This document shows positions 1 through 64,000 of a stretch of DNA of 64,000 nt, piece after piece. Position 1 is the stretch's first letter. Every line of letters begins with the position of its first letter. The stretch covers positions 682,001-746,000 of the forward strand of contig JNJD01000006.1 of assembly GCA_000702685.1 (NCBI GenBank), written 5' to 3'. A program made the position numbers and the translations under genes. The stretch comes from Lachnospiraceae bacterium AC2028. GTDB taxonomy: Bacteria; Bacillota; Clostridia; Lachnospirales; Lachnospiraceae. Below the pieces are notes generated by a model. That model saw only the letters and a program-made list of their open reading frames with translations. It did not search any database and had not been told where the DNA came from.

Positions 1-948
1 CATGGTAGTAAATAACCCTGTATCAGCCAAATAAAGTTTGAATGTATCATCATCTCTCGTTTGAGATAACGCAATGCTCGGATTAAGGACATTATGGCAT
101 GATAATACCGTCTTTGAATCCAGCAAATCATGTAAACGCTCTAAATCTTTATCGATCTTTTTTTTGCCTGTAGCTGCCGAAATAACATAGCTTCTTTTAT
201 CTGTTGCCAACTGCGTCGGAACAGAATCATACATTCTTCCAATCAGTCCGGTATCATCGATCTTGAAGAAATCGTCTTTGTACAAATCTATGATTTCTCT
301 CTTTACTTCATCGATTTCTGTAAAATTCCTGCCTTCCACATAAGCTTCTACAGCCTGAGGCATTCCACCTACCGCCATATAAATTCTGAAATCCCGCATC
401 AGCTTTCTGTTTAAGGAATTTCCAACCGGCTTCCCAAGCTTATATAAATCCCGCAATACGCCATAGGTATCATTTCCGATGGCCCACATAAATTCTTCAT
501 AGTCCATCGGATATATCTGTATTTTCATCTCCTCAGATGGAAGCACTATATCCTTGACATTCTTTTTTATACTGATCAGAGAACCGGTCTCAATATAGTC
601 ATATCTTCCGTCCGCAACCAGGTACTTTATAGCCTGGCGCACTTTAGGCATAAGCTGGATCTCGTCAAATATAATAACGGATTCTCTTTTATACAACGTT
701 ATCCCAGTTGCAGTTTGCAGTCTAAGAAAAAAAATATCCAAATTTGCTATGTCATCGAACACATCAAGAACATCCTGCGTTATGTTAGCAAAATCCACTT
801 TTATATATGACCTATACTCTTGCTTTGCAAATTCTTCGGCAATTGTCGATTTTCCAACACGCCTGGCCCCTTCCAGAAGCACAGAATACTTTGGTGCCTT
901 TTTTTCTTTCCAATATTTTAGCTTTTCTAAAGCTTTTCTCTTAAACAT
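1..948 (-). CDS. AAA ATPase with DUF4143-type layout, partial (3' end outside window)
   Basis: The 316 visible codons begin MFKRKALEKL and read to the left edge without a stop. A Walker A motif (GARRVGKST) lies near residue 27 and a Walker B motif (VIIFDEIQL) near residue 95. These are followed by the SGDEEF-like helical region (YPMDYEEFMWAIG) and a VGGMPQAVEAY segment typical of prokaryotic ATPases paired with DUF4143. The start is the ATG at 948, with GAGGA 6 nt upstream. The substrate of this family is unknown; members are common in accessory DNA. A second member of the same family lies at 54297-55493. The promoter side carries four regularly spaced direct repeats (971-1082), which suggests autoregulation. 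Confidence 0.85.
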   Translation of the reverse strand, partial: MFKRKALEKLKYWKEKKAPKYSVLLEGARRVGKSTIAEEFAKQEYRSYIKVDFANITQDVLDVFDDIANLDIFFLRLQTATGITLYKRESVIIFDEIQLMPKVRQAIKYLVADGRYDYIETGSLISIKKNVKDIVLPSEEMKIQIYPMDYEEFMWAIGNDTYGVLRDLYKLGKPVGNSLNRKLMRDFRIYMAVGGMPQAVEAYVEGRNFTEIDEVKREIIDLYKDDFFKIDDTGLIGRMYDSVPTQLATDKRSYVISAATGKKKIDKDLERLHDLLDSKTVLSCHNVLNPSIALSQTRDDDTFKLYLADTGLFTTM

Positions 949-970
949 ACTATCTCCTCAAAACAACATG

Positions 971-1082
971 GTTCCATTTCTTCAAACTTATAAATGGATT
1001 ATAGTACCATTTCTTCAATATTTCAAGGGCATTATTCCGTTTCTTCAAGATTTATTTCTGATTTTAGTACCGTTTCTTCCAA
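971..1082 (-). repeat. Four direct repeats upstream of the ATPase gene
   Basis: The core CC(A/G)TTTCTT starts at 974, 1007, 1037 and 1070, usually within GTACC(A/G)TTTCTTC. On the coding strand it reads GAAGAAAYGGTAC. Start-to-start spacing is 33, 30 and 33 bp, about three helical turns, so all copies face the same side of the helix. The block fills the 5' region of the ATPase gene. It may be a cooperative operator; the protein that binds it is not identifiable. Confidence 0.6.
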
Positions 1083-1089
1083 ATTACTG

Positions 1090-1554
1090 ACAAAAAGCAC
1101 CCTGCATAACGCAGAGTGCTCTCATCTCATCGGGTAGTTCACCTTAAAAGGTGTAAACGGGGTGTAAATCCATTTGATAGATCTTCAAAATGCCGTATTT
1201 TCAAGGTTTTCCGCCTTACTGAAATCTCTTGCCCCAGCAGATGAATAGTATTCTAAACATGCCTCAAACCCTTGATTTTACTGGATTTCTTGATTTTTGA
1301 TTGTGCCAAAAAATGATATAATTTGACGTATTTTGATGGGCAAAAGGTGCAAAAAAGGTGCAAATTTCGAAAAATTTGCACCCGGGCCAAATCCAGTAAC
1401 CAAGCCATTCTTGCAAAAATCCCCTTCTCCAAAACTCCAAAAAACGTTCTGCAAAAGGTGCAAAAAGGTGCAAATCATGAAATTGACCTGATTGGCTTTT
1501 TGCTTTGTCCATTATAGAGATTATCACAGGAAAAACAGTTTGAAAAGGTACGTG
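1090..1554. other. Gene-free stretch with paired GGTGYAAA iterons
   Basis: No convincing gene is present. Three paired motifs of the form AAAGGTG(C/T)AAA-n-GGTG(C/T)AAAT occur near 1147-1170, 1343-1364 and 1454-1475. The middle pair runs into a perfect 11-bp inverted repeat (1357-1367 with 1372-1382). Paired short iterons like these resemble arm-type binding sites of tyrosine recombinases. No recombinase gene is visible, so this may be the scar of a lost mobile element. A short ORF over this stretch owes its open frame to the repeats. Confidence 0.45.
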
Positions 1555-1594
1555 AGCAGTAATCCAGCGGTAACTCAGCGGTAAAGTAGCGGTA
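1555..1594. repeat. Four tandem 11-bp repeats (AGCGGTA core)
   Basis: AGC(A/G)GTA begins at 1555, 1566, 1577 and 1588, an exact 11-bp period. The block abuts the stop codon of the XRE regulator gene at 1595. Its function is unknown. Confidence 0.5.
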
Positions 1595-1801
1595 TTAGAA
1601 ATAGAATACGTCTTCAAATTTCTTATCAAGTGCTATACAGATTACCAACGCAAGTTTGGCTGTTGGACAGAATTGCCCTGTCTCGATTGAGCTTATTGTG
1701 TTTCTTGACACGCCGACCATTTTCGCCAGCTCATCCTGTGACAGATTCAGCTCCTTGCGGTATTCCTTTAATCTGTTCTTTAATACCAGTGAATCATCCA
1801 T
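1595..1801 (-). CDS. Small XRE-family helix-turn-helix regulator
   Basis: A 68-residue Cro/CI-type DNA-binding protein. The HTH is explicit: LSQDELAKMVGVSRNTIS, then IETGQFCPTAKLAL and a C-terminal KFEDVFYF. These compact single-domain regulators are usually autorepressors. I chose the ATG at 1801, not the longer open frame, because AGGT lies 8-9 nt upstream and the longer form would overlap the preceding gene. It lies 10 bp downstream of the DUF6442-like gene in the same operon. That operon's promoter carries two CAAGTnnACTTG palindromes (2169-2220), the expected type of site for such a regulator. Confidence 0.9.
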   Translation of the reverse strand: MDDSLVLKNRLKEYRKELNLSQDELAKMVGVSRNTISSIETGQFCPTAKLALVICIALDKKFEDVFYF

Positions 1802-1811
1802 TGCGCTTACC

Positions 1812-2141
1812 TCATGGATAGACATTAAAGATCTCACAGACCGTCATAAACGTGAAAATACCAAACGGTATGGCGTTCGTGAGTGTCATGATGATGTATT
1901 TGCGTTCTTTCTTCTTGATGGCATTGTAGAGGCTCATTGCGAAAACAATACAAAACTCTGTAGCCACAATACCATAGATCATCTTGCTGTGTGCGATAAG
2001 GCTCAGTAATGCCATGATAACTATGAAGCCAAAACCGATTATTATCGCAAATCTCGCCGAATTCTTGCCCTCTTCTATCTTGGGCATATCACGCCCCTTG
2101 TTCTCCATACGGCTCTTCATTAAAATCTCATCTTTATCCAT
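1812..2141 (-). CDS. DUF6442-like membrane protein
   Basis: 109 residues. A charged N-terminus (MDKDEILMKSRMENKGRD) is followed by three hydrophobic segments at about 29-49, 53-72 and 82-103. The N-terminal pattern and the companion XRE regulator match the DUF6442 pair common in Clostridia. Its function is not known; a regulator plus small membrane protein could report on envelope stress. AGGAGAAATAGGA precedes the start. First gene of a two-gene operon with the XRE regulator. Confidence 0.7.
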   Translation of the reverse strand: MDKDEILMKSRMENKGRDMPKIEEGKNSARFAIIIGFGFIVIMALLSLIAHSKMIYGIVATEFCIVFAMSLYNAIKKKERKYIIMTLTNAIPFGIFTFMTVCEIFNVYP

Positions 2142-2168
2142 TTCCTATTTCTCCTGTTGCAAGTTTTA

Positions 2169-2221
2169 TGACAAGTATACTTGGCAATTTGAATAATAGC
2201 ATTGCCAAGTTTACTTGTCAA
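2169..2221 (-). promoter_or_regulatory. Promoter with two operator palindromes for the XRE operon
   Basis: On the minus strand TTGACA (2221-2216), a 17-nt spacer and TATTAT (2198-2193) form a near-consensus sigma-A promoter. Two 20-bp arms (2169-2188 and 2201-2220) are inverted copies differing at one base. Each contains CAAGTnnACTTG (2172-2183 and 2206-2217). One palindrome lies in the -35/-10 spacer and the other just downstream of the -10, the classic layout for repression, presumably by the XRE protein of the operon. Confidence 0.8.
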
Positions 2222-2325
2222 GAAATTGATCATGGTTGTGCAGAGAACGAGAAAAACTCTTCTGCGTTTTCACATATCCATATGGGGTCTTCTATGCTGT
2301 CACTCAAATACAAATATATGATATC

Positions 2326-3774
2326 TTAAGAAAAAGTAAAACGATCAAAGGATGCGACCTCTCCCTCTTCCTCCGACAGAAACTCAAAATAGATTGCATG
2401 CTTCCCCACTATGCCCGTCGTTAAGTCCACCGTTTTTTGGAGTTCCTCCCCCTCATAATCAAGCCTTCCGACTATGCGTCCCCTGTAGGAGTCCAGCCGA
2501 ACATTGATTACAAGCGCCTTATGCCTGTTCAAAACTACGCAGACCTTCGTCGGAGCATTATTTCCGAATTGCAGATATCGAAATCCCACTGTCGTTCCTG
2601 TTGTAATGCCAACCACGGGTGTCGATACGTCGTCCCTCTGCTCATAACAGGGCTCCACGTACGCCCGCTGCCTGCTGCCATGGATATGACACGCATAGCC
2701 TGCAGAGATCCATTTGAATGCATCCAGACCGTTCACGTGCGCCCCCTGGGAAGTCATTTCCACTGGCCTTGAGGATACCGGCTCTCCATTTAGGTATTTC
2801 ACGTCCCCAATAAATAAGAGTCCGTCCCGTCCCATTGCAACGTCGATGGGCTCCAGCATGGCCTGCCTGGAAAATTCATTGATTCCTGTCTGTCTGTGAT
2901 AAAAAACATACCATTTACCACCCACCTCCATAATGGAGCCGTGGTTATTTCCCCATTGATATGTCATCTCTCCTACGCCTTCGCTGTCCCTAAGGATCTC
3001 TCCTCCGTTAAAGCTGATATCGCCTCCGTCATGAAACGGGCCAAACGGAGAATCGCTGAAACGATAGGACAGAAAACCATTGTTTGGCGAATAAACGCCC
3101 AATTCCGGCACCGGTTTCTCATAGCGCTTTGAAAAAATATAAACATATTTTCCCATAACCTTTCTGGGACTGGATGCCTCAAAGAAACCATCAATCAGGG
3201 AAATATGCCCGTCATCCGCCGGATTCCAGGGACAAGTCGAATGTCCCATAGGATTTTCCACCAATGTATCCGGTTTCATGGTCGCCATGTCGTCCTCCAA
3301 TTCCGCAATATAGCAGGGCGATGCGCAGCCTCCCCAATAGGCATAAACCCTTCCGTCATCGTCCACTAATACGCCCGGATCAAATCCCAGCTTTGTTTCA
3401 ACGGGATTCTCAAAGGGACCCCATGGATTTTTCGATGATGCAACCACAATCAGCCCTCCCCGTTTTTCTGCGGCATACAGATAATAGGTATCCCCTTTTT
3501 TAACGACATCCGGTGCATAAAGAATGGAATCATAATGCGTGCAATAAGATACTCCGTGGTAAGTCCAGTCAGTAAGATCCTCCACCGGTGCAGACCACAC
3601 CACATAATTTCGCCCACAATATTCCGTCTTTTCTATGTCGTGGGAACCATATACATATACCCGTTTCTCCCCGTTATGCTCAAAAACTCTGGGTTCACCA
3701 TCCGGCACATGCTCCCAAAGTGGCATATAGGGATTTGCCCCCTTCACATATTCCTTCACCTGATTTGCTTTCAT
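2326..3774 (-). CDS. Glycoside hydrolase family 43 enzyme with C-terminal sandwich domain
   Basis: 482 residues. Five-bladed propeller signatures of GH43: NPYMPLWEHVPDGEPRVF near the N-terminus (catalytic Asp region), LYAPDVV (pKa-modulating Asp) and FFEASSPRK (acid Glu region). From about residue 340 the chain is beta-rich and CBM6-like. GH43 enzymes remove arabinose or xylose from plant polysaccharides; the exact substrate cannot be read here. There is no signal peptide, so it probably acts on imported oligosaccharides. The ATG at 3774 has AGGGAGG 9 nt upstream. A GTG at 3780 would make a 4-bp overlap with the GH27 gene but lies too close to that site. Cotranscribed behind GH27. Confidence 0.88.
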   Translation of the reverse strand: MKANQVKEYVKGANPYMPLWEHVPDGEPRVFEHNGEKRVYVYGSHDIEKTEYCGRNYVVWSAPVEDLTDWTYHGVSYCTHYDSILYAPDVVKKGDTYYLYAAEKRGGLIVVASSKNPWGPFENPVETKLGFDPGVLVDDDGRVYAYWGGCASPCYIAELEDDMATMKPDTLVENPMGHSTCPWNPADDGHISLIDGFFEASSPRKVMGKYVYIFSKRYEKPVPELGVYSPNNGFLSYRFSDSPFGPFHDGGDISFNGGEILRDSEGVGEMTYQWGNNHGSIMEVGGKWYVFYHRQTGINEFSRQAMLEPIDVAMGRDGLLFIGDVKYLNGEPVSSRPVEMTSQGAHVNGLDAFKWISAGYACHIHGSRQRAYVEPCYEQRDDVSTPVVGITTGTTVGFRYLQFGNNAPTKVCVVLNRHKALVINVRLDSYRGRIVGRLDYEGEELQKTVDLTTGIVGKHAIYFEFLSEEEGEVASFDRFTFS

Positions 3775-3776
3775 CC

Positions 3777-5066
3777 TCACTTACCTCCCTGCCATGCATT
3801 TACATTGCGAAAAAAATAAACCTTCGCTCCGTGCCTGGGTATTTCGACCCTTATTTGATCGCCAAGCTCCATGGTTTGCCCACTCCAGAGCTCCGTCCCC
3901 ATACGGGTCATGCCGGATAGCTCCAGCTCCTCAGTCTCAAACACAAGAGCTCCATCTTCATCCCCGAGATTAAATACTGCCAGGTAGGCTCCTCCTTCGC
4001 TGTCACCGGCTGTCCACGCCACATACTCATTTCCTTCGCAATCTCTTCGGAAAAGCTGACATGCATTTCGCGAGTTGCGGTGCATGCGCAAAATCCCCTC
4101 ATTCGTGATCAGCTTTACCGTAAACTCATCAAAGCCCGTCATTTCCCCGCCGATGATCAGCGGCGAACGCATTATGCTCCATAGCGTCATCATTGTGATC
4201 TGCTCATCGGCTGTGAATGCAGTTTTATTGTTCTTGTCTATATCCTGCCTGATCGGACCAATGGGCAGCATGTCCGCATCCGGAAAATGCCCTGCCCCGG
4301 CGTGAATGCTCCATTTCTCCGCTCTTTCAAACATTGCATACAAAAGCTCCCATTCATCCCAAAAATCGTCAGTGATGCGCCACATATTTGCAATCTGCTT
4401 GTAAAGCTCCGCCTTCTCCAAAAGTGCAGGCCCCGGAGAAAGGGAGAGAATCATGTCCCTGCCACAGCTTTCCATCGCCTCTGACAAGATTCTAAGTTCC
4501 TTCTCTTCGTGCGGGAGCTCTCTGCAAATGTCATCGCATTTGATAAAATCAACGCCCCATTGAGCATACAACTGAAAAATGGATTTGTAATAGGCTTTCC
4601 CAATCTCATTCTCCCTGATTCCATACATGTCGGGATTCCACGCACATATGCTGTTAAATCTTGCGGCATCCCTTGCAGTTTTATCCGTTCCCATAACCGG
4701 AAGGTTTTTGTGAACTGCCTGGCGCGGAATTCCACGCATAATATGAATTCCAAATTTCAGTCCAAGCGAATGCACGTATTCCGCCAGTGGCGCAAAACCC
4801 TTGCCGTCCGCTGCCGATGGAAAGCGATTCGGTGCCGGAAGCAAGCGCCCATATTCGTCCATGCACAAATCCGCAAACGGCCTGTACTCATGACTCGTAG
4901 CTCCGGGTTCATACCATTGAATGTCGACAACCACATATTCCCAGCCATATTGTTTCAGATTAGACGCCATAAATTCAGCGTTATGCCGTACCTCATTCTC
5001 TGTTACGGCAGCACCGTAACAATCCCAACTGTTCCAGCCCATAGGTGCTATTTTCGGTCTCAGCAT
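3777..5066 (-). CDS. GH27 alpha-galactosidase (melibiase)
   Basis: 429 residues. Family hallmarks are MGWNSWD (residues 9-15), FIKCDD (about 174-179, holding the nucleophile Asp where typical members read KYD or KVD) and WRITDDFWDEWE (about 229-240, acid/base Asp). The C-terminal beta domain starts near residue 330. It hydrolyses terminal alpha-galactosyl (or arabinopyranosyl) groups. No signal peptide, so cytoplasmic. GGAGGAG precedes the ATG. Translationally adjacent to the GH43 gene, so the two probably strip side chains from the same imported oligosaccharide. Confidence 0.92.
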   Translation of the reverse strand: MLRPKIAPMGWNSWDCYGAAVTENEVRHNAEFMASNLKQYGWEYVVVDIQWYEPGATSHEYRPFADLCMDEYGRLLPAPNRFPSAADGKGFAPLAEYVHSLGLKFGIHIMRGIPRQAVHKNLPVMGTDKTARDAARFNSICAWNPDMYGIRENEIGKAYYKSIFQLYAQWGVDFIKCDDICRELPHEEKELRILSEAMESCGRDMILSLSPGPALLEKAELYKQIANMWRITDDFWDEWELLYAMFERAEKWSIHAGAGHFPDADMLPIGPIRQDIDKNNKTAFTADEQITMMTLWSIMRSPLIIGGEMTGFDEFTVKLITNEGILRMHRNSRNACQLFRRDCEGNEYVAWTAGDSEGGAYLAVFNLGDEDGALVFETEELELSGMTRMGTELWSGQTMELGDQIRVEIPRHGAKVYFFRNVNAWQGGK

Positions 5067-5310
5067 GATTCTCCTCCTTGTAAAAAGTCGCTTTTGTTAT
5101 CTTTCCTTGCTGCCATTTTGCAATCTCCTACTACAACAATCAGGTATATGTCGCTCTTATCTGATTCGCTCTTATTTCTTCTTACCGATCTTCAAGAGAT
5201 TAGAAAACTTTGCTCTTTCGATCATGTCCACATCTCCTCGGTTGCGGGACTTATATGTGCTGCATGGGATCCGATCACTGCCCTGTGGAGCTTGTCATCA
5301 AGTGTAGATA
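5067..5310. other. Intergenic region between GH31 and GH27
   Basis: 244 bp without a supportable gene. A 17-codon frame with a GAGGAG site (about 5164-5230, minus strand) is too short to call and could be a decayed remnant. No clear terminator, so GH31, GH27 and GH43 may form one transcript. Confidence 0.4.
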
Positions 5311-7584
5311 TCATCTCTCTATCTTCGTCAGGGTGTACTTTCCGATTTCATATCCGTACCCGTCACCGTCATCTTCGTACAGTTCATATGAAGCCTTGCC
5401 TTCGCCGAATTTCTTCCATTCTGTCTCATCTGCCTGCTCTTCAGTAGAAAGGGCAGGCTTTCTTACAGGGATGAGGCTTCCTTCCTTCACAAACAGAGGG
5501 ATCTTATCAAGTTCGGCACTGACCTCACATTCGGTGCCGCCTTCATATTTTTCACCTGTATAGAAATCAAACCAGTTGCAGCCTGCGGGGAAGTAAACCT
5601 TCCTGACGCCCTCAGATGCAGCTTCCTGCTGCGATACACCGTAGTACATGGGGGATGTCACAGGGCACACCATCATATTTTCGCCGAACATAAACTGGTC
5701 GGTGATGTCCCAGGTGCGTCTGTCTCCGGTGAAATCAAAAGCAAGCCATCTTATAAGGGATCTGTCCTCAAGCCACACCTTGCCGGCTTCTGAGTATATG
5801 TAAGGCATCAGGCTGTAACGGAGTCTGTTGGCCTTAAGCATGGCATCATAGAATTCACCGGTGAAGTTCCACATTTCCCTGTCGAAGTCGGTTCCGTGAG
5901 CACGGAACATGGGAAGGAATGCGGCATACTGATACCACCTGGTATAAAGCTCCTGATATGCGGGATCCTCCACGGTATTGTCATACTTTCCGTTCCAGTA
6001 CCAGTATTCTCCCCGCTTTACGAAAAATGCACCTGTATCCATGGTCCAGTAAGGAAGCCCCGAAGCACTGAAATGAAGTCCTATTGCGATCTGGTCGCGG
6101 TAGGTCTCCCAGCTTGCATCGGTATCTCCCGACCACATGACGGTACCGAACCTCTGCTGTCCGGTGTATGCGCTCCTTGTAAGATTTACGACACGCTTGT
6201 CACATCCTGACTCTTCCATGGCTATACGCTGATTCTCATATATACCCATTGCATGGAAAAGAGGATATGAATTGCAGTATTCATAAGGCATACGGAGTCC
6301 CGCTTCCTCACAGAAATCCTTGTACAGGTCACTCTCCTCGGGTCTTACCCGGTGATTCCATTCAGGAGTAAAGGGCTCGGAGCTGTCGCACCACCAGGCA
6401 TCGGTTCCGTATGAAAAGTGGGTTCTCTTCAGCTGGTCAAAATACAGCTTCCTTGCCTCTTCCTTAAAAGCATTATAAACAGAGCATCCGGGAAGGAAAA
6501 GATCTCTATCGGCGAACTCCTTATGATCCGGAGTATTACCTGCCATGGTGGGCCAGAGCGAGATCATGAAGTGTACGTGATCTTCATGAAGCTTATCTAT
6601 CATCTCTTTAGGAGCCGGGAATCTTGCGGGATCGTATGATTTCTGACCCCACTCTCCGTCCGGCCAGCTTATCCAGTCGAGCACGATGCAGTCCATTCCG
6701 ATACCAAGCTCTCTGGACTTTTTCACGGTATCAAGTATCTGCTCCTGCGTCTCGTAGCGCTCCTTGGACTGGACATATCCGAATGCCCATCTGGGAAGGA
6801 GTGCAGCCTTTCCGGTAAGGGATCTGTATCCCTTTACAACCTCGTTCATGCTGCCTGCAATGAAGTAAATATCGGATTCCTGAGCACTTTCCGTGTAAAG
6901 ATATGTGCCGTTTTCATTATCGTTGAAAATAAGGGGACTGTAGCAGTCTGTGAGGATTCCGTAGCCTGCGGTTGATACAAAGAAGGGAACAGCTATCTTT
7001 CTGTTGCCCTGATGGATATATAGTCTCTTTCCGCGAAGTGATGCACAACCCTTTTCCTGCTGACCGAATCCGTAAACAGCCTCATCCCCGAGATTAAAAT
7101 GATATCTGATGTGGAAGCTTTTTCCTGTGGAAACCTTAAGTGCATCCTCAAGTACTTCCTTCTTACCGTCAGCGGTATCGATCATCCTCGTCTTCTGGGG
7201 AACACCTGCAAGATGGAAGGTCTCAAACTCTTCGAACTCTCTCGGTTCATCCACTCCTTCAGCAAAAAGAAGCTTCCCGGTATTATCGTAATATCTGACA
7301 GAGCCGTCACATCTGTTAACGGATACAATAAGTCCCGGAAGCTTTACCTCAATCGCAAGGTCGGGACCATTGTCAAATGTCCAGTCTCCGAATACATCCT
7401 CACAGGTGACACCGGGCTTCTTTACTTCGGAGAAAGCATCCTGTACCGTATAGGTAACCCTGACGATACTGCCGGACTTCGGTTCTATGCGCATGGTTCC
7501 GTGCTTGGAATACAGAAAAAGTGCGTTTCCATTTCTCTCTACTCTGTCGATCTTCCTGCTCTTTGGTGCTATGGCTGTTAACAT
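5311..7584 (-). CDS. GH31 alpha-xylosidase/alpha-glucosidase
   Basis: 757 residues, the usual length for GH31. N-terminal beta-sandwich (about 1-255), then a TIM barrel with MDCIVLDWISWPDGEWG near 297-313, the nucleophile in WWCDSSEP (Asp about 400) and the acid/base in WSGDTDASW (Asp about 487), then C-terminal sandwich domains. The layout is closest to alpha-xylosidases that trim xyloglucan oligosaccharides, but alpha-glucosidase activity cannot be excluded. No signal peptide. GGGAG lies 5 nt before the ATG. Divergent from the AraC regulator, which probably controls the locus. Confidence 0.9.
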   Translation of the reverse strand: MLTAIAPKSRKIDRVERNGNALFLYSKHGTMRIEPKSGSIVRVTYTVQDAFSEVKKPGVTCEDVFGDWTFDNGPDLAIEVKLPGLIVSVNRCDGSVRYYDNTGKLLFAEGVDEPREFEEFETFHLAGVPQKTRMIDTADGKKEVLEDALKVSTGKSFHIRYHFNLGDEAVYGFGQQEKGCASLRGKRLYIHQGNRKIAVPFFVSTAGYGILTDCYSPLIFNDNENGTYLYTESAQESDIYFIAGSMNEVVKGYRSLTGKAALLPRWAFGYVQSKERYETQEQILDTVKKSRELGIGMDCIVLDWISWPDGEWGQKSYDPARFPAPKEMIDKLHEDHVHFMISLWPTMAGNTPDHKEFADRDLFLPGCSVYNAFKEEARKLYFDQLKRTHFSYGTDAWWCDSSEPFTPEWNHRVRPEESDLYKDFCEEAGLRMPYEYCNSYPLFHAMGIYENQRIAMEESGCDKRVVNLTRSAYTGQQRFGTVMWSGDTDASWETYRDQIAIGLHFSASGLPYWTMDTGAFFVKRGEYWYWNGKYDNTVEDPAYQELYTRWYQYAAFLPMFRAHGTDFDREMWNFTGEFYDAMLKANRLRYSLMPYIYSEAGKVWLEDRSLIRWLAFDFTGDRRTWDITDQFMFGENMMVCPVTSPMYYGVSQQEAASEGVRKVYFPAGCNWFDFYTGEKYEGGTECEVSAELDKIPLFVKEGSLIPVRKPALSTEEQADETEWKKFGEGKASYELYEDDGDGYGYEIGKYTLTKIER

Positions 7585-7788
7585 ATGTACTCCCTCGTTT
7601 AATACGTGATCCGCCTTACATGACGGTCAGTAAATGTGCTGATACATTTTCTCTTATATTGTTTTGGAATGTATGCGGCACCATTTCGCAGTTTCTATGA
7701 AAAATATTATATTATTACGCTTTTTTGCACTTGAAGTATTATGTTTATTTATTGCACTATTTTGCTTTTTTTCATATAATCAGCCTTG

Positions 7789-8658
7789 ATGAAAAAAATA
7801 TCCCCCGTGGAAAACATCATACACAAGACGGGATCAAGCCCTTTTTCCATTCACAAGACATTGGTGGGCCCCGAAACCGAAAATGCATTATATTTTCACT
7901 GTCATGTGGAAGCAGAATTCTTCTACCTGGAAAGAGGCAGGCTTGATCTGTATATCGAATCGGAATGCTTCAGGCTTTCCGGGGGAGACGGCATCTTCAT
8001 TCCTCCCGGAATGCTCCATCATGCCATCCAGCCTAAGGGCTGCAGACAGGTGGTGGAATACTCCGCGATCGTTTTTTCAACAGAGCCGCTGGAGCGCATT
8101 TTTCCTGCTAACAGCCCGTATTTCGAAGCACTTTATTCAAGGCGGAAGGATAGCGTGTACCGCATCTCCGGAAGCCTTCGGCAAAACAGGACATTACTGA
8201 AGCTGATAAGGGATATACTGGATATGAATACAGACTCTCCCGATTCATGTGAGCTTTCCATACAGGGCCGTCTGTTTGTTTGCTGGCAGGAGCTGTACAA
8301 TCTTCACCTTTCAAAGCTCAGCGAAACGCCGGAAGATAATTCCCTTTCCAAGAACCTTATCAGAAGCATGGATTACATGCAGGAGCATTACCAGGAAGCA
8401 CTGACGTTGTCGCTTCTTGCGGGCATATCCGGCTACAGCGAAAGCTACTACTGCCACAATTTCAGCACCTTCACCGGCAGCACTCCATTCGAATATCTGA
8501 ACCGCATACGTATCGTCAAGGCATGCGAGCTTCTGAATTCGAGCGACAAAAAAATAACTGATATCGCCTCCCTTGTGGGATATAACAATATCAGCTATTT
8601 TAACCGTACATTCGTAAAGATAATGGGATTCACACCGTCATCGTACCGAAAGAACTGA
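7789..8658 (+). CDS. AraC-family regulator with cupin sensor domain
   Basis: About 289 residues. An N-terminal cupin fold (FHCHVEAEFFYLERG and GDGIFIPPGMLHHA, about 30-95) is followed by a linker and a C-terminal double HTH (about 190-289), including LSLLAGISGYSESYYCHNFSTFTG, split here as LSLLAGISGYSES then YYCHNFSTFTG, and ITDIASLVGYNNISYFNR. Such proteins sense a sugar through the cupin and activate neighbouring operons. The ATG at 7789 is preferred to the TTG 3 nt upstream; the ribosome site is weak. The shared 200-bp divergent region with GH31 indicates control of the glycan genes. Confidence 0.88.
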   Translation: MKKISPVENIIHKTGSSPFSIHKTLVGPETENALYFHCHVEAEFFYLERGRLDLYIESECFRLSGGDGIFIPPGMLHHAIQPKGCRQVVEYSAIVFSTEPLERIFPANSPYFEALYSRRKDSVYRISGSLRQNRTLLKLIRDILDMNTDSPDSCELSIQGRLFVCWQELYNLHLSKLSETPEDNSLSKNLIRSMDYMQEHYQEALTLSLLAGISGYSESYYCHNFSTFTGSTPFEYLNRIRIVKACELLNSSDKKITDIASLVGYNNISYFNRTFVKIMGFTPSSYRKN

Positions 8659-8811
8659 TGGTGATCATCTATTCAGATGATATCCTCGATCCTGCAATAC
8701 ATCGCCTTACTCAGCCTCACAAGTGATACCTGAAGCCATAGTTTTTTCTCGGCGTCAAAGTGTCCAGGATTTTGTCCGCACCCCCATCGCTTCCGTCCGC
8801 AATGCAAAAAT

Positions 8812-9366
8812 TTATGGAAGAATATATTGCTCCAGCGCAATCTCCTGAATGATATCTTTCACGTTCTTACCGGTATTGTTGTAAATATGTCCCTGATTCT
8901 CTGGCATGGCTTCCAGTTTCTTTTTAAGAAAGAGTGCTCTGTCGATCATATCAACATCCCCTCTGTTCCGAATACGCTTTTCGATTTCATCTTCATCTGC
9001 TGTCAAAACAATGTAATAAAGTGAAGCATTGTTCGTCTCTGCTAGTTTCTTAACGAGATCAATTTCATCTTCAATCACATAATCTATAATGACATCAAGG
9101 TTATCCTGAAGGGCTCTTTGCGCTGTGGCAATGATACAGTCCCAGTTAAATCGCAAAATATCCTCCCACAGAACCTGATTTGAAGCCTGTCCATCCACAA
9201 AGAAGTCATCCTTATCTTCCGGTTCCACAAATCCTCTGTGGAAATCGTCTCCGTGAATGACATAAACAGATTTATGATTATGCGAAACAAGATATCTGGA
9301 ATAGGCATTTACAAATGTGGTTTTTCCACAACCACATGCACCAGATATAAAAACAACTCTTGCCAT
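8812..9366 (-). CDS. P-loop nucleotide kinase-like ATPase
   Basis: 184 residues from the ATG at 9366 (GAGG about 9 nt upstream). Walker A ISGACGCGKTT sits near residue 6. DFHRGF and the downstream IDYVIEDEIDLV have the layout of small-molecule phosphotransferases (chloramphenicol phosphotransferase or gluconate kinase type AAA). A LID-like arginine stretch (KRIRNRGD) follows. The acceptor substrate cannot be told from sequence. Stands alone between the AraC regulator and rpiA. Confidence 0.7.
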   Translation of the reverse strand: MARVVFISGACGCGKTTFVNAYSRYLVSHNHKSVYVIHGDDFHRGFVEPEDKDDFFVDGQASNQVLWEDILRFNWDCIIATAQRALQDNLDVIIDYVIEDEIDLVKKLAETNNASLYYIVLTADEDEIEKRIRNRGDVDMIDRALFLKKKLEAMPENQGHIYNNTGKNVKDIIQEIALEQYILP

Positions 9367-9530
9367 GTTAATCAACCTCGCAGTTTCTTTGAAAAAAATA
9401 GGATCAGATCATCATCAATGGTACAGACTGTTTCATATTGAACGCATTGCTTACCATTGATTTTTTCTCCTCAGTTAAGGCCTTATTTCTTCAGCATATC
9501 CCAATATGTCATCGTACATAAAACTGTAAT

Positions 9531-10226
9531 CTAAAACTTCTCTTGTTTTATGCTTATAGCATCATATACCCTAGCTCCATTGCAGGTACCAACAACGATA
9601 TAGTCGCACATTTTCAAGAACTGACCAGTTTCAAGAACACCAACTGTATTATCAAGTTTTTGTTTTATATCATCAGAATTTGCATGTGAACCTATATGAA
9701 GATCTGCAATATAATTACCGTTATCGGTAACATATAATTCGTTGTTTTTTAATCGCATTACAGGATCGTAACCAAGAGCCTTTAATCGTTTGAAAGTAGC
9801 CTTATATCCATACGGAAGAATTTCCACCGGCAAGGGAAATTCCCCGATACTCTCGACTAACTTGCTATCATCCATTATCCAGATAACCTTCTTTGCGAGG
9901 CTAGCGACTATTTTTTCTCGAAACAATGCTCCACCTCCGCCCTTGGTGGCATTAAAATCTCTGTCGATTTCATCCACTCCATCTATTGCAACATCAATAT
10001 AGTCAACATCATTGACATCGACCAGAGAAATTCCCAGTTCTTTTGCCATATTCTCAGTAGCCCTTGATGTCGCAACTGCTTGGATTTTTAATCCATTTTT
10101 GACCATTTCTCCAACCTTTTCAACCAAATACTTTGCAGTTGAACCAGTTCCCAGACCTACTGTCATTCCATCTTTAATATATTCAGTCGCTTTTTCACCA
10201 GCTATTTTCTTCTTGTTTATCGGCAT
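9531..10226 (-). CDS. rpiA: Ribose-5-phosphate isomerase A
   Basis: 231 residues. Interconverts ribose 5-phosphate and ribulose 5-phosphate in the pentose phosphate pathway. Signatures: GLGTGSTAKYLVE, AIDGVDEID, KGGGGALFREK (catalytic Glu and Lys region) and MDDSK. The start is the ATG at 10226. A+T content is higher than in the genes from 13 kb on. It sits among accessory genes, so it may be a second or acquired copy; a genome-wide check would settle that. Confidence 0.95.
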   Translation of the reverse strand: MPINKKKIAGEKATEYIKDGMTVGLGTGSTAKYLVEKVGEMVKNGLKIQAVATSRATENMAKELGISLVDVNDVDYIDVAIDGVDEIDRDFNATKGGGGALFREKIVASLAKKVIWIMDDSKLVESIGEFPLPVEILPYGYKATFKRLKALGYDPVMRLKNNELYVTDNGNYIADLHIGSHANSDDIKQKLDNTVGVLETGQFLKMCDYIVVGTCNGARVYDAISIKQEKF

Positions 10227-10267
10227 ATTTATCAATTTCCTTTTTCAAAAAACTTAAACACTATAAA

Positions 10268-10612
10268 CTAATCAGCTTCAACTACAGACAGTCCTATTCC
10301 GATCACGCCGTATTTTTTTATCATATCTTGCGAGTAATACATAAACATATCTTCCGGATTAGCATCCTCATTATCTTTATAACCAATAGATCTTTTGTCA
10401 TGATACTTATATAATTCGTAAAAGTCATGATATTTATACAAGCATATCACCTTACATTTTAATTTTTCTTCAGTTTTCACATTAGAAAACACTATTGTAT
10501 CATTCAGTTTTATAGATACTCTTTTTTCATCAAGTAATCGCATTTCAATAGTTTTCCATCCTTCTTTGATTGCTTGAAAAGAATCATCCCACAAATTCAT
10601 ATAATGCGTCAT
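10268..10612 (-). CDS. ASCH-domain protein
   Basis: 114 residues. MNLWDDSFQAIKEGWKTIEMRL (residues about 5-26, given in two parts: MNLWDDSFQAIKEG and WKTIEMRL), then KLNDTIVFSN and a C-terminal GVIGIGL strand fit the ASCH (PUA-like) fold, which binds RNA or nucleosides. The ATG at 10612 has AAGGGA 7 nt upstream. It follows the XRE-AbrB gene by 10 bp and is probably cotranscribed. The cellular role is unknown. Confidence 0.75.
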   Translation of the reverse strand: MTHYMNLWDDSFQAIKEGWKTIEMRLLDEKRVSIKLNDTIVFSNVKTEEKLKCKVICLYKYHDFYELYKYHDKRSIGYKDNEDANPEDMFMYYSQDMIKKYGVIGIGLSVVEAD

Positions 10613-10622
10613 GTGTTTTCCC

Positions 10623-11060
10623 TTATAGCTCCTCCACGCTTTCTTTCGCACTGTTGATAAGACCGAGAAGCCCCGTCTCCTTAATGAGAGCTATACCCTG
10701 AAATTCATCTCCGAGAACGATCAGATTGTCGCCTGTATTAATATCAAAGAGCTTTCTTGCCTTGGCAGGAATGACGATCTGACCCTTATCTCCCACTTTG
10801 ACCATTCCAAAGATATGCTTTCCTTTCGGCGGGATAGCCCATCCCAAATTATCCAAATCATTCTTTTCATATGAAATAAGGTCATCTATGGTCACACCAA
10901 AGAGGTCCGCCAGCTGCTTACATCTTTCTATATCAGGCAACGACTCGCCGGTCTCATATTTTGAAAGCGTCTGCCTGGATACACCTATCTTCTCGGCAAT
11001 ATCCTCCTGTGACAGGTTATTAAGCTTTCTTAATTCCATAAGGTTATCTGCAAAACTCAT
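10623..11060 (-). CDS. XRE HTH plus AbrB/SpoVT-type regulator
   Basis: 145 residues. An N-terminal XRE HTH (LSQEDIAEKIGVSRQTLSKY, about 20-39) is fused to a C-terminal swapped-hairpin AbrB domain (VGDKGQIVIPAKARKLF, about 89-105). It therefore carries two different DNA-binding modules. The ATG at 11060 overlaps the stop of the acyltransferase gene by ATGA, so translation is coupled; AGGAG lies just upstream. Confidence 0.88.
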   Translation of the reverse strand: MSFADNLMELRKLNNLSQEDIAEKIGVSRQTLSKYETGESLPDIERCKQLADLFGVTIDDLISYEKNDLDNLGWAIPPKGKHIFGMVKVGDKGQIVIPAKARKLFDINTGDNLIVLGDEFQGIALIKETGLLGLINSAKESVEEL

Positions 11061-12133
11061 TCTTTCTTCTCCTTTTTGATTCCCAGAACACACCACCTTA
11101 TGAAAGGTATGCGGCTCATAATTTCATACAGAAGGCAGGAGCCTGCGAATGCTGCTATTGCAACAAGCAGGTAAACGATGATGGGTACAAGGGACGGACA
11201 TAATGTATGCAGATACCATCCGCTGACAGCTATCATCAGATAATGGAATACATAGAGGCCCCATGACTTTTTACACATCCACTTTGCAAAAGCATTTTCA
11301 AAATTTCCCCATTTTTTCATGAAGGCGAGTATACCGAGAGTTCCAAACCATGCGTATACATTACACATGATTGTATCCAGAACCACGTGATCCGGATATG
11401 GCTGACCTATATATAGAATCACGAAGGCTGCACAGGATGCAAGGGCAAGGATGCTTAATAACAACCAGTTTTTGCCGAGTTGATCCATCACTTCGTCATG
11501 GGACAGTACAAAGTAGCCGATCAAAAATCCCAGTCCGTAGATACCGAATCTGTATACCACTATTACCGGTGTGTTGAGTATCTGCGCCGCTCCGTATACG
11601 GGTATGACAAGAAGTATAACCATCAGAAGATTGGCCTTATTGCAGATATTATAGAATCTGTCTTTTTCAATCCTTCTGATCAAAACCAGTACCAGACTGA
11701 AGAGCCAGAGCATCTGGATGTACCACAGTGGGCCTGATCCGCTGACTGCCATTATCAGGAAAAGGATTGGCATGGGTACGTTGTTCATGGAATCAAATGC
11801 GCCAGATATCAGCATATTGTAGTAGCCAAGAACCCAGCCGAAAACCAAAAGACCGATTGTTGATGGCACAAGATATTTTCTCGTCCTTATTCTTATGAAT
11901 TCCTTCTCTGTTCGTTTAACCAGTTCATAGCGGGCAGACATACCGGATACCACAAACAGAAGCAACATGAACCAAGGGTATACAATGTACTGATATGTAT
12001 CCTGGGGCTGATGTTCACTGAAGGGGCCGATGATTCCATACTGTGTTACGCCGTTGAATATGTAAATTACATGATAGATGACAACCAGCACTACCGTTAT
12101 CCAGCGAATATTATCCAAGTAAACCTTTCTCAT
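11057..12133 (-). CDS. Acyltransferase-3 family membrane protein
   Basis: 358 residues and about ten hydrophobic helices. The N-terminal RKVYLDNIRWITVVLVVIYH (the family's D-x-x-R and H motif) identifies acyltransferase family 3, which O-acetylates surface glycans or lipids. The ATG at 12133 has GGTGG 8 nt upstream. Coupled to the XRE-AbrB gene. Acceptor unknown. Confidence 0.85.
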   Translation of the reverse strand: MRKVYLDNIRWITVVLVVIYHVIYIFNGVTQYGIIGPFSEHQPQDTYQYIVYPWFMLLLFVVSGMSARYELVKRTEKEFIRIRTRKYLVPSTIGLLVFGWVLGYYNMLISGAFDSMNNVPMPILFLIMAVSGSGPLWYIQMLWLFSLVLVLIRRIEKDRFYNICNKANLLMVILLVIPVYGAAQILNTPVIVVYRFGIYGLGFLIGYFVLSHDEVMDQLGKNWLLLSILALASCAAFVILYIGQPYPDHVVLDTIMCNVYAWFGTLGILAFMKKWGNFENAFAKWMCKKSWGLYVFHYLMIAVSGWYLHTLCPSLVPIIVYLLVAIAAFAGSCLLYEIMSRIPFIRWCVLGIKKEKKE

Positions 12134-12268
12134 ATTTCTACCACCTTTGCTAAATATTTTAACATTTTTCTCAATCATAAAAAAGTAAGCTCAGCCTGTC
12201 TACCAAGCTAAGCTTACATATTGTGTTATTTTATGTTAAATTTGGTTGCAAACTTATACTTCTACATA

Positions 12269-12775
12269 TCACTCATTAAATTGTACCGACATGATATGCC
12301 TTGCAGGCCAGAACTCAAACAGGTGTAACGAAGTAACCGTTCCGCTTGGAATTGGCAATTCATCTAACACTATCTGCGTAGCCTTCTCTATAACCTCGCG
12401 CTTATCAATCAGCATCGTTGTGTGCGCCGACCAGCCAAACTCATCCTCGCTGTCCATAAACTCATCCTTCAAAAGGAGCATTTCCTTGCTCACTTCCGGT
12501 GCCACAAATAACACATCGTTCTCAGGCAGTCTGAAAAGACCGACATGATTAAACTCAACCCTAAATGGTTTGTGCGTATCGGCAATTATGCGAATGCGTT
12601 TCCTGAGTTCTTCTTCTCTTGAAGTGTTATAGGACCCCATAGTAAAATGCATTGGAATCCCCTTAGTCTGAACACCACTAAAGCCTTGTTCATACAATTT
12701 ATTCTGTATTCCGGACAATAGTTTCTCCGTATCGTCATCATATCCGGCAAGGACATATAAAGCCTTTTCTGCCAT
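12269..12775 (-). CDS. 2'-5' RNA ligase (2H phosphoesterase) family protein
   Basis: 168 residues with the two HxT motifs of the 2H superfamily: HFTMG near residue 43 and HTTML near residue 119. Family members act on 2'-5' bonds or cyclic phosphates of RNA or nucleotides. The ATG at 12775 has GAGGAG upstream. Probably cotranscribed behind the small membrane protein (26-bp gap). Confidence 0.78.
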   Translation of the reverse strand: MAEKALYVLAGYDDDTEKLLSGIQNKLYEQGFSGVQTKGIPMHFTMGSYNTSREEELRKRIRIIADTHKPFRVEFNHVGLFRLPENDVLFVAPEVSKEMLLLKDEFMDSEDEFGWSAHTTMLIDKREVIEKATQIVLDELPIPSGTVTSLHLFEFWPARHIMSVQFNE

Positions 12776-12801
12776 TGTATTTACTCCTCGCATAAGCTGA
12801 A

Positions 12802-13161
12802 TTATCTTTTATCCGGCCAAAACGCTTTAATATTTATTGCTCCGTATAAGAACCATATGTAGAAATACCATAAAACAAGAGTGATTGCAGGATAATCCAC
12901 CCCGGCTATCTTCATTATGATCGCTATCAAGATTATTACCATTGAAAAGACATGGAACCATATTATCGTTTTCTTTTTATCTACGATCAGATGAATGATA
13001 GTCGCCGGCATAAAGGAATAATCCATACAGATCACAAGTATTCCCACTATGCCATACCATTTCAAAGTCATCCCTTCATAGAACACACCCGCAATAGCCA
13101 AAGTAGTTGCAATAAACACAAATACATCTATGATTTTTGAAATCTTATGTAATGTTTTCAT
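12802..13161 (-). CDS. Small four-helix membrane protein, unknown
   Basis: 119 residues with four hydrophobic segments (about 10-28, 34-58, 66-86, 91-110) and short loops. No motif recognised. Precedes the 2H phosphoesterase gene. Confidence 0.6.
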   Translation of the reverse strand: MKTLHKISKIIDVFVFIATTLAIAGVFYEGMTLKWYGIVGILVICMDYSFMPATIIHLIVDKKKTIIWFHVFSMVIILIAIIMKIAGVDYPAITLVLWYFYIWFLYGAINIKAFWPDKR

Positions 13162-13215
13162 AGCCTTTTATATTGCCCCATTCATGTAACGAAGAATTAA
13201 ATGTTTCTCAGTAAT

Positions 13216-13237
13216 TCCGGGATCAAATGATCCCGGA
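13216..13237. repeat. Perfect 10-bp inverted repeat
   Basis: TCCGGGATCA and TGATCCCGGA separated by 2 bp, between the GNAT gene and the small membrane protein gene. No adjacent U-run on the minus strand, so it is more likely an operator or weak stem than a terminator. Confidence 0.5.
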
Positions 13238-13281
13238 TTAAGCTTTGCGTTTTTGTATTATCACATCTCCTGTAGTTTCAC

Positions 13282-13926
13282 TTACAACACGCGGTAATAA
13301 GGGCATATATTCTCGTAATGTCCGTCCTTCATCCTGAATCCGCCGGGTATTATACCCAGACGCATAAATCCCAGGCGTTCATACAGATGTCTGGCATGGG
13401 TGTTGGTTTCCACGACGGCATTGAACTGAAGGATCAGAAAGCCGAGTTCCGAAGCCTTGGCAATGCAGTCCAGAACGAGCTTCTCGCCGATATGCTTTCC
13501 ACGGCATTTTGAACTTACGGCAAAAGAAGCATTTGCGATATGTCCGCATCTTCCCTCATTATTCGGATGAAGTATATACAGTCCCACGATCTTGCCTTCG
13601 CTTTCGGCAACACCGACATAGCTCTGCGCCTTAAAAAGTTTTTTCGCAGAAAAGATATCCAGCGCATCTTCCTGGGGAAAAGCGATTCCTTCCTCCACAA
13701 CCTCATTCCATATTTTGATCATCTGGGTAAGGTCTTTATCGGAGAATTTTCGAAGCGTAACTTCGATCTCCTTTTCTTCAGCCACTGCGCTGCCGGCCAT
13801 AAATTCATCGTATTCTTTTTTCAGACGTTCTTTATCGGCATCGGAAAGGCCGTCATAGATCAGCTGAGCTGCATCCTGTGTCTGGGCCAAACGCTTTACC
13901 GCAAAAAGCCATAATTCAAAACTCAT
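13282..13926 (-). CDS. GNAT N-acetyltransferase with N-terminal helical extension
   Basis: 214 residues. Residues 1-55 are helical (KERLKKEYDEFM). Residues 58-214 are a GNAT domain with the acetyl-CoA loop SSKCRGKHIGEKLV (Q/R-x-x-G-x-G/A type) and HARHLYERLGF near the C-terminus. Acetyl-group acceptor unknown. The N-terminal module resembles a short DUF6323-like segment, but I cannot name it with confidence. Confidence 0.82.
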   Translation of the reverse strand: MSFELWLFAVKRLAQTQDAAQLIYDGLSDADKERLKKEYDEFMAGSAVAEEKEIEVTLRKFSDKDLTQMIKIWNEVVEEGIAFPQEDALDIFSAKKLFKAQSYVGVAESEGKIVGLYILHPNNEGRCGHIANASFAVSSKCRGKHIGEKLVLDCIAKASELGFLILQFNAVVETNTHARHLYERLGFMRLGIIPGGFRMKDGHYENICPYYRVL

Positions 13927-13966
13927 ATTTCACCCCTCCGTAATGTATATTTAATTATATGACAAA

Positions 13967-14004
13967 AACAGAGCTTTTGGGTCATCAATCCAAAAGCCCT
14001 GTTT
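13967..14004 (-). terminator. Rho-independent terminator of the AlkZ-related gene
   Basis: Minus strand: ACAG-GGCTTTTGG, loop, CCAAAAGC-CTGT, then TTTTTG. Confidence 0.8.
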
Positions 14005-14024
14005 ATGTAAACCAATCCGCATTT

Positions 14025-14717
14025 TTATTTCAGGATACGTTCGATCTGTCCGATGTCCGCATCCGGAAGGATCTTCGCAAAATGCCTGAGCAGCCGTTCA
14101 TAAGATTCTTCGGGCGTATGCTTATAGACATTATCGGTGAACTTCTTCCCCAGAAACTTCTCGGGAGTAGAATACTCGGCAACGCCCCATCCGTACTTGT
14201 TGCCGTATCTGTCGGTCTCATAGCGGAAATCACTGATCACCGCATAGCACTGCTTCTGGAGTCTTCCTATCGATGAATCAAAGCCCTTCTTGCCGTTCTT
14301 GCCGTATCCACCGAGGCTTTTAAGCTGTTTGGACATTACCGGAGCATTGGCATCAAGCAGCTCGTAGAGTTCCTTATCGTAAAAAGAAGCCAGTCCGTCA
14401 TCGTATCTTGAATCGAAATCATATCCGTCCCTGCGGTAATTCGCAAAGTCCGGGAAATACTTTTTACTGATATACATGGCTTTTCCGCGAAGGAACTTTC
14501 CGTATGCGCATTTCGATCCTGTAATGACAGGTCCCTTCCATTCCCATGCGGGCCAGAAGCCGTTATCTCCGTCCGTGTACCAGCACCCTTTTCCGATATG
14601 CTCTTCTATCGAAAAGCCGTCGATCTCATTAGCAAAAAAAGGAACAAATCCGGCCTCTTCTATCAGATCCATAAGGTCCTGCTCGGAACGTATCTTAAAC
14701 CTGTCGGAAAATGTCAT
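14025..14717 (-). CDS. AlkZ-related protein
   Basis: 230 residues. From memory, the pattern WPAWEWKGPVI, CAYGKFLRGKA, FPDFANYRRDGYDFDSRYDDG fits proteins of Clostridia annotated as AlkZ-related, i.e. similar to the winged-helix DNA glycosylase family HTH_42. It lacks the full length of a true AlkZ glycosylase, so repair activity is uncertain. Has its own terminator (13967-14004). Confidence 0.6.
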   Translation of the reverse strand: MTFSDRFKIRSEQDLMDLIEEAGFVPFFANEIDGFSIEEHIGKGCWYTDGDNGFWPAWEWKGPVITGSKCAYGKFLRGKAMYISKKYFPDFANYRRDGYDFDSRYDDGLASFYDKELYELLDANAPVMSKQLKSLGGYGKNGKKGFDSSIGRLQKQCYAVISDFRYETDRYGNKYGWGVAEYSTPEKFLGKKFTDNVYKHTPEESYERLLRHFAKILPDADIGQIERILK

Positions 14718-14737
14718 ATCATCACCTCGTCAAATGA

Positions 14738-15631
14738 TCAGAACAGATCGAGCGAACTGTCCAGATAAACTTCTTCTCTGACCTTCAGTCTGTGTTCCGG
14801 TCTTGTCATATAGTAAAGCAGGAATTCAAAAACTATCGCACTTCCGAGACTTCTGCCTTCGATCTTGAAATTCGAAAAGCCCATCGGCATATATACATTA
14901 CGGATCTCGGAAGGGCCGATATATCCGGGATTTTCCATCGCATCGGAAAAGCGGTATCCGCGCGAAGCATTCGGCGATACGCATCTGTGATCCTCACACT
15001 CTTCGCCGAGTGCCTTCCTGCTAACGTTCTCATAACAGTTTTTGCGGTCATAACAGTTAAAATCGCAGCACTCATTACAGAGGAATTCGACTTTGTCCTT
15101 CTGAACCGCGGACAATCTGTTCAGTTTATTGAATTCTCTGTTGAGCCTGAAGTCGGGAACCACATATTCGAATTCCTCACGGTTCAATTCATCCTTAAAC
15201 TGATTAAACTCCCTGAGCACCTTGGTGGTCGAAGACACGAAATACAATCCGGGATAATTATTCCCTATATAACTCATCAGAAGATCGGAACAGATGATCA
15301 CGCCGTTCCGCCTGGATGATCCCTTTTCAAAAAGAGAACAGAGCATATTGCACTTTCTGTCGGAAAGATGCTTTTCTTCAAGAAGGGAATTACTGAACGT
15401 AAGACGGGCGGAAATCCCGTACTCATTCATCAGGTCATAAACCTTCTCGGGATCCGCATCTCCGAATCCGACGCGGCCGCCGCCCCATAAACAATCCGCG
15501 GGGGCGCCGTAGATCGAACCTATATCGCACCAATCGAAGAAGTATTCCCCGTGCTCTCTGAAAAGAGGAAGGAATACGCTGTAAAGGTCATAGAATTCGA
15601 ATAACCCCGGAAGGTGGAAATATGCTTTCAT
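14738..15631 (-). CDS. Cysteine-rich U32-like protein, unknown
   Basis: 297 residues. The N-terminal part looks like a TIM-barrel fragment (GEYFFDWCDIGSIYGAP, YGISARLTFSNSLL). A four-cysteine cluster CNECCDFNCYDRKNC (about 184-198) plus a later CEDHRC recalls the iron-sulfur cysteines of U32 peptidase/UbiU-UbiV proteins. Not confidently assignable. It is followed 20 bp later by the AlkZ-related gene, so a nucleic-acid or cofactor role is possible. Confidence 0.55.
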   Translation of the reverse strand: MKAYFHLPGLFEFYDLYSVFLPLFREHGEYFFDWCDIGSIYGAPADCLWGGGRVGFGDADPEKVYDLMNEYGISARLTFSNSLLEEKHLSDRKCNMLCSLFEKGSSRRNGVIICSDLLMSYIGNNYPGLYFVSSTTKVLREFNQFKDELNREEFEYVVPDFRLNREFNKLNRLSAVQKDKVEFLCNECCDFNCYDRKNCYENVSRKALGEECEDHRCVSPNASRGYRFSDAMENPGYIGPSEIRNVYMPMGFSNFKIEGRSLGSAIVFEFLLYYMTRPEHRLKVREEVYLDSSLDLF

Positions 15632-15710
15632 ATTTTTATTATATCAGCAAACGGTATCTTTATTGTATAATATGCAGGTAATTTATGAACCAAAAACAAG
15701 GAGTTAAGCA

Positions 15711-16187
15711 ATGAAAGATAAAACCACCAGGACGATTGCACTCATCGCTATGATACTTCAGGGACTTGCGGTATTTGCAGCTATAATCGTCGTAATGTTC
15801 CAAAAGCCTCTGTCAGCACTGGTAAGCTATCATGCCACATCCGATATTATGGTGATACCTTCAACCGTCATTTTCCTGGCAGTACACCTCGCCATCTATG
15901 TTCTTATGTTTTGGATAACACAAAGTGAAGACAGCGAGAATAAAAAAATACTTACCATAATCCTCGTGATCATATCCGCTGTACTTGGCATCGTTTCACT
16001 TGTGGGAAATGTTTTTGAGTCCATACTCCTCGGAAGACGCGGAGAGGACTATCTTGTAAGGTTTACGGCCGTCAATTCACTTGTTGCATATTCGACCATG
16101 CTGTTTACAACAGCCGCCACACCGCTATATTACATCGCATGCGGGCGCTACTTAGTCAATACCAAATCCCCCAAAACAAACGAATAA
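15711..16187 (+). CDS. Four-helix membrane protein, unknown
   Basis: 158 residues with hydrophobic segments at about 10-30, 45-70, 80-103 and 120-147. AAGGAG lies 9 nt before the ATG. The overall organisation resembles DUF4293 or MARVEL-like small membrane proteins, but no diagnostic motif is visible. Converges on the TIR gene across a shared terminator. Confidence 0.6.
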   Translation: MKDKTTRTIALIAMILQGLAVFAAIIVVMFQKPLSALVSYHATSDIMVIPSTVIFLAVHLAIYVLMFWITQSEDSENKKILTIILVIISAVLGIVSLVGNVFESILLGRRGEDYLVRFTAVNSLVAYSTMLFTTAATPLYYIACGRYLVNTKSPKTNE

Positions 16188-16190
16188 AAA

Positions 16191-16212
16191 AAGGGAGCGT
16201 AAGCTCCCTTTT
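16191..16212. terminator. Bidirectional terminator
   Basis: AAGGGAGC-GTAA-GCTCCCTT with A- and T-runs on both sides, between the convergent genes ending at 16187 and 16216. Confidence 0.85.
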
Positions 16213-16215
16213 AGT

Positions 16216-17931
16216 TTACATCCAATCTTCCGCTTCCTTTTCGGATATGACTCCGTCTTCGACCATCATAGAGATCCGCTTCCGGTACTTATCCGCATCA
16301 TCGTGTCCGGCATCAATTGCCTTCGCATACCAGATGAACGCATCCTTCCAGTCCATCATATTCTCGTATGCCATTGCGGCATTTGCCATGGCATTCACGT
16401 ACTCATATTTTTCCGCACACTCCGTGAAAAAGAAAGCCGCCGTTTCATAATCGGCTTCGTAGTAATAATACAATCCCATCCTGTTGAGCATGGTACTGTC
16501 GGACACACCGCCGTGATATCCGTCATATGATACATGCCCCGTCTCATCGAAGGAATAATCGGAAGCTTTAAGGTAATACTCTACCGCCTTCTTTTCATCC
16601 ATATCGAAGTAGACACCGTCATAATACATATCACCCAGGGTCTTCATTGAAGACCTGCCACCATACTCTTCGCTTTTATCATAATATTCGAGCGCATTAT
16701 CGAATTCCCCGCGGGCATAGTACAGATCTCCCATATGACAATACGTCATATCCTTAATGGAACAGCACCTTGAGAGTGCCTCCTGATAACATCTGAGAGC
16801 ATCATCATCCGTCATATCAGGGCCGGCGTTTCCGTCACGGTAGATATCTCCGAGAAGCACAAATGCCCCGGCAACGATCTCGGGATTGAAAGCATCCCTG
16901 TCATTTACTTTAATGTACATCGGAGCCGGTCCGAGCAGCTGTCTGAGATACTCCAATGCCTTCTCGTGATCCGGTCCTTCGGTGGAAACAAGTCCCTCTT
17001 CCCAGATCAGTGCCTCATAATAATTTGCTTCGGCGCATTCCGAAAAAAGCGCGTTGTCAAAATACTCTTTGGCCTTTACATAGTCAGTCTCAACACCGTA
17101 TCCGTTCAGATAAAGATCACCCATTCCCAGGAGTGATAAACTGCTTCCCGCTTCGATACCGGCCTCATAATTCTCCATAGCCGCTTCGAAATCATACTCT
17201 CTTTCATAGAGCTGACCCAGATAATAATACTTATCCTTATAGTCATCCGAAAACTTTTCGAGCTCTTCAATGGCTGACTCGGGATGCTCCAACACGTCAA
17301 AATCGTTGTAGCAGCTTTCCACAGCGTTATGAAATGCTTTAACCTCATTATTATGCTTAATGCTCTTATAGGCCTCAAAAAAGCCCATGGCAAATATTAC
17401 GAGAACAGCTCCGACAAAAAGATAACTGAGGATCTTTTCACGCTTCTTCGCATTCTTTTCCGCAGCGATCTCTTCCTCGGTCTTGGGTTTTTCCGGAACA
17501 GCGCCGTTTTCGGTATTTACGATCACATCGATATATTCCCTGAGAGCGGTGATGTTCTTCTTCAGAGGTTTTGAAACGGCATCGAGCCAGTGGACTCTTG
17601 TAAGGTAATACTCAAGCTCGCTGCTCATCTGCTCGTCGGTAAGCCTGAACGGAACTATCGTGATACCCGCGTTGAAAGCAACGGCTATCTCGTTCATGAC
17701 CTGTCTTGAATTATTGGATTCATCGGTGAAGATAAGAACAAGAGCCCTGGAACCTTCCAAAGCATTGGTGATAGCCGTGACCCACTCCTCGCCGGGAAGT
17801 ATGTCCCTCGGAGCGTACCAGCACTTTATTCCATGCTGTTCGAAATCCGATACGACCGCATCGGCCACATTCTTATTCTTGGTAGAATAGCTGATGAATA
17901 CGTCGTGTTTTCCTTTGTTTTGTCCGTTCAT
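16216..17931 (-). CDS. TIR domain - transmembrane - Sel1/TPR protein
   Basis: 571 residues. Residues 8-140 form a TIR domain (HDVFISYSTKN, CWYAPRDILPGEEW, LVLIFTDESNNS, VMNEIAVAF). A transmembrane helix follows at about 172-192 (LSYLFVGAVLVIFAMGF), then at least six Sel1/TPR-like repeats to the C-terminus (for example LSLLGMGDLYLNGYGV). The TIR side would face the cytoplasm and the repeats the outside. Bacterial TIR domains are often NAD-cleaving or signalling modules. Whether this one is enzymatic is open; a glutamate in the helix after the SNNS loop (MNEIA) is the candidate. Monocistronic. Confidence 0.88.
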   Translation of the reverse strand: MNGQNKGKHDVFISYSTKNKNVADAVVSDFEQHGIKCWYAPRDILPGEEWVTAITNALEGSRALVLIFTDESNNSRQVMNEIAVAFNAGITIVPFRLTDEQMSSELEYYLTRVHWLDAVSKPLKKNITALREYIDVIVNTENGAVPEKPKTEEEIAAEKNAKKREKILSYLFVGAVLVIFAMGFFEAYKSIKHNNEVKAFHNAVESCYNDFDVLEHPESAIEELEKFSDDYKDKYYYLGQLYEREYDFEAAMENYEAGIEAGSSLSLLGMGDLYLNGYGVETDYVKAKEYFDNALFSECAEANYYEALIWEEGLVSTEGPDHEKALEYLRQLLGPAPMYIKVNDRDAFNPEIVAGAFVLLGDIYRDGNAGPDMTDDDALRCYQEALSRCCSIKDMTYCHMGDLYYARGEFDNALEYYDKSEEYGGRSSMKTLGDMYYDGVYFDMDEKKAVEYYLKASDYSFDETGHVSYDGYHGGVSDSTMLNRMGLYYYYEADYETAAFFFTECAEKYEYVNAMANAAMAYENMMDWKDAFIWYAKAIDAGHDDADKYRKRISMMVEDGVISEKEAEDWM

Positions 17932-18006
17932 TTTACCGTCTCCGAAACGCCGTTTACCGCATCATTATAACATGACAAAGGCATTTTTCTTCACGGAACA
18001 CACAAT

Positions 18007-18039
18007 TTTCTACCTCTTAGTCGCGTTTTTCTACCTCTT
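18007..18039. promoter_or_regulatory. LytTR-type direct repeats upstream of the LytTR gene
   Basis: TTTCTACCTCTT at 18007-18018 and 18028-18039, start-to-start 21 bp, each followed by (A/G)GTC. LytTR regulators of the AgrA type bind 9-bp direct repeats with the same 21-bp period. A TATATT -10 box sits at 18075-18080, which puts the repeats just upstream of the -35 region, the position of an activator. The predicted transcription start falls at or next to the ATG at 18087. Confidence 0.65.
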
Positions 18040-18086
18040 GGTCAAAACCCCTTTTTTTAACGATTTACGGATGATATATTACACTC

Positions 18087-18560
18087 ATGAACAAAATGAA
18101 AGTCAAAATTGAAATCGATCCGGAGCTTAATGAGTGCGAAGTCACGATAAGATGCCCCGAGATCACTCCGGAGGTGGCAGGGATACAGAAGCTTCTGTCG
18201 GAAGCCTCATCGAATGAATCCCAGATAAGCTTCTTCAAGGATGATGCGGAATACTTCCTTCCGCTGAGCAGCATTTTGTTCTTCGAAACGGGAAGCGGAA
18301 TAATACGGGCCCATACCGCAACCGATGATTTCGAAGCAAAATACAAGCTCTACGAACTTGAGGAAAAGCTTCCATCCTACTTTTTAAGGATATCCAAATC
18401 CACCATCCTGAACACAAGAAAGGTTTACTCCATAACCAAGAATCTTGCCGGCGCCAGCAAGATAGAATTCCGGGAAACCTATAAGATCGTTTATTGTTCA
18501 AGAAACTATTACAAGGCACTTAAGGAATCACTTATGCCGAGAGGAGAAAAATATGAATAG
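18087..18560 (+). CDS. LytTR-domain DNA-binding regulator
   Basis: 157 residues. C-terminal LytTR domain at about 55-152 (DAEYFLPLSSILFFET, FLRISKSTILNTRKV, NYYKALKESL). The N-terminal 50 residues are a short unclassified domain, not a response-regulator receiver. Overlaps the next gene, a LiaF-like membrane protein, by 8 bp. LytTR plus small membrane protein pairs are usually autoregulated, the membrane partner holding the regulator inactive. Direct repeats upstream (18007-18039) fit self-activation. No Shine-Dalgarno is visible before the ATG at 18087, so the start could be the second ATG at 18096 or the message leaderless. Confidence 0.85.
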   Translation: MNKMKVKIEIDPELNECEVTIRCPEITPEVAGIQKLLSEASSNESQISFFKDDAEYFLPLSSILFFETGSGIIRAHTATDDFEAKYKLYELEEKLPSYFLRISKSTILNTRKVYSITKNLAGASKIEFRETYKIVYCSRNYYKALKESLMPRGEKYE

Positions 18561-19302
18561 AAACTACAGATCAATCATCTTCGCATTACTGCTGATACTG
18601 CTTGCGGTAAGCCTCATTCTTTGGAAACTCAATGTATTTAATCTTCCGGTAGCCTTTGCAGGCGTAGGGCCCTGGGGACTGATCGTCTCCGTAATAATGA
18701 TCATTGCCATAATCAACGGCATTATGGATCTGAACTTCGGCAGCATCTTTGTTCCGCTCGCGGTCATTGCCATAATCTTTGATGATGCTCTGGGGATCAC
18801 TGCTCTCACTCCCTGGACTGTGATGATCGTTGCATTCCTTCTTACCGTCGCATTCGGCATGCTCTTCCCAAAGCACGGGCACTTCTATGGCCACCATCAC
18901 GATCACCGCAGAAGAAGAGGAAATTTTTCCAATCAGTTCACCGAAACCTATGACGAAGGCGAGAACGGATACTTCATGTATTCAATGAAATTCGGCTCAA
19001 CCACCAAGTATATCCGCTCTCAGAATCTTCACAGGGCAGACCTTTCATCCAGTTTCGGTGAGATGTCCGTATTCTTCGACGGATCTGTGCCTCAGGATAA
19101 TAAGGTGGTCATCGACTGCCATGTGGCTTTCGGCGAGATGGACCTCTTCATCCCCAAGGAGTGGAAGATCGTAAACAAGGTATCCGTAATGCTCGGAGAC
19201 TGCCAGGACAGAGCATCAGCCGGCGACTTTACGGATAATGCTCCCTTATGCGAGATCACCGGCAACGTATCGTTCGGAGAACTTCAGATAAACAGAGTTT
19301 AA
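18553..19302 (+). CDS. LiaF-like membrane protein
   Basis: 249 residues. Four hydrophobic segments (about 7-26, 33-58, 62-80, 82-100), then a histidine-rich cytoplasmic linker (GHHHDHRRRR) and a C-terminal beta-helix domain with the repeated FGEM/FGEL pattern (SSSFGEMSVFFDG, AFGEMDLFIP, SFGELQIN) typical of LiaF. In Bacillus LiaF inhibits an envelope-stress system; here the probable partner is the LytTR protein encoded just upstream. GAGGAG precedes the ATG. Confidence 0.82.
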   Translation: MNRNYRSIIFALLLILLAVSLILWKLNVFNLPVAFAGVGPWGLIVSVIMIIAIINGIMDLNFGSIFVPLAVIAIIFDDALGITALTPWTVMIVAFLLTVAFGMLFPKHGHFYGHHHDHRRRRGNFSNQFTETYDEGENGYFMYSMKFGSTTKYIRSQNLHRADLSSSFGEMSVFFDGSVPQDNKVVIDCHVAFGEMDLFIPKEWKIVNKVSVMLGDCQDRASAGDFTDNAPLCEITGNVSFGELQINRV

Positions 19303-19320
19303 TCTCTTTGACATATATGT

Positions 19321-19358
19321 AAAAAACCGGCAGTCCGTATGTGGACTGCCGGTTTTTT
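19321..19358. terminator. Bidirectional terminator
   Basis: AAAAAACCGGCAGTCC, loop, GGACTGCCGGTTTTTT between convergent genes. Confidence 0.9.
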
Positions 19359-19363
19359 CGATA

Positions 19364-20068
19364 TTATTTTTCAAAATGCAGTTTTTCTTTTTTCAGATCA
19401 TCGATATGTCCCATATCGTTGAAGAGCTCGAATCTGGGAACCACCTTCTCTCCCTCTCTTGAAGGAAAATCGATGATCGTGACCGAACATACTCCGTAGG
19501 GAAGCGATGCCAGCACAAACGGAAAAGGAAGACTGAATATATGGCTCAGCACCACCGCTCCGGATCCTCCGTGTGAAAAGAGTGCGATCGTATCGTCACA
19601 GGCTTTCTTACAAAAATACGATCCGTCCTTACGCTCAAGACCGAAGTTTTCGAGAAAGCCGTCGATCTTCTCGGAGATCATATGATAATACTGCGTGCAC
19701 TTATTGTCCGCAAAATACGGATGCTTATCCCAGTCAAAGCTGCCGACATATTCGGGGCACTCTGCAAGCAGATCATTGGCAAGGCTCCAGGGATGACCTT
19801 CGTATTTAAGCTCGCCTTGGTCTTTCTTTTCATCGACGATGCCCCAGTTGATCTCATGCATGAAATCAAGGACATTAATATCAAGGCCATGATCTTCGGC
19901 CGTATATGAAGCCGTCTGCTTAGCCCTCCCCATCGGAGATGCATAGATTGCGGATATGGGCTCTTTCTTAAGTCTTTCAGCGGTGCTCTTTGCCTGGATC
20001 ACTCCGTTTTCGGTAAGGCAGTCGTTAATATAATCCGGTTCACCGTGTCTTACAAAAATCAGTCTCAT
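19364..20068 (-). CDS. Histidine phosphatase family protein
   Basis: 234 residues. RHGEPDY at residues 7-13 is the phosphohistidine motif of the phosphoglycerate-mutase-like superfamily. ASPMGRAKQTA and LFSHGGSG supply the other active-site residues. Acts on phosphomonoesters; substrate not readable. Downstream of the erythromycin-esterase homologue by 26 bp. Confidence 0.88.
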   Translation of the reverse strand: MRLIFVRHGEPDYINDCLTENGVIQAKSTAERLKKEPISAIYASPMGRAKQTASYTAEDHGLDINVLDFMHEINWGIVDEKKDQGELKYEGHPWSLANDLLAECPEYVGSFDWDKHPYFADNKCTQYYHMISEKIDGFLENFGLERKDGSYFCKKACDDTIALFSHGGSGAVVLSHIFSLPFPFVLASLPYGVCSVTIIDFPSREGEKVVPRFELFNDMGHIDDLKKEKLHFEK

Positions 20069-20094
20069 ATGAGATTCCTCTCAGTACCTGCGTA

Positions 20095-21366
20095 TTATTC
20101 CCAGATCTCCGTGGGATTCACCTCATAATATAATATCATAGCATCGTACATATCTGTAGGGGCATAGTTCAGCTGATGATATGCTTTAACGAACTTATAT
20201 GTGATGTTGTAGTCCTCACCGAGGGATCCTGTGCTGATGGAGCGGTTTATCATCTTACCTACGGCACTATTCGGATCAACAGTGGAAAAATCAATATAAT
20301 ATCTGTTTTCCGGCATCGATCCCACCTGGTAAGCAAGCGGATCGTCGGAGCAGAATCTTTCTACGGTTCTGCCTGAAGTTCCGGGAAGATTATCCGATGT
20401 GTAATAATAATCGGTTCCGATCGTAAAATAGCTGTCTCCGTAGCTTTCATTCAGGAAGGATCCGAGATAAGTGAAATTGGACGAATTGTTCTCGGTCATA
20501 TGTCCGTTATGGCATCCGATCATGATCGCGGTGCCGTATTCTTTTTCCTCAAGTGCAAGGATCCTGTCTACGAGCTCCTTCATCGCGGTATCCCTGAATT
20601 TATGATAATTGGTCGTATTCAGTTCAAGGTCCATGAAGTATCTGATGACGCCTGCTGCAATACGCGCCCTCTGCACTTCCTCATTTGAAGTGATACCCGC
20701 ATATGCATCAAAATTATCCGTAAGGTCGCCTTCTATCTCATCCATGAGTGCGATTATCTCGTCATACTTTGATGCATCATAGGTGTCATACGAATCTCCG
20801 AGAAGCGTGTCCATACGCGCCGAATAATCGGCATACTTGCCGGCGTCGAGTCTTTCGTAAAGATTTTCGATATATACCTTGTCGTCGGTATCCTTCTGGA
20901 TATCCATTCCGTAAAGACGGATCTTGTCGCCATCTTCAGCAGTCTCGTTGTACTGTCTCATCCATTCGATGAGATCGTACATCTGCTGCGTCCTGTAGAT
21001 CCTGTAGCCGAGATGATTCACAAGTTCCTTCGGATCACCTTCACCGCCCTGTATATAATCGTTGACAAGGCAGCACCCTCCGAAATCACCCTCAAGGACA
21101 AGAGCCCTGACATTGGAATTATTCACAAGCACCTCGAGCACATCACGCTTTAGTTCCTGGAATTCCCTGTTTCCGTGTGTAGCTTCACCGAGTGCCACTA
21201 TCCTTGTCCCCTCGGGGATCCTGATATTATCTATGGATGTTACAGCGGATTCAAATCCATCGATCCTGCCGGGTTTCTTAAAGTGCGATATACATACTAT
21301 GATCGCAACCACGGCAATGACCGCCGCAATGATGATCGTTTTTGTTTTCTTATTCAGCTTATTCAT
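20095..21366 (-). CDS. Erythromycin esterase family protein, membrane-anchored
   Basis: 423 residues from the ATG at 21366 (AGGAG 10 nt upstream; the longer frame has no ribosome site). One N-terminal transmembrane helix (about 9-26), then an EreA-like domain with VALGEATHGNREF, LEGDFGGC, RLYGMDIQ and MIGCHNGHM, the last with the His expected for the catalytic site. Family members hydrolyse macrolide lactones, but many chromosomal homologues have other, unknown ester substrates. An inverted repeat upstream (21449-21474) may control it. No resistance phenotype can be inferred. Confidence 0.85.
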   Translation of the reverse strand: MNKLNKKTKTIIIAAVIAVVAIIVCISHFKKPGRIDGFESAVTSIDNIRIPEGTRIVALGEATHGNREFQELKRDVLEVLVNNSNVRALVLEGDFGGCCLVNDYIQGGEGDPKELVNHLGYRIYRTQQMYDLIEWMRQYNETAEDGDKIRLYGMDIQKDTDDKVYIENLYERLDAGKYADYSARMDTLLGDSYDTYDASKYDEIIALMDEIEGDLTDNFDAYAGITSNEEVQRARIAAGVIRYFMDLELNTTNYHKFRDTAMKELVDRILALEEKEYGTAIMIGCHNGHMTENNSSNFTYLGSFLNESYGDSYFTIGTDYYYTSDNLPGTSGRTVERFCSDDPLAYQVGSMPENRYYIDFSTVDPNSAVGKMINRSISTGSLGEDYNITYKFVKAYHQLNYAPTDMYDAMILYYEVNPTEIWE

Positions 21367-21448
21367 TTTTTTGATGCTCCTATCATTTTTTTCGAACGAT
21401 AGAAAGTATATCATCCTCATTCCCCCAAAACAATTGAGTAAACTTACC

Positions 21449-21474
21449 GTAATCTTACACATTTGTAAGGTTAC
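21449..21474. promoter_or_regulatory. Inverted repeat upstream of the esterase homologue
   Basis: GTAATCTTAC and GTAAGGTTAC (one mismatch), 6-bp spacer, about 85 bp before the start codon. Resembles operators of MerR/TetR-type regulators; none is adjacent. Confidence 0.5.
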
Positions 21475-21480
21475 AAAAAG

Positions 21481-21506
21481 GCACCGCAGCAAAAACTGCG
21501 GTGCCC
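21481..21506 (-). terminator. Terminator of the DUF6033 gene
   Basis: Minus strand GGCACCGCAG, loop, CTGCGGTGCC, then TTTTTG. Confidence 0.85.
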
Positions 21507-21542
21507 CCCAAGATCAATATATTTATATATCAATCTCCCCTC

Positions 21543-22412
21543 TTATCCTCTGAAATCGATCTGTGTTCCGAGTGATCTCTCGGCTTCGGTCATGACATTG
21601 TTGGATGCATAATCGTATGAGTAATTCGATACCTTGTTGAGAAGCTGATGCATGGAGAATGCCTCTATCATGACATAGTCCTTGTGCTCATCGGTATCGA
21701 TCCTCTCGGATATCTCCTCGTCCTCAGCCTTTCTTTCCTCACGGCCTTCTTTGATCCGCTCTTCGCGTGCCTTCTTTTCGGCCTCTTTCTTTTCCGCGGC
21801 CTTGTGCTCTTTCTTTTCTTCCGCCTTCTTTTCGATGCGCTCTTTCTGGAGCTCGGTCGACTTTTCTATGGTCGCGAACAGTTTCTCGTTGCCGTTAGCG
21901 TCAACGCTCATACCGAAATTCTTGACGTTTGCTCCGGTACTTGCAAGACTGTTCTTGGCTTCGAGAAGCTTCATCTGAGACATTGCGATGATGCCCTCGT
22001 ACTTGTTGCGGTAATCCTCATCGGTCGCCATTTTTTCGAGCTTTTCTTCATCGATCAGGACGACCTGTTTTCTGGCATTACCGTACGCCGCAGCATTCTG
22101 CTGGACCTGTGCCTTCATGTCCTTGCTGACCACGATGAATTCCATCGTACCGAATTTGGACTTCAGCGTCTTGTAATAATCTGCCGCCGTATCGGAAAGC
22201 TTAACGTCTCCGATGGTAAATCCGTAGTCGGTCTTTCTCGGAACAAGCGAACTTGTAACATCAATCGGAGACCACGCTTTGGTCTCTGTCCTGGACGAAG
22301 ATGCTTCCTTTGATGAAGCTGCCGCTTTGGTGTTTTCCGATGAGTAGGTCTTGGATGAATTCACGGCCTGAGCATTCTGCTGATAAGCATTAATGCCGTT
22401 AATTCCGTTCAT
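21543..22412 (-). CDS. DUF6033 family protein
   Basis: 289 residues from the ATG at 22412 (AAGGAGGTG 6 nt upstream). Low-complexity Ser/Ala-rich N-terminus, a middle domain (about 60-185), and a highly charged K/E-rich coiled coil (about 190-240, EKKEHKAAEKKEAEKKARE). No signal peptide. Function unknown; the pattern is common in Lachnospiraceae. Confidence 0.7.
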   Translation of the reverse strand: MNGINGINAYQQNAQAVNSSKTYSSENTKAAASSKEASSSRTETKAWSPIDVTSSLVPRKTDYGFTIGDVKLSDTAADYYKTLKSKFGTMEFIVVSKDMKAQVQQNAAAYGNARKQVVLIDEEKLEKMATDEDYRNKYEGIIAMSQMKLLEAKNSLASTGANVKNFGMSVDANGNEKLFATIEKSTELQKERIEKKAEEKKEHKAAEKKEAEKKAREERIKEGREERKAEDEEISERIDTDEHKDYVMIEAFSMHQLLNKVSNYSYDYASNNVMTEAERSLGTQIDFRG

Positions 22413-22550
22413 AAGATCCACCTCCTTGTGAATTTGCGAACTCCGTTTCCATATAAAGAATCAGATAAGGATACTTATCTTACATCTTATATCGGATGCA
22501 TTTTTCTTATTCTTAACCCCATATTTTAAAATACATGCGATATTTATTAA

Positions 22551-22572
22551 AACAGGGGACGGTTCTGCTGCA
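22551..22572 (+). repeat. REP-like repeat, partial copy
   Basis: AACAGGGGACGGTTCTGCTG, a divergent half copy directly before a full copy. Confidence 0.6.
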
Positions 22573-22601
22573 GTGAACAAGGGGACGGTTCCTCCGTTCA
22601 C
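22573..22601 (+). repeat. REP-like repeat, full 29-bp copy
   Basis: Ends GTGAAC and GTTCAC around the core GGGGACGGTTCCTCC. Lies between the DHH gene's terminator and the DUF6033 start. Confidence 0.9.
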
Positions 22602-22620
22602 CCTCCTGTTTCGCCCAAAA

Positions 22621-22648
22621 AAGCGGATGACTGTTTAGTCATCCGCTT
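22621..22648 (-). terminator. Terminator of the DHH phosphoesterase gene
   Basis: AAGCGGATGACT, loop, AGTCATCCGCTT; T-run on the minus strand. Confidence 0.85.
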
Positions 22649-22667
22649 CGATGTTAAGTATTTAGTT

Positions 22668-23591
22668 TTAGCCCTGGAGTGCCTTGATGATGTCGGGAAG
22701 CTTTGCATCGACTTCATCGTTGGCAAGCTGGCAGGTGCCTGCTGCAGCATGTCCGCCACCGCCGTACTCGAGGCAGAGGTTTCCGATGTTAACGGTTGAA
22801 GCCTTGTTGATGATGGATCTTCCGATCATTACTGCAGTGTTCTGCTTCTTGAAGCCCCACGCAACATGTACGGATACTTCAACCTCGGGATGCATAGCAT
22901 AGATCATGAATCTGTTGCCGGCATAGATGGTCTCCTCGTTACGGAGGTCAATGACAACAACCTTGCCTTCTATCTTGGCAATCCTGTCAAGCTGTGCCTT
23001 GAAGAGCTCCTGCTGCTCGAAGTAGAGATCAACTCTTTCTTTTACATCGGGAAGCTTAAGGACATCATCGATGCTGTGGTCTACACAGTAAGTGATGAGT
23101 TCCATCATAAGGTCGTAGTTGGAAATCCTGAAATCGTGGAATCTTCCGAGTCCGGTACGTGCATCCATAAGGAAGTTGAGAAGAACCCATCCCTTGGGAT
23201 CAAGGATCTCATCCTTGGTGAAATCAGCGCTGTCACCCTTATCAACGGCAGTCATGATCTCTTCGGATACTCTGGTGAAGGTCTTGGCACCGCCGTAGTA
23301 ATTATATACAACTCTTGCTGCGGATTTAGCTTCGCCTTCGATGATGAACTTAGCCTTGAGTTCATCGGAATGTACTCTGAGGAGTTCACTTTCGTGATGG
23401 TCAAATGCGAGCTTTACTCTGGGATCAAAGGGGAGGTTCGTGGTGATGTCATCACCGGTAATGTCTACTTTGCCGTCCTGCACATCCTTGGGGTGAACGA
23501 ATTTGATCTCATCGATCATATCCATTTCCTTCAAAAGCATTGCACAGACAAGTCCGTCGAAATCGCTTCTGGTAATAAGTCTTCTGCTCAT
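22668..23591 (-). CDS. DHH-family phosphoesterase (exopolyphosphatase-like)
   Basis: 307 residues. ITRSDFDGLVCA (residues 7-18) and AFDHHE (about 62-67) are the metal-binding DHH motifs. The C-terminal DHHA1 signature is LEYGGGGHAAAGTC. The family hydrolyses polyphosphate, oligonucleotides or cyclic dinucleotides; the precise substrate is not decidable here. Monocistronic with its own terminator. Confidence 0.87.
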   Translation of the reverse strand: MSRRLITRSDFDGLVCAMLLKEMDMIDEIKFVHPKDVQDGKVDITGDDITTNLPFDPRVKLAFDHHESELLRVHSDELKAKFIIEGEAKSAARVVYNYYGGAKTFTRVSEEIMTAVDKGDSADFTKDEILDPKGWVLLNFLMDARTGLGRFHDFRISNYDLMMELITYCVDHSIDDVLKLPDVKERVDLYFEQQELFKAQLDRIAKIEGKVVVIDLRNEETIYAGNRFMIYAMHPEVEVSVHVAWGFKKQNTAVMIGRSIINKASTVNIGNLCLEYGGGGHAAAGTCQLANDEVDAKLPDIIKALQG

Positions 23592-23741
23592 TTTCCAACC
23601 TTCCTTAAGAAATTAGATTTATCGGCCGTATGGCCGTACAGCATCGTACTATTCCATTTTATCATCAATTCCGACATTATCAACCTTGAATGCCTTAATT
23701 ACTTAACAAAGTCAGAAAAGCTGTCAGAGCACTCTTTTTCC

Positions 23742-24485
23742 TCAGTAGGGGCTGTTCATCTTCTCTGCGGCTTCGACGGCTTCTTCGAGGCTCATATCAT
23801 AGAAAAGTCCGGATCCGAAGATCCTGCCGCTCTTTCCGTCATCAACGAAGGCACCCACAACAACACCGGGTATGGAGGATTCGGGAGCATTGGGAGCATT
23901 GGGGCCTCCCAGGTCAGTCCTGCACCATCCGGGATCCGCAAGATTGATGAGAACGTCGCTTCCCTGAAGCTTGGATCCCAGATCTATGGTGACCTTGTTG
24001 AGAGCCGCCTTGCTTGCGGAATACCCTGCCTGCTCGGGCTCAAGTGCGATGCCACTGGTGGTGTTCACGATCCTTCCGAAGCCGTTCTCGATCATCTTAG
24101 GCACGAAATGATAGCAGATCATCATGGGCGCCGTGGTGTTGATCAGAAAACTGGTTGTGTAATCATCGGCGGGAGTCTTCAGATAATCCGTTCTGTATGC
24201 TATCTGCATTCCGGCATTGTTCATGACGATATCGACGGTGACGCCGAGCGCATCGATCTCCTTAAGCATAGCTTCAACTGCGCTGAGGTCCGAAAGTTCC
24301 GCCTCAACGGCTACGCACTTTACTCCGAGTGCTTCGATCTCGGACTTTACTTTGTCCGCGTGTTCTTTTTTCCTGCTCTGTACTATTATGTTGCAGCCTC
24401 TCTCCGCGAGGAAAAGAGAAACGAGTCTGCCTATGCCTCTTGCACCGCCCGTAACGAGTGCCCATCTGTCTTTTACATCAACCAT
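23742..24485 (-). CDS. Short-chain dehydrogenase/reductase
   Basis: 247 residues. Cofactor loop TGGARGIG, NNAG, and catalytic Ser with YSASK (Tyr-x-x-x-Lys). ATG at 24485 with GGGGAGG 8 nt upstream. Oxidises or reduces an alcohol or ketone using NAD(P)H; substrate unknown. Confidence 0.9.
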   Translation of the reverse strand: MVDVKDRWALVTGGARGIGRLVSLFLAERGCNIIVQSRKKEHADKVKSEIEALGVKCVAVEAELSDLSAVEAMLKEIDALGVTVDIVMNNAGMQIAYRTDYLKTPADDYTTSFLINTTAPMMICYHFVPKMIENGFGRIVNTTSGIALEPEQAGYSASKAALNKVTIDLGSKLQGSDVLINLADPGWCRTDLGGPNAPNAPESSIPGVVVGAFVDDGKSGRIFGSGLFYDMSLEEAVEAAEKMNSPY

Positions 24486-24599
24486 GTTCAAAACCTCCCC
24501 AGATTACATGTTTTCATCATTACTTACCTCACTGTACCATACATATTTCGAAAAAAGGGAGGCTTGCCAAAAAGCGGGAATAAATTCGCCAATATATGG

Positions 24600-24605
24600 T
24601 ATAAT
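24600..24605 (+). promoter_or_regulatory. -10 box of the TSCPD gene
   Basis: TATAAT; the predicted transcript starts about 24612, so a degenerate REP-like copy forms the first part of the 5' leader. Confidence 0.5.
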
Positions 24606-24609
24606 CCGA

Positions 24610-24636
24610 GAACAAGGGACGGATTCCTCCGTTCAC
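24610..24636 (+). repeat. REP-like repeat, degenerate copy in a 5' leader
   Basis: GAACAAGGGACGGATTCCTC then CGTTCAC; deviates at several bases from the 29-bp consensus. Ends 22 nt before the TSCPD start codon. Confidence 0.75.
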
Positions 24637-24658
24637 CCGGCATATAGGAGGTATTAAA

Positions 24659-24913
24659 ATGGAACATGTAACATTTACTCCGAGCGGAGTATGCTCAAGA
24701 CAGATAGATTTTGATATTGAAGACGGCAAGATCTACAACGTCGCTTACATCGGCGGATGCAACGGCAACCTCAAGGCTGTGGGAAAGCTTGTTGAGGGCA
24801 AGGATGCGAAGGAGATCGCAGACCTCCTCAGAGGAAACCTCTGCCAGACAAGAGGCACATCCTGCGCCGACCAGCTTGCCAAGGCGATCGATCAGTACGT
24901 TGCCGCACACTGA
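24659..24913 (+). CDS. TSCPD-domain protein (TIGR03905 type)
   Basis: 84 residues. TRGTSCADQLAKAI near the C-terminus is the signature that names the TSCPD domain, also found at the C-terminus of vitamin-B12-dependent ribonucleotide reductases. Conserved cysteines (CSRQI, GGCNGN, LCQTRGTSC) could bind metal. Stand-alone members have no known function. AGGAGG precedes the ATG. Confidence 0.88.
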   Translation: MEHVTFTPSGVCSRQIDFDIEDGKIYNVAYIGGCNGNLKAVGKLVEGKDAKEIADLLRGNLCQTRGTSCADQLAKAIDQYVAAH

Positions 24914-24919
24914 GAAAAT

Positions 24920-24946
24920 GAGTCAGGGGGACAGTCCCTGTGACTC
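24920..24946. repeat. Sister repeat with GAGTCA/TGACTC ends
   Basis: A hairpin with a GGGGGACAGTCCC centre and GAGTCA...TGACTC arms, 6 bp after the TSCPD stop codon. Shares the GGGGAC core with the GTGAAC family. A decayed piece (GACATGTCCCGGACAG) follows at 24951-24966. Confidence 0.8.
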
Positions 24947-25057
24947 AAAAGACATGTCCCGGACAGTTCGCGGTTTATGCCATCAAAAAACGTGTACCCA
25001 CTTTCGTGAGTACACGTTTTTTTATTGAATCTTAAAGGAGGATCAAGGTTCCGGAAA

Positions 25058-26437
25058 TTAAGCCTCGGGAACCTTGGGAAGCTTGGCGATTGATGCCGCG
25101 ATATCCTCATCGGTGGGGATGGTATCGGTCATCTCGCCGTCATTGTACTTCTGGTATGCAACAAGATCGAAGTAACCGGTTCCGGTAAGACCAAATACGA
25201 TGGTCTTCTCTTCGCCGGTCTCCTTGCACTTGAGCGCTTCGTCGATGGCAACCCTGATGGCATGTGAGCTTTCGGGAGCGGGAAGGATGCCTTCAACTCT
25301 CGCGAACTGCTCTGCTGCTTCGAATACGGAGGTCTGCTCTACGCTGGTAGCCTCCATGTATCCGTCATGGTAGAGCTGCGAAAGGGTGGAGCTCATGCCG
25401 TGGAATCTCAGGCCGCCTGCATGGTTTGCGGAAGGAATGAAGCTGCTTCCGAGGGTGTACATCTTGGCAAGAGGGCAGATCATGCCGGTATCGCAGAAAT
25501 CGTATGCATAGGTTCCTCTTGTGAAGCTGGGGCAGGATGCGGGCTCTACTGCGATGATGCGGTAGTCTGCCTCACCGCGGAGCTTCTCACCCATGAAGGG
25601 AGCGATGAGTCCGCCGAGATTGGATCCGCCGCCTGCACATCCGATTATGATGTCGGGCTTGATGCCGTACTTATCGAGTGCTGCCTTGGTCTCGAGACCG
25701 ATGACAGACTGGTGAAGGAGAACCTGATTGAGCACGCTTCCGAGAACGTATCTGTAGCCGGGATTTTTGGTAGCAACTTCAACTGCCTCTGAGATAGCGC
25801 ATCCGAGGCTTCCGGTGGTTCCGGGATGCTCGGCAAGGATCTTCTTACCTACTTCGGTGGTCTCTGAAGGTGAAGGAACAACGGATGCTCCGTATGTACG
25901 CATTACTTCGCGGCGGAAAGGCTTCTGCTCGTAAGAAACCTTAACCATGAATACCTTGCAGTCAAGATCGAAGTATGAGCAAGCCATGGAAAGAGCTGTT
26001 CCCCACTGACCTGCACCGGTCTCGGTGGTAACGCCCTTGAGGCCCTGCTTCTTGGCATAGTAAGCCTGAGCGATAGCGGAGTTGAGCTTGTGGCTTCCGC
26101 TGGTGTTGTTTCCTTCGAACTTGTAATAGATCTTCGCCGGAGTACCGAGCTTCTGCTCGAGGCAGTAAGCACGTACAAGGGGTGAAGGTCTGTACATCTT
26201 GTAGAAATTCCTGATCTCCTCGGGAATCTCGATGAAGGGAGTTGTATCATCAAGTTCCTGAGCCACGAGCTCCTCACAGAAAATAGGTGAAAGTTCTTCA
26301 GCGGTGAGAGGCTTTCCGGTTCCGGGATTGAGAAGGGGAGCCGGCTTGTTCTTCATATCGGATCTGAGGTTATACCATGCTTTGGGCATTTCCTCTTCGG
26401 TCAGATAGATCTTGTAGGGAATTGTCTGGTCAGCCAT
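25058..26437 (-). CDS. trpB: TrpB-like pyridoxal-phosphate enzyme (TrpB2 type)
   Basis: 459 residues. FEGNNTSGSHKLNSA (residues about 100-114) carries the PLP lysine in SHKLN, GCAGGGSNLGG binds the PLP phosphate, and ETGAGQWG is the TrpB glutamate loop. Length and the N-terminal extension match the second class of tryptophan synthase beta subunits, which often work without TrpA and form tryptophan from serine and indole. ATG at 26437 with AAGGAGA upstream. Preceded by a tryptophan-specific T-box (26466-26745), which independently links it to tryptophan supply. No trpA or other trp genes nearby. Confidence 0.93.
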   Translation of the reverse strand: MADQTIPYKIYLTEEEMPKAWYNLRSDMKNKPAPLLNPGTGKPLTAEELSPIFCEELVAQELDDTTPFIEIPEEIRNFYKMYRPSPLVRAYCLEQKLGTPAKIYYKFEGNNTSGSHKLNSAIAQAYYAKKQGLKGVTTETGAGQWGTALSMACSYFDLDCKVFMVKVSYEQKPFRREVMRTYGASVVPSPSETTEVGKKILAEHPGTTGSLGCAISEAVEVATKNPGYRYVLGSVLNQVLLHQSVIGLETKAALDKYGIKPDIIIGCAGGGSNLGGLIAPFMGEKLRGEADYRIIAVEPASCPSFTRGTYAYDFCDTGMICPLAKMYTLGSSFIPSANHAGGLRFHGMSSTLSQLYHDGYMEATSVEQTSVFEAAEQFARVEGILPAPESSHAIRVAIDEALKCKETGEEKTIVFGLTGTGYFDLVAYQKYNDGEMTDTIPTDEDIAASIAKLPKVPEA

Positions 26438-26465
26438 ATTTAGTCTCCTTTCGGTTATTCGGGAC

Positions 26466-26745
26466 AAATAAAAATACCTGTCCCACAGTAGTTACTGCTG
26501 GGACAGGTAGAAATGTTTACCTGCGGTGCCACCCGGCTTGGTGCTTTCACACCCACTTAGCGCATACAACCATATGCCGAATTTGTTAACGGAGATTCAC
26601 CTCCGGCTTTCATACTCTGCAAAGCATTTCTGATCGCCCTCAGAAGTCCATTCGGTTAAAACACTTTTACCGCAATCCCACCGCCTGCGGCTCTCTCTGA
26701 AAAGGAGGTCTCAACTTACTTACTCTTCCTCAACGGTTTAAAGAA
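26466..26745 (-). promoter_or_regulatory. Tryptophan T-box riboswitch leader
   Basis: The antiterminator T-box sequence GGGTGGCACCGCAGG reads from about 26534 to 26520 on the minus strand. A TGG (Trp) triplet at 26650-26648 in the context GAATGGACT lies where the specifier loop of stem I is expected. The terminator TACCTGTCCCAGCAGT, AACT, ACTGTGGGACAGGTA (26509-26475) is followed by TTTTTATTT. Uncharged tRNA-Trp should stabilise the antiterminator and switch on the TrpB-like gene. The 5' boundary is approximate. Confidence 0.92.
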
Positions 26746-26858
26746 ATATTACACAGTCGGCGGAAAACTGTCAAGAGTAAACCCGCAGACATCCTCTTTA
26801 TGCTATAATGGTCCGGAAGGTTTTCTTTTTAACCATTTAACAGTATCGGAGGAAGAGC

Positions 26859-27281
26859 ATGAAAGGCATAAAAGAAATGCTGCTGGATGAAAGTCCAAAG
26901 AATGTAAAAAAACTTGAAAAAATGCTTGAAAAGGCCCCGGGATCCGCTGCCTATCTGGAAGCTGCAAAGGCAGAAGCAAGCGGCTCCGGAGCAATGGAAT
27001 TCCCTAATCTCAACATGATGGTGACAGATTCGTTCTTATGCTATCACAGTGTAGGTATCGGGGCACAATTCCTGATACTTCCCTTATCTTCCATTGTTAA
27101 TCTTTACAGGTCTAATAAAGTAGGAAACGAATATGACTACAGTAATTTCCGTTTGGCTGTGGAGACCGCAAACGGCACCAGCTATCTTATGCCCTATCCC
27201 CGCACAGGAAAAGGAATGGAAATTTATAACGATTTAATTGTCGCTGTAAAAGGTAAAAAGGCAGCAAACGGAGGAAACTAA
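26859..27281 (+). CDS. Hypothetical cytoplasmic protein
   Basis: 140 residues. Helical N-terminus (KNVKKLEKMLEKAPG), then a beta-rich part that could be a PH-like fold (FLILPLSSIVNLYRSN, FRLAVETANGTSYLMPYP). TATAAT near 26801 and GGAGGAAGAGC before the ATG support expression. One base separates its stop from the zinc-ribbon gene's ATG (27283), so the two form an operon. No function recognised. Confidence 0.75.
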   Translation: MKGIKEMLLDESPKNVKKLEKMLEKAPGSAAYLEAAKAEASGSGAMEFPNLNMMVTDSFLCYHSVGIGAQFLILPLSSIVNLYRSNKVGNEYDYSNFRLAVETANGTSYLMPYPRTGKGMEIYNDLIVAVKGKKAANGGN

Positions 27282-27282
27282 A

Positions 27283-27537
27283 ATGGTCATATATTACGGA
27301 ATCAAAAGGAAATTAAAGATGGTCAGCGATCTGGGACAGATGACATGCACTAACTGCGGTCACAATGTCAGAGCAGCTCTCGCAAAAGAAGGCGGATATG
27401 TCCACATATTCTTCATTCCCGTATTTCCCGTTCTTACAGGCTATAAAATGGTCTACTGCCCCAACTGCGGAATAATGAGAAAGCTTTCAGGAGAAGAATT
27501 CAAGCAAATGAAGCAGAATAATCCTGCGATCAAATAA
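27283..27537 (+). CDS. Zinc-ribbon protein
   Basis: 84 residues with two CxxC knuckles: CTNCG (about 23-27) and CPNCG (about 60-64), separated by a hydrophobic hairpin (IFFIPVFPVLTGYK). Reads as a small zinc ribbon that may sit against the membrane. Second gene of an operon with the hypothetical protein. Confidence 0.8.
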   Translation: MVIYYGIKRKLKMVSDLGQMTCTNCGHNVRAALAKEGGYVHIFFIPVFPVLTGYKMVYCPNCGIMRKLSGEEFKQMKQNNPAIK

Positions 27538-27544
27538 TCTTCAA

Positions 27545-27573
27545 GTGAACGGGGGGACGGTTCCTCCGTTCAC
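27545..27573 (+). repeat. REP-like repeat, full copy
   Basis: 29 bp; its right arm supplies the TGA stop codon (27572-27570) of the minus-strand coiled-coil HTH gene and its left end lies 7 bp after the zinc-ribbon stop. Confidence 0.92.
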
Positions 27574-27851
27574 TTTTTTCTGTCCTTTTCCCCATTGAGT
27601 TCTTTAAAATATGCCAAATATCTATAGGCAGTTCTTCTGCTGATATCACTTTCGGCCACAATTTCCGCGATGGTTTTCCCATCCTCATACATAAGGGCAA
27701 ATTCATTAAAAGAAGCCATCCATTTCTCGTCATGCTTCTTCCGGCCGCCCATGGATCCGAGAAGTCTTTCATTCTCAGCCTTAAGTTCGGCGACTTCTTT
27801 TTCCAGTTCCTTTATTCGTTTTTGTGCTTCTTCAAGCGATTTAATTGCCAT
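27570..27851 (-). CDS. Coiled-coil plus HTH protein downstream of HicAB
   Basis: 93 residues. Residues 3-33 form a coiled coil (EEAQKRIKELEKEVAELKAE). Residues about 45-85 form a HTH of the resolvase/MobC kind (YEDGKTIAEIVAESDISRRT). AGGAAGAT before the ATG; 7 bp downstream of hicB, so cotranscribed. It may be a DNA-binding accessory of the toxin-antitoxin operon. Its stop codon lies within a REP-like repeat, so its C-terminus may have been set by the repeat. Confidence 0.7.
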   Translation of the reverse strand: MAIKSLEEAQKRIKELEKEVAELKAENERLLGSMGGRKKHDEKWMASFNEFALMYEDGKTIAEIVAESDISRRTAYRYLAYFKELNGEKDRKK

Positions 27852-27858
27852 AATCTTC

Positions 27859-28266
27859 CTACACCAATCTATCCATCAGTGCTTCCTGAAGAACCCTTGA
27901 GACATTGATATGTTCTTCATTTGCTCTTTTGTTAAGCCAATTTGGAAGACTGACATTTCTGCGAACCGGTTTATTATCAAATTTTTTACGGTACTCTTCC
28001 ACATCCACATCAACGATCGAAACGATGGATTCTCCCGCACCATAGAACTCGCCTTTTGTAATGTCTATATCAGAGATTGAACTTGCTTTGGGATATTCTT
28101 TTTCCGTTTTCAGATAAAGAGAACTGCCGATATAATCCCTGGCCATACGGATAGCGTCGGCTATGCCATACCCTTCGGTTGCTCCGTCAAAATCGGGAAT
28201 ATAAACCAGATATGTATCTTTTTTATCACCTGTTTTTGTGAATATGACCGGATAAGCCATTATCAT
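27859..28266 (-). CDS. hicB: HicB-family antitoxin
   Basis: 135 residues. N-terminal partial RNase-H-like HicB fold (YPVIFTKTG, YLVYIPDFDGATEGYG, EAIRMARDYI-like helix) and a C-terminal ribbon-helix-helix-like part (RRNVSLPNWLNKRANEEHIN) for DNA binding. Neutralises HicA and represses the operon. ATG at 28266 has GAGG 7 nt upstream. Directly follows hicA. Confidence 0.9.
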   Translation of the reverse strand: MIMAYPVIFTKTGDKKDTYLVYIPDFDGATEGYGIADAIRMARDYIGSSLYLKTEKEYPKASSISDIDITKGEFYGAGESIVSIVDVDVEEYRKKFDNKPVRRNVSLPNWLNKRANEEHINVSRVLQEALMDRLV

Positions 28267-28286
28267 ATTTTTACCTCGCGGAACAG

Positions 28287-28457
28287 CTACAGATTCCATT
28301 TCCTGATTATGTGTTTTGCCAGTAATTCATTTATCTCTTTATGCCTGGGGACTGATTCAATATCGTTTCCACGTCTGTAAACATCGTGGTCGCCACCATG
28401 TCTTTCTAATATGAATCCGGCTTTACGAAGCATTTTTATAAGATCTCTGTATTTCAA
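28287..28457 (-). CDS. hicA: HicA-family toxin (TTG start)
   Basis: 56 residues beginning at TTG 28457 with GGAGAGA 4-5 nt upstream, ending at TAG 28289-28287. Sequence features: LIKMLRKAGF, then ERHGGDHDVYRRG with the catalytic His of the double-stranded-RNA-binding-like HicA fold, then SVPRHKEINELL. HicA cleaves mRNA. Easily missed because it is short and lacks an ATG in the right frame. The first gene of the hicA-hicB-HTH operon. Confidence 0.88.
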   Translation of the reverse strand: MKYRDLIKMLRKAGFILERHGGDHDVYRRGNDIESVPRHKEINELLAKHIIRKWNL

Positions 28458-28473
28458 ATACTCTCTCCATAAA

Positions 28474-28494
28474 TATACACAATAATTGTGTATA
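28474..28494 (-). promoter_or_regulatory. Operator palindrome and promoter of the hicA operon
   Basis: TATACACAAT-A-ATTGTGTATA is a perfect 10-bp inverted repeat. On the minus strand TTGACT, 18 nt, TATATT form a promoter that surrounds it. Probable HicB binding site. Confidence 0.75.
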
Positions 28495-28502
28495 AAGTCA
28501 AG

Positions 28503-28531
28503 GTGAACGGAGGAACCGTCCCCTCGTTCAC
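28503..28531 (-). repeat. REP-like repeat, full copy at the transposase stop codon
   Basis: 29 bp. The transposase TGA (28530-28528) is the TGA of the GTGAAC arm. Confidence 0.93.
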
Positions 28532-29289
28532 CCTTTTGTCACGATCTTATGAACCATCGTCTTTGATCTTCCGGTCAATCTGGCAATCTGTGATAAAGAT
28601 AATCCGTTTTTATGCAATTGCAATACATAGGACTCCTGCTTTTCTTTAGGTGAGTTCTGATAATCAGCAACCGTCCCGCATCCCGTGATCTGAAACATCT
28701 TTCTTTTCATCTCTTCATCACTCATTCTCGTTCTGACAGCAGAAATATCTAAAGCCGAATCTTCGTTGCTTTCATTTAAAAACTCAATCAGTTTTTCTTT
28801 TTCGCCTGCGATTTCGATTGCGAGTGCAACATCCGTGATATGATCGGCTCGACCGGCATAAGCACCGTAACTGCTCCATATATAATTTCCGGGCTGTGTT
28901 TCAATACCGGCTTTCATCGGATTCTGGATAATGTACCGAAGAACAGTCAGGAAGTACTTATCATTCTCAACCGTCTCACTTTTATACCTGTCCTGAAAAA
29001 GATGACCTACGCGCCCATACTTGTCATTAAAAAACTGTACATATCTGCAACCGATACGTTTCAAAATCACATCTATATCCTCAGTCACAATCCCGATAAG
29101 GATATGTACGTGATTGGACATAAGACAATATGCATAGATATGACATTCAGATACTTTGATGCAATCACGAAGGATAAACAGAAATTTCTTTTTATCTTCA
29201 TCCTCTTCGAATAAATCCTGTCTGTTAATCCCACGCAGCATTACGTGATAAATATTGGTCGAACTCTTTTTTCTGGCACATCTGGGCAT
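28528..29289 (-). CDS. REP-associated tyrosine transposase (RAYT, Y1/HUH)
   Basis: 253 residues. IS200-like Y1 domain: YHVMLRGINRQDLF at the N-terminus, the metal-binding HUH motif in MSNHVHILIG (HVH at about 60-62), and a catalytic Tyr in VLRYIIQNPMKAG (about 119). The C-terminus has a small HTH (LSLSQIARLTGRSKTMVHK). Single-copy housekeeping-like RAYTs are known to mobilise or maintain REP hairpins. About 15 related hairpins cluster within 15 kb of this gene. AGGAGG lies before the ATG. The stop codon is inside a repeat copy. Confidence 0.92.
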   Translation of the reverse strand: MPRCARKKSSTNIYHVMLRGINRQDLFEEDEDKKKFLFILRDCIKVSECHIYAYCLMSNHVHILIGIVTEDIDVILKRIGCRYVQFFNDKYGRVGHLFQDRYKSETVENDKYFLTVLRYIIQNPMKAGIETQPGNYIWSSYGAYAGRADHITDVALAIEIAGEKEKLIEFLNESNEDSALDISAVRTRMSDEEMKRKMFQITGCGTVADYQNSPKEKQESYVLQLHKNGLSLSQIARLTGRSKTMVHKIVTKG

Positions 29290-29656
29290 TCACCTGCCTC
29301 CTGATAATATGCGTGAGATGAATGCACATATGGGAATCGATTATCCGACTCGATAGCCGGTCAGTTCAATGCATATCTTTTCTGAGATTATTATTCCAAT
29401 ATTCAGTATTCATCTCCCTGTCGTTATGGAATGTACGATGTAATAAGAAAGCGTTGTGTCATTTCGATTATTGACACAATATATCATACTGTGCCATAGT
29501 GTCAATAGTTTTTTGACACAATATAAAAATCAGGATGTCCGCTAATTGAATATCCTGAAATATGTATATTTGCCGGGTGAAATGAGGAACCGTCCCCTCG
29601 TTCACACACCTAATGGTAACTATTGACTGTATAATGATTTGATAATTATAATGTAT
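29290..29656. promoter_or_regulatory. Transposase upstream region with TGACACAAT motifs
   Basis: No supportable gene. TTGTGTCA (29454-29461) and TGACACAA (29472-29479) form a perfect inverted repeat with 10-bp spacer, and another TGACACAAT lies at 29514-29522. On the minus strand TTGACA near 29508, 16 nt, TATATT is a possible promoter for the transposase. A 15-codon frame with AGGGAGATG (about 29370-29415) could be a leader peptide but cannot be supported further. A REP-like copy is at 29577-29605. On the plus strand TTGACT (29623-29628), 18 nt, TATAAT (29647-29652) serve brnT. Confidence 0.5.
29577..29605 (-). repeat. REP-like repeat, full copy
   Basis: 29 bp with left arm GTGAAA, right arm GTTCAC. 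Lies between the divergent transposase and brnT promoters. Confidence 0.85.
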
Positions 29657-29944
29657 ATGGATAATATATCTTTTGAATGGGATGACCATAAAAATCAAAT
29701 AAACATTAAAAAGCACCAAATATCATTCGCAGAAGCAATGTCAGTCTTCTACGATGACTATGCCATTGTTTTTGATGATCCGGATCACTCTATCGAAGAG
29801 GACAGATTTCTTATCATAGGGAAAACGATCAAAGAAAAAACATGTATTGTGAGCTATTGCATAAGAAAAAGAGATGTAATCCGGATTATTTCCGCCAGAA
29901 AAGCCACCAAAAGAGAAAGAGAATACTATGAAGAAAACCGATGA
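29657..29944 (+). CDS. brnT: BrnT-family toxin
   Basis: 95 residues from ATG 29657. ISFEWDDHKNQINIKKHQISFAEAM (given as FEWDDHKNQINIKKHQ then ISFAEAM) and RIISARKATKRERE YYEE are the BrnT ribonuclease signatures (RelE-like fold). Overlaps brnA by 17 bp. The -10 TATAAT at 29647-29652 puts the transcript start at or just after the ATG, so the message may be leaderless; upstream ATG 29651 or TTG 29639 are alternatives. Confidence 0.9.
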   Translation: MDNISFEWDDHKNQINIKKHQISFAEAMSVFYDDYAIVFDDPDHSIEEDRFLIIGKTIKEKTCIVSYCIRKRDVIRIISARKATKREREYYEENR

Positions 29945-30161
29945 GATGAAAAAAGAATACAATATAGCCGAATTAAATCCGAAGAAAAATCCCTATGCAA
30001 AAAAATTGAAAAAACAGATATCTATCAACATAAACAATTATGTGATCGATTATTTCAAAGAGCAATCTGCCGAAACAGGAATTCCATACCAGACACTTAT
30101 CAATCTGTACCTTACAGATTGTGCTGACAATAAAAGAAAACTATCTTTCACTTGGAAGTGA
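29928..30161 (+). CDS. brnA: BrnA-family antitoxin
   Basis: 77 residues. C-terminal ribbon-helix-helix segment (KQISININNYVIDYFKEQSA, then ETGIPYQTLINLYLTDC) typical of BrnA/CopG-type antitoxins that bind BrnT and repress the operon. Starts inside brnT, so translation is coupled. Confidence 0.88.
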   Translation: MKKTDEMKKEYNIAELNPKKNPYAKKLKKQISININNYVIDYFKEQSAETGIPYQTLINLYLTDCADNKRKLSFTWK

Positions 30162-30183
30162 GTGAATGAATTATATACACAAG

Positions 30184-30219
30184 AAACTCCCGTGAATTCT
30201 CAAGTTCCACGGGAGTTTT
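30184..30219. terminator. Terminator after brnA
   Basis: AAACTCCCGTG, loop, CACGGGAGTTT, then TAGTTT. Confidence 0.8.
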
Positions 30220-30230
30220 AGTTTACTTGG

Positions 30231-30259
30231 GTGAACGGAGGAACCGTCCCCTCGTTCTT
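30231..30259 (-). repeat. REP-like repeat, one arm degenerate
   Basis: Starts GTGAACGGAGGAACCGTCCC; right arm ends GTTCTT instead of GTTCAC. Immediately beyond the brnA terminator. Confidence 0.88.
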
Positions 30260-30313
30260 TCTCATTTTATAAAGAAAAAATACAAATCACAATATATGTA
30301 ATTTGTATTTATA

Positions 30314-31270
30314 TTATTTTGAGCCGTAAGTTTTATCTCTTTGGATAGTATATGTTGTAGTTGATATTACTGCGCCAGAGTCGTTAAATTGGGTAATAGC
30401 AATATCTCCATCGACATATTGAAGTACATCATCAGCACAACTAGCATCAACCAAACCTAACGCATCATATTGAGAAACAAAGTCAGCATCATATCTTGCG
30501 CATATTTCTTCTTTAGTCATGCCCGTAGCAGTAACGCATTCTTGCATCCATTGATTAAACTTATCGTCACCATAATAAAGTCTTATAAACGCTAACGATA
30601 AATTGCCATTAGTTTGTTTTATAGAATCTTTAAGAATAACTGTACAAGCGATACAGCAATGTGGCGTAACCATGCCGTCATTAGTGTAAGACAAATCCCA
30701 TAAAGGTACATATGACTCATCATTTTGATATTGTGTTGGATCATCCGTTATAACATAATTATGATTAAAACCATCACAGTCAGTCATATTAATAACTACA
30801 TTTTTATACAAGTCATAATCAAATAATCTGCCATCCGGCGAATTCAACCCGTTTGTCATGACGGCATTAACTAAATTAGGAGATACGCCAAGCATTTCAC
30901 TCCATAAGTCATTATAACATCTATCAATAGTTTGTTGAATTTCTGGAGCATTTGAATTATCAGGGCAATCCACATGCAATGTATAACTATTTTCTCCTGT
31001 TTGTACAAATGTAGCGTCAGCAAATTCATCTGCTTCTGGTTCTACTGTTGTATTATCACTTACATCAGCAGTTGGTTCTACTACAGGTACATCTACTACT
31101 GGATCATCAATAGTAGTTTCAATTGTTTGAGTTGGTTGTTGTTCTACTGTAGTATCAACAACAGTTTTACCACATCCCATTAAAGTGAATAGTAATCCGC
31201 AAAAAACTACAGTACCACCAACTTTTACTTTTATTTCTCTTTTCATTTTTTCAATATCTATGTTATTCAT
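30314..31270 (-). CDS. Low-GC lipoprotein, unknown
   Basis: 318 residues from the ATG at 31270 (GAGGTG 6 nt upstream). Signal sequence ending in LLFTLMGC (lipobox Cys about 33), then a Thr/Val/Pro-rich linker (about 40-85) and a C-terminal domain with several cysteines (VTPHCCIACTVIL). Base composition is clearly more A+T-rich than the lipoprotein genes at 33-36 kb, which suggests separate acquisition. Flanked by REP-like copies on both sides. No homologous function recognised. Confidence 0.75.
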   Translation of the reverse strand: MNNIDIEKMKREIKVKVGGTVVFCGLLFTLMGCGKTVVDTTVEQQPTQTIETTIDDPVVDVPVVEPTADVSDNTTVEPEADEFADATFVQTGENSYTLHVDCPDNSNAPEIQQTIDRCYNDLWSEMLGVSPNLVNAVMTNGLNSPDGRLFDYDLYKNVVINMTDCDGFNHNYVITDDPTQYQNDESYVPLWDLSYTNDGMVTPHCCIACTVILKDSIKQTNGNLSLAFIRLYYGDDKFNQWMQECVTATGMTKEEICARYDADFVSQYDALGLVDASCADDVLQYVDGDIAITQFNDSGAVISTTTYTIQRDKTYGSK

Positions 31271-31284
31271 TAAAAACACCTCTA

Positions 31285-31313
31285 GTTAACCAGGGGACGG
31301 TTCCTCCGTTCAC
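31285..31313 (+). repeat. REP-like repeat, full copy
   Basis: 29 bp with left arm GTTAAC; upstream of the low-GC lipoprotein start. Confidence 0.88.
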
Positions 31314-31329
31314 CCTTCACAACAAAAAA

Positions 31330-31353
31330 GCACTGCAGAATACTCTGCAATGC
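31330..31353 (-). terminator. Terminator, minus strand
   Basis: GCATTGCAGA, ATAC-type loop, TCTGCAGTGC, then TTTTTTG on the minus strand; the only candidate for the nuclease-helicase transcript. Confidence 0.65.
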
Positions 31354-31420
31354 CAATCAACATAAATAATTTAACAAAAATAAAGCCCTGCTAACAGAAC
31401 CCGAATCTACGCCTGCCTGC

Positions 31421-31440
31421 TGTCTGTCTGTCTGTCTGTC
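31421..31440. repeat. (TGTC)5 tetranucleotide tract
   Basis: Five perfect TGTC units followed by TATCTGTC. Non-coding; about 150 bp upstream of the low-GC lipoprotein gene. Confidence 0.85.
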
Positions 31441-31560
31441 TATCTGTCAAAACGGTCTCTCCTCGGGTTTCTTTTGTCAACTGCATATTTGAATTATATC
31501 TCATCCTCACATTTTTTTCGAGAATTAAGTGAACTCAGCTGACGATGGGTGAACAGATGG

Positions 31561-31589
31561 GTGAACGGAGGAACCGTCCCCCTGTTCAT
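31561..31589 (-). repeat. REP-like repeat, full copy
   Basis: Begins GTGAACGGAGGAACCGTCCC and ends CCTGTTCAT; merges by 2 bp into the sister repeat. Confidence 0.92.
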
Positions 31590-31619
31590 GAGTCACAGGG
31601 GACTGTCCCCGTGACTCAT
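31588..31619. repeat. Sister repeat with GAGTCAC/GTGACTC ends
   Basis: ATGAGTCAC-A-GGGGAC-T-GTCCCC-GTGACTCAT, an almost perfect 16-bp stem. Juxtaposed to a GTGAAC-type copy. Confidence 0.88.
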
Positions 31620-31630
31620 TTCATTTCAAC

Positions 31631-31649
31631 AAACCGTCCCCCTGTTCAC
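31631..31649 (-). repeat. REP-like repeat, half copy
   Basis: AAACCGTCCCCCTGTTCAC; starts 2 bp after the nuclease-helicase stop codon on the minus strand. Confidence 0.8.
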
Positions 31650-31651
31650 TG

Positions 31652-33145
31652 TCATTTCTGCAGGATATGGTATATCTGCTCCATGAGTTTCATGTTGCCC
31701 ATGATGACGAGTGCGATGTTCTTCTTGGCGCGGCTGAGTCCGTGGAAGAGATTCATTATCCTCGAGGTTTCTCCGCCAGCTTCCGATTCGGTGTTTCTCA
31801 GGAATCTCTTTTCATCATAGTAAAAAGAATCATCAAGGAGCATCACCACCTTGTCGAATTCCTTGCCGGTAACGGATGCGGATTCGATGCGTGTGAGTGC
31901 TTCGCCGGGGAAGCTTTCCATCGCGCTGATATCGATACCGAGCCCGCTGTCCCAGATGAACATATATCCTTCTTTTTCATAGAACCTTATCAGGTTCATC
32001 GCTTCCTGCGTATCGACGCCGTATGCAACGGACACATTCGGATACTCCCTCTTGTACATCTTGGATGCGGAAAGGAATGTCCTTAAAAATGTCGAGAGTT
32101 CATTGTTCATCCTGATCTTGTTGGTCAGCTTGAAGCCCTTGAAATCATCGCGCTTTTCAAAGACCGCAGCACCCATTCCGAGTCTTTCTTTTTCGGATAC
32201 GCAGAGGGCATCGTCATAGGAAATGATGACCGGCGCATTCCACTTCCTGCTGTATGCGCAGACAAGATCGAATGCCTTCTCTCCCATGCCGTGGCCTTCA
32301 TCGATGAATATGGCCGCATATTCCTTCGTCACATCGGGAACAGTGTTCTTGTCGCAGTAATAGAAATCTATCCTCTTAAGGCGCTCGTCGAGCTGCTGAA
32401 GCTCGCTTCTGTGTGAACCGAAATGGAAAAGACAGACCGGATTCTTTCGCGACATGCTCATCGCGATATCGTACAGAAGTATCGTCTTGCCGGTGCCGGG
32501 AAGACCCGTGAAGCCCTGGAGCATGGCACCGGATGATATGTTCTTAAGTATCTGCTTTTTGATGTCGCGCTGCTGGAAGGTGAGAAAATATTCCTGGCGC
32601 AGGAATCTTCCGGGATCCGTGATCGGTGAGATCAGGTATTTATCTTCCTTGAAAAGCTCCTCGATATCGCCCGTGTATATGCCGTCCTGATTGTCCAGGA
32701 GAACGCCCAGCTCCTCAAAGGTACTGTCAACAAGCCTTCCGCTGTTTGAAAGCCTTACGAGCATGTCCCGGCCGCTTATATAGGTATAGTAGTAAACGGG
32801 TTTTCCAAGCGTGGAGAGATAATATCTGTTCTGGATGAGCTGGCTTCGTATCGCTTCGGGAGATACGTTACCGCTCTTGAGTTCTATGTTGACTATCTGG
32901 TCGTCAGCGATGCGCAGGAGATCGAATTCTTTTCCGAGCTTTTGCATCGTGTAAGAATAATAGAAAGTAAGTGAGCAGGCATCGGAACACACAGGCTGCA
33001 GCCTTTCCGAAAAAAGCCTGAGCCCCTCGGTTTCCCATTCGCGGATCTTGATATTCCTTCCGCGCCCGGACATCTGTCGTTCAACCTTCGACATCAGCTC
33101 GGGATCGTTTAACCTTGTGAGTGCATAGATGTTGATGGGTTTCAT
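31652..33145 (-). CDS. PD-(D/E)XK-like domain fused to a superfamily-1 helicase (DUF2075-like)
   Basis: 497 residues. Residues about 60-130 hold EFDLLRIADDQIVNIELKSG, spacing of Asp and ExK as in restriction-type nucleases. From about residue 195 comes a helicase/ATPase: Walker A GLPGTGKT, Walker B AAIFIDEGHG, a motif III-like VIISYDD, and a C-terminal motif VI HGLSRAKKNIALVI. The combination suggests a DNA- or RNA-processing enzyme, possibly defence- or repair-related, in a repeat-rich accessory region. Monocistronic. Nuclease activity is inferred from one motif only. Confidence 0.75.
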   Translation of the reverse strand: MKPINIYALTRLNDPELMSKVERQMSGRGRNIKIREWETEGLRLFSERLQPVCSDACSLTFYYSYTMQKLGKEFDLLRIADDQIVNIELKSGNVSPEAIRSQLIQNRYYLSTLGKPVYYYTYISGRDMLVRLSNSGRLVDSTFEELGVLLDNQDGIYTGDIEELFKEDKYLISPITDPGRFLRQEYFLTFQQRDIKKQILKNISSGAMLQGFTGLPGTGKTILLYDIAMSMSRKNPVCLFHFGSHRSELQQLDERLKRIDFYYCDKNTVPDVTKEYAAIFIDEGHGMGEKAFDLVCAYSRKWNAPVIISYDDALCVSEKERLGMGAAVFEKRDDFKGFKLTNKIRMNNELSTFLRTFLSASKMYKREYPNVSVAYGVDTQEAMNLIRFYEKEGYMFIWDSGLGIDISAMESFPGEALTRIESASVTGKEFDKVVMLLDDSFYYDEKRFLRNTESEAGGETSRIMNLFHGLSRAKKNIALVIMGNMKLMEQIYHILQK

Positions 33146-33200
33146 GATATAAGTATGAAACTAAAAGGCTGAGATTTCAAACTCTTTTACAAAATAAAAT

Positions 33201-33224
33201 GAGGCAGTCCTTTCGGACTGCCTC
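33201..33224 (-). terminator. Terminator of the lipoprotein operon
   Basis: GAGGCAGTCC, loop, GGACTGCCTC, then ATTTTATTTT on the minus strand. Confidence 0.85.
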
Positions 33225-33257
33225 AAGTCCCCCCGAATAAAACCCTTTCGGGATTAT

Positions 33258-33446
33258 TCAGTTCATTCTGACTGCCCAGGCGAAGTAAAGCGTAAGAATT
33301 ATGAACACAGCCGATGCAAATGCAAGCAGAATGCATACGATCATTGCGATCATCTTCGCCATTTTATTTTCTTTTATCTGCGTGGTGACATAAACGATCC
33401 CGAATATGCTGCACAGCAGAATAAGAACGGCTAAGGTCATTACCAT
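33258..33446 (-). CDS. Small two-helix membrane protein
   Basis: 62 residues with hydrophobic helices at about 3-21 and 30-57. AGGAG precedes the ATG, which lies 11 bp after the lipoprotein gene. Last gene of a four-gene operon. Function unknown. Confidence 0.7.
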   Translation of the reverse strand: MVMTLAVLILLCSIFGIVYVTTQIKENKMAKMIAMIVCILLAFASAVFIILTLYFAWAVRMN

Positions 33447-33457
33447 GGATTTATCTC

Positions 33458-34327
33458 CTACTGGTCAAGTCTCTCAAACATTACTTCTCCGTCGATTCCG
33501 TCATCCTCGGTGTTATCGCTTTCCCATCCGAGCATTCCGCCCTCGGTCATATAGAATCTTCCGGTACCGTTATCGTATATGTCCTCGTCTTCATAGCCGC
33601 CGTCTTCATCGTATGTACGGTGATAATAAAGTGCATCGGTATATACGAGTTCATCGCCGCTTCCGCCGTAGGCAGCACCTGTGATGGCCCATACGGATTC
33701 ATCGGAAGCACTGTTAGACCAGTTGACAACGATGGTGTAGCTGTCTTCGGATTCCTTGGATATCTCGATAAGGCATCTTCCGAAATCGGGCTCGGTGTAT
33801 CTTCCGGTGAAATCAACAACGCCCTCTTCGCCGCTGTCATCAACGACATTGGGATTGGGATATGCTGAGAATGCATCATATGCAAAATCCTTAACATCCG
33901 AATCATAGATATAGCTGAATCTGCGGTCTACGGTATTCTCAGCACCTACGACAAACACGATATCGGTATTGTCATCGCCGGTATTATCAATAAATTCGAT
34001 CGAAAGCTTCTCATACTCTTCGTCGGAAAGCTTCTCGGGAAAGTCTATGGTCTTAAAGAGCTCCTGATTTTCCCGGTCATAGTAAAGCTCTGCTCTGTCG
34101 GCGAAAAGACATACACATACATCAGTGTCGGTTCCGTCAAGAGAAAGGGTTCCGTAATCATCGATGGTTCCCCAGGTTCTCCAGTCAGCTCCCTCAAGCT
34201 GCTGGTCATTTGATGAACCTCCGTTACTTCCTCCGTTGTTTACATCAGCCGCACCTCCGCATCCGCAGATGCTGAGAACGCATGCGGCTCCGATCGCAAA
34301 AAGTTTTGTTAAATTCTTTATATTCAT
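33458..34327 (-). CDS. Lipoprotein, acidic, unknown
   Basis: 289 residues from ATG 34327 (GGGAG upstream). Lipobox SICGC (Cys about 23), Gly/Asn/Ser-rich linker, then a secreted acidic domain with repeated beta strands (WAITGAAYGGSGDELVYTDA). C-terminal half (FTGRYTEPDFGRCLIEI ... GRFYMTEGGMLGWESD) has the layout of lipocalin-like calycin domains that test for conserved small folds. Third gene of the operon. Confidence 0.8.
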   Translation of the reverse strand: MNIKNLTKLFAIGAACVLSICGCGGAADVNNGGSNGGSSNDQQLEGADWRTWGTIDDYGTLSLDGTDTDVCVCLFADRAELYYDRENQELFKTIDFPEKLSDEEYEKLSIEFIDNTGDDNTDIVFVVGAENTVDRRFSYIYDSDVKDFAYDAFSAYPNPNVVDDSGEEGVVDFTGRYTEPDFGRCLIEISKESEDSYTIVVNWSNSASDESVWAITGAAYGGSGDELVYTDALYYHRTYDEDGGYEDEDIYDNGTGRFYMTEGGMLGWESDNTEDDGIDGEVMFERLDQ

Positions 34328-34338
34328 AGTATTCTCCC

Positions 34339-35133
34339 TCAACCCTGTCCTTCTGCAGGAACAAGTCTTTCGCTTCCGCCGTTTCCGAAATAGATGATAT
34401 CTTCCTCGCGCTCACCGGTGTAGCATCCTGCCCAGTAATTATTTCCTCCGGCAAAGAAGGAATAAATGGGAACCGCTGTTCCGTCGGGATACTCATCAAG
34501 CTCGATGATGATAACGCCTTCGGTCTCTGTATCGTCATCGTAGAAACGGATGGTATAAGTTCCGTCCTGACGGATCTGGATAAAGGCTACATCGTTATAA
34601 TTCTCATAATTCTCGGTATCCTGCTCCTGATAGATCCACTCGCCTGCGATATCATTGAATCCGATCTCATCGGCAAGTTCGGCAGGGAACTTCTCGGGAA
34701 GATGACCTACGGGAAAATACTCTTCCATGTAGATCTCATCAAAAAGTTCACCGTCTTCGGTAATTGTAAAAGTGGTGTACAGCTCACCGTCTTCGTCATA
34801 AACACTGAAGGTATCCTCGTCCTCTGCATAGAGAGTTCCCTCTACGGCAGTCTCACCGTATTCATTGACAAGGTGCCAGAAAAGCCCTTCGGTAACAACC
34901 CAGTAATTATGTCCCTTTTTGTAGAGCCAGACTCCTTCGGGAATATCATTTACATGATCGGGAGAGAGCATCTGCTGCTCTTCGGGCTCTTCCTCTTCTA
35001 CGGGTTCTTCCTCTTCAATTTCTTCCTCAACAGGAATGGGAGGCTCCTCGGTAACTTCTGCGGTTCCGCCGCATGCGGCAAGTGCACCGACCATCATTCC
35101 GGCCAAAAGCACAGCCAAAAACTTCTTTTTCAT
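34339..35133 (-). CDS. Lipoprotein with Glu/Pro-rich linker
   Basis: 264 residues. Signal peptide with lipobox ALAAC (Cys about 21), an unusually acidic linker (EEEIEEEEPVEEEEPEE, about 36-53), then a domain with two related halves (EGVWLYKKGHNYWVV and AGEWIYQEQDTENYEN), each beginning G-x-W like the sibling at 35157. Second gene of the operon. Probably exposed on the cell surface. Confidence 0.82.
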   Translation of the reverse strand: MKKKFLAVLLAGMMVGALAACGGTAEVTEEPPIPVEEEIEEEEPVEEEEPEEQQMLSPDHVNDIPEGVWLYKKGHNYWVVTEGLFWHLVNEYGETAVEGTLYAEDEDTFSVYDEDGELYTTFTITEDGELFDEIYMEEYFPVGHLPEKFPAELADEIGFNDIAGEWIYQEQDTENYENYNDVAFIQIRQDGTYTIRFYDDDTETEGVIIIELDEYPDGTAVPIYSFFAGGNNYWAGCYTGEREEDIIYFGNGGSERLVPAEGQG

Positions 35134-35156
35134 TTCTTCATATCCCCTTAATTTTT

Positions 35157-35942
35157 TTAATTACCTACTTCATCAAGGATCCACTGATCTACCGTATCAT
35201 CCGTGTCGGTTCTGTACAGTCCGTCGCAGGGATCGTAAAGAAGATAATCCGTATCAAACAACAAAAACGAATCTGTTTCACCGGAGGGAACAAATGTCAG
35301 GTTAACATATGCACCGTCATAAGTATATGTTCCCCACTCAATGTAACCGTTATCCCTGTTGCAGTAGAAATCCCAGTTCGAAGTGAAGATAAACCAGTCA
35401 TTGGGAGGTGTATTATATCCCTGCCAGTAACCTATGATATCGGACTGAAGATCATAGTCATCGTCATCATCGTCATCATTGTCATCATCTGAAGACAGGG
35501 AAGCTTCAAGCTCCGACAACTCAAGTACCTTCATGAATTCGGTTCCGTCATTGTCTGTGAGAAGTCCTCTCGAATATTCAAATTCCCAATGATAATTGTC
35601 TTCAGGTCCATTGAGAATAAGATTGCTTCCGTCAAACTCATAAGTACCTTCTTCACTCATTCCGCCATCCGAACTGTAATGATATGTTCCGTCAGGATAA
35701 AAGGTAAACTCCAGTACAAATACATTCTCTCCCTTCCAGACTCCGAGCAGTTCATCAACTTCATCCGGAGAAGCCTCGGTATATCCCGAATCGCTGTCAG
35801 ACCCTTCCCAGTCTCCGTCCCGGTCGATATCGTAATCTTCATCGTATTCGACATCATCGATATCGATATCCGCAGAAGATCCGCAGGCTGAAAATACGGA
35901 TAATGCGAGGACTCCCATAAGTATGGCGATTCTCTTTTTCAT
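35157..35942 (-). CDS. Lipoprotein with two G-x-W domains and Asp tract
   Basis: 261 residues. Lipobox FSAC (Cys about 20), acidic linker, then two similar domains, LLGVWKGENVFVLEFTFYPDG (given as LLGVWKGENV and LEFTFYPDG) and IIGYWQGYNTPP, separated by an Asp-rich tract (SSDDDNDDDDDDDYD). Such tracts often bind calcium. First gene of the lipoprotein operon. Its promoter shares the 18-nt-spaced motif found before the hybrid kinase gene and the lipoprotein gene at 39612. GAGGAGG lies before the ATG within an inverted repeat. Confidence 0.85.
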   Translation of the reverse strand: MKKRIAILMGVLALSVFSACGSSADIDIDDVEYDEDYDIDRDGDWEGSDSDSGYTEASPDEVDELLGVWKGENVFVLEFTFYPDGTYHYSSDGGMSEEGTYEFDGSNLILNGPEDNYHWEFEYSRGLLTDNDGTEFMKVLELSELEASLSSDDDNDDDDDDDYDLQSDIIGYWQGYNTPPNDWFIFTSNWDFYCNRDNGYIEWGTYTYDGAYVNLTFVPSGETDSFLLFDTDYLLYDPCDGLYRTDTDDTVDQWILDEVGN

Positions 35943-35950
35943 ATATATAA

Positions 35951-36011
35951 ATCCTCCTCATATAGAATCTTTACACGATGTCGATTATAAAGACTCATAT
36001 ATGAGGAGGAT
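35951..36011 (-). promoter_or_regulatory. 14-bp inverted repeat spanning promoter and ribosome site
   Basis: ATCCTCCTCATATA (35951-35964) and TATATGAGGAGGAT (35998-36011) are perfect complements, 33 bp apart. The left arm, read on the minus strand, contains the Shine-Dalgarno GAGGAGG of the lipoprotein operon. The right arm overlaps the -35 region. In a transcript begun further upstream the stem would bury the ribosome site. Confidence 0.65.
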
Positions 36012-36027
36012 ACATCCTAAAAGTATA
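35984..36027 (-). promoter_or_regulatory. Shared-motif promoter of the lipoprotein operon
   Basis: Minus strand: TATACTTTT (36027-36019), 3 nt, ATGTATCC (36015-36008), exactly 18 nt, TATAAT (35989-35984). Same architecture at 38811-38854 and 40643-40686. Confidence 0.75.
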
Positions 36028-36045
36028 ATTATTTTTCAAGTGCAC

Positions 36046-36651
36046 TCAGGCCAGGAAACGCCTTATATCTCCGCGTTTTTCAAGTCCGAGTTTTTCCTTC
36101 ACGGAAGCAACAAGCTTCTTGGTATAAGGCATCGAAATATGAAGAATATCACATATCTCACGGTCGGATCTGAATTCTGCCATAAGCCTTGCCGTCTCAA
36201 GTTCTCTTTCCGTAAGCGGTTCGGGAATGGAAGCCAAAAGAGTCTCGTCGAGTTTTCCCTTGTTCTCGACGTCCGAATACAGTTCTATGTAATGCTGCAC
36301 CCTTGCAAAGAGAACCTTTCCGGCAACGGGTTTTTTGAGATAATCTACGACATCCATCTCCAGGCCCCTGCACTCCGATACCTCATCAGTCATTCCGGTC
36401 AGGAAGACAACCGGGATCATCTTGAACTTATCGCTTGCCTTGAGCCTGCTGAGAACCTCGTAGCCGTCCATTTCCCTCATGCTTATATCAAGAAGTATGA
36501 GATTGGGAAGAGCATCCGTCATCTCCAGCTCCTTAAGAGCTTCTATTCCGGATGAAAAAGTTTCGACATCGTATAAAGCTTCGAGCTGGTTTTTCATCAG
36601 CAGAAGCATTACGCTGTCATCATCTATTACCATTACTTTCTTGCGAGTCAT
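36046..36651 (-). CDS. Response regulator, receiver plus LuxR-type HTH
   Basis: 201 residues. Receiver domain 1-125 with acidic pocket (MVIDDDS), phospho-Asp in LILLDISMREMDG, and Lys in YLKKPV. C-terminal LuxR/GerE HTH (about 143-201): LTERELETARLMAEFRSD, then REICDILHISMPYTKKLV. Overlaps the hybrid kinase gene by ATGA, so the two form a two-component pair. Confidence 0.92.
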   Translation of the reverse strand: MTRKKVMVIDDDSVMLLLMKNQLEALYDVETFSSGIEALKELEMTDALPNLILLDISMREMDGYEVLSRLKASDKFKMIPVVFLTGMTDEVSECRGLEMDVVDYLKKPVAGKVLFARVQHYIELYSDVENKGKLDETLLASIPEPLTERELETARLMAEFRSDREICDILHISMPYTKKLVASVKEKLGLEKRGDIRRFLA

Positions 36652-38777
36652 TGTACGGCAATCTCCTCCCTATACCTGGCAATTCCCTTTCTTACTCTTT
36701 CATATTCCGCAAGTATCAGGGGATTAACTTCCTTCGAAAAATCATCGTCTCTCCTGCGCTCCACAGTTTCTGCAAGCTCCGCAAGAAGATAAGCTCCTAT
36801 GCCCTTGGCCACGGACTTGACCGAATGTATCTGAAGGTAATAATCATCTGTAAATGACTGACCTTTAAGATTTGCGATATTTGAATCGGCATATTCTTCA
36901 AACAGTTCGGCTCTTGTCTCGAATTCTCCGGTATTGCCCGCACAATATTCCAGCGCGAGCTTGAGATCTATGCCGAACGGAATAAGAAAGCTCTGTCCGA
37001 TCTCAATCTTCTCGGGCGAAAGTCCCTTCTCATCTACTGCATCAAGCTCAACTATCTTATCCGGAATGAATTCCGCAATAGTCTTAAGAAGCCTGGTCAG
37101 GCTTACGGGCTTTGCAAGGAATCCGCTGAATCCCATGGACATAAGCTTACTTTCTACTCCATTCATTATATCCCCTGTAAGGGCAATAACGGGAGTATCA
37201 AAATCGGGATAGTCTTCCTTTATCTTGGCAAGAGTCTGCATTCCGTCCATATGCGGCATACGGATATCCATAAATACCAGATCGTAATCCTTGATGTCGA
37301 TCATCTCGACGGCTTCATATCCGCTCTCTACATCATCCACCTGTATAAGTGCGGGCTCGGTGAATTCACGTATTACCTTCCTGTTATAAGCATTGTCATC
37401 GACAACAAGGATACGTGCATCGGGCGCAATAAACTGATCCGACTTTTTCTTTTCATTGGGCAGCGGTCTTTCCTCTGCCTTCATATTGATGACAAGGACC
37501 TCCTTCTGAGGAATCCTTACGGTGAATATACTTCCCTTACCGAGTTCACTGTCGCATTTTATCGTGCCGCCCATTGCCTCTACAAGTTCCTTGACAATGG
37601 AAAGTCCGAGACCGCTTCCGCTTGTCTCCTTATAGACCTCCTCCACTCCGCGCTCATACGGGCTGAAGATCTCATCGATATATTCGGGAGCAATTCCGAC
37701 ACCGGTATCTTCTACCGCGATCTCAAGCATATCATCCTGTTTTACGGATAAATGTATGCTTCCTTTTTTCGTGTACTTGACCGAATTGCTGAGAAGATTA
37801 TCGGTTATCTTGCGGATGACGCTTTCATCACCGTTAAGATAAGCGGGGATATTTTTTGCAAAATCATACTTGAATTCCAGTCCGGATCTTGCGGCATTGA
37901 GTTTCCACACCTTGGCGATCTCGTCGAATACCTCCCTGGTATTCCAGGGCTCGGAAAGTATAATGTTCCTTCCGGCTTCTATCCTGGAAAGGTCGAGCAT
38001 ATCATCTATCATCGACAGCAAAAGCTCTCCCGATACATTACTGTCATTGACCCACTCCTTGATGCGTTCCGAAGAAGTATTGCTGACTATAAGTTCATTC
38101 ATTGCGAGCATCGTATTAAGCGGTGTTCTGACATCATGGCTCATCTTGGCAATGAAATCACTCTTTGCCTTATTGGCTTCATCCGCATCATGTATCGCAT
38201 CGTTAAGCTGCTGCTGCTTTTTCCTGTAAACACGTATCTGGAAATACATGGTTATCGCAAGGGACAGGGCCACAAGCGTCATATCCATGATGACACAGGT
38301 CATATAGAATTTCTCGTCATTATTGAGAGTGACGGGATGAAAATAGGAATAAAGTATCAGTGCTGCGTACCATACCAGCTCCATAGTGATCATAACGACC
38401 ATTGAGACTCCGTCGAGCAAAAAGGCCGTGAACACGATACCGAAAATAAAGAATGAGGGAATGCCGCCGTGATATCCTCCCTGGATAAAATACAGGAGAG
38501 TGAACAATCCCATGAATATCAGGAAAGCGGTAAGGATCATCGCCCTTTTATAGTTCCCGGTCTTATGGCAATAGTACATAAGTGCAACGGAGCCGACCAC
38601 TCCGAGGAGATCCGGAATGACCGCACTCGAACCGCGCAGTCCGTTGACCACACCCGTTATGATGCTGACAACGATGCCGCATACCGCAAGTATATTGAAA
38701 GCAATGACCTGTATCTCGCTGTCGGTAGCGAAAATGACAGATATCGCTTTATGAAGTTTTGAATTCTTTTTCTTCAT
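36648..38777 (-). CDS. Hybrid sensor histidine kinase with receiver and HPt-like domains
   Basis: 709 residues from ATG 38777 (GGAG 5 nt upstream). Six transmembrane helices (about 22-180), a short coiled linker, HisKA with DFIAKMSHDVRTPL (His about 214), HATPase_c with NLLSNSVKYT and GSGLGLSIVKELV, a receiver domain (RILVVDDN; phospho-Asp in LVFMDIRMPHMDG) and a C-terminal HPt-like domain (QIHSVKSVAKGIGA). A complete phosphorelay feeding the LuxR-type regulator. Its own promoter carries the shared motif, so the system may be in its own regulon or under the neighbouring OmpR-type regulator. Confidence 0.93.
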   Translation of the reverse strand: MKKKNSKLHKAISVIFATDSEIQVIAFNILAVCGIVVSIITGVVNGLRGSSAVIPDLLGVVGSVALMYYCHKTGNYKRAMILTAFLIFMGLFTLLYFIQGGYHGGIPSFFIFGIVFTAFLLDGVSMVVMITMELVWYAALILYSYFHPVTLNNDEKFYMTCVIMDMTLVALSLAITMYFQIRVYRKKQQQLNDAIHDADEANKAKSDFIAKMSHDVRTPLNTMLAMNELIVSNTSSERIKEWVNDSNVSGELLLSMIDDMLDLSRIEAGRNIILSEPWNTREVFDEIAKVWKLNAARSGLEFKYDFAKNIPAYLNGDESVIRKITDNLLSNSVKYTKKGSIHLSVKQDDMLEIAVEDTGVGIAPEYIDEIFSPYERGVEEVYKETSGSGLGLSIVKELVEAMGGTIKCDSELGKGSIFTVRIPQKEVLVINMKAEERPLPNEKKKSDQFIAPDARILVVDDNAYNRKVIREFTEPALIQVDDVESGYEAVEMIDIKDYDLVFMDIRMPHMDGMQTLAKIKEDYPDFDTPVIALTGDIMNGVESKLMSMGFSGFLAKPVSLTRLLKTIAEFIPDKIVELDAVDEKGLSPEKIEIGQSFLIPFGIDLKLALEYCAGNTGEFETRAELFEEYADSNIANLKGQSFTDDYYLQIHSVKSVAKGIGAYLLAELAETVERRRDDDFSKEVNPLILAEYERVRKGIARYREEIAVQ

Positions 38778-38810
38778 ATCTTCTCCGTAAACATACAAAA
38801 GTCTGATCAT

Positions 38811-38862
38811 ATTGTATATGTGCATCATTCGTGTGGATACATACGAAAAGTATACTAAAAGT
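38811..38862 (-). promoter_or_regulatory. Shared-motif promoter of the hybrid kinase operon
   Basis: Minus strand: two tandem 11-bp repeats ACTTTTAGTAT (38862-38852) and ACTTTTCGTAT (38851-38841), then GTATCC, exactly 18 nt, TACAAT (38816-38811). The stretch 38835-38870 matches 40667-40702 at 34 of 36 positions. Confidence 0.8.
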
Positions 38863-38920
38863 CTCTTTTTATAAAAAGAAGCAAATGATAACCTTTTTAT
38901 ATCAGAAAGGAGATTATGAC

Positions 38921-39463
38921 ATGAGTGAAACAAGAACATGTCCGAATTGCGGCGCTCCTGTTCCCGAGGGAATATGTCAGTATTGCGGTACTGTGTTTGA
39001 AAGCACGGCAGCTCCGGAAGATTATCCCGAAGTAATATGCAAATATGCCGGGATCACATTTCATGAAATAAGGTTCTATTCCAGCGTGATCCTGTTTTCC
39101 GTCATCGCCTCGATATGCATAATCTCACAGTCGGATTACCTCGAAGGAGTGATGTTTGCACTGGTTTTTTCACTTCCGGGGATCATCATAGGATTCGTAC
39201 TGATCAAAAAGATACTCACTTTTATAATGCTTACCTTAAGCGGAGCCAATGCGGACGGCGAGGTATACGGGTACAAGAACGATCTGATAAAGTACGGTGA
39301 TGATTACTGCCAGATTGCGGAGGTCATGGTCAATGCACCGGCCGGAAAAAAGGTCCTGCTGGTACCTCTCAACAAAACATCCCATCCCTATCCGCTGAAC
39401 AGCAGGGTTAAAGTAAAAACATATAAGGATTTCGCCAAGATAACCGGGTATGACCTGGTGTGA
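38921..39463 (+). CDS. Zinc-ribbon membrane protein
   Basis: 180 residues from ATG 38921 (AAAGGAG upstream). N-terminal zinc ribbon CPNCGAPVPEGICQYCG (about 7-23), two hydrophobic helices (about 53-75 and 80-105), then a cytoplasmic beta domain (ADGEVYGYKNDLIKYG). Divergent from the hybrid kinase operon and shares its intergenic region. Confidence 0.8.
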   Translation: MSETRTCPNCGAPVPEGICQYCGTVFESTAAPEDYPEVICKYAGITFHEIRFYSSVILFSVIASICIISQSDYLEGVMFALVFSLPGIIIGFVLIKKILTFIMLTLSGANADGEVYGYKNDLIKYGDDYCQIAEVMVNAPAGKKVLLVPLNKTSHPYPLNSRVKVKTYKDFAKITGYDLV

Positions 39464-39483
39464 AGAATATAAGGAACAAAAAG

Positions 39484-39564
39484 AAAGAGCGCTGCGAGAT
39501 GTGAACTGCACCCCGAATGTTTTGTCTAACATTCGGGGTGCAGTTCAATCTCGCGGCGCTCTTT
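39484..39564. repeat. Long 37-bp inverted repeat (stable hairpin)
   Basis: Left arm 39484-39521 and right arm 39528-39564 are complementary apart from one mismatch and one bulged base, with a 6-nt loop. Starts 20 bp after the zinc-ribbon gene. Much longer than other terminators in the window; possible terminator, small RNA precursor or miniature element. Confidence 0.85.
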
Positions 39565-39582
39565 GGATTTATAAAACTATCC

Positions 39583-39611
39583 GGAAAGCGGAGGAACCGT
39601 CCCCCGTTAAC
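39583..39611 (-). repeat. REP-like repeat, one arm degenerate
   Basis: 29 bp. Begins (minus strand) GTTAACGGGGGACGGTTCCT directly after the TGA stop of the lipoprotein gene; the far arm is decayed. Confidence 0.85.
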
Positions 39612-40592
39612 TCAGCCCATTCCCTCTTTTACAAAAACCGTACTTCCGTCGTCAAAGAGAATGATGGGAGTTCCGGACTGATCAAGATCCATAACGAAGA
39701 TCGTGCCGCTGATATCTTCTCCGTTCATCATATATGAACCGCCGTCTGCGCCTGAGGGAGTGATACTGCCTGAATACTGTGCTTCGCCTTCGATATAATA
39801 TGTGAATTTTCCGTCCGGAAGGATCTCATACCGGCTTGTACCGTCCTCGGATACCCAGGTTCCTTCTGCAGCTTCCATAAGTGCGGCCTCAAGTGAAGCG
39901 ACATCATATCCTTCAACGGGAGATTCAATGGGGCAGCTTCCGCAGAGATATTCCATGGATTCAAATACCGCATGACCGTCTACTACTGTGAAAGGATACT
40001 CGTAGGTATCGACTTCTCCGTTTTCATACCAGTCTCCGAGAACCATATAGCAATCCTGGCGATGGATCGTTACAATGACTTTTCCGGTCTCACCGTCCGT
40101 TTCGGCAGCAAGTTCAACCCATCCGATGGAAAGATCGTCGCCTCTTCCTGCGGGGCAGGCATAAAGGGCACCGTCAGATTCCATGTACATCTCGGTTCCG
40201 CTCATGGCATCTTTTACATAGTCACGATCAACTCTTTCGGAAAGATAGTCTTCAAGCTCCTGAAGAGTTCCGATGCCGGGTTCGGTTACACGATAGAATT
40301 CCATTTCATAACCATTAATCTCTCCGGTTACGGTATCCGAATAATCGGATTCCATTCCGCCCTCAAATCTGAACCACAGATCCTGGGCTTCCTTGAAGTC
40401 ATTGATCAGGGATTCCTCGGAAGGAGCATCGACATCGGCTACGGGATCGGTCTCGGGTTCCTTTTCGTTGTCCTCCCGTACATCTTCCACAACCTCTGCA
40501 GGTTCGGGCTCAGGCTGTCCGACTACCGTACCACCACAGGCTGTAAGAGTAATGGCAAGGCCTGTCATAAGCATTAATGATAATTTTTTCAT
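39612..40592 (-). CDS. Lipoprotein with shared-motif promoter
   Basis: 326 residues from ATG 40592 (AAGGAG upstream). Lipobox LTAC (Cys about 19), acidic linker (about 25-58), an N-terminal domain with two cysteines late (LCGSCP), and a C-terminal G-x-W domain (AEGTWVSEDGTSRYEILPDG given as AEGTWVSEDG, SRYEILPDG) similar in layout to the lipoproteins at 34-36 kb. Divergent from the OmpR-type regulator gene. Likely part of the same envelope regulon. Confidence 0.83.
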   Translation of the reverse strand: MKKLSLMLMTGLAITLTACGGTVVGQPEPEPAEVVEDVREDNEKEPETDPVADVDAPSEESLINDFKEAQDLWFRFEGGMESDYSDTVTGEINGYEMEFYRVTEPGIGTLQELEDYLSERVDRDYVKDAMSGTEMYMESDGALYACPAGRGDDLSIGWVELAAETDGETGKVIVTIHRQDCYMVLGDWYENGEVDTYEYPFTVVDGHAVFESMEYLCGSCPIESPVEGYDVASLEAALMEAAEGTWVSEDGTSRYEILPDGKFTYYIEGEAQYSGSITPSGADGGSYMMNGEDISGTIFVMDLDQSGTPIILFDDGSTVFVKEGMG

Positions 40593-40642
40593 AATCTTGA
40601 TTCTCCTTTTTTCTTCTCGTGAATCGTCTTCACGCTTTCTCA

Positions 40643-40694
40643 ATGATAATAAGGATAGGTGTCTGTGAATACATACAAAAAGTATACTAAAAGT
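40643..40694 (-). promoter_or_regulatory. Shared-motif promoter of the lone lipoprotein gene
   Basis: Minus strand: ACTTTTAGTAT (40694-40684), ACTTTTTGTAT (40683-40673), GTATTC, exactly 18 nt, TATCAT (40648-40643). Confidence 0.8.
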
Positions 40695-40782
40695 CTCTTT
40701 TTCCCCAAAAGCCTGAGTGATAGTATTTTTTGTGAACAGAACAGAATTTGCTTACAAGAGATAATTCTCCCTCCCTATACGG

Positions 40783-40814
40783 TCCCGTGGCTTTTTGGCC
40801 ACGGGATCTTTTTT
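40783..40814 (+). terminator. Terminator-like hairpin in the leader region of the OmpR-type regulator
   Basis: TCCCGTGGC, CTTTTTG-type loop, GCCACGGGA, then TCTTTTTT on the plus strand. No plus-strand gene precedes it, so it either ends a short RNA or attenuates the regulator operon. Confidence 0.7.
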
Positions 40815-40874
40815 GCATACATTCGGAATACATTTATGTGATAATGTCTATATGTGCACAAACGGAGGATGTTT

Positions 40875-41555
40875 ATGATCGAGATCTTATTAATCGAAGA
40901 CGACCCGGATATCGCGGATAATCTGCAGGAATATCTGAGCAATGTAAGCGGAGGCGAGTGGCGCATCCACATTTCCGACAACGGAAGCGATGGGCTTGAA
41001 CTTGCAACACAGACGCTTTATTCACTGATCCTGCTGGATATCGGACTTCCGGAGCGTGACGGATTCGAAGTGTGCAAAGCTTTAAGGCGCCGTGGCATAC
41101 AGACTCCCGTGATCTTCGTCACCGCAAGATATTCCGAGGAAGACGTTCTGAAAGGATACGAATGCGGCGGAGACGATTACATCATAAAGCCCTTCTCAAT
41201 GGCTCAGCTTGCCGCCAAGATCAAGGCATTTCTGAAAAGATACGGCGACAGCAGGCCTGCGTGCATTACATATCTCGATCTGACAGCCGACCGAAAAGAA
41301 AGAAAGCTATATCTGGGTGAAAAAGAGATTACTCTTCAGCCCAGGGAATTCGATGTTCTCTTTTACCTGATGGAACATCCGGAGCGCCTTGTTTCCAAGG
41401 AAGAGCTCCTTGCACGTGTGTGGGGTGCCGAGAGCGATGCACTTCCGCGAAATCTGGATAACCCGATCAAGAACATCCGTAAAGCAACAGAAACCTCCGA
41501 AGCTAAGATAGTCACGATGCGTGGCTATGGTTACAGACTGGAGACCAAAAAATGA
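40875..41555 (+). CDS. OmpR-family response regulator
   Basis: 226 residues from ATG 40875 (GGAGG 6 nt upstream). Receiver domain with IEDDPD, phospho-Asp in LILLDIGLPERDG, FVTARYS and IIKPFS. C-terminal winged helix (LQPREFDVLFYLMEHPERLV, SKEELLARVW, IVTMRGYGYRL). OmpR/PhoB-type regulators bind tandem 11-bp direct repeats, the pattern seen in the promoters at 38841-38862 and 40673-40694. Overlaps the kinase gene by ATGA. Confidence 0.94.
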   Translation: MIEILLIEDDPDIADNLQEYLSNVSGGEWRIHISDNGSDGLELATQTLYSLILLDIGLPERDGFEVCKALRRRGIQTPVIFVTARYSEEDVLKGYECGGDDYIIKPFSMAQLAAKIKAFLKRYGDSRPACITYLDLTADRKERKLYLGEKEITLQPREFDVLFYLMEHPERLVSKEELLARVWGAESDALPRNLDNPIKNIRKATETSEAKIVTMRGYGYRLETKK

Positions 41556-43237
41556 CAAAGAAAAAACTGATAAAAAGAAATATAAAAGAAGAACCAAAGA
41601 TCATTCTTTTCACTGCGATCGTATGTGCGGTGCTCTGCCTGCTTATGATCCCGCTTGTAAGAAATACCGTAGTATCATATGTCTACTCCATTGACGGACA
41701 AACTTATGCCAGACTCTATATGAGGCAGTATCTGAGCCGTTCGGAAAGCATTGAAGACGGAACTGCGGAGGAACCTAATACCGACGCCTTCGACTCCCAG
41801 GAAGATATCGTAAATGCTCTTTACGGTGCGTTTAACGATAAGTCCGCATTCTTGGAATCCGGGATCGGATTGCCGGGAGCGCCAATGATTTCTTTCCCGC
41901 TGTACAAATACGGCGGTGCAACATGGATTGCCGACAGGAATACCGGAGAACTTGTCACCAGAGGCGATTACGTAGTCCTGCGGGAAGGCGGAAAACGTAT
42001 GCTCTGTGACATAAGGGCATGTTATTCCGAAGAAGAATTAACCCGCATATGCGCGCTTTACTACAGTCCCCTTGATAAACCGGCATATTTAAACGACATC
42101 AGTGAATTTGAAGAACCTGTATACCCTTATATAGAAAAGTACGTCTACAGGGAGGGAATAGTCTATCCTCTTGTGATCACTTTTCGCGAGCCTGATGGGG
42201 ATATAAGCTTTTATTCGGATCTATCCTTTGAATACGCCCCTTCGGAAGTTACGGAAACAGAGGAATGTTTATTGGCTGACGACCTGCTGGATCCCGGTGA
42301 CCGGGCATATCAGATAGCTGCAAGTCTTGCAGATGAAAACTACAGACGTTTTGCATCAAATCTCACGAAGCTTCCCTCGGATAATATCCACGATTTCACC
42401 AGAGGATATATCGTTAAGTTAACATCTGAGATGACAGACAGATATATCATATGCCAGTCCGAAGTGATCAATTATAAGGGCATGCTGAACGCTGCCACAG
42501 CTGCTGCATGGTTCATCATCATCCTGTCTTGCTTCATCACCGCTCTTGTTCTATGCAGGAAAGCAAAAAGAAAAAGAGAAAAAGCCGAATACGAAAGAAG
42601 TGTTACAAATGCCCTTGCCCACAACTACAAATCTTCCCTGATGGTCGTAAGAAGCTGTGCCGAAAACCTGATCTGGGGCGTGCCCGATGAAAAGAAAGCA
42701 CAGTACGAGCAGAAGATAATCTCAGAGACGGACCGCATGAACGAAAGCACGGAGAAGATACTCTCTTTCTACAGAACCGGCGTCGCAGGATATGAACCGG
42801 CGGATGATGCCATAGATGCTTCCGCGATTTGCAGGGAACTTATCGGAAAGTATGAAAGCATATCCGCCGAAAGAAAGCTCGAATGGAAGGTGGATGATGC
42901 CGAGAAGTTCACATTCAAAGGTGATTCCGTACTGTTTGCCATGGCGATGGATAATCTGATCGGCAATGCCGCAAAATACGCCCTTAACGGATCGACGGTA
43001 AACATCAGGACTTATGCTACCGGAATGACACTCGAAAATAAGTGGAAGCCCGTGGACAAATTCCTCAAAAAGCCCGGACGTTTCTTCGAAAGCTTCGTAA
43101 CGGGCGACGACACTCCCGGAAGATCCAATTCCGGCCTTGGCCTCAGCGTAGCGAAAGACCTCTTCGAGCGCATGAAGCTTAAGATCACAGCAAAGGCAGA
43201 TACCGAGAAGGTTACTTTCGAGATCAAAAAGAAATGA
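41552..43237 (+). CDS. Sensor histidine kinase partner of the OmpR-type regulator
   Basis: 561 residues. Transmembrane helices at about 20-40 and 310-335 enclose a large extracellular sensor domain. The H-box is unusual, ALAHNYKSSLMVV in place of the common HELKTPL. HATPase motifs are normal: MDNLIGNAAKYA and SNSGLGLSVAKDL. The stop codon TGA (43235-43237) runs directly into TGAACAAGGG, a REP-like half copy. Confidence 0.9.
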   Translation: MTKKKLIKRNIKEEPKIILFTAIVCAVLCLLMIPLVRNTVVSYVYSIDGQTYARLYMRQYLSRSESIEDGTAEEPNTDAFDSQEDIVNALYGAFNDKSAFLESGIGLPGAPMISFPLYKYGGATWIADRNTGELVTRGDYVVLREGGKRMLCDIRACYSEEELTRICALYYSPLDKPAYLNDISEFEEPVYPYIEKYVYREGIVYPLVITFREPDGDISFYSDLSFEYAPSEVTETEECLLADDLLDPGDRAYQIAASLADENYRRFASNLTKLPSDNIHDFTRGYIVKLTSEMTDRYIICQSEVINYKGMLNAATAAAWFIIILSCFITALVLCRKAKRKREKAEYERSVTNALAHNYKSSLMVVRSCAENLIWGVPDEKKAQYEQKIISETDRMNESTEKILSFYRTGVAGYEPADDAIDASAICRELIGKYESISAERKLEWKVDDAEKFTFKGDSVLFAMAMDNLIGNAAKYALNGSTVNIRTYATGMTLENKWKPVDKFLKKPGRFFESFVTGDDTPGRSNSGLGLSVAKDLFERMKLKITAKADTEKVTFEIKKK

Positions 43238-43244
43238 ACAAGGG

Positions 43245-43273
43245 GTGAACAAGGGGGACGTTTCCTCCGTTCA
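43245..43273 (+). repeat. REP-like repeat, full copy of an inverted pair
   Basis: 29 bp (core GGGGGACGTTTCCTCC). Forms an inverted pair with 43282-43310. Confidence 0.9.
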
Positions 43274-43281
43274 ACGATTCA

Positions 43282-43310
43282 GTGAACGGAGGAACCGTCC
43301 CCCTGTTCAA
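43282..43310 (-). repeat. REP-like repeat, full copy of an inverted pair
   Basis: 29 bp in the opposite orientation, 8 bp away, like the paired REPs of BIME elements. Last copy towards the right; none seen beyond. Confidence 0.92.
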
Positions 43311-43312
43311 AA

Positions 43313-43350
43313 AAGAGCAAGTATCCGGATGATACTTGCTCTTCTTTTTT
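43313..43350. terminator. Bidirectional terminator
   Basis: AAGAGCAAGTATC, loop, GATACTTGCTCTT, then CTTTTTT; between the convergent kinase and permease genes. Confidence 0.88.
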
Positions 43351-43359
43351 CAGACACGG

Positions 43360-44214
43360 TCAAATATCGAGTTTCCTGTCCAGGATGTTCTTACTAATGC
43401 GGTACATGATCACTGCAGTCACACCATAGATCAGGATATATACCAGAGGTCCTTCGATATCGCGGACAAAAGCTCCATCGGGCCCGAATACAGTAAATCC
43501 TTTATCTGTAAACAGAAAGCCCATATTGAACATGATCTCAACTCTTGTTAATAACCATGAGACAAGAAGATGAATATTGAACATGGCTATCCCGGCGATC
43601 AGGATCACACCGTTCTTTTGAAGGATGTTGTATTTTCCGCATATACGGTTCGATGCGGTCAATGTGAAGATAAACGATATATAAATATTCACCGCGATCA
43701 CGGCAAAAGCTGCAGCCATGATGACAAATGCTGCCAGAGCCTTTGCCCCGGGAGCGGACATATACTCTCCCATCCAGTTGTTCTTATACAAATTCACAAG
43801 CCCGGTATATGATCCGACGGGTCCGATGGGAACGCTTTCCTTTCCGACCGCTTCGGAAATACCCAAACATGCGATGAATACAAGTATCTGCAGCCCAAGC
43901 CACATTACCGCAAGTCTGACATTGTCTTTCAGATGCTCACTGTTTCTTACCGGATATGAGAATTTTATTAGGCCCTCATCCGTGAAAAGAATGCCGTAAA
44001 ACCTTCTGACCATGAATATTCCGGTACAGATGATGCCCAGTGCGGATATAAGTATAAGTATCATTCTCAATGTAAGAGCCAGCCCGGAAGTCGACCTGCT
44101 TTCCGCAAACGCACAGACGACGGAAAGCACGGAATACGCAGCGATCAACACAGTCATGAGTACCATGACCTTTTTTATCTCTTGTGATTCAAGCTTATAT
44201 GATCTTTTATTCAT
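43360..44214 (-). CDS. ABC transporter permease-like membrane protein
   Basis: 284 residues, six hydrophobic helices (about 15-37, 48-70, 100-120, 158-182, 200-222, 258-276). The start overlaps the ATPase gene's stop by ATGA, so it is the membrane subunit of that transporter. Together with a GntR repressor this resembles the YtrA-type operons induced by cell-wall stress. Confidence 0.8.
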   Translation of the reverse strand: MNKRSYKLESQEIKKVMVLMTVLIAAYSVLSVVCAFAESRSTSGLALTLRMILILISALGIICTGIFMVRRFYGILFTDEGLIKFSYPVRNSEHLKDNVRLAVMWLGLQILVFIACLGISEAVGKESVPIGPVGSYTGLVNLYKNNWMGEYMSAPGAKALAAFVIMAAAFAVIAVNIYISFIFTLTASNRICGKYNILQKNGVILIAGIAMFNIHLLVSWLLTRVEIMFNMGFLFTDKGFTVFGPDGAFVRDIEGPLVYILIYGVTAVIMYRISKNILDRKLDI

Positions 44215-44906
44215 CTGTATTCCTCCATATACGTCTCGGAAAGAGACTTTCCCGTCTCGCTGCGGATCTCATCAACAGATCTGTGGAATACAATTCCGCC
44301 GTCCTTTATGAATATCGCTTCATCAAGCATCTGTTCTATCTCACCGATCTGATGAGTTGAGATGATCAGTGAAGAATCTTCCGGTACGCATCCGATCATG
44401 ATCCTGATCACATTCTCCCTGGCAACCGGATCCAGGCCGTTAAAAGGCTCATCCAGAAGAAAGAGCTTTGCTTTTCTGGACATTGTAAGGATCACCTGAA
44501 GCTTCTCAGCATTTCCTTTTGAAAGCTTTCCAACATAGTCCGAAATCTCAATTCCGAAGTCACACAGTTTTTCCTCTGCGCTCTTTCTGTCAAAATCCTC
44601 ATACATCAGCTCATACATATCCAGAAGATCCGTTACTTTCTTGCCGGCCGAATACGCCATTCTGTCGGGTGAATACGAAACGACCGACTTACTCTTTTCT
44701 CCGACGGGATTTCCGCAGATATTTACAGCACCGTTCTCATCATGGATCATCCCGGCGATCATCTTGATGAGCGTGGTCTTGCCGCTTCCGTTGGGGCCGA
44801 ACAGTCCGACTATTTTTCCGGACTCTACGGAAAAAGAAATATCATCAAGGGCACGCTTTTTTCCGTAAGCATGGCTTAACCCTTTGCATTCAAGTAATTT
44901 ACTCAT
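44211..44906 (-). CDS. ABC transporter ATP-binding protein
   Basis: 231 residues. Walker A GPNGSGKTTL, signature region LSKGNAEKLQ (variant of LSGGQ), Walker B LFLLDEPFNGLDP, and the switch His in IISTHQ. Energises the permease encoded downstream. Overlaps the GntR gene by 8 bp. Confidence 0.93.
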   Translation of the reverse strand: MSKLLECKGLSHAYGKKRALDDISFSVESGKIVGLFGPNGSGKTTLIKMIAGMIHDENGAVNICGNPVGEKSKSVVSYSPDRMAYSAGKKVTDLLDMYELMYEDFDRKSAEEKLCDFGIEISDYVGKLSKGNAEKLQVILTMSRKAKLFLLDEPFNGLDPVARENVIRIMIGCVPEDSSLIISTHQIGEIEQMLDEAIFIKDGGIVFHRSVDEIRSETGKSLSETYMEEYR

Positions 44907-45261
44907 AAGATCCTCCTTGCAGGAATCTGATGGCTTCTTCCCTGCCGATACCGAGTTCCTTCATGCCGGAAAGGAATTCTTCGGCGGTTTTCTCAGCCAG
45001 ATCCTTTCTTGTCTTCTCGATGAGTCCCGCATCCTCCGTCACATATCTTCCGTTCGTGCGCTGCGAATATACGAGTCCGAGTCTTTCCAGCTCACCGTAC
45101 GCCTTCTGCATCGTGTTCGGATTGACCGCGGCCTCCACGGCCAGATCCCTTACCGTGGGAAGCTTATCCCCGGGAGCATATTTCCCGGATACGATATCCG
45201 ATTCAAGCCGCTCCACGAGCTGTATGAAGATCGGCTTATTCGAATCCAAATTCCAGGGCAT
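44899..45261 (-). CDS. GntR-family (YtrA type) regulator
   Basis: 120 residues. Winged HTH at about 10-78 (PIFIQLVERLESDIVSGKYA, PGDKLPTVRDLAVEAAVNPN, TMQKAYGELERLGLV) with only a short C-terminal helical tail, typical of YtrA regulators that control ABC transporters. The palindrome at 45301-45322 is its probable operator. Confidence 0.92.
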   Translation of the reverse strand: MPWNLDSNKPIFIQLVERLESDIVSGKYAPGDKLPTVRDLAVEAAVNPNTMQKAYGELERLGLVYSQRTNGRYVTEDAGLIEKTRKDLAEKTAEEFLSGMKELGIGREEAIRFLQGGSYE

Positions 45262-45300
45262 CAGACCACCTCCGTAAACTATCTTTGGTCACCGGTTATC

Positions 45301-45322
45301 TTGTACTATTGGAATAGTACAA
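45301..45322. promoter_or_regulatory. Probable operator of the GntR regulator
   Basis: TTGTACTATT-GG-AATAGTACAA, a perfect 10-bp inverted repeat about 40 bp upstream of the gntR start. Confidence 0.8.
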
Positions 45323-45460
45323 TAATACATCAAACCTGTCAAATCTTTTTTTTGAAAAATGTGACCCGGGACGAAATCCTTCCGTCATATAGTGCAGAGG
45401 GGCATAAAACCCGGCACTGACGATCCTTTTAAGGGTTTGAGATACACGGAGGAAGATATT

Positions 45461-47260
45461 ATGAAAAGAAAAACTTTGGGAAAAGGCTTAAGAACATACA
45501 TCAGCCTGGCTCTTGCCGGACTGCTCCTGTTATCGGCTTGCGGACAGAGCGTGGATGTTCCGGATGACGAACAGGGTCCAATAGGCACAGCCGGATACAC
45601 GGAAGAACAGATCAGAGACAGGATTGCCGACATAGGCAAGGATTATGACGGACTCGATGATTCCGATTCCAAATTCGATCTTTTCGGATTTGCAACCAAC
45701 AGCGGTGGCAACGGAATGGTCATGTATGAGGCAACCTGCGATGAAGCAGCCGTATCGGGTGTTCCGGATGGTGCGGAAGTTTCGGCTGTTATCAGCGCAC
45801 CCATTGAGCCCATAGTGATCGACCAGCCCTGGAATACCGAAGGCTACAATTCAATCACGGAAGCGGGCTTTATCACCACGAACGCCAACAGATTCTCAAC
45901 CTTCGGTGCTGATGTCGATACCGCAACATATTCCAATTTCAGACGTACAGTCTATGAAGCATACGAATGGCGCAATGAAGGATACAGCATGGGCGGACTT
46001 GACAGAGAAGCCCTCAGGATTGAGGAAATGATCAATTATTTCGATTATTCCTATCCTGCAGCCAAGGACGGTGAGAAATTCTCCGTAAGCCAGACCGTGG
46101 TTCCCTGCCCCTGGAATGAAGATACCCTTCTCTACAGGGTCGGTGTAAGAGCCGAGAAGGTGGACATCTCCGGCGGATCAAATATCGTATTCCTTGTCGA
46201 CACATCAGGTTCAATGTTCTGGAACAACGGCCTTCCTCTTGCACAGGAAGCCCTTAAGATCCTCCAGAAGAACCTTACCGAGAATGACCGCATCTCCATC
46301 GTCACCTACGCAGGTGATGCATCCGTAAGAGCCGAAGGCCTTTCAGGAGACCAGCACAGCGAGATCAAGAAGATCATCAATTCTCTCGAAGCAGGCGGCG
46401 GTACCAACGGCCAGGGCGGAATCATCAAGGCTTACGAGATCGCTGAGAAATATTTCATAGAAGGCGGAAATAACCGTGTCATTCTTTGCACCGACGGTGA
46501 TTTCAACCTTGGAACCTCATCAGAAGCAGGCCTTATCGAACTGATCGAGGAAAAGAAAGAAACCGGCGTATTCCTCTCCTGTCTCGGATTCGGAACCGGA
46601 AATTATAAAGACGACAAGATGGAAGCTCTTGCCGATCACGGAAACGGAAATTACTTCTATATCGACTGCACCGCAGAGGCAGAGAAGGCACTTGAGAACG
46701 AGATCTGGTCAACCCTTTATACCGTAGCCAAGGACACCAAGTTCCAGGTTGAGTTCAATCCCGAGACCGTAGCGGCTTACAGGATCATCGGTTATGAGAA
46801 CCGCCAGATGGCAGCGGAGGATTTCTCCGACGATACCAAGGACGGTGGAGAAGTAGGCTCCGGCCAGACCGTTACCATCCTTTACGAGATAGTTCCCGTA
46901 GGTTCGAACATGGATATCCCTGAAGTAGAATCAAGATACGGAAATGATGAAGAATCATTCATCAGCGGAAACAACGAATACTGCGTACTCAACATCAGAT
47001 ACAAAGAGCCCGACGGAAAAGAAAGTCAGCTCAGAACCTATCCCGTTACCACTGATATGTTCACCCGTCAGATGGACTTAGATACCTCCTGGGCCGCAGG
47101 CGTTGCACAGGTAGGAATGCTCTACAGAGGTTCTGCTTATGCAGGCACTTCCGATTACGAGGATGTCATCGAAAGACTTTCCGAGGATCCCGCAGTCATG
47201 GAAGACGACCTTAAGGCACAGTTCCTCTACATCGTAGGAATGCTTGAAGAGATGGAATAA
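45461..47260 (+). CDS. VWA-domain lipoprotein (YfbK type)
   Basis: 599 residues from ATG 45461 (GGAGGAAG upstream). Lipobox LLLLSAC (Cys about 27). N-terminal von Willebrand domain found ahead of YfbK VWA (FSTFGADVDTATYSNFRR), then a VWA domain with intact MIDAS NIVFLVDTSGSMFW (about 246-259), then a DUF3520-like C-terminus (VEFNPETVAAYRIIGYENR). Displayed on the cell surface; possibly adhesion or complex assembly. Confidence 0.9.
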   Translation: MKRKTLGKGLRTYISLALAGLLLLSACGQSVDVPDDEQGPIGTAGYTEEQIRDRIADIGKDYDGLDDSDSKFDLFGFATNSGGNGMVMYEATCDEAAVSGVPDGAEVSAVISAPIEPIVIDQPWNTEGYNSITEAGFITTNANRFSTFGADVDTATYSNFRRTVYEAYEWRNEGYSMGGLDREALRIEEMINYFDYSYPAAKDGEKFSVSQTVVPCPWNEDTLLYRVGVRAEKVDISGGSNIVFLVDTSGSMFWNNGLPLAQEALKILQKNLTENDRISIVTYAGDASVRAEGLSGDQHSEIKKIINSLEAGGGTNGQGGIIKAYEIAEKYFIEGGNNRVILCTDGDFNLGTSSEAGLIELIEEKKETGVFLSCLGFGTGNYKDDKMEALADHGNGNYFYIDCTAEAEKALENEIWSTLYTVAKDTKFQVEFNPETVAAYRIIGYENRQMAAEDFSDDTKDGGEVGSGQTVTILYEIVPVGSNMDIPEVESRYGNDEESFISGNNEYCVLNIRYKEPDGKESQLRTYPVTTDMFTRQMDLDTSWAAGVAQVGMLYRGSAYAGTSDYEDVIERLSEDPAVMEDDLKAQFLYIVGMLEEME

Positions 47261-47287
47261 CAGCCATATGCACCCCCCGAATACAGG

Positions 47288-47316
47288 AAAAGCCCCGGCA
47301 CCATGCCGGGGCTTTT
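47288..47316. terminator. Bidirectional terminator
   Basis: AAAAGCCCCGGCA, CCA, TGCCGGGGCTTTT. Confidence 0.9.
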
Positions 47317-47332
47317 CCGATATTGTTAAGAG

Positions 47333-48553
47333 TTAATAATCTATCGAATCCGCGAATTCAAGGAAATACGGAAGCGGAACAAACTGATCGAGATAGGTGA
47401 TCTCGGGTGCGATCGCATATGTCGTTCCCCAGATGAATCCGAGGAAATTACCGTATTTATCAAAACAGGGCGAACCGCTGCAGCTTCCGACCGCATTCTT
47501 CAGATCACCGACCACCATATGTGAAGAGGCGGAAACCAGCTTTTCCGGATCCTCATCAAAATGATAAGCCGTCAGTCCATAACAATCTGTGTACATGACC
47601 GTGTTTTCAAGTACGATATCCTGCTGACATCTCCTCCACGACTGCGTATTCATCAGGAAAAAGTCACCGGTCTTCAGATTCTCAAAAGCATCCGTATCTA
47701 CATGAACCTCCCTGAATGTCAGGAGTTCATCGACATTAAAATACGATATCGGAACGACAAACATCTGCTGGTCATACTGAAGATATCCATTCGCGACCGC
47801 ATCATATTCGGGATGATACTTGAGGAAAGTGATGTCGGTATAGGGGATCTCTGTCATATTGTCGTTATAGTCATAAATGCACAGCGTCTCAGCGCTGTCC
47901 ACCGGGCAATGCTTGTTGGTGAAAAAGTACAGATGATCCTTCGTCACCTTATAAAGAAAACATGTGCATGCTCCGTCATCGTATGCCGCACCGAATGAGG
48001 TCGGTGAAGTCAGTACGGTAAGTGCATCGATATCTCCGGCTTTGTCCTCCGGCAATACATCGTAACCGAAATATCCGTGATCTATCAGAAAACCGATCGT
48101 ATCGCCGTCCAGGGCAAAGCCGTAATCATTCTTTTCATAATCACCGATCGAAACGGTTATTGTTTCTTCCGAACTTAGGCCTTTTTCATCGGTGGCACGA
48201 TATGTGACCTGATATACCCCTGCAGAATCCGGATTATACCCGCCGTCACTTACGATATCGATACTGCCTGTTATATCTTTCCCTTCCGCATCCTCGGCAT
48301 AAACAAGATCAAGAAGCGTCAGGTCGGTTCCGGTCTTATAAACCCTGTCGCAGAGCATGACAAAATGCGGAGGCTCGGGCGCGGGCTGCTGCTCTTCCGG
48401 TACGATCTCTTCGGGAATATCCATTACTTCAAGTTCCGCGATCTCAGACCCGTTATCACGTGAAAAAGAACCCGAGACCACAGAATGATAGATCAGGGCG
48501 GATATAACAGAAAGGGATAAAAGAATAATTGTAATAACAGTCTTTTTATTCAT
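47333..48553 (-). CDS. Secreted trypsin-like serine protease with Ig-like domain
   Basis: 406 residues. One N-terminal transmembrane or signal segment (about 5-27), Glu/Pro linker, a DUF5011-like bacterial Ig domain (about 62-135: TGTDLTLLDLVYAEDAEGKD, AGVYQVTYRATDEKG), then a trypsin-fold domain with the triad FTNKHC (His), PEYDAVA (Asp) and GSCSGSPCF (Ser). Probably anchored outside the membrane. Upstream of the end of the HD-GYP gene by 22 bp on the same strand, so possibly cotranscribed. Confidence 0.82.
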   Translation of the reverse strand: MNKKTVITIILLSLSVISALIYHSVVSGSFSRDNGSEIAELEVMDIPEEIVPEEQQPAPEPPHFVMLCDRVYKTGTDLTLLDLVYAEDAEGKDITGSIDIVSDGGYNPDSAGVYQVTYRATDEKGLSSEETITVSIGDYEKNDYGFALDGDTIGFLIDHGYFGYDVLPEDKAGDIDALTVLTSPTSFGAAYDDGACTCFLYKVTKDHLYFFTNKHCPVDSAETLCIYDYNDNMTEIPYTDITFLKYHPEYDAVANGYLQYDQQMFVVPISYFNVDELLTFREVHVDTDAFENLKTGDFFLMNTQSWRRCQQDIVLENTVMYTDCYGLTAYHFDEDPEKLVSASSHMVVGDLKNAVGSCSGSPCFDKYGNFLGFIWGTTYAIAPEITYLDQFVPLPYFLEFADSIDY

Positions 48554-48575
48554 TGGGGTTACAAAACGGAAAAAA

Positions 48576-50930
48576 TCATTCTATATGGATGTCCGTGATG
48601 GCAACCTGATCACCCGTGACAGCCGTATATACAGGCTTGTCGATGTCGGTCATGATAATGGTGCAGACGGCACATATTCCGGCATTTTCAGTGGTTACAG
48701 TGATCCTGTTCTCATCAACCTTATAAGTGACTGTTGTGTCAAATCCGTCATGATTATACTTCTTCCAGTCATCCCACCCCTTGAAATGATCTTCCGTCGT
48801 GACGTTATGCTCCAGTGAGATATTGGGATCGCATTCCCACGCTTCACCATCGAATCTCATAAAAGCAAGATCACGGTAATTTGATCCGTTCACTGTTCCG
48901 TCTGTCGAACAGAACACATCCACAAACGGACAATGCCAAACCAGTCTCGCCGTAGGAAGGCATTTGGCATGAAATCTGATCTTCAGTCCATCGCGAACCT
49001 CTATGCCCTTTGAAGCATCCGTACGGTATCCGTCAATCTGAACATTCGGGATATCTCCGGCAGGACCGTCAATATAACTTACTTCCTCTGCTATCCTCGG
49101 GATGAAATTTTCATCCACTTCTTTTGCGGTTTTTTCCGTGCTCACATTACCGTACTTGCAGTATTCACCGGTAAGACCGATGTAAAAATACCTGGAGCTG
49201 TCGGGAAGTGCGATGATATGCTCTATCATCTGTTTATATCCCAGGATCTTTATAAGGACGTGGTCCTTAACCTTAACGGCTTCTATCTTATATTCATTAT
49301 TCTTTTTGACTTCCCCGGATCCGTGGTGATATACGGTGGTCTGTATCTTTCTTGCTTCGGACTGTTTGCTCTTTCCGTCGAACCACAGCTCTCCGAATTC
49401 ACAATAATTCAGGTCTCTTATCTCGCGTTCGGTATCATGTACTCTTCCGTCAAGAGAATCAAAAAGCACCAGCGAAGGAACAGGCTTTTTGCCGTGCCCT
49501 TTCTCATTTTCGCTTATGGTCATATAGACCCCGGTTACACTGCGGGTAATGAGCATACCCTCTGAGATCTTGCTTCTGTATTCTCCGATGACAAGCTCGT
49601 CTTTACCGGCAAGTTCCCTTACCTCTTCGCGCTCACTCATCTCATATTCCGTATCCACATCGATCATATGGAGCATAAGTCTCGCATACTCAGGATCAAA
49701 CTGGGTACCGCTTCCCTTTACAATCTCCTCACGTACGATCTGCTGGGGAATCGCTTCACGATAACTTCTCTTTGAAGACATGGCATCATAGGCATCGGCT
49801 ACGGATATGATCCTGGCAATCTCCGGAATGTCTGTACCTTTAAGGCCGAAAGGATAACCTTTGCCGTCATAGCGCTCGTGATGGCCGCACGCTCCGATGC
49901 TCAGGTAAGGATATTCGCTTATCTGACGCAATATCTGGGCTCCGTAAAAAGGATGCTTCTTTATCTCTTCGTATTCATCGGGAGAAAGCTTTCCGTCTTT
50001 GGTAATGATGGAGTCACGGACACCGATCTTTCCTACATCATGAAGCAGTGCTGCGTAGTAAACCTCATCACATTCGTCTTCACTTTTCCCGTTCATCTCG
50101 GCAAGTTTTCTCGAATATTCAGCAACTCTCGAAGAATGTCCGTGAGTATATGGATCCTTTGCATCGATGGCACTGGCAAGGGCTGCCATGACTTCCACGC
50201 TGAGATTTTTCAGTTTTTCTCCGGCCTCTTCAGCCTTATCGATATTGGCATCAAGCTTATCGGTGAGTTCCTGACGGTATATAATGGTCAGATATATGTA
50301 ATACTCCAGGATACACAACGCCATTATGATATTTGAGTATCCCTCGGTTCCGATCATATATTCATGAAGTCCGGCCAAAACTGCCTGTACAAATATCACG
50401 AGCAGTATCAGACTCTTTTTTCTGTCACCCGAGCTGAATGCACGGACGGAAATGATCAAAAGGATAAGAAGATATATTCCGAGGACATAGAAGATAGTCA
50501 TTCTTAACGGTCCGCCGGGATTCCACGAATTATTATCATCAATAAAGCATGCAATCCTGCTGCCGAAAAGAGCCGCAATGTAGACAATGCCATTCACCAC
50601 TGCGGGAATGACACTTAAGAACCGGTACTTCCAATTTTGGAGAACTATCAGGATCTGTACAAGAATAACGCAGGGTCTGAGTGCATAACCGAAAGCACTC
50701 CCGATACGTCTGAGCATGACCACTCTTGCCGCCTCTTCAGGCGAAAGAACGCTCACATCGGTCCATACGTCAAAAGTCCCGGCAACCGTAAGAAGTATCA
50801 TGAAGATCATGCTCAGGGCAAAAAGACTTGTAGCCGGAATCTTGACATCACGGTTGACATACATCATGGCGATGATCGCGAGCAATATCATCACCGTTAA
50901 AAAATTTACCGAAAAATATGTTGCTAACAT
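48576..50930 (-). CDS. HD-GYP phosphodiesterase with membrane sensor and novel C-terminal domain
   Basis: 784 residues. Seven hydrophobic segments (about 8-220), then an HD-GYP domain (about 240-430) with LLHDVGKIGV, IKKHPFYG, CGHHERYDGKGYPFGL and VADAYDAM, all motifs for cyclic-di-GMP hydrolysis present. Residues about 440-784 are a long beta-rich extension (VWHCPFVDVFCSTDG, AFMRFDGEAWECDPN) not usual in the family. With the EAL protein at 61300, this is the second c-di-GMP phosphodiesterase of the window. Confidence 0.88.
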   Translation of the reverse strand: MLATYFSVNFLTVMILLAIIAMMYVNRDVKIPATSLFALSMIFMILLTVAGTFDVWTDVSVLSPEEAARVVMLRRIGSAFGYALRPCVILVQILIVLQNWKYRFLSVIPAVVNGIVYIAALFGSRIACFIDDNNSWNPGGPLRMTIFYVLGIYLLILLIISVRAFSSGDRKKSLILLVIFVQAVLAGLHEYMIGTEGYSNIIMALCILEYYIYLTIIYRQELTDKLDANIDKAEEAGEKLKNLSVEVMAALASAIDAKDPYTHGHSSRVAEYSRKLAEMNGKSEDECDEVYYAALLHDVGKIGVRDSIITKDGKLSPDEYEEIKKHPFYGAQILRQISEYPYLSIGACGHHERYDGKGYPFGLKGTDIPEIARIISVADAYDAMSSKRSYREAIPQQIVREEIVKGSGTQFDPEYARLMLHMIDVDTEYEMSEREEVRELAGKDELVIGEYRSKISEGMLITRSVTGVYMTISENEKGHGKKPVPSLVLFDSLDGRVHDTEREIRDLNYCEFGELWFDGKSKQSEARKIQTTVYHHGSGEVKKNNEYKIEAVKVKDHVLIKILGYKQMIEHIIALPDSSRYFYIGLTGEYCKYGNVSTEKTAKEVDENFIPRIAEEVSYIDGPAGDIPNVQIDGYRTDASKGIEVRDGLKIRFHAKCLPTARLVWHCPFVDVFCSTDGTVNGSNYRDLAFMRFDGEAWECDPNISLEHNVTTEDHFKGWDDWKKYNHDGFDTTVTYKVDENRITVTTENAGICAVCTIIMTDIDKPVYTAVTGDQVAITDIHIE

Positions 50931-51014
50931 TTATCCCCTCATAATGCCGATAAAGGCACACGGGATATTATACTCTTTTAAATGCAGTTTTAAACCTGAA
51001 AACGATTTCGAATA

Positions 51015-51269
51015 TTATCCTTTACCGGTCCTAAAGACAAATTTGGTTCTGCTCAGGTCCAGATAACCGTTTCGCATCAGCTGTTCGCACCAATGGTTGT
51101 ATTCCGACTCATCAACTTTTTCCGTAGACTGGTAAGCATCAAAGCCTCTTTGCTCATGATTCTTCGAATAAGGAAGAACCAGACCTACCTCATCAGAGTC
51201 ATAGCGGACCATCTGTATGATCTCAGCAACTGTCAGTAATTGGTTTGTCCTTCTGAAATATACTCTCAT
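51015..51269 (-). CDS. Small hypothetical protein (DUF6718-like)
   Basis: 84 residues; MRVYFRRTNQLLTVAEIIQM then HWCEQLMRNGYLDLS. I associate this pattern with DUF6718, without certainty. Lies 17 bp after the gene at 51287 and is probably cotranscribed. Function unknown. Confidence 0.6.
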   Translation of the reverse strand: MRVYFRRTNQLLTVAEIIQMVRYDSDEVGLVLPYSKNHEQRGFDAYQSTEKVDESEYNHWCEQLMRNGYLDLSRTKFVFRTGKG

Positions 51270-51286
51270 ATAGCTACCTGCCCTCC

Positions 51287-52315
51287 TTATATCTCTTTAA
51301 ACCACATCAGATAACAGCTGAACTTTCCGGTAAACTCCGCACTGCAATCCGCACCGTATTCCTCTTCGCCGTTGATGAGCACATCATCGTCCCCAATCAA
51401 CTCGTCATACAACTCCGCATTATCCATGCGTGCTATCACATGTACGATCTCCAGCTCACGCAGTTCATCATCCTCGTGGGAATAACAATATGCCTTCTCA
51501 CCGGGGAAACATTTTAATTCATGCATGTAATAATCCAATTGGCAGTCTTCTCCCTCATCATAGGATGATACCACCCAGTTTTCTTCCAGGAATTCTCTGG
51601 TCATTGTTCCCTCGGGTTCGCTTGCCCCAAACAGGCTTGGCATTTCCGGTTCACTCGCCTGACGGGCCTTGTTGATATCGAAGTCGGAAGAAATATGATT
51701 GTAATATTTCCGGAGAAGGCTGATCACCGTCTCCTTTTCCTTCTCGTCAAAATTGATCATTCTGCAGGATAAAAGGCGGTTAAGATATCCGTTGTAAAGC
51801 TTCAGCATTTTCTTATAGCCATAGACCTCTTTATTGCTGCACCAAAATGTCACATAATCATTCTTTTCCCAATCTTCTTCGATCTCCCAGCCGGCAAATG
51901 CACGAAGGATCTCCTCATTCAGCGGTTTGACATCCACCTGTTCGTACTTATTGCATCTTTCACTATCGTTTTCATATTGGCACATGTAGAAAAATGCGAT
52001 CGCATCCTGATCGCTGTCAATGGATTCTTCGATCTTCCACGCAAACAGCTCTTCTTCCTTTTTGTCCGGGAATTCGCCGCCATGAAACAGTGCGTATACC
52101 ACTTCTTCCGCTTCCCACGGAAAATCATATACATCACAGAATTCCTTGTACTTCTTGTCTGTCCACTTATTTCCCGTCAGTGCGTTCAGTTCATCGCACA
52201 TCTCCTTCGGAAGTGCGCCTCCCATAGCGGCGCCCTCTTTTACCAGAGACTCCGCTCTTGCGAGTACTTCTTTGTCCTTTGCCACTGTTTCCCAATCAAT
52301 CTTTTTCTTTGCCAT
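51287..52315 (-). CDS. Hypothetical acidic protein
   Basis: 342 residues from ATG 52315 (GAGGGG upstream). Cytoplasmic, highly acidic, mostly helical, with recurring Trp (FAWKIEES, FAGWEIEEDWEKND) and a beta C-terminus (YGADCSAEFTGKFSCYLMWF). No family recognised. Lies next to the tRNA-Pro integration hotspot, so may be part of the original flank. Confidence 0.65.
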   Translation of the reverse strand: MAKKKIDWETVAKDKEVLARAESLVKEGAAMGGALPKEMCDELNALTGNKWTDKKYKEFCDVYDFPWEAEEVVYALFHGGEFPDKKEEELFAWKIEESIDSDQDAIAFFYMCQYENDSERCNKYEQVDVKPLNEEILRAFAGWEIEEDWEKNDYVTFWCSNKEVYGYKKMLKLYNGYLNRLLSCRMINFDEKEKETVISLLRKYYNHISSDFDINKARQASEPEMPSLFGASEPEGTMTREFLEENWVVSSYDEGEDCQLDYYMHELKCFPGEKAYCYSHEDDELRELEIVHVIARMDNAELYDELIGDDDVLINGEEEYGADCSAEFTGKFSCYLMWFKEI

Positions 52316-52356
52316 GTTTTTTCCCCTCATTATTATTTTCTTTGGTCCGGGCAGTA

Positions 52357-52402
52357 AGAGCCCCTGATCACTCGGAAGAATGTTTCCTCGCGAAGGGGCT
52401 CT
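52357..52402 (-). terminator. Terminator-like stem after the tRNA-Pro att copy
   Basis: Minus strand AGAGCCCCT, 28-nt loop, AGGGGCTCT, then TTACT. Each of the three tRNA 3'-end copies is followed by a different stem. Confidence 0.5.
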
Positions 52403-52404
52403 AA

Positions 52405-52428
52405 GTGTCGGGGTGACAGGATTCGAAC
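52405..52428 (-). repeat. Distal copy of the tRNA-Pro 3' end (att-like)
   Basis: Matches the last 21-24 nt of the tRNA-Pro region at 55686 (TTCGAATCCTGTCACCCCGA on the minus strand). Only the T-stem/acceptor half is present. Confidence 0.85.
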
Positions 52429-52586
52429 ATCTACCACCCCAAGAAAACCCAGTAAAATCAATACATCGAGGACATCATCATAATAATAGCCAACATAAAG
52501 CCAACCTTCAAGCCCTTGACCGGTCAATTGACATAAAACGGACACGGGTTGTACACTGAAAAAAACCACCAATAAGGAGGTAGCAT

Positions 52587-53399
52587 ATGATATGCCCCAT
52601 TTGTGGTACCGACTCCACGTCAAAGTTTTGCCCCAATTGTGGAAACCCCATGAATATAAATATGCAGGATAATGCGCTTCGAGGGAATAATGAAACTCCC
52701 AAAAAATCTTTATCTGGTGGCGTAACTCTCGCCATATTTTTTGGTGTGATTGCTATTGTTAGTATTTTATGCGTAGTGGTCTTGAAAAATCCGCCTTCAT
52801 TTTTTGAGGATTTTTTGTCATCTTCGTCTATAGCTGATGATACATCTCGTGATACCGATATAGATATTTCCGAGTTCCTCGATACGCCAAAAGACCCTGC
52901 GGTGAGCGATAAAGATGTGTCTGAAAATCCCGATACATCAGCACCACCAATGAGCAGGGAGAAATTTATCGCTTCATGCTCTGACCTTCTCCCCAAGTAC
53001 AAAAGTATTGAAAGAAAGCCCGATGCATATGTGGGGCAAAATTTCCATATTACTTGTTATATATCAACCGTAAAAGAAGTTGATTCTCCTTCAGATACGT
53101 ATCACCATTACTACATTACATTTCCATATGACATTGCAAGCGCAAACGAGGCTATCGGAGCTGGATGGGCACAGGATTATTCGAGCGCTTGGTATTGGTC
53201 CGTAGATATGGAAAAAGAGGTTTGGATAATGGATGACAGAGACACATCCGACAGCGAGTATCTAAGAGTTTTAGAGGGAGATATCCTTACTATTTATGGA
53301 ACTTTCAATGGCTTAACGCCTATGTATAACTCTCTTACAGGTGAAAAAGGTGAGGTTGTATCTCTCGATATCAAGTATTTTGAAATAATTGATGAATAA
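52587..53399 (+). CDS. Zinc-ribbon membrane protein, island cargo
   Basis: 270 residues. Zinc ribbon CPICGTDSTSKFCPNCG (about 3-19), transmembrane helix (about 47-67), acidic linker and an extracellular domain (about 125-270: NFHITCYISTVKEV, GDILTIYGTFNGL) of OB-like appearance. AGGAGG before the ATG. Lies between two tRNA-Pro att-like copies; A+T-rich relative to flanks. Confidence 0.75.
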   Translation: MICPICGTDSTSKFCPNCGNPMNINMQDNALRGNNETPKKSLSGGVTLAIFFGVIAIVSILCVVVLKNPPSFFEDFLSSSSIADDTSRDTDIDISEFLDTPKDPAVSDKDVSENPDTSAPPMSREKFIASCSDLLPKYKSIERKPDAYVGQNFHITCYISTVKEVDSPSDTYHHYYITFPYDIASANEAIGAGWAQDYSSAWYWSVDMEKEVWIMDDRDTSDSEYLRVLEGDILTIYGTFNGLTPMYNSLTGEKGEVVSLDIKYFEIIDE

Positions 53400-53501
53400 T
53401 ATTGATGACATACTCATATATCATGAATGAGGATCTTGAAAATCAGCATCTGTTGGAAAACATCGGATAAGTCAACTTAAAGTCAATGTCCCAAAATAAA
53501 A

Positions 53502-53525
53502 GAAACCGCATAAATACGCGGTTTC
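53502..53525 (-). terminator. Terminator after the middle tRNA-Pro 3'-end copy
   Basis: GAAACCGC, loop, GCGGTTTC, then TTTTATTTT on the minus strand. Confidence 0.8.
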
Positions 53526-53530
53526 AAGCA

Positions 53531-53552
53531 TCGGGGTGACAGGATTCGAACC
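53531..53552 (-). repeat. Middle copy of the tRNA-Pro 3' end (att-like)
   Basis: 22-bp exact match to the 3' end of tRNA-Pro, splitting the island into two segments. Confidence 0.88.
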
Positions 53553-53606
53553 AATGTTGGTTCTCAGAAACCCGGTAAAATCAACGCTTTGGAAGAGACT
53601 CTACGA

Positions 53607-53632
53607 AAAAAGACACGATAAAGACACGATTT
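53607..53632. repeat. AAAGACACG iterons, left pair
   Basis: Two AAAGACACGAT units about 12 bp apart, 55-80 bp inside the middle att-like copy. The same unit recurs three times near the tRNA end of the segment. Confidence 0.7.
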
Positions 53633-53664
53633 TTATCATGAAAACGCCATCTTCGGATGGCGTT

Positions 53665-54228
53665 TTATTGCCTCTTTAATTCATCATAAGCTTCGGTTAT
53701 CCATAGATGCGGCATTAAAAGCATATTGTTTTTAAACAAATAATTAATATAAAAATAGCAAGCTTCATCCAATGATTCAGCAGCCAACGATTTTAATTCT
53801 TCATAATACGGAGGATGGCCTTCTTGATCCCATGAAATTTTATCAGAAATAAACACTGCCTTATCATACATATCTGCATTCTTTTTTAAGGTTGTATGGC
53901 ATTCTATTGCACTCAGGATGTCCTCATCTATTATCCCAAATCGTTCTTCGGCTATAATCCTTGATATTCTCTGATGCAAAAGAAAATGATACTTTTCCTC
54001 TGCGGGATCAACATACATGTTACGGGAAATTGCAATATCATACATTTCTTGAGGAGACATAATGGCACTTACATCATGTAACAAAGCAGCAATTTTAACC
54101 TTCTCCGAATCAAGACTATGCCTTTCAGCCAGCCATATCGCCGTTTCTGCAACTTCCTGAACATGTTCCCAGGTCTTTGGTTTATTATTCGATATATATA
54201 TTTCTTTTATGGAATCAAGAAGCATCAT
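53665..54228 (-). CDS. HD-domain phosphohydrolase (YqeK-like)
   Basis: 187 residues. Metal ligands of an HD fold: WEHV (His), LLHDVSA (His-Asp), ECHTT (His) and FISDKISWDQ (Asp), in the order seen in YqeK/HDIG proteins that cleave diadenosine tetraphosphate. Located within a tRNA-Pro-bounded segment. Substrate unproven. Confidence 0.8.
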   Translation of the reverse strand: MMLLDSIKEIYISNNKPKTWEHVQEVAETAIWLAERHSLDSEKVKIAALLHDVSAIMSPQEMYDIAISRNMYVDPAEEKYHFLLHQRISRIIAEERFGIIDEDILSAIECHTTLKKNADMYDKAVFISDKISWDQEGHPPYYEELKSLAAESLDEACYFYINYLFKNNMLLMPHLWITEAYDELKRQ

Positions 54229-54296
54229 AATTCGATTACTTTAGTGTATATACTAGTTACAGGCTTTTGCGTTCATTTCGCAATTTTTAAATAATT

Positions 54297-55493
54297 TTAA
54301 TTTCGCGAATTGCAAAGCCACTGGGCGATATCTATAATCCTTATTCCTTCATGCTGACTTTCCTCATGTTTTGTTCTGGCTATCAGCATTTTGGGATAAG
54401 CATCTTTAATGCTTAAAAGTGACGAAATCTCTCTCTTAAAAGTATCCTCCCTGGTAATATCATCAGATACCTGAATGTATATCTTTTCGCCTTCTTTGAT
54501 TGCGACAAAATCCACTTCCTTTTCGTATAATTTACCTACATATACTTCGTATCCGCGTCTAAGAAGTTCTATTGCAACTATATTCTCGTATAGATGGCCG
54601 TAATCAGCATTTTTGGTTCCTATCTCAGAAAATCTAAACGAAAGATCAGACAGATAATACTTCTTATCTGATTCCAGATATCTTTTCCCCTTTATGTCAT
54701 AACGTTGGATTGGATAAAAAAGGAACGATCGGCAAAAGTAATTCATATACGCACCTACGGTCTTATCATTAGTCTTGTAGGTGCCGGAAGTCAGCTTAGA
54801 AGCCACATTTCTTATCGAAGTTTGATTTCCCACGTTATCCATAAGATAGTTTCCAATCATTATCAAAAGATCTTCGTTTTCTATCTTAAATTTCTTTACA
54901 ATATCCTTTGTAATGGTGGTCCTATATATACCATTAACGTATTTTCTTGCATCTTCCTCTGTTTTATATAAATACGCACCGGCCATTCCGCCCTTTTTCA
55001 CATAGGAATCAAAGGCTTCATCTATATCATCTGAAGGATAGTACATAAGGTATTCATCAAATGAAAATGGGTATAAGTTTATCTCATAAACCCTTCCGCC
55101 GAACAGCGTAGCCAAATCACTTGATAAAAGAAATGCATTTGATCCGGTAAGGTAAATATCATAGATTTCTTCTTCATAAATGCTATTTATTATGCGTTCA
55201 AAGCCTTCACACAACTGTATTTCATCAATGAATAAATAATTAGTCTTACTCTCAACATATTGCTTTTCTATATAGTCATAAAGTTTGTCTGCATCCAAAA
55301 GATTCTCGAACTTCTTCAAGTTCAGCTTGATTCGGACAATATTAGCCCTATCATCACCGGATATCAAATCTATGAAAGCGTCCATTAATTTGGATTTGCC
55401 GCTTCGTCTTACTCCTGTTATTACCTTTATGTCCGGAATATTCTTAACAGCCAAAAGCTTATTCAGATAATAATCTCTTTTAATTAATTTCAT
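54297..55493 (-). CDS. AAA ATPase with C-terminal DUF4143
   Basis: 398 residues. Walker A TGVRRSGKSKL (about 26-36), Walker B YLFIDEIQL, sensor LTGSNAF, an SFDEYLMY segment, and a C-terminal DUF4143 domain with a nuclease-like ELLRRGYEVYVGK...KEVDFVA pattern. Same family as the protein at 1-948. Promoter: minus strand TTGATA (55546-55541), 17 nt, TACAAT (55523-55518), with inverted repeat TTTCGCAAA/TTTGCGAAA (55529-55537, 55555-55563). Confidence 0.88.
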   Translation of the reverse strand: MKLIKRDYYLNKLLAVKNIPDIKVITGVRRSGKSKLMDAFIDLISGDDRANIVRIKLNLKKFENLLDADKLYDYIEKQYVESKTNYLFIDEIQLCEGFERIINSIYEEEIYDIYLTGSNAFLLSSDLATLFGGRVYEINLYPFSFDEYLMYYPSDDIDEAFDSYVKKGGMAGAYLYKTEEDARKYVNGIYRTTITKDIVKKFKIENEDLLIMIGNYLMDNVGNQTSIRNVASKLTSGTYKTNDKTVGAYMNYFCRSFLFYPIQRYDIKGKRYLESDKKYYLSDLSFRFSEIGTKNADYGHLYENIVAIELLRRGYEVYVGKLYEKEVDFVAIKEGEKIYIQVSDDITREDTFKREISSLLSIKDAYPKMLIARTKHEESQHEGIRIIDIAQWLCNSRN

Positions 55494-55517
55494 TTCACTG
55501 TTACCACCTTTTAGTTA

Positions 55518-55563
55518 ATTGTATACCGTTTCGCAAAAACTATCAATTTTTAAATTTGCGAAA
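55518..55563 (-). promoter_or_regulatory. Promoter with TTTCGCAAA inverted repeat
   Basis: One 9-bp arm lies in the -35/-10 spacer, the other upstream of the -35. A related TTTCGCAATTTTTAAAT sequence occurs downstream of the gene (about 54276-54292). Confidence 0.65.
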
Positions 55564-55586
55564 TAAACTGCAACACCCGAATAACC

Positions 55587-55620
55587 TCGAAAGACACGGG
55601 AAAGACACGAAAAGACACGG
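55587..55620. repeat. AAAGACACG iterons, right triplet
   Basis: Three (A)AAAGACACG units about 12 bp apart, 65-100 bp from the tRNA-Pro 3' end. With the left pair they bracket the segment, as arm-type sites of tyrosine integrases do. Confidence 0.7.
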
Positions 55621-55639
55621 TCTTATAAGCAACAAAAAA

Positions 55640-55672
55640 GCTCGGAATGCAGTATTCACCAGCATTCTGAGC
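55640..55672 (-). terminator. Terminator after tRNA-Pro
   Basis: GCTCAGAATGC, loop, GCATTCCGAGC, then TTTTTTG on the minus strand. Confidence 0.8.
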
Positions 55673-55685
55673 CTATAAAATAGTG

Positions 55686-55760
55686 TCGGGGTGACAGGAT
55701 TCGAACCTGCGACCCCCTGGTCCCAAACCAGGTGCTCTAGCCAAGCTGAGCCACACCCCG
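55686..55760 (-). tRNA. tRNA-Pro (anticodon TGG)
   Basis: 75 nt. Acceptor stem CGGGGTG/CACCCCG with discriminator A, D-arm GCTC/GAGC, anticodon stem CCTGG/CCAGG around TTTGGGA (anticodon TGG), T-arm GCAGG-TTCGAAT-CCTGT. No encoded CCA. Its last ~22 nt are repeated at 53531 and 52405, so it is an integration site. Confidence 0.97.
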
Positions 55761-55865
55761 AAAAACAGTTGAATTATACTATCAAATGCTGTTCAAAACA
55801 AGCAAATGACTGTATTTATACCGAGTGTTATAATGGTTCCCGATAATAGATTTTCGGAGAATAAC

Positions 55866-56426
55866 ATGAAAAAACTACTTTCTGTCATCCCTGCAATCGC
55901 TCTGGCTATTCTCATAACAGGATGCGGGTATAAACCGGGAACAGTCAAAAACGAAGTATATACCAACAAAACATTCGGAATAACCATCACGCCTCCGGAA
56001 GGTATGATCTTCAAGGAAGTCCCCACAGAATGCGCGGACTACATGGTTGCCTACAGTTATTGCATACTTCAGGGAGAACAGGGTTCTTTTGAAGCAGAAT
56101 ATGCGATAGAAAGCATTCCCGGCGGTCTTATAGTTGTTTCCGAGGACAATCCCGGAGATTTCACTGCCGATAAATTCGTCGAAAATGTTCAGGCACAGCA
56201 GAATGAAAAACTCTTCTTCACATACAAAACAATCATAGACAAAGAAGTCACCATTAACGGAGTCAGCTTCAGACAATTAACTTTCGACAGTGACGGAAAC
56301 CATCAGACATTTCTGATCAAAGTATATCCCGACAGGATCCTCTTCATATACATCTCAACTTCCAAAGCCGGTGTTGACTCAGGGCTTGAAGAAGAGCTTA
56401 TCAACTCAGTTTCATCCATACAGTAA
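55866..56426 (+). CDS. Small lipoprotein, unknown
   Basis: 186 residues from ATG 55866 (GGAG 6 nt upstream). Lipobox LITGC (Cys about 20), then a single domain with alternating strands (FGITITPPEGMIFKEVP, SFRQLTFDSDGNHQTFLIKV). Fits PsbP-like/DUF-type secreted domains but no signature is decisive. Monocistronic. Confidence 0.78.
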   Translation: MKKLLSVIPAIALAILITGCGYKPGTVKNEVYTNKTFGITITPPEGMIFKEVPTECADYMVAYSYCILQGEQGSFEAEYAIESIPGGLIVVSEDNPGDFTADKFVENVQAQQNEKLFFTYKTIIDKEVTINGVSFRQLTFDSDGNHQTFLIKVYPDRILFIYISTSKAGVDSGLEEELINSVSSIQ

Positions 56427-56433
56427 CATGCAA

Positions 56434-56465
56434 AAACAGTCAGAGGAAACATCCTCTGACTGTTT
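56434..56465. terminator. Bidirectional terminator
   Basis: AAACAGTCAGAGGA, AACA, TCCTCTGACTGTTT. Confidence 0.9.
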
Positions 56466-56470
56466 CACAT

Positions 56471-57892
56471 TTAATCAAGGTCTATGGAATCTGAAATGTA
56501 GTACAGGTAATTGTGTTCCTCGCAGTAATTCTTGATACTGCCGTGTAAAGGCCTGTTCTCGGGAATGTCATCCACGTATTCGAGAAGGAAGATATATGCT
56601 CCCTTATCGCCGTATCTTTCGATGTAATCGAGGAAATATTCCTTGTCTTCATCGGATGCATAGGTCAGTGCACCTGTGTCCCAGTCGATGTATGAAAAGA
56701 CACTTTCCTGATTGATGCCGGTGATGACATCCGTCCATGAACCCATCGAATCACAGTAGGCATCAAGGAACGCATCTCCGCCGTTGATGATGACATCACA
56801 GCCCATACCCTTAAGTCCTCTCATGATGACCGCAAGACCGTTAAGAATGTCTTCTGTGGGATAGTTATAATACACATCGCAGTTATCAACGAAGAAACCG
56901 TTTATGCCCTTTTCAAGAAGTTCGGGAGCAAGCTCATTAAGAATGAAATTCTGCCATCTCTCATCGGATACATCGATCCATTCTTCGCCTTCCCAGTTCT
57001 CGTAATCACCGAGGGTAAGATCGGCATATTCATCGTAATAATCCCTGAAATCTTCGAGAGAGCCGATATTGATATAGCTGTAGACATACTTCTGATATCC
57101 GGAATTGAAATCAACTATCTCATCCCTGCTGTGATACTGCGCATCTATGACAATATAGTTGTATTTATCCAGTTCGCTTAAGTCCCCGTCATAGTCCAGG
57201 AATACTCCGTATTTGGTCTTAAACTCATCACTGTGGTTTGCATACGGTTCAAAGTCCTCTTCCCTCTGCCAGGCAAGCTTATATTCATCGCAAAACTTAA
57301 AAAATTCCTCGGGAAGATTTTCGGAGATCACTCTGCTCATACGATTAAAATCTTTGTTATGCGGGCAGAATCCGCCGCACACTTTATAGACATCACCGTT
57401 TTTGTCATATATGATCAGACTGCTGTAGCCTCCGTCCATGGTAGTCTCCGGGTCGGCTTCCTCGGGATCGAGCAAGAAAAGCGTTCGAAGATCGATCTCT
57501 TTTTCGATATTCGCATACTGCTCTTCGGTAAGATCAAAATAGCGTATATCGGTATATTCCTCACCGTTTAAAAGTGTGTGATCGAATCCCACCTCGATCC
57601 TGCCGTCATATCTGACCTTTACGATGACTGTCGGAGCATACTCAAGGAAATCGCCGGTAAAATAATCCATTCCGACAAGATATTCATCGCTTATAAGCGA
57701 CTCATCAAAATAATATAAAGGTGTCACCGGAGTGACAGGATCCGTATTTCCGGCAGATGACGGAGCGACGGAAGTCACCGGGGTAACTGCCGCCTGATCA
57801 TCTGCAGGCAACAGATCGGTAGCCTTTCCGCATCCGGCCAAAGCACATGCCGTAAGCACTGTCATTATCCATAAAACGATCTTCTTTTTCAT
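56471..57892 (-). CDS. Lipoprotein with GH114-like (endo-alpha-1,4-polygalactosaminidase) domain
   Basis: 473 residues from ATG 57892 (GGGAG upstream). Lipobox ALAGC (Cys about 22), Pro/Thr/Val linker, an N-terminal beta domain (about 60-200), then a TIM-barrel GH114/TM1410-type domain (about 225-473): YIVIDAQYHSRDE, YSYINIGSLEDFRDYY, WIDVSDERWQNFIL, GFFVDNCDVYYNYP, VIINGGDAFLD. Characterised relatives cleave galactosamine-containing exopolysaccharides. Could act on the cell's own matrix or a host or microbial polymer. Confidence 0.82.
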   Translation of the reverse strand: MKKKIVLWIMTVLTACALAGCGKATDLLPADDQAAVTPVTSVAPSSAGNTDPVTPVTPLYYFDESLISDEYLVGMDYFTGDFLEYAPTVIVKVRYDGRIEVGFDHTLLNGEEYTDIRYFDLTEEQYANIEKEIDLRTLFLLDPEEADPETTMDGGYSSLIIYDKNGDVYKVCGGFCPHNKDFNRMSRVISENLPEEFFKFCDEYKLAWQREEDFEPYANHSDEFKTKYGVFLDYDGDLSELDKYNYIVIDAQYHSRDEIVDFNSGYQKYVYSYINIGSLEDFRDYYDEYADLTLGDYENWEGEEWIDVSDERWQNFILNELAPELLEKGINGFFVDNCDVYYNYPTEDILNGLAVIMRGLKGMGCDVIINGGDAFLDAYCDSMGSWTDVITGINQESVFSYIDWDTGALTYASDEDKEYFLDYIERYGDKGAYIFLLEYVDDIPENRPLHGSIKNYCEEHNYLYYISDSIDLD

Positions 57893-57916
57893 ATATCCGC
57901 TCCCAAAAAACAAAAC

Positions 57917-57952
57917 AAAAACCGTCCCTACAGCTGTATAGACGGTTTTTTA
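57917..57952 (-). terminator. Terminator of the rdgB operon
   Basis: AAAAACCGTC, loop, GACGGTTTTT, T-runs on both strands; also within reach of no plus-strand gene. Confidence 0.82.
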
Positions 57953-57962
57953 AGCATATTCG

Positions 57963-58460
57963 TCACATCATGCCATCATTCAGATAGCCGATCGTGAAAT
58001 GGTCCTGACCCTTATCATCGACCTCCCAGATACAGAAGCTCGGCTTTCTGCCTTCCTGTCTGGGATATGAAAGTGATCCGGGATTAACGATGTAACATCC
58101 GCCACCGTAGCTGACCTCAGGTCTGTGCGTATGTCCGAAGAATGCGATGTCACAATCCCTTGCTATCGCTTCATCCCTGAGCATCTCTATCGAAACGGAT
58201 ACCCTGTAGTGATGACCGTGCGTGATAAAGACTCTGTGTCCGAAGAGCTGTTCTTCGAGTTCCCTCGGAAGCGCTCCGAAATAATCATTATTGCCGGCGA
58301 CAAGGTAAAGAGGGCATTTTACGCTGCATCTTATATCGTCCTCACCGCCTTCGACATCCCCGCAGTGGATCACAAATTCCGCATCGGGATGCATCTTCAT
58401 CACCTTATGAAAATTGGTATTGTTTCCGTGAGTATCGCTCACGATTATTGCTTTTTTCAA
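57963..58460 (-). CDS. YfcE/MJ0936-type metallophosphoesterase
   Basis: 165 residues. Metal motifs SDTHGN, HCGDVEG, AGNND, ITHGHHY and GHTHRPE in canonical order. Small members hydrolyse phosphodiesters such as bis-pNPP; physiological substrate unknown. Overlaps rdgB by ATGA, last gene of the operon. The pairing with rdgB is frequent in Clostridia. Confidence 0.93.
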   Translation of the reverse strand: MKKAIIVSDTHGNNTNFHKVMKMHPDAEFVIHCGDVEGGEDDIRCSVKCPLYLVAGNNDYFGALPRELEEQLFGHRVFITHGHHYRVSVSIEMLRDEAIARDCDIAFFGHTHRPEVSYGGGCYIVNPGSLSYPRQEGRKPSFCIWEVDDKGQDHFTIGYLNDGMM

Positions 58461-59047
58461 AGATCCAGCTCCGTTCTCATTTTTCTGAGTGCCTTGCCCC
58501 TGTGGGATATCTTGTTCTTTTCGAGTTCGGGGATCTCACCGGTACAGCACCCTATCTCGGGACAATAGAAAATGGGATCGTATCCGAATCCGAACTCACC
58601 CTTTTCCTCGTATCCGATGCGTCCCTCAACAGTCTCCCTTACGCACTTTTCGGTTCCGTCGGGTAAAACCGCCGCTATGGCGCAGACGAATCTGGCGGTT
58701 CTCTTTTCATCCGGAACGCCTTCGAGTCTTTCGATTATGTTATTGTTCTTGATGCTGTAGGGAGTATCCTCTCCGAGATATCTTGCCGAATATATGCCGG
58801 GCTCACCGTTCAGTGCATCGACCACAAGTCCGGAATCATCGGCAAGCACGATATCGTCCGGGAGCAGCTCATGCACCGCTCTGGCCTTGATCATCGCATT
58901 CTCCTCGAATGTCGTTCCGTCTTCCACGATCTCGGGATCGACTCCCGCTTCCTTCATGGACAGGATCTCAAGTCCGCAGCCTTCCATGATCTCGCGTATC
59001 TCGCGCATCTTGCCCTTATTTCCGGTTGCAAAAATAAGTCTCTTCAT
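58457..59047 (-). CDS. rdgB: XTP/dITP diphosphatase (RdgB/HAM1)
   Basis: 196 residues. Removes non-canonical purine triphosphates. Signatures: FATGNKGKMREI (about 5-16), LADDSGLVVDALNGEPGIYSARY (split: LADDSGLVVDALNGEPG, IYSARY), GFGYDPIFY and SHRGKALRKM. Start codon overlaps the stop of the amidase-like gene (TAATG). Confidence 0.96.
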   Translation of the reverse strand: MKRLIFATGNKGKMREIREIMEGCGLEILSMKEAGVDPEIVEDGTTFEENAMIKARAVHELLPDDIVLADDSGLVVDALNGEPGIYSARYLGEDTPYSIKNNNIIERLEGVPDEKRTARFVCAIAAVLPDGTEKCVRETVEGRIGYEEKGEFGFGYDPIFYCPEIGCCTGEIPELEKNKISHRGKALRKMRTELDL

Positions 59048-60141
59048 TACTCTTCTCCAATCTTTCCGGCCGCTTCGAGCACTGCCTTGTATAATCCCTT
59101 AGCCAGGCGTTCCCTGTAGGAATCATCCGTCATCAGTTCGTTTTCGCGGCTGTTATCGCTGTTTCCGAGGGTAATATATGCCGCCGGAACATTTATATCA
59201 TATAAAACACTTCCTTCGGGAGCCTCCTCTATACCTACGGCCCTGTCGGATACCGCGATCGCGGTGTTCGTAAGACAGCTTTCGCAAAGCCGGATGCTTC
59301 CGTATCCGGGGATATAATACATCGGATCGTAATACGTCTTTATCCCGTGATGATCCGCTCCGTCATGGGATACTCCGAGCCCGATGAATATGTCCGCTCC
59401 CGTCTCTTCGGTAAGCTGCGCCGCGGTCACATATTTTCCCTCTGCGGCATCCGCTTCCGCGATATAAACCTTTATGCCGTCTGCGGAAAGCATGCTTTCA
59501 CACCTTCCGGCCACATCGGTCAGTACGCCTGCTGCCGAATAACTGTCCTCCGGATCCATGACGACTATGAAATCATATAAATCGGACGCAGCCACAGCCT
59601 CCATCGTAACGGTATTTTCATCTATCGACAGGATGTATTCGTATACGCCGGTCATATCGAAAACAAGAAGTGCTCCGGCACTCGTATACGCAACCGAACA
59701 CCTGCTCACAAGCGAAGGATCTCCCGTGATCCTGCCCGCATCGACGGAAACTCCGGTCTCTGACATGGATCCGAAATAGTCATCGGAATCCGTATTGATA
59801 TGCACAAGAAATCTTCTTTCGTTGTACAGATTCTCGGTTACGATATCCGCCGCCCTGACACCTGCGGGAACACTGAACGAAACGGTTTTTGCGTTTTCCG
59901 AAGGCGCCGCGGAAAGAGGTATCAGCTCCGACAGATCTATCAGCTTATCATCGCTTACATTGGCGCTTGTGATGACGATCGGCTTGACCATGCAATAGTA
60001 AAGGCATACCGCCATGCACGCAGCAAAAAGAAAACTCCAGAGCAGTCCCGTATAAAGCCTGCCCGAAGGTCTTATATCCCCGGTCTTGAGCTGGGGGTCT
60101 ATGAACTTGACGTAAGGAACCTTCTTAACCTGTCCGGACAT
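59047..60141 (-). CDS. Degenerate N-acetylmuramoyl-L-alanine amidase-like (Amidase_3) membrane protein
   Basis: 364 residues. Cytoplasmic tail, one transmembrane helix (about 31-52), an extracellular beta domain (about 65-180) and an Amidase_3-like fold (about 188-364). Recognisable by VVMDPEDSYS (normally DPGHGG), DIFIGLGVSHD...GIKTYY (normally DLFISIHAN...GxETYY) and YITLGNSDNSRENELMTD (normally ELGFLSN). The zinc His of DPGHGG and the catalytic Glu near the end are replaced, so it is probably inactive and may bind peptidoglycan or regulate. Stop/start contacts on both sides show tight operon coupling. Confidence 0.7.
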   Translation of the reverse strand: MSGQVKKVPYVKFIDPQLKTGDIRPSGRLYTGLLWSFLFAACMAVCLYYCMVKPIVITSANVSDDKLIDLSELIPLSAAPSENAKTVSFSVPAGVRAADIVTENLYNERRFLVHINTDSDDYFGSMSETGVSVDAGRITGDPSLVSRCSVAYTSAGALLVFDMTGVYEYILSIDENTVTMEAVAASDLYDFIVVMDPEDSYSAAGVLTDVAGRCESMLSADGIKVYIAEADAAEGKYVTAAQLTEETGADIFIGLGVSHDGADHHGIKTYYDPMYYIPGYGSIRLCESCLTNTAIAVSDRAVGIEEAPEGSVLYDINVPAAYITLGNSDNSRENELMTDDSYRERLAKGLYKAVLEAAGKIGEE

Positions 60142-61275
60142 TTAATCCTTCTTCCTCGAGGGAGGCTTGGGTCCCCTGAATTCGTAAAAGTAAGTCTTCA
60201 TCATACCGTTATATATCTTACGGTTCTTGTCTGCTTTTCTGCCTATATCGCTCTCCGCCTTTTCGTAGGAGCTGATGATATACATGCTCCAGCTGTCGAG
60301 CATTTTGTATCTTTCGCCGAGCACGCGGTAGAGATCTCCCACCTCGGACTTATCCATAAGTCTTTCTCCGTAGGGAGGATTCGTGATTATGAATCCGTAC
60401 TTTTTCGGATGCGAAAGCGCAGCCACATCCCTTGTCTGGAAATGGATCAGATGCTCTACACCTGCATCCGCGGCGTTCTTCCTGGCTATCTTGATCACTT
60501 CGGGATCCGCATCGTACCCCTGGATATCGGTCTCTTTTACATCGATCACCAGATCCCTTGCCTCTTCATATGCATCGTTCCACACATTCTTCGGAACGAT
60601 ATGCTCCCAGTCGCAGGCGGTGAAGAACCTGTTCATTCCGGGCGCCATATTCGCCGCCATAAGCGCCGCCTCTATCGGGAATGTGCCGCTTCCGCAGAAA
60701 GGATCGACCAGTATGCGGTCCCCTCTCCACGGAGTGAGCATTATAAGTCCCGCTGCAAGGTTCTCGGCGATCGGTGCCTTGGCCGTCAGTTTCCTGTAGC
60801 CCCTCTTATGGAGCGATTCACCCGTGGTGTCAAGTCCGATGGTAACCTCATCCTTGTAGATAAAGACCCTGAACGGAAAAGACTCCCCGTCCTCGGGAAA
60901 GTGCTCTATATGGTATACACCCTTGAGGGATTCGACCATGGCCTTCTTGACTATGGACTGTATATCCGAAGGTGAAAAGAGAGCGGATTTTACGCTTGAA
61001 GCCTTGGTCACCCAGAATTTTCCGTTTTCGGGAATGAATTCCTCCCACCTTACGGCCTTTACCCCTTCGAAAAGTTCGTCAAATGTGGTCGCTTTAAAAG
61101 AGGCTGCCTTTATGAGCAGCCTTTCCGCCGTGCGTGAACATATATTGACCCTGGCTACGGCCTCGGAATCGCCGACAAAAGTAACCCTCCCGTCGGAGAC
61201 GGAGGTTACGTCATATCCAAGGTCGGTTATCTCTTTTTTCAGCACGGACTCCATGCCGAAATGACACGGAGCCAT
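60142..61275 (-). CDS. THUMP-containing RNA N2-guanosine methyltransferase (RlmL/UPF0020 type)
   Basis: 377 residues. N-terminal ferredoxin-like and THUMP part (about 1-150), then a Rossmann methyltransferase with VDPFCGSGTFPIEAAL (SAM loop, about 190-205) and the catalytic NPPYGERL (about 291-298), which methylates N2 of guanine in 23S rRNA or tRNA. The ATG at 61275 has AGGA about 13 nt upstream, rather far. Directly abuts the amidase-like gene. Confidence 0.9.
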   Translation of the reverse strand: MAPCHFGMESVLKKEITDLGYDVTSVSDGRVTFVGDSEAVARVNICSRTAERLLIKAASFKATTFDELFEGVKAVRWEEFIPENGKFWVTKASSVKSALFSPSDIQSIVKKAMVESLKGVYHIEHFPEDGESFPFRVFIYKDEVTIGLDTTGESLHKRGYRKLTAKAPIAENLAAGLIMLTPWRGDRILVDPFCGSGTFPIEAALMAANMAPGMNRFFTACDWEHIVPKNVWNDAYEEARDLVIDVKETDIQGYDADPEVIKIARKNAADAGVEHLIHFQTRDVAALSHPKKYGFIITNPPYGERLMDKSEVGDLYRVLGERYKMLDSWSMYIISSYEKAESDIGRKADKNRKIYNGMMKTYFYEFRGPKPPSRKKD

Positions 61276-61299
61276 GATCTCATATATCCTGTTAATGGC

Positions 61300-63687
61300 T
61301 TATTCCTTTCCCCAGCCTAAAAGCATCTCTGTTTTGGTGGGATTGTTTACTATCTTGCAGAATTCATCCTCGGGCATGGGCTTATAGAAATAATAACCCT
61401 GGATCATGTCACAGCCCGCATCGGAAAGGAACGCAAGCTGGTTTTCATTTTCCACGCCTTCCGCAATGACATCCGCGCCGAACGCGTGAGCCATGTTTAT
61501 CGTCGACTTGATTATCTTCTCCGCCTTGTCGCTCTGGCCTATCTTGCGTATGAAACCGATATCGAGCTTGATGGTATCGAATTCATAGCTCTCGAGGGTG
61601 GAAAGCGAGCTCATTCCGCTGCCGTAATCGTCAAGCAGTATCCTTACCTTCTTTTCCTTCATGACCTTCAGGAAATCGAGCGCATTGCTCTCAAGGTTCG
61701 CATATGCGGACTCGGTGATCTCGATCTTTGCCGCACCCTGAGGGAATTCATCGCTGTCGAGCATTTCCTTGATCCTGTCGAGAAGCGTGGGATCGTAGAA
61801 ATCAACCCTGGACAGATTTATTGATACGGGAACCAGGGGATATCCCTCCCTGGAATTCTTCATGAGCATACCGAAGACATTCTCAGCCATATACATATCG
61901 ACTCTGGATACCTTACCGGATTGCTCCAGTGCGGGAATGAAGAGTCCCGGGGATACCATTCCCATATCGTGATGCATCCATCTGACAAGCGATTCGGCGG
62001 ATACCACCTTGTGGGTTATGGTATCGACTACCGGCTGATAGAAGGATACAAGTTCCCTGTTCTTGACCGCCTCTCCGAGATCGGAGATAAGGATCATGCG
62101 GTTTACATAATCAGTGCGCATCCTGTCCGTGTAATCGGTGTACAGAATGGCATCGGAATTGGTTATATTGGACTCCGCAAGCTTGGCCCTGTCTATCATC
62201 AGTCCTACGGAAAGACCGGTATCGACTATATGATAAATACCACATGTTACATTAAAGTCATACTGCTTATAAATGCTTCTGTAGGTCATCTGGGTGAGCT
62301 TTTTCATCCTGGTGGCCCTAAGATATTCATTCCTGATAATGGCCACGAAATGATCGCTCTCGAGACGTCCGAGAACAAGGGGCTCCAGAACATCTTTGAT
62401 CTGGTCCCTGACCATGAATATGACCTTATCTCCGATCTCCTCACCGAAAAGATCGTTAACGGTCTTAAAACCGCGGATATTGGTATAGAGAAGCGAATAA
62501 CCCTTTGAAAGATCCAGCTTGCTTATGCATTTCTCGGCATCTCTGAGGAATCCGGCTCTGGAAAGGATATCCGTCATCCAGTCCCTGTCGATCATCTCGG
62601 TAATGTCCTGAATGATGCATATGATACTGTTCTCTTCCCCGGCAAGAGGACGTATACGGATGTCCATAGCCCTTCTGAATCCGCCTCTTTCCGAGTGCAC
62701 AGTCCTGGAAAAGCAGCCCATGGATTCTATCTCGGCTTCGACCGTCTCACGGGTGGTCTGTCTTATCAGAAGTTCCCTTTCTCTCTCTATAAGTATCTTG
62801 GACGCAAAATCTTGTATGAAGGCTCCGAAGTCCTTTGCTTTGTCGACACTGACGTCATATTTTTGCAAAAAATCACCTGTGAATTTGCTGATAAGCTTGC
62901 CTGTACTGGAGTTTATCTCAAAAACACATATGTAACCGCCTGTCATAACGGCATTCCAGTCACTTTCGCTGACATGACTGTCAATCATGCGCAAAGCCCC
63001 ATTTTCCAAGACTTCGCCCTTTCCGAAGAATTTTGTGACGTCACCGTCAATCAGGAAGTAACTTCCGTCGTCGATCAGGTAAAATTCCCTGTCCTTACTG
63101 TCCGGAACCACAATATCTTCCATCACATTGAATCCGCCGACCTTTTTGGATCTTAAATATTCGCTGTGAGGCAGGATTATCTTGTCTGTAAGCCCGAGGC
63201 CCTCGGAAAAGCGGTTAAAGCCGGGTTCTACGCTCTCTCCGCCCAGTTCGGGTATCAGATATACGGTATCGGAAGAATTGATCGTTCCGGTGCTGAGAGC
63301 GATTATAATGCCCGGATATCCCATCAGGAGCCTCTTAAGGTCGATTTCTTTGAAGAATCCGTTCTGTGCATTCGCCAATCCGCCCGAAAGGATCACCACA
63401 TCCGAATTCCTTACCAGCTCAAAGGCCTCCCCGGAGTTCCTGTGATCGAGTACGGTGGTCTTTTCTATGCCAAATCCGGCCTCGGAGAAGGCCTGGGCAT
63501 ATCTGCCTGCGGAGCCGTCATTATTCTCAAAGTCATCGGGATCTGCGGACACGACCAATAAACCGGAGTTTTCCCTCCAGTATTTCTGCAGATTGCCGAT
63601 AAAATCGTAATCCCCGCGCAGGTGCGCAGGTCCCGGTTCGGCTATCGCCCTGTATTCCACGAATGAACTTGTGAGAAAAACAACCAT
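61300..63687 (-). CDS. S51-peptidase-like domain fused to degenerate GGDEF and EAL domains
   Basis: 795 residues. Residues 1-200 resemble peptidase E (S51): VVFLTSSF, VVILSGGLANAQNG, and IIALSTGT where peptidase E has GxSAG with its nucleophile Ser (about 132). A PAS-like segment (about 225-350) follows. The GGDEF domain (about 365-520) lacks the GGDEF loop (GRLESDHFVAI), so cyclase activity is unlikely. The EAL domain (about 545-785) keeps AESLVRW, NLSRVDF, KIEITESAY, LLDDYGSG, IKLDI and AEGVE, so c-di-GMP hydrolysis is plausible. The S51-like part may be a ligand sensor. Start of the operon that runs to 57963. Confidence 0.88.
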   Translation of the reverse strand: MVVFLTSSFVEYRAIAEPGPAHLRGDYDFIGNLQKYWRENSGLLVVSADPDDFENNDGSAGRYAQAFSEAGFGIEKTTVLDHRNSGEAFELVRNSDVVILSGGLANAQNGFFKEIDLKRLLMGYPGIIIALSTGTINSSDTVYLIPELGGESVEPGFNRFSEGLGLTDKIILPHSEYLRSKKVGGFNVMEDIVVPDSKDREFYLIDDGSYFLIDGDVTKFFGKGEVLENGALRMIDSHVSESDWNAVMTGGYICVFEINSSTGKLISKFTGDFLQKYDVSVDKAKDFGAFIQDFASKILIERERELLIRQTTRETVEAEIESMGCFSRTVHSERGGFRRAMDIRIRPLAGEENSIICIIQDITEMIDRDWMTDILSRAGFLRDAEKCISKLDLSKGYSLLYTNIRGFKTVNDLFGEEIGDKVIFMVRDQIKDVLEPLVLGRLESDHFVAIIRNEYLRATRMKKLTQMTYRSIYKQYDFNVTCGIYHIVDTGLSVGLMIDRAKLAESNITNSDAILYTDYTDRMRTDYVNRMILISDLGEAVKNRELVSFYQPVVDTITHKVVSAESLVRWMHHDMGMVSPGLFIPALEQSGKVSRVDMYMAENVFGMLMKNSREGYPLVPVSINLSRVDFYDPTLLDRIKEMLDSDEFPQGAAKIEITESAYANLESNALDFLKVMKEKKVRILLDDYGSGMSSLSTLESYEFDTIKLDIGFIRKIGQSDKAEKIIKSTINMAHAFGADVIAEGVENENQLAFLSDAGCDMIQGYYFYKPMPEDEFCKIVNNPTKTEMLLGWGKE

Positions 63688-63779
63688 TTATAACCCCGCT
63701 GAACGGATACAGTTATACACATTGATTTTATCATAGATATATAGTGAATACTATTGATTGAAAAGCGGTTTCTAAAGAT

Positions 63780-64000
63780 TTAAGAAATAAAGAGCTGCAT
63801 AAGGGAAAGAGAACCGAAGACAACGTAAACATCCCGGATTTCGCAGGTTTTGCCCGCAGATCCGGCATTTTCGGATATATCGGATCCGGACTTTCCGGAA
63901 CGGGATACTGCCGGGAGGGCATCATATAAACCGTCCGCTTTAGATATACGGATCTTACCGGTAAGGCCAAGCTCTTCACAGACATTTCCGGCAGCACAGA
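63780..64000 (-). CDS. folC: Probable FolC C-terminus, partial (5' end outside window)
   Basis: 73 codons including the stop enter from the right edge. The end, EIRDVYVVFGSLSLMQLFIS, matches the terminal strand of folylpolyglutamate/dihydrofolate synthases (typically VLxFGSLYLxG). The middle, ISKADGLYDALPAV, is also in register. Another frame here is open for 89 codons but matches nothing. The assignment rests on a short tail. Confidence 0.55.
   Translation of the reverse strand, partial: CAAGNVCEELGLTGKIRISKADGLYDALPAVSRSGKSGSDISENAGSAGKTCEIRDVYVVFGSLSLMQLFIS

Follow-up and report, generated by a model that had tools for sequence, protein, structure and literature searches.

A conserved promoter element shared by a sensor kinase operon and surface-lipoprotein genes in Lachnospiraceae, its likely LuxR-type reader and a predicted guard hairpin

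Two two-component systems lie side by side among surface-lipoprotein genes in the window examined here (the whole stretch of DNA that was analysed, 64,000 nucleotides of contig JNJD01000006.1 from Lachnospiraceae bacterium AC2028), and three promoters of this cluster look alike. Is this shared switch real, which of the two neighbouring regulators reads it, and how might it restrict the lipoproteins to conditions in which that regulator is active? The genes concerned are these:

33458-34324, minus strand: lipA, lipoprotein gene (start codon chosen by us; the open reading frame list has an upstream TTG)
34339-35133, minus strand: lipB, lipoprotein gene
35157-35942, minus strand: lipC, first gene of the lipoprotein operon
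36046-36651, minus strand: LuxR-type (NarL/FixJ-like) response regulator, proposed activator of the three promoters
36648-38777, minus strand: HyHK, hybrid histidine kinase of the form HisKA-HATPase-REC that ends in an Hpt-like segment (His651); the LuxR-type regulator is its proposed partner
39612-40592, minus strand: lipD, lone lipoprotein gene (separate from the kinase contig in G006, G008 and G016; G015 has it as well, with no regulator found)
40875-41555, plus strand: OmpR/PhoB-type response regulator, an unlikely reader of the shared element
41552-43237, plus strand: histidine kinase paired with the OmpR-type regulator

With Pfam, neither lipA nor lipD nor either of the two coiled-coil proteins tested had a match, and lipB and lipC had only sub-threshold DUFs. 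The promoter features are:

36008-36027, minus strand: predicted regulator site TATACTTTTAGGATGTATCC before the three-gene lipoprotein operon; -10 box TATAAT at 35984-35989; orthologous sites in G006, G010, G013, G016, G024 and G026
38835-38854, minus strand: predicted regulator site TATACTTTTCGTATGTATCC before the operon of hybrid kinase and LuxR-type regulator; -10 box TACAAT at 38811-38816; 11 kinase sites compiled
40667-40686, minus strand: predicted regulator site TATACTTTTTGTATGTATTC before lipD; -10 box TATCAT at 40643-40648
38841-38862, minus strand: tandem 11-bp repeat ACTTTTAGTAT-ACTTTTCGTAT, kinase promoter
40673-40694, minus strand: tandem 11-bp repeat ACTTTTAGTAT-ACTTTTTGTAT, lipD promoter

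The pattern TATACTTTTNGNATGTATYC-N(17-19)-TANNAT has exactly three matches in the 64-kb window, all on the minus strand (35984-36027, 38811-38854 and 40643-40686), and none in 100 dinucleotide shuffles of it. The gap between element and -10 hexamer is 18 nt at all three promoters, with TATAAT, TACAAT and TATCAT as hexamers, which bears out the claim of an earlier note on this DNA that the three promoters share one architecture with exact spacing. A tandem form, with GTATYC after two copies of ACTTTTNGTAT, is present at 38835-38862 and 40667-40694 and never in the shuffles. The kinase and lipD promoters are identical at 43 of 63 bases, 37 of 39 within one block, and the agreement of 34 of 36 bases reported in that note was a fair description. 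When the whole 2.77-Mb genome was scanned, as the note had proposed, here with the 20-bp element at up to two mismatches, nothing appeared beyond the three copies in the window (the reversed control pattern gave one match). One weaker, fourth place turned up with a 19-bp pattern and with a laxer model, at C6:379900-379945 and some 338 kb away from the closest copy. It overlaps the last part of a coding gene of 429 aa and its -10 abuts an ATG; the place is also present in G016, and we take it to be probably a chance match. Extra upstream sequence, including an additional copy of ACTTTTAG, is common to the kinase and lipD promoters and is missing from the 39 remaining sites of the compilation, and this stretch was therefore probably copied. 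The three promoters of this genome, which had been counted as independent, are thus not fully so, and the independent evidence comes from relatives.

For this comparison 41 sites were compiled. The scan of congeners returned 34 places. Of these 20 were compiled; the other 14 all have two mismatches and were left out, G023 having two of them and G028 one. With the reversed control pattern the same congeners gave 17 places. One place with three mismatches in L091 was excluded, and of the weaker sites found outside the targets by the laxer model those of L226-L230 alone were taken further. Five of the 41 sites have three mismatches to the typed pattern (L100 at 6616, L108, L112 at 3716, L117 at 3688 and L118). 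Alignment A2 holds 35 of the 41, the remainder being dropped as near-duplicates or for a spacing of 19 (the kinase sites of G006 and G025, the lipoprotein-operon sites of G013 and G016, the lipD site of G016 and the lipoprotein site of L100). The element lies before orthologues of all three targets, and among the 31 congeners searched it precedes 7/7 lipB and 5/5 lipD orthologues, counts that are not independent, given the common ancestry of the congeners and the near-identity of several sites. It also precedes the regulator gene itself (L117 and L118), other lipoprotein genes and a family of coiled-coil proteins of about 500 aa. Spacing to the -10 box is 18 nt in 38 of the 41, in keeping with the activator-type site at -35 that had been suggested. 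On this sequence evidence, the shared switch before a sensor kinase and several surface-lipoprotein genes is real and conserved. The proposal of a lipoprotein and kinase regulon is borne out at the orthologues; that it is self-contained holds for the strong sites of this genome and fails for relatives, which have targets on other contigs.

The element is most likely the binding site of the LuxR-type regulator encoded beside the kinase, which the earlier note had ranked second. An orthologue of this regulator (at least 70% identity) occurs in 8 of the 31 congeners, and all eight carry the element before the kinase. Loci from other genera gave 21 sites (up to three mismatches) in 191 kb from 19 loci with the regulator versus one site in 111 kb from 8 loci without a close orthologue; in L104, L110 and L116 the regulator is present and the element was not found at up to three mismatches. 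Among the matches listed for 396 family genomes, with up to eight candidates scored per genome, the regulator appears at E<=1e-45 in two. Both of these have four matches to AGTATACTTTTNGNATGTA at up to one mismatch (here the doubtful C6 place is among the four), and 13 other family genomes have one match each; control matches never exceed two per genome. The receiver domain of the regulator is called by Pfam (Response_reg, 2.7e-21, residues 6-118), D10-D12, D55, T85 and K107 are among the invariant columns of the orthologue alignment, and the recognition helix is near-invariant across 18 orthologues. The C-terminus matches GerE at E 8.3e-4 (19.4 bits, under the Pfam cut-off of 23.5), and the models for TtrR (7-189), MctR (5-199) and FixJ (2-173) extend into the DNA-binding domain, all below their own cut-offs, whereas the PhoB/OmpR-type models among the matches listed, likewise below cut-off, end near residue 132. 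In the predicted structure the listed elements of the DNA-binding domain (residues 148-199) are all helices, and a fold search returned StyR and FixJ at the top, with the OmpR-type RpaA and MtrA also in the top 20 and full-length rmsd values of about 10-17.

An alternative view is that the element marks promoters of an alternative sigma factor, or of some other unlinked regulator, which the LuxR-type gene merely tends to adjoin. The fixed -10 spacing and near-invariant core would also suit this view, and in G015 and G024 the element precedes lipD or lipB where no regulator orthologue was found, in assemblies that are incomplete (81% and 72%). We nevertheless think it unlikely, since the -10 boxes of the compiled sites resemble ordinary TATAAT, more than one site per genome is seen only alongside the regulator among the matches listed for the 396 family genomes, and the element stands before the regulator and kinase genes themselves.

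The OmpR-type regulator had been the first candidate, and it was thought to join both systems into one circuit. Promoters of the OmpR/PhoB type carry tandem 11-bp direct repeats, its gene is adjacent and in G006, G010, G013 and G016 divergent from the kinase, and an 11-bp sequence is repeated upstream in two of this genome's three promoters. The upstream ACTTTT copy of this repeat is present in only two of the 41 sites, both in this genome, and we rejected the tandem repeat as the conserved feature. The OmpR-type gene has a tandem repeat of a different kind:

40817-40835, plus strand: tandem 11-bp repeat ATACATTCGGAATACATTT upstream of the OmpR-type gene, distinct from the shared element

This repeat, ATACATT-N4-ATACATT, is exact in 8 of 12 genomes and has one mismatch in two more, and it is likely the OmpR-type regulator's own site. 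Co-occurrence is also against the OmpR-type protein, since the element is present without its orthologue in G008 and G025 and is not found at up to two mismatches near that orthologue in G001, G014, G023, G027 and G028, none of which has the LuxR-type orthologue; we rejected it as the reader on these two grounds and hold its binding of the element, and with it the joint circuit, to be very improbable. For two interlocked systems adjacency is the sole argument, and in G026 the OmpR gene is on another contig. In the 41-site matrix the strongest self-similarity is inverted (centre position 2.5, AAAAGTATACTTTT; sum 4.00) versus a sum of 2.92 for a direct repeat at offset 11. An inverted symmetry of the element is at most suggestive because the left arm is weakly conserved.

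We think it probable that the LuxR-type regulator reads the element and activates the three promoters, and that a nested hairpin restricts the lipoproteins to their own promoter. HyHK would be the partner of this regulator, and the two may communicate by a phosphorelay: HisKA, HATPase and receiver domains are called by Pfam, and the segment HSxKSxAxGxGA, which we take to be an Hpt-like motif although Pfam does not call an Hpt domain, is kept with His651 in 21/21 aligned kinase orthologues, with the ArcB model aligning to residue 688. The element would replace the -35 box, and a promoter scan found no sigma-70 type promoter at the start of the lipoprotein operon. At class II activator promoters the activator site overlaps -35, and by its sequence alone the element, which ends 18 nt before the -10, is alike. 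With the element in place of the -35 box at a fixed 18 nt from the -10, the regulator would therefore activate all three promoters: that of its own kinase-regulator operon, as a positive feedback, that of the lipoprotein operon behind it, and that of lipD. The sites, their spacing, their conservation and their co-occurrence with the regulator are present in the sequence; binding and activation are what we infer.

The promoter of the lipoprotein operon may add a second layer of control, a long hairpin of spacer and leader that encloses the -10:

35988-36011, minus strand: guard hairpin 5' arm ATCCTCCTCATATATGAGTCTTTA, which runs from the end of the regulator site through the promoter spacer into the -10 box, taking in its first two bases
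35951-35973, minus strand: guard hairpin 3' arm TAAAGATTC + TATATGAGGAGGAT, holding the Shine-Dalgarno of the first lipoprotein gene

The promoter thus lies inside the hairpin, with the spacer as 5' arm, the -10 at the loop, and a 3' arm that carries the ribosome-binding site or, as seen in relatives, a predicted terminator. Read-through RNA from the kinase-regulator operon would fold this hairpin, which would hide the Shine-Dalgarno in the clade of this genome or terminate transcription in related genera. RNA from the nested promoter would start past the 5' arm, would lack it and so would escape, and synthesis of the lipoproteins would then require activation of their own promoter by the regulator. 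In silico folding, with the own-promoter start assumed at 6 nt past the -10, predicts an unpaired probability of the Shine-Dalgarno of 0.00-0.01 in read-through RNA versus 0.35-0.57 in own-promoter RNA. Spacer-leader pairing reaches p<0.01 at 14 of 20 lipoprotein promoters versus 0 of 21 others, and a hairpin energy of E<=-23 is found at 3 of 1200 background -10-like places. In an alignment of the arms from seven species 93.8% of cells pair, and 11 cells changed on both sides versus 4.4 in shuffles (0/500 shuffles as high); the count of further pair types was unremarkable (101/500). These covarying arms are in the sequence, whereas the transcription start points, the read-through and its block are predicted. 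Many of the lipoprotein promoters lie within a predicted RNA hairpin, which should keep transcription of neighbouring genes from expressing the lipoproteins by accident.

Not every promoter with the element has the hairpin. It is missing in L099 despite a codirectional upstream gene and at all eight coiled-coil promoters, six of them behind codirectional genes. Pairing is weaker in L111 (p 0.010), L119 (p 0.017; the whole leader prefers a different fold) and L114 (p 0.083), and the lipD stems of G006, G015 and G016 are weaker and less clearly nested. The 3' arm also differs in kind. A terminator scan found none in the lipoprotein-operon copy of this genome, the L107 stem is an intrinsic terminator by scan, and by eye a GC-rich stem with a T-run and the -10 in the loop is seen in L105, L111, L114 and L119. 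Rfam gave no match in positions 33000-42000 of the window. Whether Lachnospiraceae have here a recurring self-insulating promoter, with a hairpin around activator site and -10, a 3' arm that is interchangeably terminator or Shine-Dalgarno mask, and envelope lipoproteins for which the regulated promoter is the sole source of expression, to the exclusion of read-through, seems to us evenly balanced; the arrangement takes at least four sequence forms within one regulon and is missing in both cases with a divergent upstream neighbour.

Could the pairing be a functionless side effect of purine runs in Shine-Dalgarno sequences and pyrimidine-rich spacers? Its incomplete distribution would suit this, as p<0.05 is not reached by L099 or by four of the five lipoprotein sites that came to light later (the exception being L228). 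We think it improbable, however, given stems of up to 23 pairs with changes on both sides, the failure of all 19 kinase and coiled-coil promoters with the element to reach p<0.05, and the lack of a hairpin at the lipD of G000, which has a divergent neighbour. Alternatively, the inverted repeat around the -10 may be a DNA operator for a repressor, for which covarying arms would be equally suitable. This seems decidedly unlikely, since the arm sequences differ between groups (a GCTGC type in L105, L107, L111, L114 and L119, CCTCCTTTAGTGTAA at the lipD of G008, CCCCTTTTC in L100) while complementarity to the Shine-Dalgarno or a T-run recurs, and since the one stem of L107 is a terminator by scan.

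Reading by the LuxR-type regulator would define a regulon in full (regulator, site, spacing and targets) for a two-component system found in herbivore-gut Lachnospiraceae, most of them uncultured, and would correct which of two adjacent systems controls it. Our literature searches for this regulon, and for promoters that lie within terminators or masking hairpins, returned nothing direct. Among known systems, BarA-UvrY and EvgS-EvgA are pairs of a tripartite hybrid kinase and a NarL-family response regulator, and the present pair is similar in having a HisKA-HATPase-REC-Hpt-like kinase beside a response regulator with a LuxR-like HTH. It differs in its Lachnospiraceae lipoprotein targets and in that HyHK matches the TorS, BarA, ArcB and EvgS models with scores far below the curated cut-offs (among the best 25 of 150 models), a comparison that covers the kinase apart from its sensor segment. 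For a promoter within a hairpin, fold-back inhibition in IS10 is one lead for comparison. The guard hairpin, if true, would be a cellular counterpart of the read-through block of T4 lysozyme, with terminator and ribosome-binding-site mask as alternatives at one position, and a sequence signature to seek wherever a tightly controlled gene sits behind another operon. According to PMC3014915, the longer transcripts of phage T4 gene e fold into a stem in which the ribosome-binding site is buried; the late promoter is placed within the 5' strand of this stem, and its own transcripts therefore escape. Both features recur here in silico, with the Shine-Dalgarno paired only in the upstream-initiated RNA and the promoter in the 5' strand. 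Gene e is a phage lysis gene with T4 late promoters, whereas the promoters described here would belong to a bacterial two-component regulon, where one and the same position is occupied in one clade by a stem that contains the Shine-Dalgarno and in others by a stem resembling a terminator.

The promoters of the hybrid kinase operon, the lipoprotein operon lipC-lipB-lipA and the single lipoprotein gene lipD share a 20-bp element at a fixed distance from the -10 sequence.

35984-36027, minus strand: element TATACTTTTNGNATGTATYC, 18 nt, then TANNAT, before the lipoprotein operon
38811-38854, minus strand: TATACTTTTNGNATGTATYC, 18 nt, then TANNAT, before the kinase operon
40643-40686, minus strand: TATACTTTTNGNATGTATYC, 18 nt, then TANNAT, before lipD

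As the earlier note had it, TATACTTTTNGNATGTATYC-N18-TANNAT is confined to these three places of the window (0 in 100 dinucleotide shuffles), and the longer tandem form has two copies. With up to two mismatches allowed, a search of the whole genome (2.77 Mb, 99.6% complete) again finds the element at the same three places alone. A weaker fourth match (L226, contig 6:379900-379945 of this genome, and L227) overlaps the last part of a gene coding for 429 aa and is conserved in congener G016; it probably reflects coding constraint or chance, and the gene downstream is presumably, by the look of its sequence, a glycosyltransferase. Elsewhere in the window are two small overlapping genes (29639-30161, plus strand), which we take to be a BrnT/BrnA-type toxin-antitoxin pair, and a transposase-like gene (28528-29289, minus strand), presumably of the REP-associated/Y1 type.

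The three promoters had been regarded as independent. The kinase and lipD promoters share additional upstream sequence, with 37 of 39 bases identical in one block, and the additional ACTTTTAG copy in this block is found in none of the 39 remaining compiled sites. Because lipD and the kinase lie on separate contigs in G006, G008 and G016, and the kinase directly faces the OmpR gene in G006, G010, G013 and G016, we infer that lipD was relocated beside the kinase in the AC2028 lineage with duplication of promoter sequence; the local copies are thus not three independent witnesses. In the window lipD and a zinc-ribbon gene (38921-40592) separate the kinase from the OmpR gene, apparently after a recent move; in G015 and G016 (L082, L083) the two are neighbours on other contigs. 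The promoter stretches compared before lipD are identical in these two genomes, yet their OmpR genes differ, pointing to assembly cross-contamination or recent transfer.

The element is retained before orthologues of its targets. lipB was found in 7 of 31 congeners and lipD in 5, and every one of these genomes (7/7 and 5/5) carries the element before the gene or operon. At ≤2 mismatches the 31 genomes hold 34 places, 20 of them before orthologues of the three targets; the remaining 14 all have two mismatches and lie near the level of the reversed control (17 by our count). A scan of named genomes gave 80 loci, including 26 (L094-L119) with a regulator orthologue of ≥62% identity; by title these are Lachnospiraceae, save two Eubacterium sp., and mostly metagenome assemblies (rumen, omasum, horse faeces where titled), one being isolate AC3007. 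The element at ≤3 mismatches is present in 23 of the 26 and was not found at that threshold in L104, L110 and L116, where the regulator is present. Nineteen loci, totalling 191 kb, are new relative to the genus survey; they contain 16 sites at ≤2 mismatches and 21 when three are allowed, and the corresponding numbers for eight loci lacking a close regulator orthologue (111 kb) are 0 and 1. All 21 sites precede an ORF start in the correct direction, 46 to 108 bp downstream for 19 of them, and in L107 (6618) and L114 the lipoprotein start lies at +84 and +93, respectively.

In other genera the element precedes hybrid kinase and lipoprotein genes, the regulator gene in L117 and L118 and, recurrently, a coiled-coil family of about 500 aa with the start MSDE..EETxALFVSxQKK (L100-L103, L106, L107, L112, L119), of which the two members compared with Pfam had no match. 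The sole congener with a coiled-coil homologue is G020, where a close regulator orthologue was not found and the element was not seen in 160 nt upstream of the homologue. Between the kinase and coiled-coil gene of L112 (3700-3735) two site copies overlap head to head, and therefore may form a single regulator-binding region serving both directions.

The consensus from 41 sites reads AAAAAG TATACTTTT A G T/G ATGTAT T/C, with positions 1-4, 7, 8, 11, 13 and 16 invariant. The exact spacing first noticed in three promoters extends to 38 of the 41 sites, which have 18 nt to the -10; the exceptions are the G006 kinase and L100 lipoprotein promoters (19 nt) and G006 lipD (21 nt, best match). An element so placed covers the -35 position, and a promoter scan at the lipoprotein-operon start found no sigma-70 type promoter, as would be expected where a promoter depends on an activator. 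A variant site, TATACTTTTAGTATCTTATG, 19 nt from TATAAT, precedes another lipoprotein gene in G010, G006 and G016 (L228, L229, L230).

The OmpR-type protein had been proposed as the first candidate for binding the element and the LuxR-type regulator as the second; gene distribution reverses this order. LuxR-type orthologues (≥70% identity) occur in 8 of 31 congeners (G000, G006, G008, G010, G013, G016, G025, G026), all eight with the element before the kinase. OmpR orthologues (E≤1e-70) occur in 12, among them G026, where the OmpR gene and the cluster are on different contigs. G008 and G025 have the element and the LuxR-type regulator and no OmpR orthologue at this threshold, and G001, G014, G023, G027 and G028 have OmpR with neither LuxR-type orthologue nor element nearby. 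In these five, the element at ≤2 mismatches is absent from 7.7-18 kb around the OmpR gene, near which G027 has one 3-mismatch place; whole-genome searches at ≤2 mismatches gave no match in G001, G014 and G027, two 2-mismatch places in G023 and one in G028. G015 has OmpR and the lipD site, with the regulator not detected in an assembly 81% complete; G024 has the lipoprotein-operon site, with neither regulator detected in an assembly 72% complete. The OmpR gene is preceded by an 11-bp tandem repeat of its own, ATACATT-N4-ATACATT (ATACATTCGGAATACATTT, 40817-40835, plus strand). Of the 12 orthologues, 8 have this repeat exactly, those of G006 and G015 differ from it at one position, and it is absent from G027 and G028; its longer form is single-copy in this genome at ≤3 mismatches. 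This repeat is probably the autoregulatory site of the OmpR-type protein.

Among the matches listed for a family set of 396 genomes (≤8 candidates scored per genome), the LuxR-type regulator at E≤1e-45 was found in two, G000 and G109. Each has four matches to AGTATACTTTTNGNATGTA at ≤1 mismatch, one in G000 being the doubtful fourth place; 13 other genomes have one each, and control matches reach a maximum of 2 per genome. The four G109 sites (L231-L234) are each on a different contig; downstream of them are lipoprotein genes, the regulator gene and what we take from its sequence to be the gene of a TIR-like protein.

The regulator has a clear receiver domain and a DNA-binding domain matching Pfam GerE below cut-off. 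NCBIfam models reaching this domain include FixJ/NarL-type TtrR, MctR and FixJ, all below cut-offs, and PhoB/OmpR-type models, among the matches listed, end near residue 132. C-terminal domain elements of the predicted model (pLDDT 82.8) are all helices. A fold search places StyR and FixJ on top and VraR and LiaR within the top 15, and is indecisive by itself because OmpR-type RpaA and MtrA also match and the rmsd over the full length is poor. In the kinase, HisKA, HATPase and receiver domains are joined by an Hpt-like histidine, His651, conserved in 21 of 21 aligned orthologues; HisKA, HATPase, receiver and Hpt are the usual make-up of kinases feeding NarL-family regulators via phosphorelay.

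Many of the lipoprotein promoters are also predicted to form a hairpin around the -10, the spacer as 5' arm pairing with the leader as 3' arm. At the lipoprotein operon, spacer ATCCTCCTCATATA and leader TATATGAGGAGGAT are exact reverse complements, and GAGTCTTTA/TAAAGATTC lengthen the stem. Across seven species, the computed folding energy is -26 to -36 kcal/mol for RNA that includes the two arms and -2.5 to -9.5 kcal/mol for RNA from the start assumed 6 nt past the -10. The computed unpaired probability of the Shine-Dalgarno sequence is 0.00-0.01 in read-through RNA versus 0.35-0.57 in own-promoter RNA. In the seven-species alignment of the arms, 93.8% of cells pair versus 88.8% in shuffles, 6 of 23 pairs changed on both sides versus 3.5 (8/500 as high), and 11 cells did so versus 4.4 (0/500); further pair types showed no excess over shuffles (101/500). 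Shifting the partner by 1-3 columns lowers pairing to 44-65%.

When all 41 sites were compared with 300 dinucleotide shuffles each, pairing reached p<0.01 in 9/13 lipoprotein operons, 4/5 lipD and 1/2 other lipoprotein promoters, and in 0/11 kinase, 0/8 coiled-coil and 0/2 regulator promoters. Twelve of the 13 lipoprotein operons have z≤-1.6, and p was 0.010 for L111, 0.017 for L119 and 0.083 for L114. Background -10-like places gave E≤-23 in 3/1200 and E≤-19 in 39/1200. Arm sequences vary among groups of these promoters: L105, L107, L111, L114 and L119 have a GCTGC-type stem followed by a T-run, which the scan called a terminator in L107, the one member scanned, and in G008 lipD and L100 stems of other sequences are computed to pair over the Shine-Dalgarno. 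Since no terminator was called in the window copy, a masked Shine-Dalgarno appears the better reading there.

Both lipoprotein promoters with a divergent upstream neighbour (G000 lipD, L117) have no hairpin, and G024, where a different upstream gene (646-aa ORF) ends just before the site, retains it. There are exceptions to a rule of this kind. The L099 lipoprotein operon has no hairpin despite a codirectional upstream gene, nor does any of the eight coiled-coil promoters, though six (L100-L103, L107, L119) follow codirectional genes; G008 lipD has a strong stem in an ambiguous upstream context, the nearest called ORF lying 411 bp off on the minus strand. Among five lipoprotein sites found after the hairpin idea arose, one has p<0.05 (L228, 0.02), L231 pairs weakly (p 0.07) and L229, L230 and L233 show no pairing. 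Folded over its full length, the L119 leader favours a different structure. Before lipD, the stems of G006, G015 and G016 are weaker and their nesting is less clear, that of G016 being judged from G015, which has the same sequence.

Every step of the following mechanism that goes past the sequence facts is our inference. Most likely, the hybrid kinase would phosphorylate the LuxR-type regulator, and the phosphorylated regulator would, again most likely, bind the element and switch on the lipoprotein genes as well as the operon that encodes it. The kinase-regulator operon points at the lipoprotein operon, with 18 bp from the regulator stop codon to the site. Positive feedback would flood the lipoprotein operon with read-through RNA, which the nested hairpin would silence there.

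A literature search, with most subscription journals outside its reach, found nothing on this regulon or on a single position occupied in some promoters by a terminator and in others by a mask. The regulon type itself is ordinary. The bacteriophage T4 gene e leader (PMC3014915) has a logic equal to that of the proposed lipoprotein-operon hairpin.
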